From an uncultured Actinomycetes bacterium (GTDB lineage Bacteria > Actinomycetota > Actinomycetes > Mycobacteriales > Mycobacteriaceae), in the NCBI GenBank assembly GCA_903911165.1, contig CAIWCQ010000071.1, positions 1 to 17,937 of the forward strand: DNA of 17,937 nucleotides. Reading direction: 5' to 3'. The position numbers and the translations under genes are program-made. Below the pieces are notes generated by a model. That model did no database searches and was not told the origin of the DNA. It saw nothing but the letters and a program-made list of their open reading frames with translations. Within the stretch, counting starts at the first letter, position 1. Every line of letters begins with the position of its first letter. Shown in pieces: positions 1 through 17,937 of this stretch.

Positions 1-1151
1 TCCCGAACCCGCCGGGGGTCATCGAGGCAATACCGCGCCGCGGTGGCCCGGTCGCCATCCTCGCTGTGCCGGACCACGATGCCGATGCCGTCGTTGAGGA
101 CGGCGTCGAAGGCGTCCTCATCGGTCAGGTCGTCCCCGACGAAGATCGGTAATAGCGCCCCGTCACCGGTCATCTCCCCGGCGATCCACTGCAGTGTCTT
201 GCCCTTGTCCCAGTCCACATCCGGACGAAGTTCGACGACTTTGCGTCCGGAGGTCACCCTCAGTCCGTTGCGCTTGCCGACATCATGCACCGCGGCGGTC
301 ACGGTGCCGGCCGCATCGGGACCGGCGTTGCGGAAGTGCACCGCGACTGCGTACCGCTTGTGTTCCACCGACACTCCAACATCAGCACGAAGATGTTCGG
401 TGAGCTCGGCTGCGGCGCGCTCGAGTATCGGAATAGCCTGCGCGGCAGCCTCATTGCTGTGATTTGTCCCGTCCGGGCAGAGAATCTCGAAGCCGTGACT
501 GCCCGCGTACCACAGGCCCGGAATGCCGACCCGATCGACGATGTCGGCGAGATCGCGGCCGGACAGCACCGCCACCGGGTAGAGCGCCGCGAGGGCGCGC
601 AGGGCCTCGGCGGCCCCGTCCACCAGGGTGGCGGTCCCGGGTTGGTCGACGATCGTCGACAGGGTGCCATCGAAGTCGAAGAAGAACGCGGGCCGACGCG
701 CTGCCATCACTGCGTCTATGTCAGCGGAGCGTGCCAGTGCGTCTGGCAGGCCGGACATCCGGCGGTCGATGGTGTGGACCGCGACCTGCGCCGGGTCACC
801 CACTATCGCGTCGGCCCCACGCGCCGCAAGCGCGGCGGCCAGGCCCCCCGGCGTCGCGGACACGGTGGCGACGCCGATGACGAGGCCGAACCCGGACGCG
901 CGCGCGGCGGCGACACCGGCCTCGGTTCCGGTGATGACGACGGTGCGGCCCGGGCGCGCGCCGAGGCGGCGCGCGGCCTCGACCAATATCGTCGGCTGGC
1001 GATCCGCTGAGACCGTCGCGACGGCTAGGCCGGCATCCTCAAGTCTGCGCGCCAGCGTCCCCGCCGACGCCAAGACCGGTCCCTTGAGATCGAACAGCAC
1101 GGCGTCGTGGTGGCGGGGGTCGATTCCCGCCCGCGCACCGAGGTCCGACAT
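1..1151 (-). CDS. otsB: Trehalose-6-phosphate phosphatase (OtsB family), 3' end cut by window edge
   Basis: Removes phosphate from trehalose 6-phosphate to give trehalose, the last step of the OtsA-OtsB pathway, in the cytoplasm. About 383 residues are visible. The phosphatase part carries HAD motif I DFDGTLS (D159, D161), SGRD with S197, DWDKGK at 313-318 and GDDLTDED at 339-346, so the catalytic set is complete. Residues 1-145 resemble the N-terminal segment of M. tuberculosis OtsB2: a HAD-like remnant whose motif I reads FDLKG and lacks the catalytic Asp pair. OtsB2 is about 391 residues, so the gene may stop just outside the window. A C-terminal GH65 domain, as in OtsB1, cannot be excluded. 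ATG at 1151 is preferred; an in-frame GTG at 1181 is an alternative, and neither has a strong ribosome binding site. It is divergent from the stress protein gene at 1326 and shares its upstream DosR-box candidate. Confidence 0.88.
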   Translation of the reverse strand, partial: MSDLGARAGIDPRHHDAVLFDLKGPVLASAGTLARRLEDAGLAVATVSADRQPTILVEAARRLGARPGRTVVITGTEAGVAAARASGFGLVIGVATVSATPGGLAAALAARGADAIVGDPAQVAVHTIDRRMSGLPDALARSADIDAVMAARRPAFFFDFDGTLSTIVDQPGTATLVDGAAEALRALAALYPVAVLSGRDLADIVDRVGIPGLWYAGSHGFEILCPDGTNHSNEAAAQAIPILERAAAELTEHLRADVGVSVEHKRYAVAVHFRNAGPDAAGTVTAAVHDVGKRNGLRVTSGRKVVELRPDVDWDKGKTLQWIAGEMTGDGALLPIFVGDDLTDEDAFDAVLNDGIGIVVRHSEDGDRATAARYCLDDPRRVR

Positions 1152-1225
1152 GGGATCGACGATAGGCCAATCCGAAGGCACCGCGCGGCCCGGGGCGAAG
1201 CCGATCAGGGCCGTCCGACCCGGCG

Positions 1226-1245
1226 TAGGTGACCAATGTCCCTGA
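1226..1245. promoter_or_regulatory. Candidate DosR/DevR box
   Basis: TAGGTGACCAATGTCCCTGA matches the published DosR consensus TTSGGGACTWWAGTCCCSAA at 14 of 20 positions. The half-site cores are GTGAC and GTCCC, one mismatch from GGGAC/GTCCC, with the correct 4-nt spacing. Its centre lies about 43 bp upstream of the start site expected from the -10 hexamer at 1267-1272, the usual position for DosR activation. A poorer 11/20 match abuts it at 1205-1224, which could be a secondary site. The box lies between divergent otsB (ATG 1151) and usp (ATG 1326) and could serve both. Match counts were made by eye. Confidence 0.6.
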
Positions 1246-1266
1246 CCCGGAGGGCGCGGCCGACAG

Positions 1267-1272
1267 TAAAAT
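1267..1272 (+). promoter_or_regulatory. -10-like hexamer for the stress protein gene
   Basis: TAAAAT matches the sigma-A consensus TATAAT at 5 of 6 positions in an otherwise GC-rich region. The best -35 position (TGACCC, 1243-1248, 18-bp spacer) is poor and abuts the DosR-box candidate, as expected for an activator-dependent promoter. The start site would be near 1279, leaving a leader of about 47 nt that ends in the Shine-Dalgarno GGAGGA at 1315-1320. Confidence 0.5.
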
Positions 1273-1325
1273 CAAAACGGTCCGGGTAGCGGGATCAGCA
1301 TCTGTTCGGATATCGGAGGAACCAA

Positions 1326-2216
1326 ATGGCAACCGCGGCAAACACTCAACCGATCACGGTCGGCGTGGACGGTTCGGCGGTGTCACAGGTGGCCGTCGAC
1401 TGGGCTGCCCGGGCCGCCCTACTGCGCGGAGCTCCGCTCAAGGTCGTCCATGTCCTCAACCCCCCAGTCGTGACGGCATTCCCGGAAGTGCCGATGCCGG
1501 CGGGCTACCTGCAGTGGCAGGAGGACGAGGGCCGCAGAGTGCTCGCCGCTGCCGTCAAGATGGCTGAGGAGGCCGCCCATCTGCTGGGCGCCCCGGCGAT
1601 CGAGGTCACCGGTGAAATGGTCGCCGGAAGCTCGGTGCCGGTACTCGCCGAGGAGTCCAATCGGGCACAGTTGATCGTGGTGGGCTGCCGCGGACGCGGC
1701 GCATTGGCTCGCGGGCTGTTGGGCTCGGTCAGCACCGGTCTCGTTCACCACGCGCACTGCCCGGTAGCGATCATCCATGACGAGGACCCGTTGATGCCCC
1801 ATCCTTCGTTGGCTTCGGTGGTGGTGGGAGTGGACGGCTCACCGGCATCCGAGCGCGCCGTGGCGATCGCCTTCGAGGAAGCATCGTTGCGCGGCGTCGA
1901 CCTGGTGGCCGTGCATGCCTGGAGCGATACCGGGGTCTTGGAGTTCCCCGGGGCGGACTGGTCGGAGTTGCGGACCAGGGCCGAGGAGACCCTCAGTGAG
2001 CGGTTGGCAGGTTGGGGAGAGCGTTATCCGGACGTCCTGGTGCGCCGCATCGTCGTGGCCGACCGCCCCGCCCACCAACTACTCGAGCAGGCCGCGACGG
2101 CCCAACTTCTGGTGGTCGGCAGTCACGGCCGGGGCGGCTTCGCCGGCATGGTGCTGGGTTCGGTGAGCACCTCGGTGATCCACGGCGCCCAAATGCCGGT
2201 GATCGTCGCGCGCTAA
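1326..2216 (+). CDS. Tandem-domain universal stress protein (Rv2623/Rv2005c type)
   Basis: A 296-residue protein of two fused Usp domains (about 8-150 and 162-296), the usual length for mycobacterial tandem Usps such as Rv2623. Both halves keep the ATP-binding pattern: VGVDGS with D15 and D170, and G-x2-G-x9-GS at 120-134 and 265-279. ATP binding by both domains is therefore likely. In M. tuberculosis, proteins of this kind belong to the DosR dormancy regulon, and Rv2623 slows growth in an ATP-dependent way; the same role here is inferred. The start is well supported by GGAGGA (1315-1320), 5 nt before ATG 1326. A DosR-box candidate and a -10 hexamer lie upstream. The gene meets the membrane protein gene tail to tail, with the stop codons overlapping. 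No signal peptide is seen. Confidence 0.93.
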   Translation: MATAANTQPITVGVDGSAVSQVAVDWAARAALLRGAPLKVVHVLNPPVVTAFPEVPMPAGYLQWQEDEGRRVLAAAVKMAEEAAHLLGAPAIEVTGEMVAGSSVPVLAEESNRAQLIVVGCRGRGALARGLLGSVSTGLVHHAHCPVAIIHDEDPLMPHPSLASVVVGVDGSPASERAVAIAFEEASLRGVDLVAVHAWSDTGVLEFPGADWSELRTRAEETLSERLAGWGERYPDVLVRRIVVADRPAHQLLEQAATAQLLVVGSHGRGGFAGMVLGSVSTSVIHGAQMPVIVAR

Positions 2217-2599
2217 CTGCGCGTCGTGATCTCCCGTTTGCGCGTCGCGCCCCAGAGTCCTACCGCGATCCCTATCACCGCACCGCCGAGACCGATCACG
2301 CGCTGTGATCGCTTCATCTCGTGGTGCACACCCACACCGCCCAGCAGATCGGCACCGTCAGCGCCCGCGGATGCGAGGAACCATCCTCGGGTGTCGTTGC
2401 CGCGCAGCGCGGCTGCGGTGAGCAGTCCGCCGATCAGGGCGTCGCGGTAGCCCATTGAGCGCAGCAACAGTCGTGCGGTCGGGGCCGGTTCATCAGGATC
2501 GCCCCAGAGTCGGTTGGCCCGGACGGGGTCGATGAGAAATGAGACGCCTGATGCGAGCCGGATGCCGCCGGCAATGAGCGCGGCACGGTCGACCGTCAT
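2213..2599 (-). CDS. Small hydrophobic membrane protein, last gene of the sensor operon
   Basis: 128 residues; I do not recognise the family with confidence. Hydrophobic stretches lie near residues 6-24 (AALIAGGIRLASG), 51-67 (YRDALIGGLLTAAAL) and 100-118 (VIGLGGAVIGIAVGLWGA). They are separated by a charged loop with WGDPDEPAP and a Gly/Asp-rich stretch, and the C-terminus is basic (RKREITTR). This suggests three short membrane segments or hairpins. ATG 2599 was chosen because a longer start at 2662 would overlap the kinase gene by about 40 nt. With ATG 2599 the gap to the kinase stop (2622) is 22 nt. The ribosome binding site is weak, so translation may depend on the upstream gene. Its place suggests a link to the two-component system or to the stress response, but no function can be assigned. 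Confidence 0.7.
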   Translation of the reverse strand: MTVDRAALIAGGIRLASGVSFLIDPVRANRLWGDPDEPAPTARLLLRSMGYRDALIGGLLTAAALRGNDTRGWFLASAGADGADLLGGVGVHHEMKRSQRVIGLGGAVIGIAVGLWGATRKREITTRS

Positions 2600-2621
2600 G
2601 GTTTTCAGCCTAACGCCGCGA

Positions 2622-4445
2622 TCAGACCAGCGGAGCCCACCAGTGCAGGAGTGTTCCGCCACCCGGCGCCTCGGTGATGGTCAAATGTCCGTCGACCTCC
2701 TCGGCGCGGACGCGGAGATTGGTCAGCCCACTGGGCGTCACGATCGCGGGCATGCCGCACCCGTCGTCAAGCACCTCGATGCTGAAGTCGTCCTCGACCC
2801 GCACGGTAACGGTGAGCGCGGTAGCGCCCGCGTGCCGCACCACATTGCTGACTGCTTCGCGCACCACCGCCTCGGCATGGTCGGCGAGTGGCGGCTCTAC
2901 CACCGAAAGCGGGCCGATGAACTGCAGGGTGGTACGAAGTCCAGATCCGGAGAACGCCGCGATCGCCTGATCGAGTCGTTGGCGCAGTCGGGTGGTTCCC
3001 TGGGATCCGCCGTGCAGGTCGAAGATCGTCGTTCGAATTTCCTGGATCACGCCCTGCAACTCATCGACGACATCGTCCAGACGCGTCCGCACCTGCGGCG
3101 ACCCGACACTCTGGCTGGCGCCCTGCAGCGACAGGCCGGCAGCGAACAGCCGCTGGATGACGTGGTCGTGCAGGTCGCGCGCAATCCGTTCGCGATCGGC
3201 GATCACGTCGAGTTCGCGCATCCGGCGCTGGGTGTTGGCCAACTGCCAGGCCAGCGTCGCCTGGTCAGTGAAAGTCGCCATGATCTGCAACTGGTCGTCG
3301 GTGAACTCCGGGGCACCTCGACGCTTCTGGACCACCACGACGCCGGCAACGGTCTCGGTCGTTCGCAGCGGCAGCACCATTGCCGGGCCCGCGCCGGGAA
3401 TCGGCGGCACACCGGTGAGCGCCGGCAGCAGCCGAGGCGTTCGATCGGTCAGGACAGCCCCGAAGATGCTGACCGGCAGACCGGTCGGCGCGGGGTCTGC
3501 GCCGGTGCCTGCCGGACCCGCCGACGCGACCACCACCAGTTCGTCCACCTCGGACGCGGCTACCGCGGTGTTGTTGGGCACGGCCACCAGCACCGCATCC
3601 GCCTGGGTCAACCGCAACGCCGAATCGGCGATGAGCTGGAATACCCGGGCCGGTTCGTCGCCGCCCAACAGTTCGGTGGCGATATCACGGGTGGCTTCGA
3701 TCCAGGTCAGGCGTTCGCGGGACTGCTCGTAGAGCCGGGCGTTATCGGTCGCGATTCCGGCGAGCAGGGTCTCATTTCTCTCCCGCTCGATGGTGCGGCC
3801 CAATTGAGTGCTGGCCTTGGCTATCAGGCTCAGCAGGGCGTCATCTTCGGGCATCGGGTGGGCGCCGAAGAATTCCAGCGACCCCACAACCTCGGATCTG
3901 ACCAGAATCGGGGTGCTAAACGCCATCCGCATCCCTGACCGCAGGGCGCTGTCCTTGCGCAGAAAGTTGTCGCATATAGCCAGGTCGTCAAACCAGACCG
4001 GTGCGCCTGATTCCCAAACCTGACCCGGCAGGCCCACCCCGGGGGTGAATTCGAGTTCCGCTGTGGCGGAGCGCAATTCGGAGATATCCAGGCCTGGGCC
4101 GTGATGCCAGATTCCGGTCGGCCGCATCCGGCGGTCAGCACCTTCGCCGCTGATGATGTAGGCGTGCGCCGCGGGCCACCCGGTGAAGTGGCAGATGTAC
4201 TTCAGGGCGGAAGCAAGCACCTCGGAGACCGAATCGGACTGGTTGGCCATGATGGTGATAGTGAAGAGGACCTCGAGATCGCGTTGCTTCTGGTAGAGGT
4301 CGCGCAGTCCGCGTTCGGCGATGTCCTCCGCCTCGTGACGGATCTTCCGCTCCCGCTCCAACCGGCGGGCGAGCAGTTTGTTCTCGGCTGTCAGTTCGGC
4401 GACCAGACCCGCTGGGCTGCGAACCTTTTCGCGTTTCGGAGCCAT
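2622..4445 (-). CDS. DevS/DosT-type histidine kinase with a replaced sensory input
   Basis: 607 residues, apparently soluble, with no membrane segment. Order: coiled coil (about 15-60), GAF domain 1 (about 62-222), GAF domain 2 (about 245-402), HisKA_3 (about 415-480) and HATPase_c (about 520-605). From about residue 249 onward it closely resembles M. tuberculosis DevS, including RDIATELL, the RRMRELDV linker, DLHDHVIQRLF with phospho-acceptor H426, the N-box around N534 and DDGCG at 560-564. The kinase should therefore be active and should phosphorylate the DevR-type regulator of the same operon. GAF 1 is not DevS GAF-A: its GWPAAHAY, GVGLPGQVWESG and GSLEFFG motifs are of the type found in phytochrome-like PAS/GAF kinases. 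I could not align the DevS haem ligand H149, so haem binding is doubtful. ATG 4445 follows AGGGCGGGA and is 7 nt past the H-NOX stop, which suggests tight co-expression with the likely sensor partner. Confidence 0.92.
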   Translation of the reverse strand: MAPKREKVRSPAGLVAELTAENKLLARRLERERKIRHEAEDIAERGLRDLYQKQRDLEVLFTITIMANQSDSVSEVLASALKYICHFTGWPAAHAYIISGEGADRRMRPTGIWHHGPGLDISELRSATAELEFTPGVGLPGQVWESGAPVWFDDLAICDNFLRKDSALRSGMRMAFSTPILVRSEVVGSLEFFGAHPMPEDDALLSLIAKASTQLGRTIERERNETLLAGIATDNARLYEQSRERLTWIEATRDIATELLGGDEPARVFQLIADSALRLTQADAVLVAVPNNTAVAASEVDELVVVASAGPAGTGADPAPTGLPVSIFGAVLTDRTPRLLPALTGVPPIPGAGPAMVLPLRTTETVAGVVVVQKRRGAPEFTDDQLQIMATFTDQATLAWQLANTQRRMRELDVIADRERIARDLHDHVIQRLFAAGLSLQGASQSVGSPQVRTRLDDVVDELQGVIQEIRTTIFDLHGGSQGTTRLRQRLDQAIAAFSGSGLRTTLQFIGPLSVVEPPLADHAEAVVREAVSNVVRHAGATALTVTVRVEDDFSIEVLDDGCGMPAIVTPSGLTNLRVRAEEVDGHLTITEAPGGGTLLHWWAPLV

Positions 4446-4452
4446 TCCCGCC

Positions 4453-4989
4453 CTAGGCTTTTGTCACGGCGATCAGGCAACTGTCCGCGCCATCGTGCAT
4501 GCATTCCCGGTGTTGCACCACCAGTGCCTCACCGTAGTGGTCGCCGGCGCCGAGGATGAAGCCGTGGGCGAGGTCGCAAAGCTGGCGCGGCGAGCGGTAG
4601 CCAATCGTCAGTGACCCATCCGGCGGCGAGGTGAACGCGAAATGGGGACAGTAGGCGCCGGAATAGAGTTTGCGCACCTCGGGGTGGATGACGTCGTTGA
4701 GCGACAGCAGGAACGGCATCGTCTTCTGATGTGTGGTGAAAAACTCGGGCCAGCGTTTCGCCATACCGGGTATCGCCCGCTGTCCGAACCATCGGAGCAC
4801 CTCGCCCTCCGGCAGCGAGAGTTTGGCTGCGGCGGCCGACACCAGTGCCATGATTTCCGCATCGTCGTAGCTGCCGAGCGAGGTGTAGACGCCGTCCAGT
4901 CCGGCCGCATCGAGCAGTTCGTCCCACGTGGGTTCGCCGTAGGCGTCAACCACCACGTTTTCGAGCAGGTGGAAGATGATGCCCTTCAT
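4453..4989 (-). CDS. Stand-alone H-NOX (haem-NO-binding, HNOB) sensor protein
   Basis: 178 residues, the normal length for a bacterial H-NOX. It starts MKGIIFHLLE, typical of the family. The proximal haem ligand is H102 in LNDVIHPEV, and the haem-propionate motif YRSPR gives Y131, S133 and R135, the same numbers as in the Thermoanaerobacter protein. Position 140, the distal Tyr of O2-binding H-NOX, is Leu, so a preference for NO over O2 is inferred. C138, H160, C163 and C171 have the spacing (22, 3, 8) of the zinc-binding C139/H161/C164/C172 of Vibrio cholerae H-NOX, a site linked to redox sensing. Bacterial H-NOX proteins usually control a neighbouring histidine kinase or cyclic-di-GMP enzyme; here the partner would be the kinase 7 nt downstream. 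GGAGG sits 4 nt before ATG 4989. The gap to devR is 27 nt. Confidence 0.93.
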   Translation of the reverse strand: MKGIIFHLLENVVVDAYGEPTWDELLDAAGLDGVYTSLGSYDDAEIMALVSAAAAKLSLPEGEVLRWFGQRAIPGMAKRWPEFFTTHQKTMPFLLSLNDVIHPEVRKLYSGAYCPHFAFTSPPDGSLTIGYRSPRQLCDLAHGFILGAGDHYGEALVVQHRECMHDGADSCLIAVTKA

Positions 4990-5016
4990 GCGGCCTCCGG
5001 AACCCGGTCCACCGAA

Positions 5017-5664
5017 TCAATTCTCCCGCGTTCGTTGTTGTTCAAGTTTGGAGACGAAAACCGCCGCCTGGGTGCGACGTTCCATGCCGAGTTTGGCCAG
5101 CAGTCGAGACACATAGTTCTTGACCGTTTTCTCGGCCAGGAACATCCGGGCGGCAATCTGCCTGTTGGTCAGGCCTTCGCCGAGCAGATTCAACAGCACG
5201 CGTTCCTGGTCGGTGAGCGCCGAGAGCGGATCTGAGCTTTCGGCGGCACCGCGCAACTGGGCCATCAACGCTGCGGCCGCGCGGTTGTCCAGTAGGGAGC
5301 GTCCGGCGCCGACGTCCTTGATGGCCTTCGCCAGTTCCATACCCTTGATGTCCTTGACCACGTAACCGCTGGCGCCGGCCAGGATCGCGTCAAGCATCGC
5401 TTCATCGGAGGTAAACGAGGTCAGCATCAGACACCGGAGTTCCGGCATTTTCGACAATAGGTCGCGGCACAGTTCGATGCCATTGCCATCGGGCAGGCGA
5501 ACGTCGAGCACCGCGACGTCCGGGCGCAGTGCGGGGATCTGGGCCATCGCTTGGGCCACCGAGCCTGCCTCGCCGATCACGTCGACTTCGGGGTCGGCGC
5601 TGAGCAGGTCGATCAGGCCCCTGCGCACGACCTCGTGGTCGTCAACCAGAAAGACCGTGACCAT
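5017..5664 (-). CDS. devR: DevR/DosR-family response regulator
   Basis: 215 residues: a receiver domain (about 1-120), a linker, and a LuxR/NarL-type helix-turn-helix domain (about 147-212). It begins [16 protein letters not shown] and matches M. tuberculosis DosR almost without gaps. The acidic pair D8/D9, phospho-acceptor D54, T82 and K104 are present. The DNA-contact residues of DosR, K179, K182 and N183, sit at the same positions, so the same 20-bp box should be recognised. T198, a PknH target in M. tuberculosis, is kept, while T205 is Ser. The C-terminal tail ([10 protein letters not shown]) differs. The ATG at 5664 follows AGGG by about 7 nt. It lies between the Usp gene (29 nt) and H-NOX (27 nt). 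Whether this is the only DevR of the genome or a second copy cannot be told from this window. Confidence 0.95.
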
Positions 5665-5693
5665 GGACTAACCCTAGCGCGCGGGCGGCGCCG

Positions 5694-6527
5694 TCACAGT
5701 AGGCGTTGGCGATCTACGACCAGGATTGTGCAGTTGGTGTCATTCAACGCGGTCTGTCCCAGCGGTCCCAGTAACTCGCCGACGCCGGTGCTGTTCGGTG
5801 CGCCGACCACCACGATGTCGATGTTCGCAGCATGCGTAGACAGGTAGTTCAGTGGGCTGCCGTGGATGGCGACCGGGCGCGCATCGAGATCGGGATAGAG
5901 ATGTTTCCACTGCGACAGCCGCCGGTCCAGCTGGGCGCGCACGAGGCGGTTGCCGTCACCCACCGCGTGCGAGTCGTGGACGTCGGTATAGCGCGACTCC
6001 CAGGCGCCCAGCACGCGCAACGGCGCGTTGCGTAGTCGGGCTTCTGCCACACCGAACTGCAGCACCGCGGCACTGTCCGGGGTGTCGTCCAACTCCACCA
6101 CCACCCAGCCCGGGTTGGCGGGGTCCGGCCGGCCCGGGTCGCGTACCACCGCCACCGGGCAGCGCGCGGAGGTGACCAGTGCCTGTGCCGTGGAGCCGAC
6201 GCGGTCGCTATCGAAATGTTTGACGCCCACCGCCCCGACGCAGATCATCATCGCGTTTCCGGTGGCCGCCAGCAGGGTGGGGACCGGTGCGCCGTCAGCG
6301 ACGTGCGTTTCGATCCGGACCGACCGTCCGCTTGCCCCGACGGCCGCGGCGGCGGCGCGTACGGCCATATCCGCCTCGTCTCGCTCGCCGGTGGCGGCCG
6401 CGGCCACCAGCCGAAGTGGCACATCTCGGCTGGTGGCTTCCTCAATGGCCCAGAGCGCGGCGTCCACCGCGTTCCGGGATCCGTCGATGCCGACAACTAC
6501 CGAAGCCGGGGTGAAATCTTCGGACAT
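5694..6527 (-). CDS. Universal stress protein like Rv3134c, first gene of the sensor operon
   Basis: 277 residues in two Usp domains. The first (about 8-130) keeps VVGIDGS with D15 and G-x2-G-x9-GS at 98-112, so ATP binding is likely. The second (about 140-275) is degenerate: VVVELDD replaces VGVDGS and the glycine motif is broken (VGAPNSTGVGELLGPLG), so it probably does not bind ATP. M. tuberculosis Rv3134c has a similar intact/degenerate layout and is co-transcribed with devR-devS; the same order appears here. ATG 6527 is preferred because AGGAG lies 6 nt before it. GTG 6530 directly upstream would leave only 3 nt. No DosR box as good as the one at 1226 was found within 150 bp upstream. A perfect hairpin lies 70-107 nt before the start. 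Confidence 0.92.
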   Translation of the reverse strand: MSEDFTPASVVVGIDGSRNAVDAALWAIEEATSRDVPLRLVAAAATGERDEADMAVRAAAAAVGASGRSVRIETHVADGAPVPTLLAATGNAMMICVGAVGVKHFDSDRVGSTAQALVTSARCPVAVVRDPGRPDPANPGWVVVELDDTPDSAAVLQFGVAEARLRNAPLRVLGAWESRYTDVHDSHAVGDGNRLVRAQLDRRLSQWKHLYPDLDARPVAIHGSPLNYLSTHAANIDIVVVGAPNSTGVGELLGPLGQTALNDTNCTILVVDRQRLL

Positions 6528-6596
6528 CACGTGCTCCTATCGCCGGACTGGTTGATGTCGACGAGTCTCAGTCTGCTCCAGGGGTAACACGGAAGG

Positions 6597-6634
6597 CCCG
6601 TGCCGCCGGGGAGTCGGTTGCCCGGCGGCACGGG
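6597..6634. repeat. Perfect 14-bp inverted repeat (strong hairpin)
   Basis: CCCGTGCCGCCGGG (6597-6610), a 10-nt loop, then CCCGGCGGCACGGG (6621-6634). All 14 pairs match and 12 of them are G-C. No U-tract follows on either strand, so if it terminates transcription it would be of the tail-less type proposed for mycobacteria. Its place is odd, because it lies upstream of two divergent genes rather than after one. It could form in the leader RNA of the Usp operon, end a short non-coding RNA, or insulate the two promoters. Confidence 0.75.
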
Positions 6635-6707
6635 TCTGAGTGGGTTATCGCGGTGCCGTCGGGGGGTGTTACGGCGTCTGACGATCCGTGTGGATTTGAG
6701 AAATTGG

Positions 6708-6731
6708 AAAACCTACTCAAAAGTAGGTTTT
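6708..6731. promoter_or_regulatory. AT-rich 24-bp palindrome: operator or bidirectional terminator
   Basis: AAAACCTACT (6708-6717), CAAA, AGTAGGTTTT (6722-6731): ten perfect pairs around a 4-nt centre. It is strikingly AT-rich for this genome. Ending in TTTT on either strand, it could be a weak bidirectional intrinsic terminator. The symmetry and size also fit an operator for a dimeric regulator. FasR, the TetR-type activator of mycobacterial fas, is one candidate, but I do not recall its exact site and cannot match it. A related inverted pair, TACTCA (6745-6750) and TGAGTA (6760-6765), follows nearby. Confidence 0.5.
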
Positions 6732-7149
6732 GTCAGCAAACCGATACTCACATTTCCGTTGAGTAATTCGTGACCGCGTCGGCAGGGAGCAGACCTCGTC
6801 ACGAGGAGTCCGCGCCGATGACGGCGGCGAATCTGTTGGTAACGATTCGATAACAATCAAGCGTTGAACAGCGCAGTTGTGGCTACTCGACCGTAACCAC
6901 CTGCACGCAGGACGTTTGACGGGGCGGGTTGCGGCAGTGGTTTGGACGGCTGTTACACCATTGTCGGTTACCCGTCCGTAGAACTGATCAGTAACCAATC
7001 TTCGGCAGGAAATGGGCTCAATTGTTGTGGGAACCTTAGTGCAGCTGAATAGGTCGAGCAGTTATTGCGAAGGCCGGCCAGTGACATGGCGATAGTCCAG
7101 CGTGACTGTCTTCCAGCGCGACGAGACCGTTTGAGGGAGACACACACCG

Positions 7150-10100
7150 GTGACGATCCACGAGCACGACAGTTTGCGCAGTGATGATGCCGACCGCACC
7201 AGCGTGCAGGCACTCGTGGACCGGCTCAACGCCGGCGAGCCGTACGCCGTGGCTTTCGGTGGCCAGGGCAACAGTGCGTGGTTGTCGAACCTCGAAGAAC
7301 TCGTCACGATGGCCGGGATCGAGTCGGAGCTGGCCACCGTGGTCGGCGAGGCGGAACTGCTGCTGGAACCGGTCGCGGACGAACTCGTCGTGGTGCGGCC
7401 CATCGGCTTCGAGCCGCTGCGCTGGGTGCGTCAGATCGCTGCCGAGGAGCCAGCGCCCTCCACGCGGCACCTGACGTCGGCGGCGGTGTCGCTGCCCGGT
7501 GTGCTGCTGAGCCAGATCGCGGCGATACGCGCTTTGTATCGGCAAGGGCTGGATCTCACCGGGGCACCGCCGGTGGCGGTGGCCGGCCATTCCCAGGGCG
7601 TGCTTGCCGTCGAGGCGCTCAAAGCCGCCGGTGCGCGTGACGTGGAACTGCTCGCCCTGGCGCAACTGATCGGCGCCGCTGGAACTTTGGTGGCCCGGCG
7701 TCGCGGCATCGTCGCTCTTGGTGAACGACCTCCGATGGTCTCGGTCACCAACGCTGATCCGGAGCGCATCGGTGCGCTACTCGCCGAGTTCGCCACCGAC
7801 GTGCGGACGGTGGAACCCCCGGTGTGCTCGATCCGCAACGGGCGTCGCTCGGTCGTGATCACCGGCACGCCCGAGCAGCTGTCGCGCTTCGAACTGTATT
7901 GCGAGCAGATCGCCGAGACCGAGGCCGCCGAGCGGAAGAACAAACTGCGCGGCGGCGCCGCCTTCTCGCCCAATTTCGACCCGGTTGCGGTAGAGGTCGG
8001 CTTCCACACGCCGCGACTGGCCGACGGGGTTGACCTCGTGGCGCGGTGGGCGGGTGTGGTGGGCCTCGACGTTGAATTGGCGCGCGCGATGACCGACGCG
8101 ATCCTGGTGCAGCCGGTCGACTGGGTCGAGGCCGTGACCGGCCTCTCTGACGCCGGCGCCCGGTGGATCCTGGACCTCGGGCCCGGCGACATCCTTACCC
8201 GGGTGACTGCACCGGTGATCCGCGGCCTGGGTGTGGGCATTGTGGCGGCCGCAACTCGCGGCGGCCAGCGCAACCTGTTCACCGTGGGTGCCGCGCCGGA
8301 GGTGGGCAAGCCGTGGTCGAGTTATGCGCCGTCGGTGATCAGTCTTCCGGACGGTTCAGTCAAGTTATCCACCAAGTTCACCCGGATCACCGGCCGCTCA
8401 CCGATCCTGCTGGCCGGCATGACGCCGACCACGGTCGACGCGAAAATCGTCGCCGCCGCGACCAACGCCGGGCACTGGGCCGAGCTCGCCGGCGGCGGTC
8501 AGGTCACCGAGCCGATCTTCGAGCGGCGGATGACGGAGGTGAGCGCGCTGCTCGAGCCCGGCCGGGCAATTCAGTTCAACGCTCTTTTCCTGGATCCTTA
8601 CCTGTGGAAGCTTCAGGTCGGCGGTAAACGACTGGTCCAAAAGGCCCGCGCGGCAGGCGCCCCGATCGACGGTCTGGTGATCAGCGCCGGAATACCTGAA
8701 CTCGAGGAAGCCGTCGAACTCATCGATGAGCTTCATGGCGTCGGCATCGCGCACGTGTGCTTCAAGCCCGGAACCGTCGAGCAGATCCGTGCGGTGATCC
8801 GGATCGCCGCCGAGGCACCCGCCAAGAGCGTCATCGCCCACATCGAGGGTGGCCGTGCCGGGGGGCACCACTCCTGGGAGGATCTCGACGATCTCTTGCT
8901 GACCACCTACTCCGAATTGCGCTCGCAACCCAACATCACCGTGTGCGTCGGCGGCGGGGTCGGCACGCCAGAGCGCGCCGCCGACTACCTGACCGGCCGT
9001 TGGTCACTGTCCTACGGCTACCCGATGATGCCGGTCGACGGCATCCTGCTGGGCACCGCCACGATGGCCTGCCTGGAAGCCACTACCTCACGATCGGTCA
9101 AGCAGTTGCTGGTCGATACGGTTGGCACCGATCAGTGGGTCGGTGCCGGAAAAGCCAACGGCGGCATGGCGTCCGGGCGTAGTCAACTGGGCGCCGATAT
9201 TCACGAGATCGACAACTCCGCATCGCGTTGCGGCCGGTTGCTCGACGACGTCGCCGGTGATGCCGAGGCGGTGGCGGCGCGGCGCGGGGAGATCATCGCC
9301 GCGATGGCGCTCACTGCCAAGCCCTACTTCGGTGATGTCGCCGACATGACGTACCTGCAGTGGCTGCAGCGCTACGTCGAACTGGCGATGGGTGATCGCG
9401 GCACCTGGCTTGACGTCACCTGGCGGGACCGCTTCACGGCAATGCTGCAGCGCACCGAGGCCCGACTTCATCCGCTGGACAGCGGTCCGATCGAGACGCT
9501 CTTCGACGCCCCCGAGTTAACCGACGAGCCTGCCCGGGCGATCGCGGCTCTGGTGGAGCGCTACTCCGATGCCGCCACCGTGCTGCTGCATCCGGCCGAT
9601 GTTCCGTTCTTCGTCCAGGAGTGCAAGACCCCGGGCAAACCGGTGAACTTCGTGCCGGTGATCGACAAAGACGTCCGCCGATGGTGGCGCAGCGACTCGC
9701 TGTGGCAGGCCCACGACGAGCATTACACCGCCGATCAGGTCTGCATCATCCCGGGCATCGCTGCCGTTGCGGGTATCACCCGGATCGACGAACCGGTGGG
9801 CGAGTTACTCGACCGCTTCGAGAAGGCCGCCGTCGATGAGGTGCTCGCGGACGGCGGTCACCCCCAGCCGGTCGCCTCGAGGCTTCAGGTGCTCCCCGAC
9901 GCCACCGGTCCACTCGGCATCGTCCTGGACTCTCCCGACGTGCTGTGGGCCGGCCGCACAGCAATCAATCCCGTGCATCGTTTGGCGCCGCCGTCGCAGT
10001 GGCAGGTGCACGACAGCCGTTCCGCGACATGTCATTCCACCGGCGCGCGACTCGAAGCGGTCGCGCCGGACCGGGTCGTTCTGAGTGTCCCGTTGTCAGG

Positions 10101-13100
10101 AACGTGGATCGACATTACGTTCACTCTGCCGGCCACCGTTGTCGACGGCGGGGCACCGGTGGTGCTCACCACCGATGCCGCCGCCGCGATGCGGGCCGTT
10201 CTGGCCGTTGCCGCCGGCGCCGACGGGCCGGACGCATTGCCCGGCCTCGTCGGCGGTTCCACCACCGTCACGGTCGACTGGGATCCCGAACGGGTTGCTG
10301 ACCACACCGGTGTCACCGCGACCTTCGGCGCTCCGTTGGCTCCGACCCTGACGACGGTTCCCGATGCACTGGTCGGCCGCTGCTGGCCCGCGGTATTCGC
10401 CGCGATCGGCGGTGCGGCCACCGAAGACGGTTTTCCCGTCATCGAGGGCCTGCTGAGCCTGGTGCACCTCGATCATGCCGCTCGGTTGCTCAAGCCCCTG
10501 CCGCGGCAGCGGACCCAGCTGACGGTCACCGCAACGGCTTCGGTGGCAGTCGATAGCGAGGTCGGCCGAGTGGTGCCGGTCACCGTCAACGTCATCGACA
10601 GCGCCGGTGTGGTTCTCGCGGTTCTGGAGGAGCGCTTCGCCATCCGTGGCCGCACCGGGCCGCTCGAGCTGACCGATCCGGTGCGTGCCGGGGGAGCGGT
10701 GTCGGAGAATGCCACCGACACCCCGCGTCGGCGTCGCCGCGACGTCACGATTACCGCGCCGGTGGACATGCGGCCGTTCGCGCAGGTCTCAGGTGACCAC
10801 AATCCCATCCATACCGACCGGACCGCCGCGCTGCTGGCCGGTCTTGACACCCCGATCGTGCACGGCATGTGGCTCTCGGCAGCCGCCCAGCACGCGGTTG
10901 CCGCCACCGACGGCAACCCGGTCCCGCCCGGCAGGCTGGTCGGGTGGACCGCCCGCTTCCTGGGCATGGTGAAACCCGGTGACGAGATCGATCTTCGGGT
11001 AGACCGCGTCGGAATCGACTTGGGCGCAGAGGTTTTGGAGGTGACGGCGAAAGTCGGTGGCGAGTTGGTGATGGCGGCGACCGCCCGGCTGGCCGCCCCG
11101 AAAACCGCCTATGCCTTCCCGGGCCAGGGTATCCAGCACAAGGGCATGGGTATGGAGGTCCGTGCCCGCTCGAAGGCGGCACGCAAGGTGTGGGATCGCG
11201 CCGACAAGTTCACCCGGGAAACCCTCGGATTTTCGGTGCTGCACGTGGTCCGCGACAACCCGACGAGTCTGATCGCTGCCGGCGTGCACTATCAGCATCC
11301 CGAGGGTGTGTTGTATCTGACGCAGTTCACCCAGGTCGCCATGGCGACCGTAGCCGCCGCCCAGGTCGCCGAGATGCGCGAGCAGGGCGCCTTTGTTGAG
11401 GGTGCGATCGCCTGCGGGCACTCGGTGGGCGAGTACACCGCAGTCGCCTGTGTCACCGGGGTCTTCGAACTCGAGGCACTAATCGAGGTGGTGTTCCATC
11501 GCGGCAGCAAGATGCACGACATCGTGCCGCGCGACGAGCAGGGACGCTCCAATTACCGGTTGGCGGCCATCCGGCCGTCGCAGATCGACATCCACGACGC
11601 CGACGTGAAGACGTTCGTCGCCGACATTGCCCAGCGCGCCGGGGAGTTCCTTCAGATCGTCAACTTCAACCTGCGCGGCGCGCAGTATGCGATCGCCGGC
11701 ACCGTACGTGGACTGGAGGCATTGGAAGAAGAAGTCGAACGGCGGCGGGAGATCACCGGGGGCAAGCGTGCCTACATTCTGGTTCCCGGTATCGACGTGC
11801 CGTTCCACTCCGATGTGCTGCGCATCGGAGTGGACGAGTTCCGCCGCTCACTGGAGCGGATCCTGCCCCATGACGCCGATGCTTCCGCGCTGATCGGGCG
11901 CTACATCCCCAACCTGGTACCCCGGCTGTTCAGCCTGGACCGCGACTTCATCGCCGAGATCCGCGACCTGGTGCCCGCCGAGTCGCTCGATGAGATCCTC
12001 GCCGACTACGACACCTGGATCACCCAGCGCCCGGGTGAAGTGGGCCGACGGGTCATCATCGAACTGCTGGCCTGGCAGTTCGCCAGCCCGGTGCGCTGGA
12101 TCGAAACCCAGGACCTGTTGTTCACCGAGGAGGCCGCCGGCGGATTGGGCGTCGAGCGCTTCGTCGAGATCGGCGTGAAGTCCGCCCCGACGGTGGCCGG
12201 ACTGGCCAACAACACCCTCAAACTCCCGGAGTACGCCTACAGCACCGTGCAGGTACTCAACGTCGAACGCGACGCCGCGGTGTTGTTCGCCAATGATTCC
12301 GATCCCGAGCCGGAGCCTGAGTCCGAGGCGGCCGAAGAGTCTGCGCCGACGGCCACTGAGACAGCGCCCAGTGCTGCACTCCCAGCGGCCGTTCCCACCC
12401 CGACGGCTACCCCCGGCGCCGCTCGACCCGACGACATCGGATTCGGTGCCGCTGACGCAACGTGCGCGTTGATCGCGCTGTCGGCCAAGATGCGCCTCGA
12501 TCAGATTGAACCTCTGGACTCGATCGAGTCGATCACCGACGGGGCATCCTCACGACGCAACCAACTGCTCGTCGACCTGGGTTCGGAATTGGACCTCGGC
12601 GCGATCGACGGCGCCGCCGACGCCGACCTCACCGCTCTTCGTGGCCAGGTGAATAAACTGGCACGTACCTACAAGCCGTTCGGCCCGGTGCTGTCCGACG
12701 CCGTCAACGATTCACTGCGCAGCGTCCTCGGACCGTCAGGTAAGCGGCCGGGCGCGATTGCCGAGAGGGTCACCAAGACATGGGAACTCGGCGGGGGCTG
12801 GGCCAAACACGTCACCGTCGAACTCATGCTGGGCACCCGGGAGGGCACCAGCGTTCGGGGTGGGCCTCTCGGAGGGTTGCACGACGGCGCCCTTACGGAC
12901 GCCGCCGCGGTTGACCGGGCCATCGACGCGGCAGTGGCCGCCGTGGCGTCCCGAAACGGTGTTGCGGTGGCACTGCCGTCGGCCGGCGGCGCCAGTGGCG
13001 GCGGAGTGGTCGACTCGGCCGCATTGGATGAGTTCGCCGAGACGGTGACCGGTCCCACCGGCGTGCTGGCTTCGGCCGCCCGGCTGGTACTGGGTCAACT

Positions 13101-16100
13101 CGGACTGGACAACCCGGTGAGCGCCCTCCCGGTAGCCACCGATGCCGAACTGATCGACTTGGTCACCAGTGAGCTCGGCTCGGAGTGGCCACGACTGGTC
13201 GCACCGGCATTCGACGCCCAAAAAGCTGTCCTGCTTGATGATCGGTGGGCCAGCGCCAGGGAGGACCTGGTCAAGCTGTGGCTTGCCGACGAGAACGACA
13301 TCAATGCGGATTGGGCGACGCTGTCGGAGAGTTTCGAAGGCACCGGACACGTGGTGGCCACCCAGGCGGATTGGTGGCGCGGACGCGCGTTAGCGCAGGG
13401 CCGTCTTGTCCACGCTGCCCTGTATGCCCGGATAGCGGCCGGTGCGGAGAACCCCAGCGCCGGACGTTACGCCGAAGACGTTGCGGTCGTCACCGGTGCG
13501 TCCAAGGGGTCTATCGCGGCATCGGTGGTCGCCCAGCTGCTCCGCGGCGGCGCCACCGTCATCGCCTCCACCTCCTCACTCAATGACGACCGCCTTTCGT
13601 TCTACAAGTCGCTCTATCGCGACAGCGCCCGCTTCGGCGCCGCGCTGTGGGTAGTGCCGGCAAACATGGCGTCCTACGCCGATATCGACGCACTGGTGTC
13701 GTGGGTCGGCAGCGACCAGACCGAAAACCTTGGCCCCCAGGCCATCCACATCAAGGACGCCCAGACTCCGACCATGCTGTTCCCGTTCGCTGCGCCGCGG
13801 GTCGCCGGTGATCTCTCCGAGGCTGGGTCGCGCTCAGAGATGGAGATGAAGGTTCTGCTGTGGGCCGTCGAACGGCTCGTCGGCGGACTTTCGGCGATCG
13901 GTTCCGAACGCGACATCGCCTCGCGGCTGCACGTGGTGCTGCCCGGCTCGCCCAACCGGGGCATGTTCGGTGGCGACGGCGCCTACGGCGAATCCAAGTC
14001 CGCGCTCGACGCGGTGGTGACGCGGTGGGGTGCGGAGTCCTCCTGGGCGGCGCGGGTCACCCTTGCGCACGCCCTGATCGGCTGGACCAAGGGCACCGGA
14101 CTGATGGGTCACAACGACGCGATCGTCGATGCGGTGGAGGCCGCCGGTGTGACGACCTACACCACTGCCGAGATGGCGGCCATGCTGCTGGATCTGTGCA
14201 CACCTGACGCCAGGGTTGCCGCCGCCGCCGCCCCACTGCGGGCCGACCTCACCGGCGGCCTCGGTGATATCGAACTCGACATGGCCGAACTCGCCGCTCG
14301 GGCACGCGAGGAGACCACTGCGGCTGCCGGGGGCAGGGATGAGGACGGCCCGCCGTCGGGCACGATCGCCGCGTTGCCGTCACCTCCGCGCGGTTACCGC
14401 GCGGCGCCGCCGCCGGCCTGGGCCGCCCTCGACGTCGACCCCGCCGAGTTGGTGGTGATCGTGGGCGGCGCCGAATTGGGTCCCTATGGTTCGTCGCGCA
14501 CCCGGTACGAGATGGAGATCGACAACGAACTCTCAGCGGCCGGAGTGCTCGAATTAGCCTGGACAACCGGACTTCTCAAGTGGGAGGACGATCCCAAGCC
14601 GGGCTGGTACGACACCGCGACGGGCGCGATGGTGGACGAGTCCGAGATCGTCGAGAACTACCACGACGCTGTCGTGGCACGATGCGGCATCCGCGAATTC
14701 GCCGCCGATGGGGCGCTGAACGCCGATCACTCGACGGAGTTACTCGTCAGCGTGTTCCTCGATCGCGACTTCCAGTTCGTGGTGTCGACGGAGGCCGAGG
14801 CCCGGGCGTTCGCCGATGCCGACCCGGAGCACACCGTGGTGCGGCCGGTCGCAGACTCCGGTGACTGGGAGGTCATTCGCAAGGCGGGCACCGAGATCCG
14901 GGTGCCGCGCAAGGCGAAACTGTCCCGCACCGTGGGCGGCCAGATCCCCACCGGGTTCGACCCGACGGTCTGGGGTATCGGTGCCGACATGGTTGCGTCC
15001 GTAGACCGGGTGGCACTGTGGAACATGGTTGCCACCGTGGATGCCTTCCTGTCTTCCGGTTTCACCCCGGAGGAATTGATGCGGTGGGTTCATCCGAGCC
15101 TGGTGGCCAGTACGCAGGGCACCGGTATCGGCGGCTTGACCAGCATGCAGACCATGTTCCATGGCAACCTGCTGGGCAACGCAAAGCCTAACGACATCCT
15201 GCAGGAGGTATTGCCGAACGTCGTTGCCGCACATGTCATGCAGTCCTATATCGGCGGTTACGGTGCGATGGTTCACCCGGTGGGTGCCTGTGCCACCGCA
15301 GCGGTGTCGGTCGAGGAGGGCGTGGACAAGATCAGGCTCGGCAAGGCCGACCTGGTGGTCGCCGGTGGCTTCGACGACATGACCTCTGACGCCATCACCG
15401 GCTTCGGCGATATGGCGGCGACCGCCGACACCGCGATGATGCGCGCCAAAGGCATCAGCGATTCGAAGATCTCCCGCGCCAACGATCGGCGCAGGCTGGG
15501 CTTCCTGGAGGCTCAGGGCGGCGGCACGATCCTGCTGGCTCGCGGCGACCTCGCGTTGAAGATGGGCCTTCCGGTGCTCGCGGTGGTCGGCTACGCGCAG
15601 AGCTTCGCCGACGGAGTCCATACCTCGATCCCGGCGCCCGGCCTGGGTGCCCTCGGTGCCGGCCGGGGCGGCCGGGATTCGGCCCTGGCCCGGTCGCTGG
15701 CCCGGCTCGGGGTGGGTGCCGACGACGTCGCGGTGATCTCGAAGCACGACACTTCCACGCTGGCCAACGATCCCAACGAGACCGAACTGCATGAGCGTCT
15801 CGCCGACGCACTCGGCCGATCCGCCGGGGCGCCGCTGTTCGTGGTCTCACAAAAGACCCTCACCGGCCACGCCAAGGGTGGCGCGGCGGTGTTCCAGATG
15901 CTCGGCCTGTGCCAGATCTTGCGCGACGGCGTCATCCCGCCAAACCGCAGCCTCGATTGCGTTGACGACGAGTTGGCGGTCTCCGGCCACTTCGTCTGGC
16001 CGCGGGAGACGTTGCGGCTCGGCGACCGCTTCGGGCTCAAGGCGGGCCTGGTCACCAGTCTGGGGTTCGGCCACGTGTCGGGATTGATCGCACTGGTGCA

Positions 16101-16341
16101 TCCGCAGGCATTCCTGGCGACGCTGGATTCCGGGGAGCGTGAGGCCTATGAACGGCGGGCACGCGAACGGGTGCTGGCTGGACAGCGAAGGCTGGCCGAG
16201 GCGATCGCCGGCGGACGTCCGATGTATGAGAAGCCCGCCGATCGGCGCTTCGACCACGACCGTTCGGAGAAGGCGCAAGAAGCCACCATGCTTCTCGATC
16301 CTGCCTCGCGCCTCGGCGAGGGCGGGATCTACATCAGCTAA
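7150..16341 (+). CDS. fas: Type I fatty acid synthase (FAS-I), mycobacterial multidomain enzyme
   Basis: 3063 residues, against 3069 in M. tuberculosis. Makes C16-C18 and C24-C26 acyl-CoA de novo and so feeds phospholipid and mycolic acid synthesis; cytoplasmic, a homohexamer in the known family. Domains: acetyltransferase GHSQG (S148); FMN enoyl reductase from about 417, with SPILLAGMTP and GGRAGGHHSW (H573/H574); hot-dog dehydratase SGDHNPIHTD (D1216, H1221); malonyl/palmitoyl transferase GHSVGEY (S1425, H1553); a Glu/Pro/Ala linker (about 1718-1762); ACP with probable phosphopantetheine site S1800 in DGASS; ketoreductase TGASKGS (2115-2121) with Y2279 and K2283; ketosynthase C2714, H2866, K2902 and H2907. 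Every key residue is present, so the enzyme should be active. There is no C-terminal phosphopantetheinyl transferase domain as in fungi; acpS next door supplies it. The GTG start gives MTIHEHD, as in M. tuberculosis, with GAGGGAGA about 10 nt upstream. Confidence 0.98.
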   Translation: MTIHEHDSLRSDDADRTSVQALVDRLNAGEPYAVAFGGQGNSAWLSNLEELVTMAGIESELATVVGEAELLLEPVADELVVVRPIGFEPLRWVRQIAAEEPAPSTRHLTSAAVSLPGVLLSQIAAIRALYRQGLDLTGAPPVAVAGHSQGVLAVEALKAAGARDVELLALAQLIGAAGTLVARRRGIVALGERPPMVSVTNADPERIGALLAEFATDVRTVEPPVCSIRNGRRSVVITGTPEQLSRFELYCEQIAETEAAERKNKLRGGAAFSPNFDPVAVEVGFHTPRLADGVDLVARWAGVVGLDVELARAMTDAILVQPVDWVEAVTGLSDAGARWILDLGPGDILTRVTAPVIRGLGVGIVAAATRGGQRNLFTVGAAPEVGKPWSSYAPSVISLPDGSVKLSTKFTRITGRSPILLAGMTPTTVDAKIVAAATNAGHWAELAGGGQVTEPIFERRMTEVSALLEPGRAIQFNALFLDPYLWKLQVGGKRLVQKARAAGAPIDGLVISAGIPELEEAVELIDELHGVGIAHVCFKPGTVEQIRAVIRIAAEAPAKSVIAHIEGGRAGGHHSWEDLDDLLLTTYSELRSQPNITVCVGGGVGTPERAADYLTGRWSLSYGYPMMPVDGILLGTATMACLEATTSRSVKQLLVDTVGTDQWVGAGKANGGMASGRSQLGADIHEIDNSASRCGRLLDDVAGDAEAVAARRGEIIAAMALTAKPYFGDVADMTYLQWLQRYVELAMGDRGTWLDVTWRDRFTAMLQRTEARLHPLDSGPIETLFDAPELTDEPARAIAALVERYSDAATVLLHPADVPFFVQECKTPGKPVNFVPVIDKDVRRWWRSDSLWQAHDEHYTADQVCIIPGIAAVAGITRIDEPVGELLDRFEKAAVDEVLADGGHPQPVASRLQVLPDATGPLGIVLDSPDVLWAGRTAINPVHRLAPPSQWQVHDSRSATCHSTGARLEAVAPDRVVLSVPLSGTWIDITFTLPATVVDGGAPVVLTTDAAAAMRAVLAVAAGADGPDALPGLVGGSTTVTVDWDPERVADHTGVTATFGAPLAPTLTTVPDALVGRCWPAVFAAIGGAATEDGFPVIEGLLSLVHLDHAARLLKPLPRQRTQLTVTATASVAVDSEVGRVVPVTVNVIDSAGVVLAVLEERFAIRGRTGPLELTDPVRAGGAVSENATDTPRRRRRDVTITAPVDMRPFAQVSGDHNPIHTDRTAALLAGLDTPIVHGMWLSAAAQHAVAATDGNPVPPGRLVGWTARFLGMVKPGDEIDLRVDRVGIDLGAEVLEVTAKVGGELVMAATARLAAPKTAYAFPGQGIQHKGMGMEVRARSKAARKVWDRADKFTRETLGFSVLHVVRDNPTSLIAAGVHYQHPEGVLYLTQFTQVAMATVAAAQVAEMREQGAFVEGAIACGHSVGEYTAVACVTGVFELEALIEVVFHRGSKMHDIVPRDEQGRSNYRLAAIRPSQIDIHDADVKTFVADIAQRAGEFLQIVNFNLRGAQYAIAGTVRGLEALEEEVERRREITGGKRAYILVPGIDVPFHSDVLRIGVDEFRRSLERILPHDADASALIGRYIPNLVPRLFSLDRDFIAEIRDLVPAESLDEILADYDTWITQRPGEVGRRVIIELLAWQFASPVRWIETQDLLFTEEAAGGLGVERFVEIGVKSAPTVAGLANNTLKLPEYAYSTVQVLNVERDAAVLFANDSDPEPEPESEAAEESAPTATETAPSAALPAAVPTPTATPGAARPDDIGFGAADATCALIALSAKMRLDQIEPLDSIESITDGASSRRNQLLVDLGSELDLGAIDGAADADLTALRGQVNKLARTYKPFGPVLSDAVNDSLRSVLGPSGKRPGAIAERVTKTWELGGGWAKHVTVELMLGTREGTSVRGGPLGGLHDGALTDAAAVDRAIDAAVAAVASRNGVAVALPSAGGASGGGVVDSAALDEFAETVTGPTGVLASAARLVLGQLGLDNPVSALPVATDAELIDLVTSELGSEWPRLVAPAFDAQKAVLLDDRWASAREDLVKLWLADENDINADWATLSESFEGTGHVVATQADWWRGRALAQGRLVHAALYARIAAGAENPSAGRYAEDVAVVTGASKGSIAASVVAQLLRGGATVIASTSSLNDDRLSFYKSLYRDSARFGAALWVVPANMASYADIDALVSWVGSDQTENLGPQAIHIKDAQTPTMLFPFAAPRVAGDLSEAGSRSEMEMKVLLWAVERLVGGLSAIGSERDIASRLHVVLPGSPNRGMFGGDGAYGESKSALDAVVTRWGAESSWAARVTLAHALIGWTKGTGLMGHNDAIVDAVEAAGVTTYTTAEMAAMLLDLCTPDARVAAAAAPLRADLTGGLGDIELDMAELAARAREETTAAAGGRDEDGPPSGTIAALPSPPRGYRAAPPPAWAALDVDPAELVVIVGGAELGPYGSSRTRYEMEIDNELSAAGVLELAWTTGLLKWEDDPKPGWYDTATGAMVDESEIVENYHDAVVARCGIREFAADGALNADHSTELLVSVFLDRDFQFVVSTEAEARAFADADPEHTVVRPVADSGDWEVIRKAGTEIRVPRKAKLSRTVGGQIPTGFDPTVWGIGADMVASVDRVALWNMVATVDAFLSSGFTPEELMRWVHPSLVASTQGTGIGGLTSMQTMFHGNLLGNAKPNDILQEVLPNVVAAHVMQSYIGGYGAMVHPVGACATAAVSVEEGVDKIRLGKADLVVAGGFDDMTSDAITGFGDMAATADTAMMRAKGISDSKISRANDRRRLGFLEAQGGGTILLARGDLALKMGLPVLAVVGYAQSFADGVHTSIPAPGLGALGAGRGGRDSALARSLARLGVGADDVAVISKHDTSTLANDPNETELHERLADALGRSAGAPLFVVSQKTLTGHAKGGAAVFQMLGLCQILRDGVIPPNRSLDCVDDELAVSGHFVWPRETLRLGDRFGLKAGLVTSLGFGHVSGLIALVHPQAFLATLDSGEREAYERRARERVLAGQRRLAEAIAGGRPMYEKPADRRFDHDRSEKAQEATMLLDPASRLGEGGIYIS

Positions 16342-16351
16342 GGTTCGCGGC

Positions 16352-16744
16352 GTGGCGATAGTGGGAATCGGGATCGATCTGGTGTCCATCCCCGAGTTTG
16401 CCGAGCAGGTCGACCAGCCCGGCACGGTGTTCGCCGAGACGTTCACCCCGGGTGAGCGGCGCGACGCCGCCGACAAGAGTTCCCTCGCCGCGAGGCATCT
16501 GGCGGCGCGCTGGGCCGCCAAGGAGGCCGTCATCAAGGCGTGGTCGGGTTCCCGGTTCGCCCAGCGTCCGATGCTGACAGAGGCCATTTACCGCGACATC
16601 GAGGTGATCACCGATATGTGGGGCCGGCCGAAGGTTCGGCTGACCGGAGCGATTGCCGACCATCTCGCCGACGTGGTCATCCATGTGTCGCTGACCCATG
16701 AGGGCGATACCGCCGCCGCGGTTGCCATCCTCGAGACGCTCTAG
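16352..16744 (+). CDS. acpS: Holo-[acyl-carrier-protein] synthase AcpS
   Basis: Transfers 4'-phosphopantetheine from coenzyme A to a carrier-protein serine, here most likely S1800 of the FAS-I ACP domain. 130 residues, the same as M. tuberculosis AcpS. The Mg-binding residues are visible: D9 in GIGIDLV and E58 in WAAKEA (54-59), with catalytic K61 or K57 nearby. The C-terminal SLTHEGDTAAAVAI is typical. The GTG at 16352 was chosen because translation from it begins MAIVGIGIDLV, the family N-terminus. An upstream in-frame ATG at 16139 lies inside fas and would add 71 unrelated residues. The gap to the fas stop is 10 nt, so the two genes are probably co-transcribed, as fas-acpS is in other mycobacteria. 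Confidence 0.97.
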   Translation: MAIVGIGIDLVSIPEFAEQVDQPGTVFAETFTPGERRDAADKSSLAARHLAARWAAKEAVIKAWSGSRFAQRPMLTEAIYRDIEVITDMWGRPKVRLTGAIADHLADVVIHVSLTHEGDTAAAVAILETL

Positions 16745-16762
16745 CGCGACGGGTGAACCGCT

Positions 16763-17937
16763 TTGAGTGATCTGATCGGCCGGGTGCGGGCAGTCCTGCC
16801 CGATGTACGACGCGATCTCGAGAATCTGGTGCGTATCGAGTCGGTGTGGTCGGACCCGGCGCGCCGCGCCGATGTCCACCGCAGTGCAGATGCGGTTGCG
16901 GATCTGTTGCGTGACGCCGGGTTTGCGCAGGTGGAAATTGTGAGCGAAGGTGGAGCGCCCGCGGTCATCGCCCGTCACCCCGCCCCGCCGGGCGCGCCGA
17001 CTGTGTTGCTCTATGCCCACCACGACGTCCAGCCGGAAGGCGATCCGGCGCAATGGGATTCAGCGCCGTTTGAACCCACCGAGCGTGATGGCCGGTTGTA
17101 CGGTCGTGGTACCGCCGACGACAAAGCCGGCATCGCAATCCATCTCGCCGCGTTCCGCGCTCACGAGGGAAATCCGCCGGTCGGGGTGACGGTGTTCGTC
17201 GAAGGTGAGGAAGAGTGCGGCTCTCCGTCGCTGGGTCGGTTGCTGAAGGTCCACAAACACAAATTGTCGGCCGATGTCATCGTGATCGCCGACTCGGACA
17301 ACTTCTCCGTCGATATTCCGGCGCTGACGGTGTCACTACGCGGGCTTGTCGACTGTGTCGTCGAGGTCGCGACCCTCGATCACGGTCTGCACTCGGGTAT
17401 CTGGGGCGGGGTGGTGCCCGACGCGCTGACCGCGCTGATCCGACTGCTGGCCACCCTGCACGATGACGACGGCAATGTCGCGGTAGCCGGACTGCACGAG
17501 GCGCAGGCGGCGGCAGTCGATCGCGGCGCGCAGTGGGTCAGGGCCGAATCCGGACTGCTCGACGGAGTCAGCGAAATCGGCACCGGCACTGTGGCGCAAC
17601 GACTGTGGGCCAAATCCGCGATCACCGTCATCGGTATCGACACCACACCGATCGCCAAGGCGTCCAACACACTCATCCCGAGTGCCAGGGCGAAGATCAG
17701 CCTGCGGGTGGCGCCCGGCGGAGACGCCACCGAGCACCTCGCGGCGCTGCATCACCACCTTGAGTCACATATCCCGTGGGGCGCACAGGTGGCCGTCACT
17801 CCCGGTGACATCGGCCAGCCCTACGCCATCGACGCGACGGGTCCGGTCTACGACGCTGCCCGCGCAGCCTTCAGGCAGGCATGGGGCGTCGACGCCGTCG
17901 ACATGGGAATGGGCGGTTCGATCCCGTTCATCGCCGA
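16763..17937 (+). CDS. M20-family metallopeptidase (Rv2522c-like), 3' end cut by window edge
   Basis: About 391 residues are visible of an expected 440-470. M20 enzymes are two-metal (usually zinc) cytoplasmic dipeptidases or deacylases; the substrate is unknown. Metal and catalytic motifs: YAHHDVQP (H86, D88), GRGTADDKAG (D119), VEGEEECGS (E149/E150) and DSDN (177-180). LDHGLHSG (H207, H210) begins the dimerisation part. The final metal His, expected after MGGSIPFIA, lies beyond the edge. The start is uncertain: TTG 16763 is 18 nt after the acpS stop with a weak GGGTG upstream, and GTG 16784 is an alternative. It is often called a DapE-like or carnosinase-like protein, but the motif spacing is nearer the carnosinase/CNDP group than succinyl-diaminopimelate desuccinylase. 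It lies third in the fas-acpS block, with no obvious biochemical link to lipid synthesis. Confidence 0.93.
   Translation, partial: MSDLIGRVRAVLPDVRRDLENLVRIESVWSDPARRADVHRSADAVADLLRDAGFAQVEIVSEGGAPAVIARHPAPPGAPTVLLYAHHDVQPEGDPAQWDSAPFEPTERDGRLYGRGTADDKAGIAIHLAAFRAHEGNPPVGVTVFVEGEEECGSPSLGRLLKVHKHKLSADVIVIADSDNFSVDIPALTVSLRGLVDCVVEVATLDHGLHSGIWGGVVPDALTALIRLLATLHDDDGNVAVAGLHEAQAAAVDRGAQWVRAESGLLDGVSEIGTGTVAQRLWAKSAITVIGIDTTPIAKASNTLIPSARAKISLRVAPGGDATEHLAALHHHLESHIPWGAQVAVTPGDIGQPYAIDATGPVYDAARAAFRQAWGVDAVDMGMGGSIPFIA

Follow-up and report, generated by a model that had tools for sequence, protein, structure and literature searches.

A familiar bacterial dormancy switch, apparently rewired to another sensor

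DosRS is the textbook gas-sensing switch of mycobacteria, and its logic is bound to the haem of DevS. In M. tuberculosis the arrangement is Rv3134c-devR-devS, with DevS and DosT sensing O2, NO and CO via their own haem GAF domains. In the window analysed here (the whole stretch of DNA, 17,937 nt, to whose positions all coordinates refer) a gene for an H-NOX protein stands between regulator and kinase. The genes concerned are:

5694..6530, minus strand: usp, an Rv3134c-like universal stress protein at the operon head (Pfam Usp, 1.7e-24), with an ATG start at 6527 and an in-frame GTG at 6530
5017..5664, minus strand: devR, response regulator and DosR orthologue (Response_reg and GerE; PDB 3c3w match)
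4453..4989, minus strand: stand-alone H-NOX (Pfam HNOB, 5.7e-38)
2622..4445, minus strand: chimeric histidine kinase, 607 aa (Pfam GAF, HisKA_3, HATPase_c)
2213..2599, minus strand: DUF4267 small protein (Pfam 2.2e-9, on the longer ORF 2213-2662)
1326..2216, plus strand: two-domain usp, convergent to the operon (Pfam; synteny)

The first five form an operon with gaps of 29, 27, 7 and 22 nt; this order, strand and spacing had been given in an earlier sequence-only reading and were confirmed by re-reading the coordinates together with Pfam. The usp-devR-devS order with a DosR orthologue is present, H-NOX being added between devR and the kinase, and usp is likewise the first gene of the canonical usp-devR-devS in three other loci (L094, L095 and L096). 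The convergent two-domain usp also ends many canonical devRS loci. The same reading had proposed a search of mycobacterial genomes for HNOB genes adjoining devR/devS; the identical order devR-H-NOX-kinase is present in five further genomes (G241, G300, G159, G444 and G307, the contig of the last stopping before usp). DUF4267 is patchy across the chimeric loci: it is present in the window, L028 (G444) and G307, fragmentary in G241, and gave no match at the expected position in G300 and G159. The hosts of the swapped kinase are small-genome mycobacteria.

The regulator matches M. tuberculosis DevR (3c3w) over residues 1-211 with an E value of 2.4e-114, and it has D8, D9, D54, T82, K104, K179, K182 and N183, which we take to be the phosphorylation and DNA-contact residues. 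Judged from these sequences, the locus is the devRS locus of relatives, altered.

The H-NOX protein scores 130.8 bits against the Pfam HNOB cut-off of 25.5, and its best PDB match is 4u99 (2.2e-35). The proximal His102 and the YxSxR motif at 131-135 (Y131-S133-R135) are present, as they are in all 25 aligned H-NOX proteins. Absence of the distal-pocket Tyr at position 140 is the rule for NO-selective H-NOX proteins; the window protein has Leu140 (R135+5) and no Tyr there, and in sequence terms it conforms to that rule. Its Cys3-His zinc ligands C138, H160, C163 and C171 align with C139, H161, C164 and C172 of the S. oneidensis protein, as given in the available text of PMC7108781.

The zinc site suggests another reading, in which the input is again H-NOX but its main role is thiol/zinc redox sensing, the operon reporting oxidants rather than NO. 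The zinc-site pattern (three Cys plus His or Gln) is found in 25/25 aligned H-NOX proteins, and the part of PMC7108781 available to us describes a haem-free V. cholerae H-NOX with oxidised zinc-site cysteines that inhibits its kinase. However, the proximal His and YxSxR are kept in the same 25 proteins, and the evidence for the redox route in that text comes from in vitro work on haem-free protein. We regard the redox reading as unlikely.

The kinase consists of the following parts:

4239..4415, minus strand: N-terminal long helix, kinase residues 11-69, the predicted H-NOX docking coiled coil (AF2 helix)
3786..4235, minus strand: replacement GAF, residues 71-220, lacking the haem His (GAF_2 match)
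3762..3770, minus strand: fusion joint at about residues 226-228, ...IERERNE then TLLAGIATDNARLYEQSR... (from alignment with canonical DevS and H-NOX-partner proteins)
3195..3656, minus strand: DevS GAF-B, residues 264-417 (PDB 2vjw, 4.3e-31)
2628..3194, minus strand: HisKA_3, with H426 as phospho-acceptor, and the ATPase domain of DevS, with N534 and the G-box at 560 (DevS 3zxo, 1.2e-42)

In the PDB search residues 264-606 match the DevS GAF-B and ATPase domains. HisKA_3 was found by Pfam at 2e-13, with H426 and N534 both present, completing the DevS set of GAF-B, HisKA_3 and DevS ATPase domain. On these matches residues ~226-607 are DevS (GAF-B, HisKA_3, HATPase). The label DevS-type kinase, used earlier for the whole protein, holds for these C-terminal ~380 residues but not for the first 224: residues 1-224 gave no DevS or DosT chain in the PDB even at E<=1; for a canonical relative, by contrast, the matches to DevS/DosT GAF-A range from 5e-63 to 1e-77. 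At the joint the alignment passes from the module's ..QLGRxIERER directly to DevS from AGIAIDNARLYEQSR..WIEATRD. Among the matches listed by Foldseek for the AF2 model are DevS GAF-B and ATPase, the others being generic tandem-GAF proteins; the pTM of the model is 0.40, and its domain arrangement is therefore left out of the evidence. The same architecture occurs in 51 database proteins, the window kinase's own cluster included.

The haem ligand is lost with the domain. The proximal His (the His149 site of DevS/DosS) is found in none of the 47 chimeric kinases whose database sequence spans this position, where Arg (44), Gln (2) or Lys (1) stands instead, and in 67/67 canonical rows (63 by pattern, 4 by inspection); four further chimeric rows and two further canonical rows are fragments outside these counts. 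Kinases taken from genomes divide likewise, with the His in 0/6 chimeric and 22/22 canonical proteins. By these comparisons the haem-binding GAF-A is gone from the kinase and a coiled-coil+GAF module stands in its place. The missing domain and missing His bear out the earlier suggestion that haem sensing had left the kinase. We reject its implied idea of a mere gain of a sensor gene, since the sensor domain of the kinase itself was exchanged; the new N-terminus, moreover, is a module that accompanies H-NOX genes.

This association was seen in a sample of 396 genomes of the genus Mycobacterium: 15 of them carry the module, and every one of these has H-NOX. Set against H-NOX status, module or coiled coil is present in 15/22 H-NOX-positive and 0/374 H-NOX-negative genomes (Fisher 3e-22, the species not being independent), and for 15 of 16 module copies the distance to an H-NOX domain is 64-110 nt. 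The window module is 58-62% identical to the N-termini of H-NOX-adjacent proteins from nine Mycobacterium genomes, and elsewhere it opens GGDEF-EAL, PAS-SpoIIE and other kinase proteins encoded beside H-NOX. A hand count from the Pfam column divides 115 module proteins by output into 50 DevS-type, 30 GGDEF/EAL, 14 SpoIIE, 20 HisKA and 1 PAS-HisKA_3. Two observations count against H-NOX as the input: seven of the 22 H-NOX genomes have H-NOX without the module, and the coiled-coil-GAF-SpoIIE protein of G259 lacks an adjacent H-NOX, so that the coiled coil is no absolute marker of such a neighbour.

A further point against is that the replacement GAF could bind a ligand of its own. It might then be the main sensor, of a small molecule or through its own cofactor, with H-NOX a secondary modulator or passenger; the GAF is kept across all outputs among the 115 proteins, and DevS GAF-B is likewise without a clear role in the available text of PMC4082495. 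Against this, none of the 374 H-NOX-negative genomes of the sample yielded the module, and in G229 the H-NOX-adjacent SpoIIE protein shares with the window kinase the coiled coil alone (kinase residues 10-67) and not the replacement GAF. We consider the GAF as main sensor very unlikely.

Our preferred reading, which we hold to be fairly probable, is that of a mycobacterial devRS (dosRS) locus whose sensor was exchanged in place, with H-NOX as the input in the working model. At the level of sequence its support is the gene order, the loss of the haem GAF, the identity of the module and its joint, the intact key residues of H-NOX, kinase and DevR, and the apparent lack of a second DevS. The six chimeric genomes gave no second DevS, with a single DevS-like match each in G000, G241, G300, G159 and G307 (E<=1e-20) and in G444 (1e-10); as these are drafts (completeness 55-97.6%, with no figure for G444), this falls short of proof. 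It is very likely that sensing has moved to H-NOX; its contact with the kinase, its ligand and the sign of its effect we infer.

By the simplest route, a contiguous segment made up of hnox and a 5' portion of its partner, such as elsewhere feeds into GGDEF-EAL or SpoIIE outputs, would have taken the place of the 5' part of devS. By such a swap the kinase would have lost the haem GAF-A and gained the coiled-coil+GAF input, H-NOX coming along. H-NOX would bind NO on ferrous haem, NO rather than O2 being proposed from the Leu at 140, and may sense oxidation of the zinc-site thiols too. It would dock on the N-terminal coiled coil of the kinase, and the altered contact would be relayed through the GAF, the linker helix and then GAF-B as far as the helices of HisKA_3, setting autophosphorylation and phosphotransfer to DevR, which would control at least the neighbouring usp. 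NO activates DosS. In the present system NO probably inhibits the kinase, by analogy with the HNOB partners tabulated with NO inhibition in the available text of PMC8846402. What the accessible parts of PMC7108781 and PMC8846402 report of H-NOX action also counts in favour of the preferred reading.

Whether the swap took place twice, in window-type and L028-type lineages with different DevS parents, is evenly balanced. The joints of the two types differ, and one clean transfer need not account for both. The DevS-body tree was remade from alignment columns with 28 rows and then extended to 70, those non-redundant at 90% out of 146, leaving out P0164 and P0177, which lack the start motif or length; it has two chimera clades, the L028-type lying within a canonical clade (SH-aLRT 100). 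A first tree with the chimeras as one clade was rejected since several cut-outs still held the N-terminal module. Two swaps are favoured by the AU test of a single clade on GAF-B (p=0.016) and on H-NOX+module (p=0.03); against them stand the values for the whole DevS body (p=0.056), the module with 19 rows (p=0.06) and H-NOX alone (p=0.25). An early two-origin hint on the module tree was lost with wider sampling: for 67 rows, a choice from the 115 module proteins plus loci, p was 0.56 and the tree constrained to one clade scored better. The kinase half gave p=1.5e-6, yet six changes of the chimera label are required in that half, and window-type rows are thus split too. The groups for these tests were named only after the trees were seen, and a single swap with later recombination also fits.

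How far the word dormancy applies was judged from DosR boxes and targets. One site was found near the operon:

1229..1242, plus strand: DosR-like box GTGACCAATGTCCC, one mismatch to GGGACNNNNGTCCC, 84-97 nt ahead of the convergent usp

In front of this usp, sites with <=1 mismatch occur at 3/9 distinct loci (window, L028 and L061), where the scanned loci as a whole have 0.03 such sites per 400 nt, and sites with <=2 at 7/9; at <=2 mismatches about 0.5 sites are expected per 400 nt, so those with two mismatches prove little. The whole window has no match to the DosR consensus TTSGGGACTWWAGTCCCSAA at <=3 mismatches, and 13 to the looser core GGGACNNNNGTCCC at <=2, where shuffles give 23.4. In the 400 nt upstream of the operon head no box with <=2 mismatches was found at 7/8 loci, with one weak site in L102, and three other usp loci of G000 (L134, L136 and L138) have no site below 2 mismatches. 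Exact boxes counted genome-wide on both strands show no excess over the reversed pattern (exact/reversed: G000 4/4, G241 3/8, G300 4/4, G159 3/5, G307 1/5, G444 1/10, G256 10/14, G146 12/9), so no regulon is inferred from them; the perfect box at L116 of G000 lies ahead of a 126-aa frame for which Pfam gave no match. The hallmark DosR target is hspX (Hsp20), and Hsp20/alpha-crystallin was not found in any of the six chimeric genomes. The sequence-only reading had called the locus a dormancy switch: the conserved DevR residues and the box upstream of the neighbouring usp fit that name, but the missing Hsp20 and unenriched exact boxes do not, and a dormancy role for the altered locus looks less secure.

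The exchange can be seen as a natural domain-exchange experiment, in which the kinase body and its DNA-binding partner were retained and a separate protein was exchanged for the haem sensor without a change of locus, while no backup kinase was found. It indicates a likely docking place for H-NOX, the coiled coil common to several kinds of output, supplies a specific H-NOX partner in a lineage of Gram-positive bacteria, and predicts that an input without haem is able to drive the GAF-B and kinase of DevS. A wider and rather doubtful idea is that the DosR gas input is a replaceable cartridge: mycobacteria would twice, independently, have removed GAF-A and fitted an H-NOX docking module together with its H-NOX instead, so that a switch inhibited by O2 and activated by NO or CO became one turned off by NO, with a DevR regulon lacking the alpha-crystallin dormancy core.

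Three known systems may be compared. DevRS/DosRS-DosT shares the orthologous locus, DevR, GAF-B, HisKA_3, HATPase and the upstream usp; here, however, the coiled-coil+GAF module replaces the haem GAF-A, a separate H-NOX gene is inserted, no DosT or second DevS was found, and Hsp20 is missing from the chimeric genomes. The H-NOX/HnoK systems of Shewanella oneidensis and Vibrio cholerae likewise pair a stand-alone zinc-type H-NOX with a histidine kinase, whereas the kinase here belongs to the DevS class (HisKA_3) and its regulator is a DNA-binding protein of NarL type; the S. oneidensis route ends in c-di-GMP, according to the available text of PMC7108781. The H-NOX-associated GGDEF-EAL proteins (HaCE type), present in six Mycobacterium genomes (including M26, M. 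anyangense), Skermanella, Nitrobacter, Novosphingobium and Lichenibacterium, have the same N-terminal coiled-coil+GAF input beside H-NOX, but their output is c-di-GMP turnover, whereas here it is a two-component system.

The gene order proposed in the sequence-only reading, a DosR-type operon with a stand-alone H-NOX gene between regulator and kinase, was confirmed. Five minus-strand genes are separated by gaps of 29, 27, 7 and 22 nt, and Pfam and PDB searches identified their products as Usp, DevR, H-NOX (HNOB match, 130.8 bits in Pfam), a GAF-GAF-HisKA_3-HATPase kinase and a DUF4267 protein. For the DevR product, the PDB match is M. tuberculosis DevR (3c3w), covering residues 1-211 at E 2.4e-114. 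The source genome, G000, is a 3.14-Mb draft in 524 contigs (97.6% complete). Several homologues are assigned by their source name to Mycobacterium or Mycolicibacterium, and the nearest two named contigs are MAGs of Mycobacterium sp. LacPavin and Mycolicibacterium sp. SupBloom. The mycobacterial locus was also seen on two contigs titled Bifidobacterium breve (L026, CAMCWJ010000075.1; L028, CAMDFY010000003.1), titles that look like wrong labels. The following features adjoin the operon.

6595-6636, inverted repeat GGCCCGTGCCGCCGGG...CCCGGCGGCACGGGTC, between the operon head and a divergent fatty-acid-synthase-like ORF
6708-6731, inverted repeat AAAACCTACT...AGTAGGTTTT, in the same interval
7150-16341, 3063-aa ORF adjoining the operon, with the look of a type I fatty acid synthase (named by eye)
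16139-16744, AcpS-like ORF after the 3063-aa ORF (named by eye)

Neither inverted repeat was flagged in a terminator scan.

The description of the kinase as DevS-type stands for residues 264-606, which matched DevS GAF-B (2vjw, 4.3e-31) and the DevS/DosT ATPase domains (3zxo, 1.2e-42; 3zxq, 1.2e-36) in the PDB, but not for residues 1-224, for which no DevS or DosT chain was found at E<=1. The canonical DevS of a relative (locus L094) gave DosT and DevS GAF-A matches of 1e-77 to 5e-63. In DevS, GAF-A is the haem domain and His149 the proximal ligand (available text of PMC4082495). The haem His motif NHPPMRTFLG, or a close variant, was present in 22/22 canonical kinases from the genomes and in 0/6 chimeric ones. 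Of the 120 top-ranked database relatives, 51 are of the chimera type; the haem His site is Arg in 44, Gln in 2 and Lys in 1 of the 47 that cover it, the other four being fragments. The remaining 69 carry the motif by pattern in 63 cases and HPPMGTF or HPPMQTF in four more, and two are fragments without this region. In the alignment, the window-type joint runs ..QLGRxIERER, after which DevS resumes at the last GAF-A helix, AGIAIDNARLYEQSR..WIEATRD. Judged by its sequence, the window kinase is a chimera, a coiled-coil+GAF module replacing the haem GAF-A.

The same module opens H-NOX-adjacent proteins with other outputs. In six genomes of Mycobacterium (G146, G214, G288, G315, G331, G342), as well as Skermanella, Nitrobacter, Novosphingobium and Lichenibacterium, these are GGDEF-EAL proteins; G257 and G394 have PAS-SpoIIE proteins, G259 has a PAS protein truncated where its contig stops, and Paraconexibacter has a HisKA kinase. 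A database search with kinase residues 14-223 returned 115 proteins, counted by hand as 50 DevS-type, 30 GGDEF/EAL, 14 SpoIIE, 20 HisKA and 1 PAS-HisKA_3. In a genus sample of 396 genomes, HNOB was present in 22; 15 of these, and no other genome, had the module or its coiled coil (Fisher 3e-22, species not being independent). Fifteen of 16 module copies have an H-NOX domain ending 64-110 nt away; the exception is a coiled-coil-GAF-SpoIIE protein of G259, whose 3.95-kb contig has no H-NOX, the one HNOB found in that genome being on another contig. The GAF-SpoIIE protein adjoining H-NOX in G229 has only residues 10-67 in common with the window kinase, and this suggests that H-NOX docks on the coiled coil. 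An AF2 model of the kinase has one helix, 11-69, running into the first GAF (mean pLDDT 81, pTM 0.40).

In an alignment with the H-NOX of S. oneidensis, the window's H-NOX has His102 at the position of His103, has Y131-S133-R135, and has C138, H160, C163 and C171 where the zinc ligands are C139, H161, C164 and C172. The proximal His, YxSxR and the zinc pattern are kept in 25/25 aligned H-NOX proteins, the fourth zinc ligand being His or Gln. Tyr140 marks O2-binding H-NOX proteins; residue 140 here is Leu. A second mycobacterial H-NOX type, farther from the window's and without the coiled-coil module, was seen at L098 (G171), L099 (G189) and L100 (G256); in G171 its gene comes after a PAS-hybrid kinase with Hpt.

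A search of other genomes for H-NOX genes beside devR/devS, proposed earlier as a check, found chimeric loci with H-NOX between devR and the kinase. The arrangement is real and recurrent. Canonical loci comprise usp-devR-devS and a convergent second usp, the latter found in 9/17 of those fetched (1.5-kb flanks) and, whole or partial, in 5/6 chimeric loci. No backup DevS was found in the six chimeric genomes: G000, G241, G300, G159 and G307 have one DevS-like match each at E<=1e-20 (G000 still one at E<=1e-3), and G444, the genome of L028, has one at E<=1e-10. Canonical DevS occurs elsewhere in nine Mycobacterium genomes with H-NOX beside another module-bearing partner (G146, G214, G257, G259, G288, G315, G331, G342, G394). 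In G256, two frames lie antisense between devR and canonical devS (L096:9802-10436): a VapB antitoxin gene (PF09957, 3.2e-18) and then one of 151 aa that has no match in Pfam. In G229 (L097), devS is preceded by a TetR-like gene, not devR. Within this clade, the interval between devR and devS may readily take up insertions.

The sensor exchange may have taken place once or twice. In a DevS-body tree of 70 rows, 19 window-type chimeras formed one clade and the two L028-type chimeras fell inside a canonical clade; the joints of the two types differ in the alignment. AU tests of a single chimera clade gave p=0.056 for the whole DevS body, p=0.016 for GAF-B and p=1.5e-6 for the kinase half, which needs six chimera-label changes, so that window-type rows split there too. 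The same test gave p=0.25 for H-NOX (23 rows), p=0.06 for the module and p=0.03 for H-NOX+module (19 rows each), and p=0.56 for the module with 67 rows.

The suggestion of a DosR-like regulon and dormancy switch is the less secure part of the reading. DevR keeps D8, D9, D54, T82, K104, K179, K182 and N183, and in the window a DosR-like box with one mismatch precedes the convergent usp by 84-97 nt. At 3/9 distinct loci a box with <=1 mismatch lies ahead of this usp, against a background of 0.03 per 400 nt; boxes with <=2 mismatches lie 57-107 nt upstream in 7/9, a count that is weak alone because chance gives ~0.5 per 400 nt; L102 and L095 had none with <=2 mismatches there. Against a classical dormancy regulon, exact DosR boxes genome-wide were not above a reversed-pattern control, and Hsp20 (PF00011), present in 373/396 genus genomes, was not found in the five chimeric genomes of that sample (Fisher 4e-7, with small draft genomes a confounder) or in G444. 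Its absence is not specific to the chimeras: four relatives that have H-NOX and a canonical DevS (G229, G257, G259, G394) likewise gave no Hsp20 match.

In full-text literature searches (subscription papers and preprints lie outside this scope), none of the titles or abstract openings listed for H-NOX with DevS, DosS+DosT or DosR, or for H-NOX or HNOB with mycobacteria, described this arrangement, and no paper came up for heme NO-binding in a mycobacterial two-component context. Nor is it described in the available portions of PMC8738867, PMC7108781, PMC13287260, PMC1592074 and PMC8846402; the first, as far as its available text goes, places Mycobacteriaceae H-NOX in its group 3, with no reports from Gram-positive species.

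On sequence grounds this is more than a gene insertion: the haem sensor of the DosR system appears exchanged for an H-NOX plug-in. The proposed move of haem sensing to H-NOX holds in that the kinase's haem GAF-A is gone and an H-NOX-linked module is in place; as a biochemical mechanism, H-NOX input is strongly suggested by the architecture. NO activates DosS. If the chimera follows the H-NOX custom, NO would turn DevR phosphorylation off, a sign for which the balance is about even. The available text of PMC8846402 marks inhibition with NO for all the HNOB sensors it tabulates, and in V. cholerae haem-free, oxidised H-NOX also inhibits the kinase (PMC7108781, in part). Canonical DevRS has its haem GAF-A within DevS, whereas the chimeric loci have coiled-coil+GAF in the kinase and a separate H-NOX gene; DosS, when unligated or bound to CO, is active, and O2 inhibits it (PMC13287260, available text). 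In S. oneidensis and V. cholerae, NO-bound H-NOX inhibits the cognate kinase (PMC7108781, available text).
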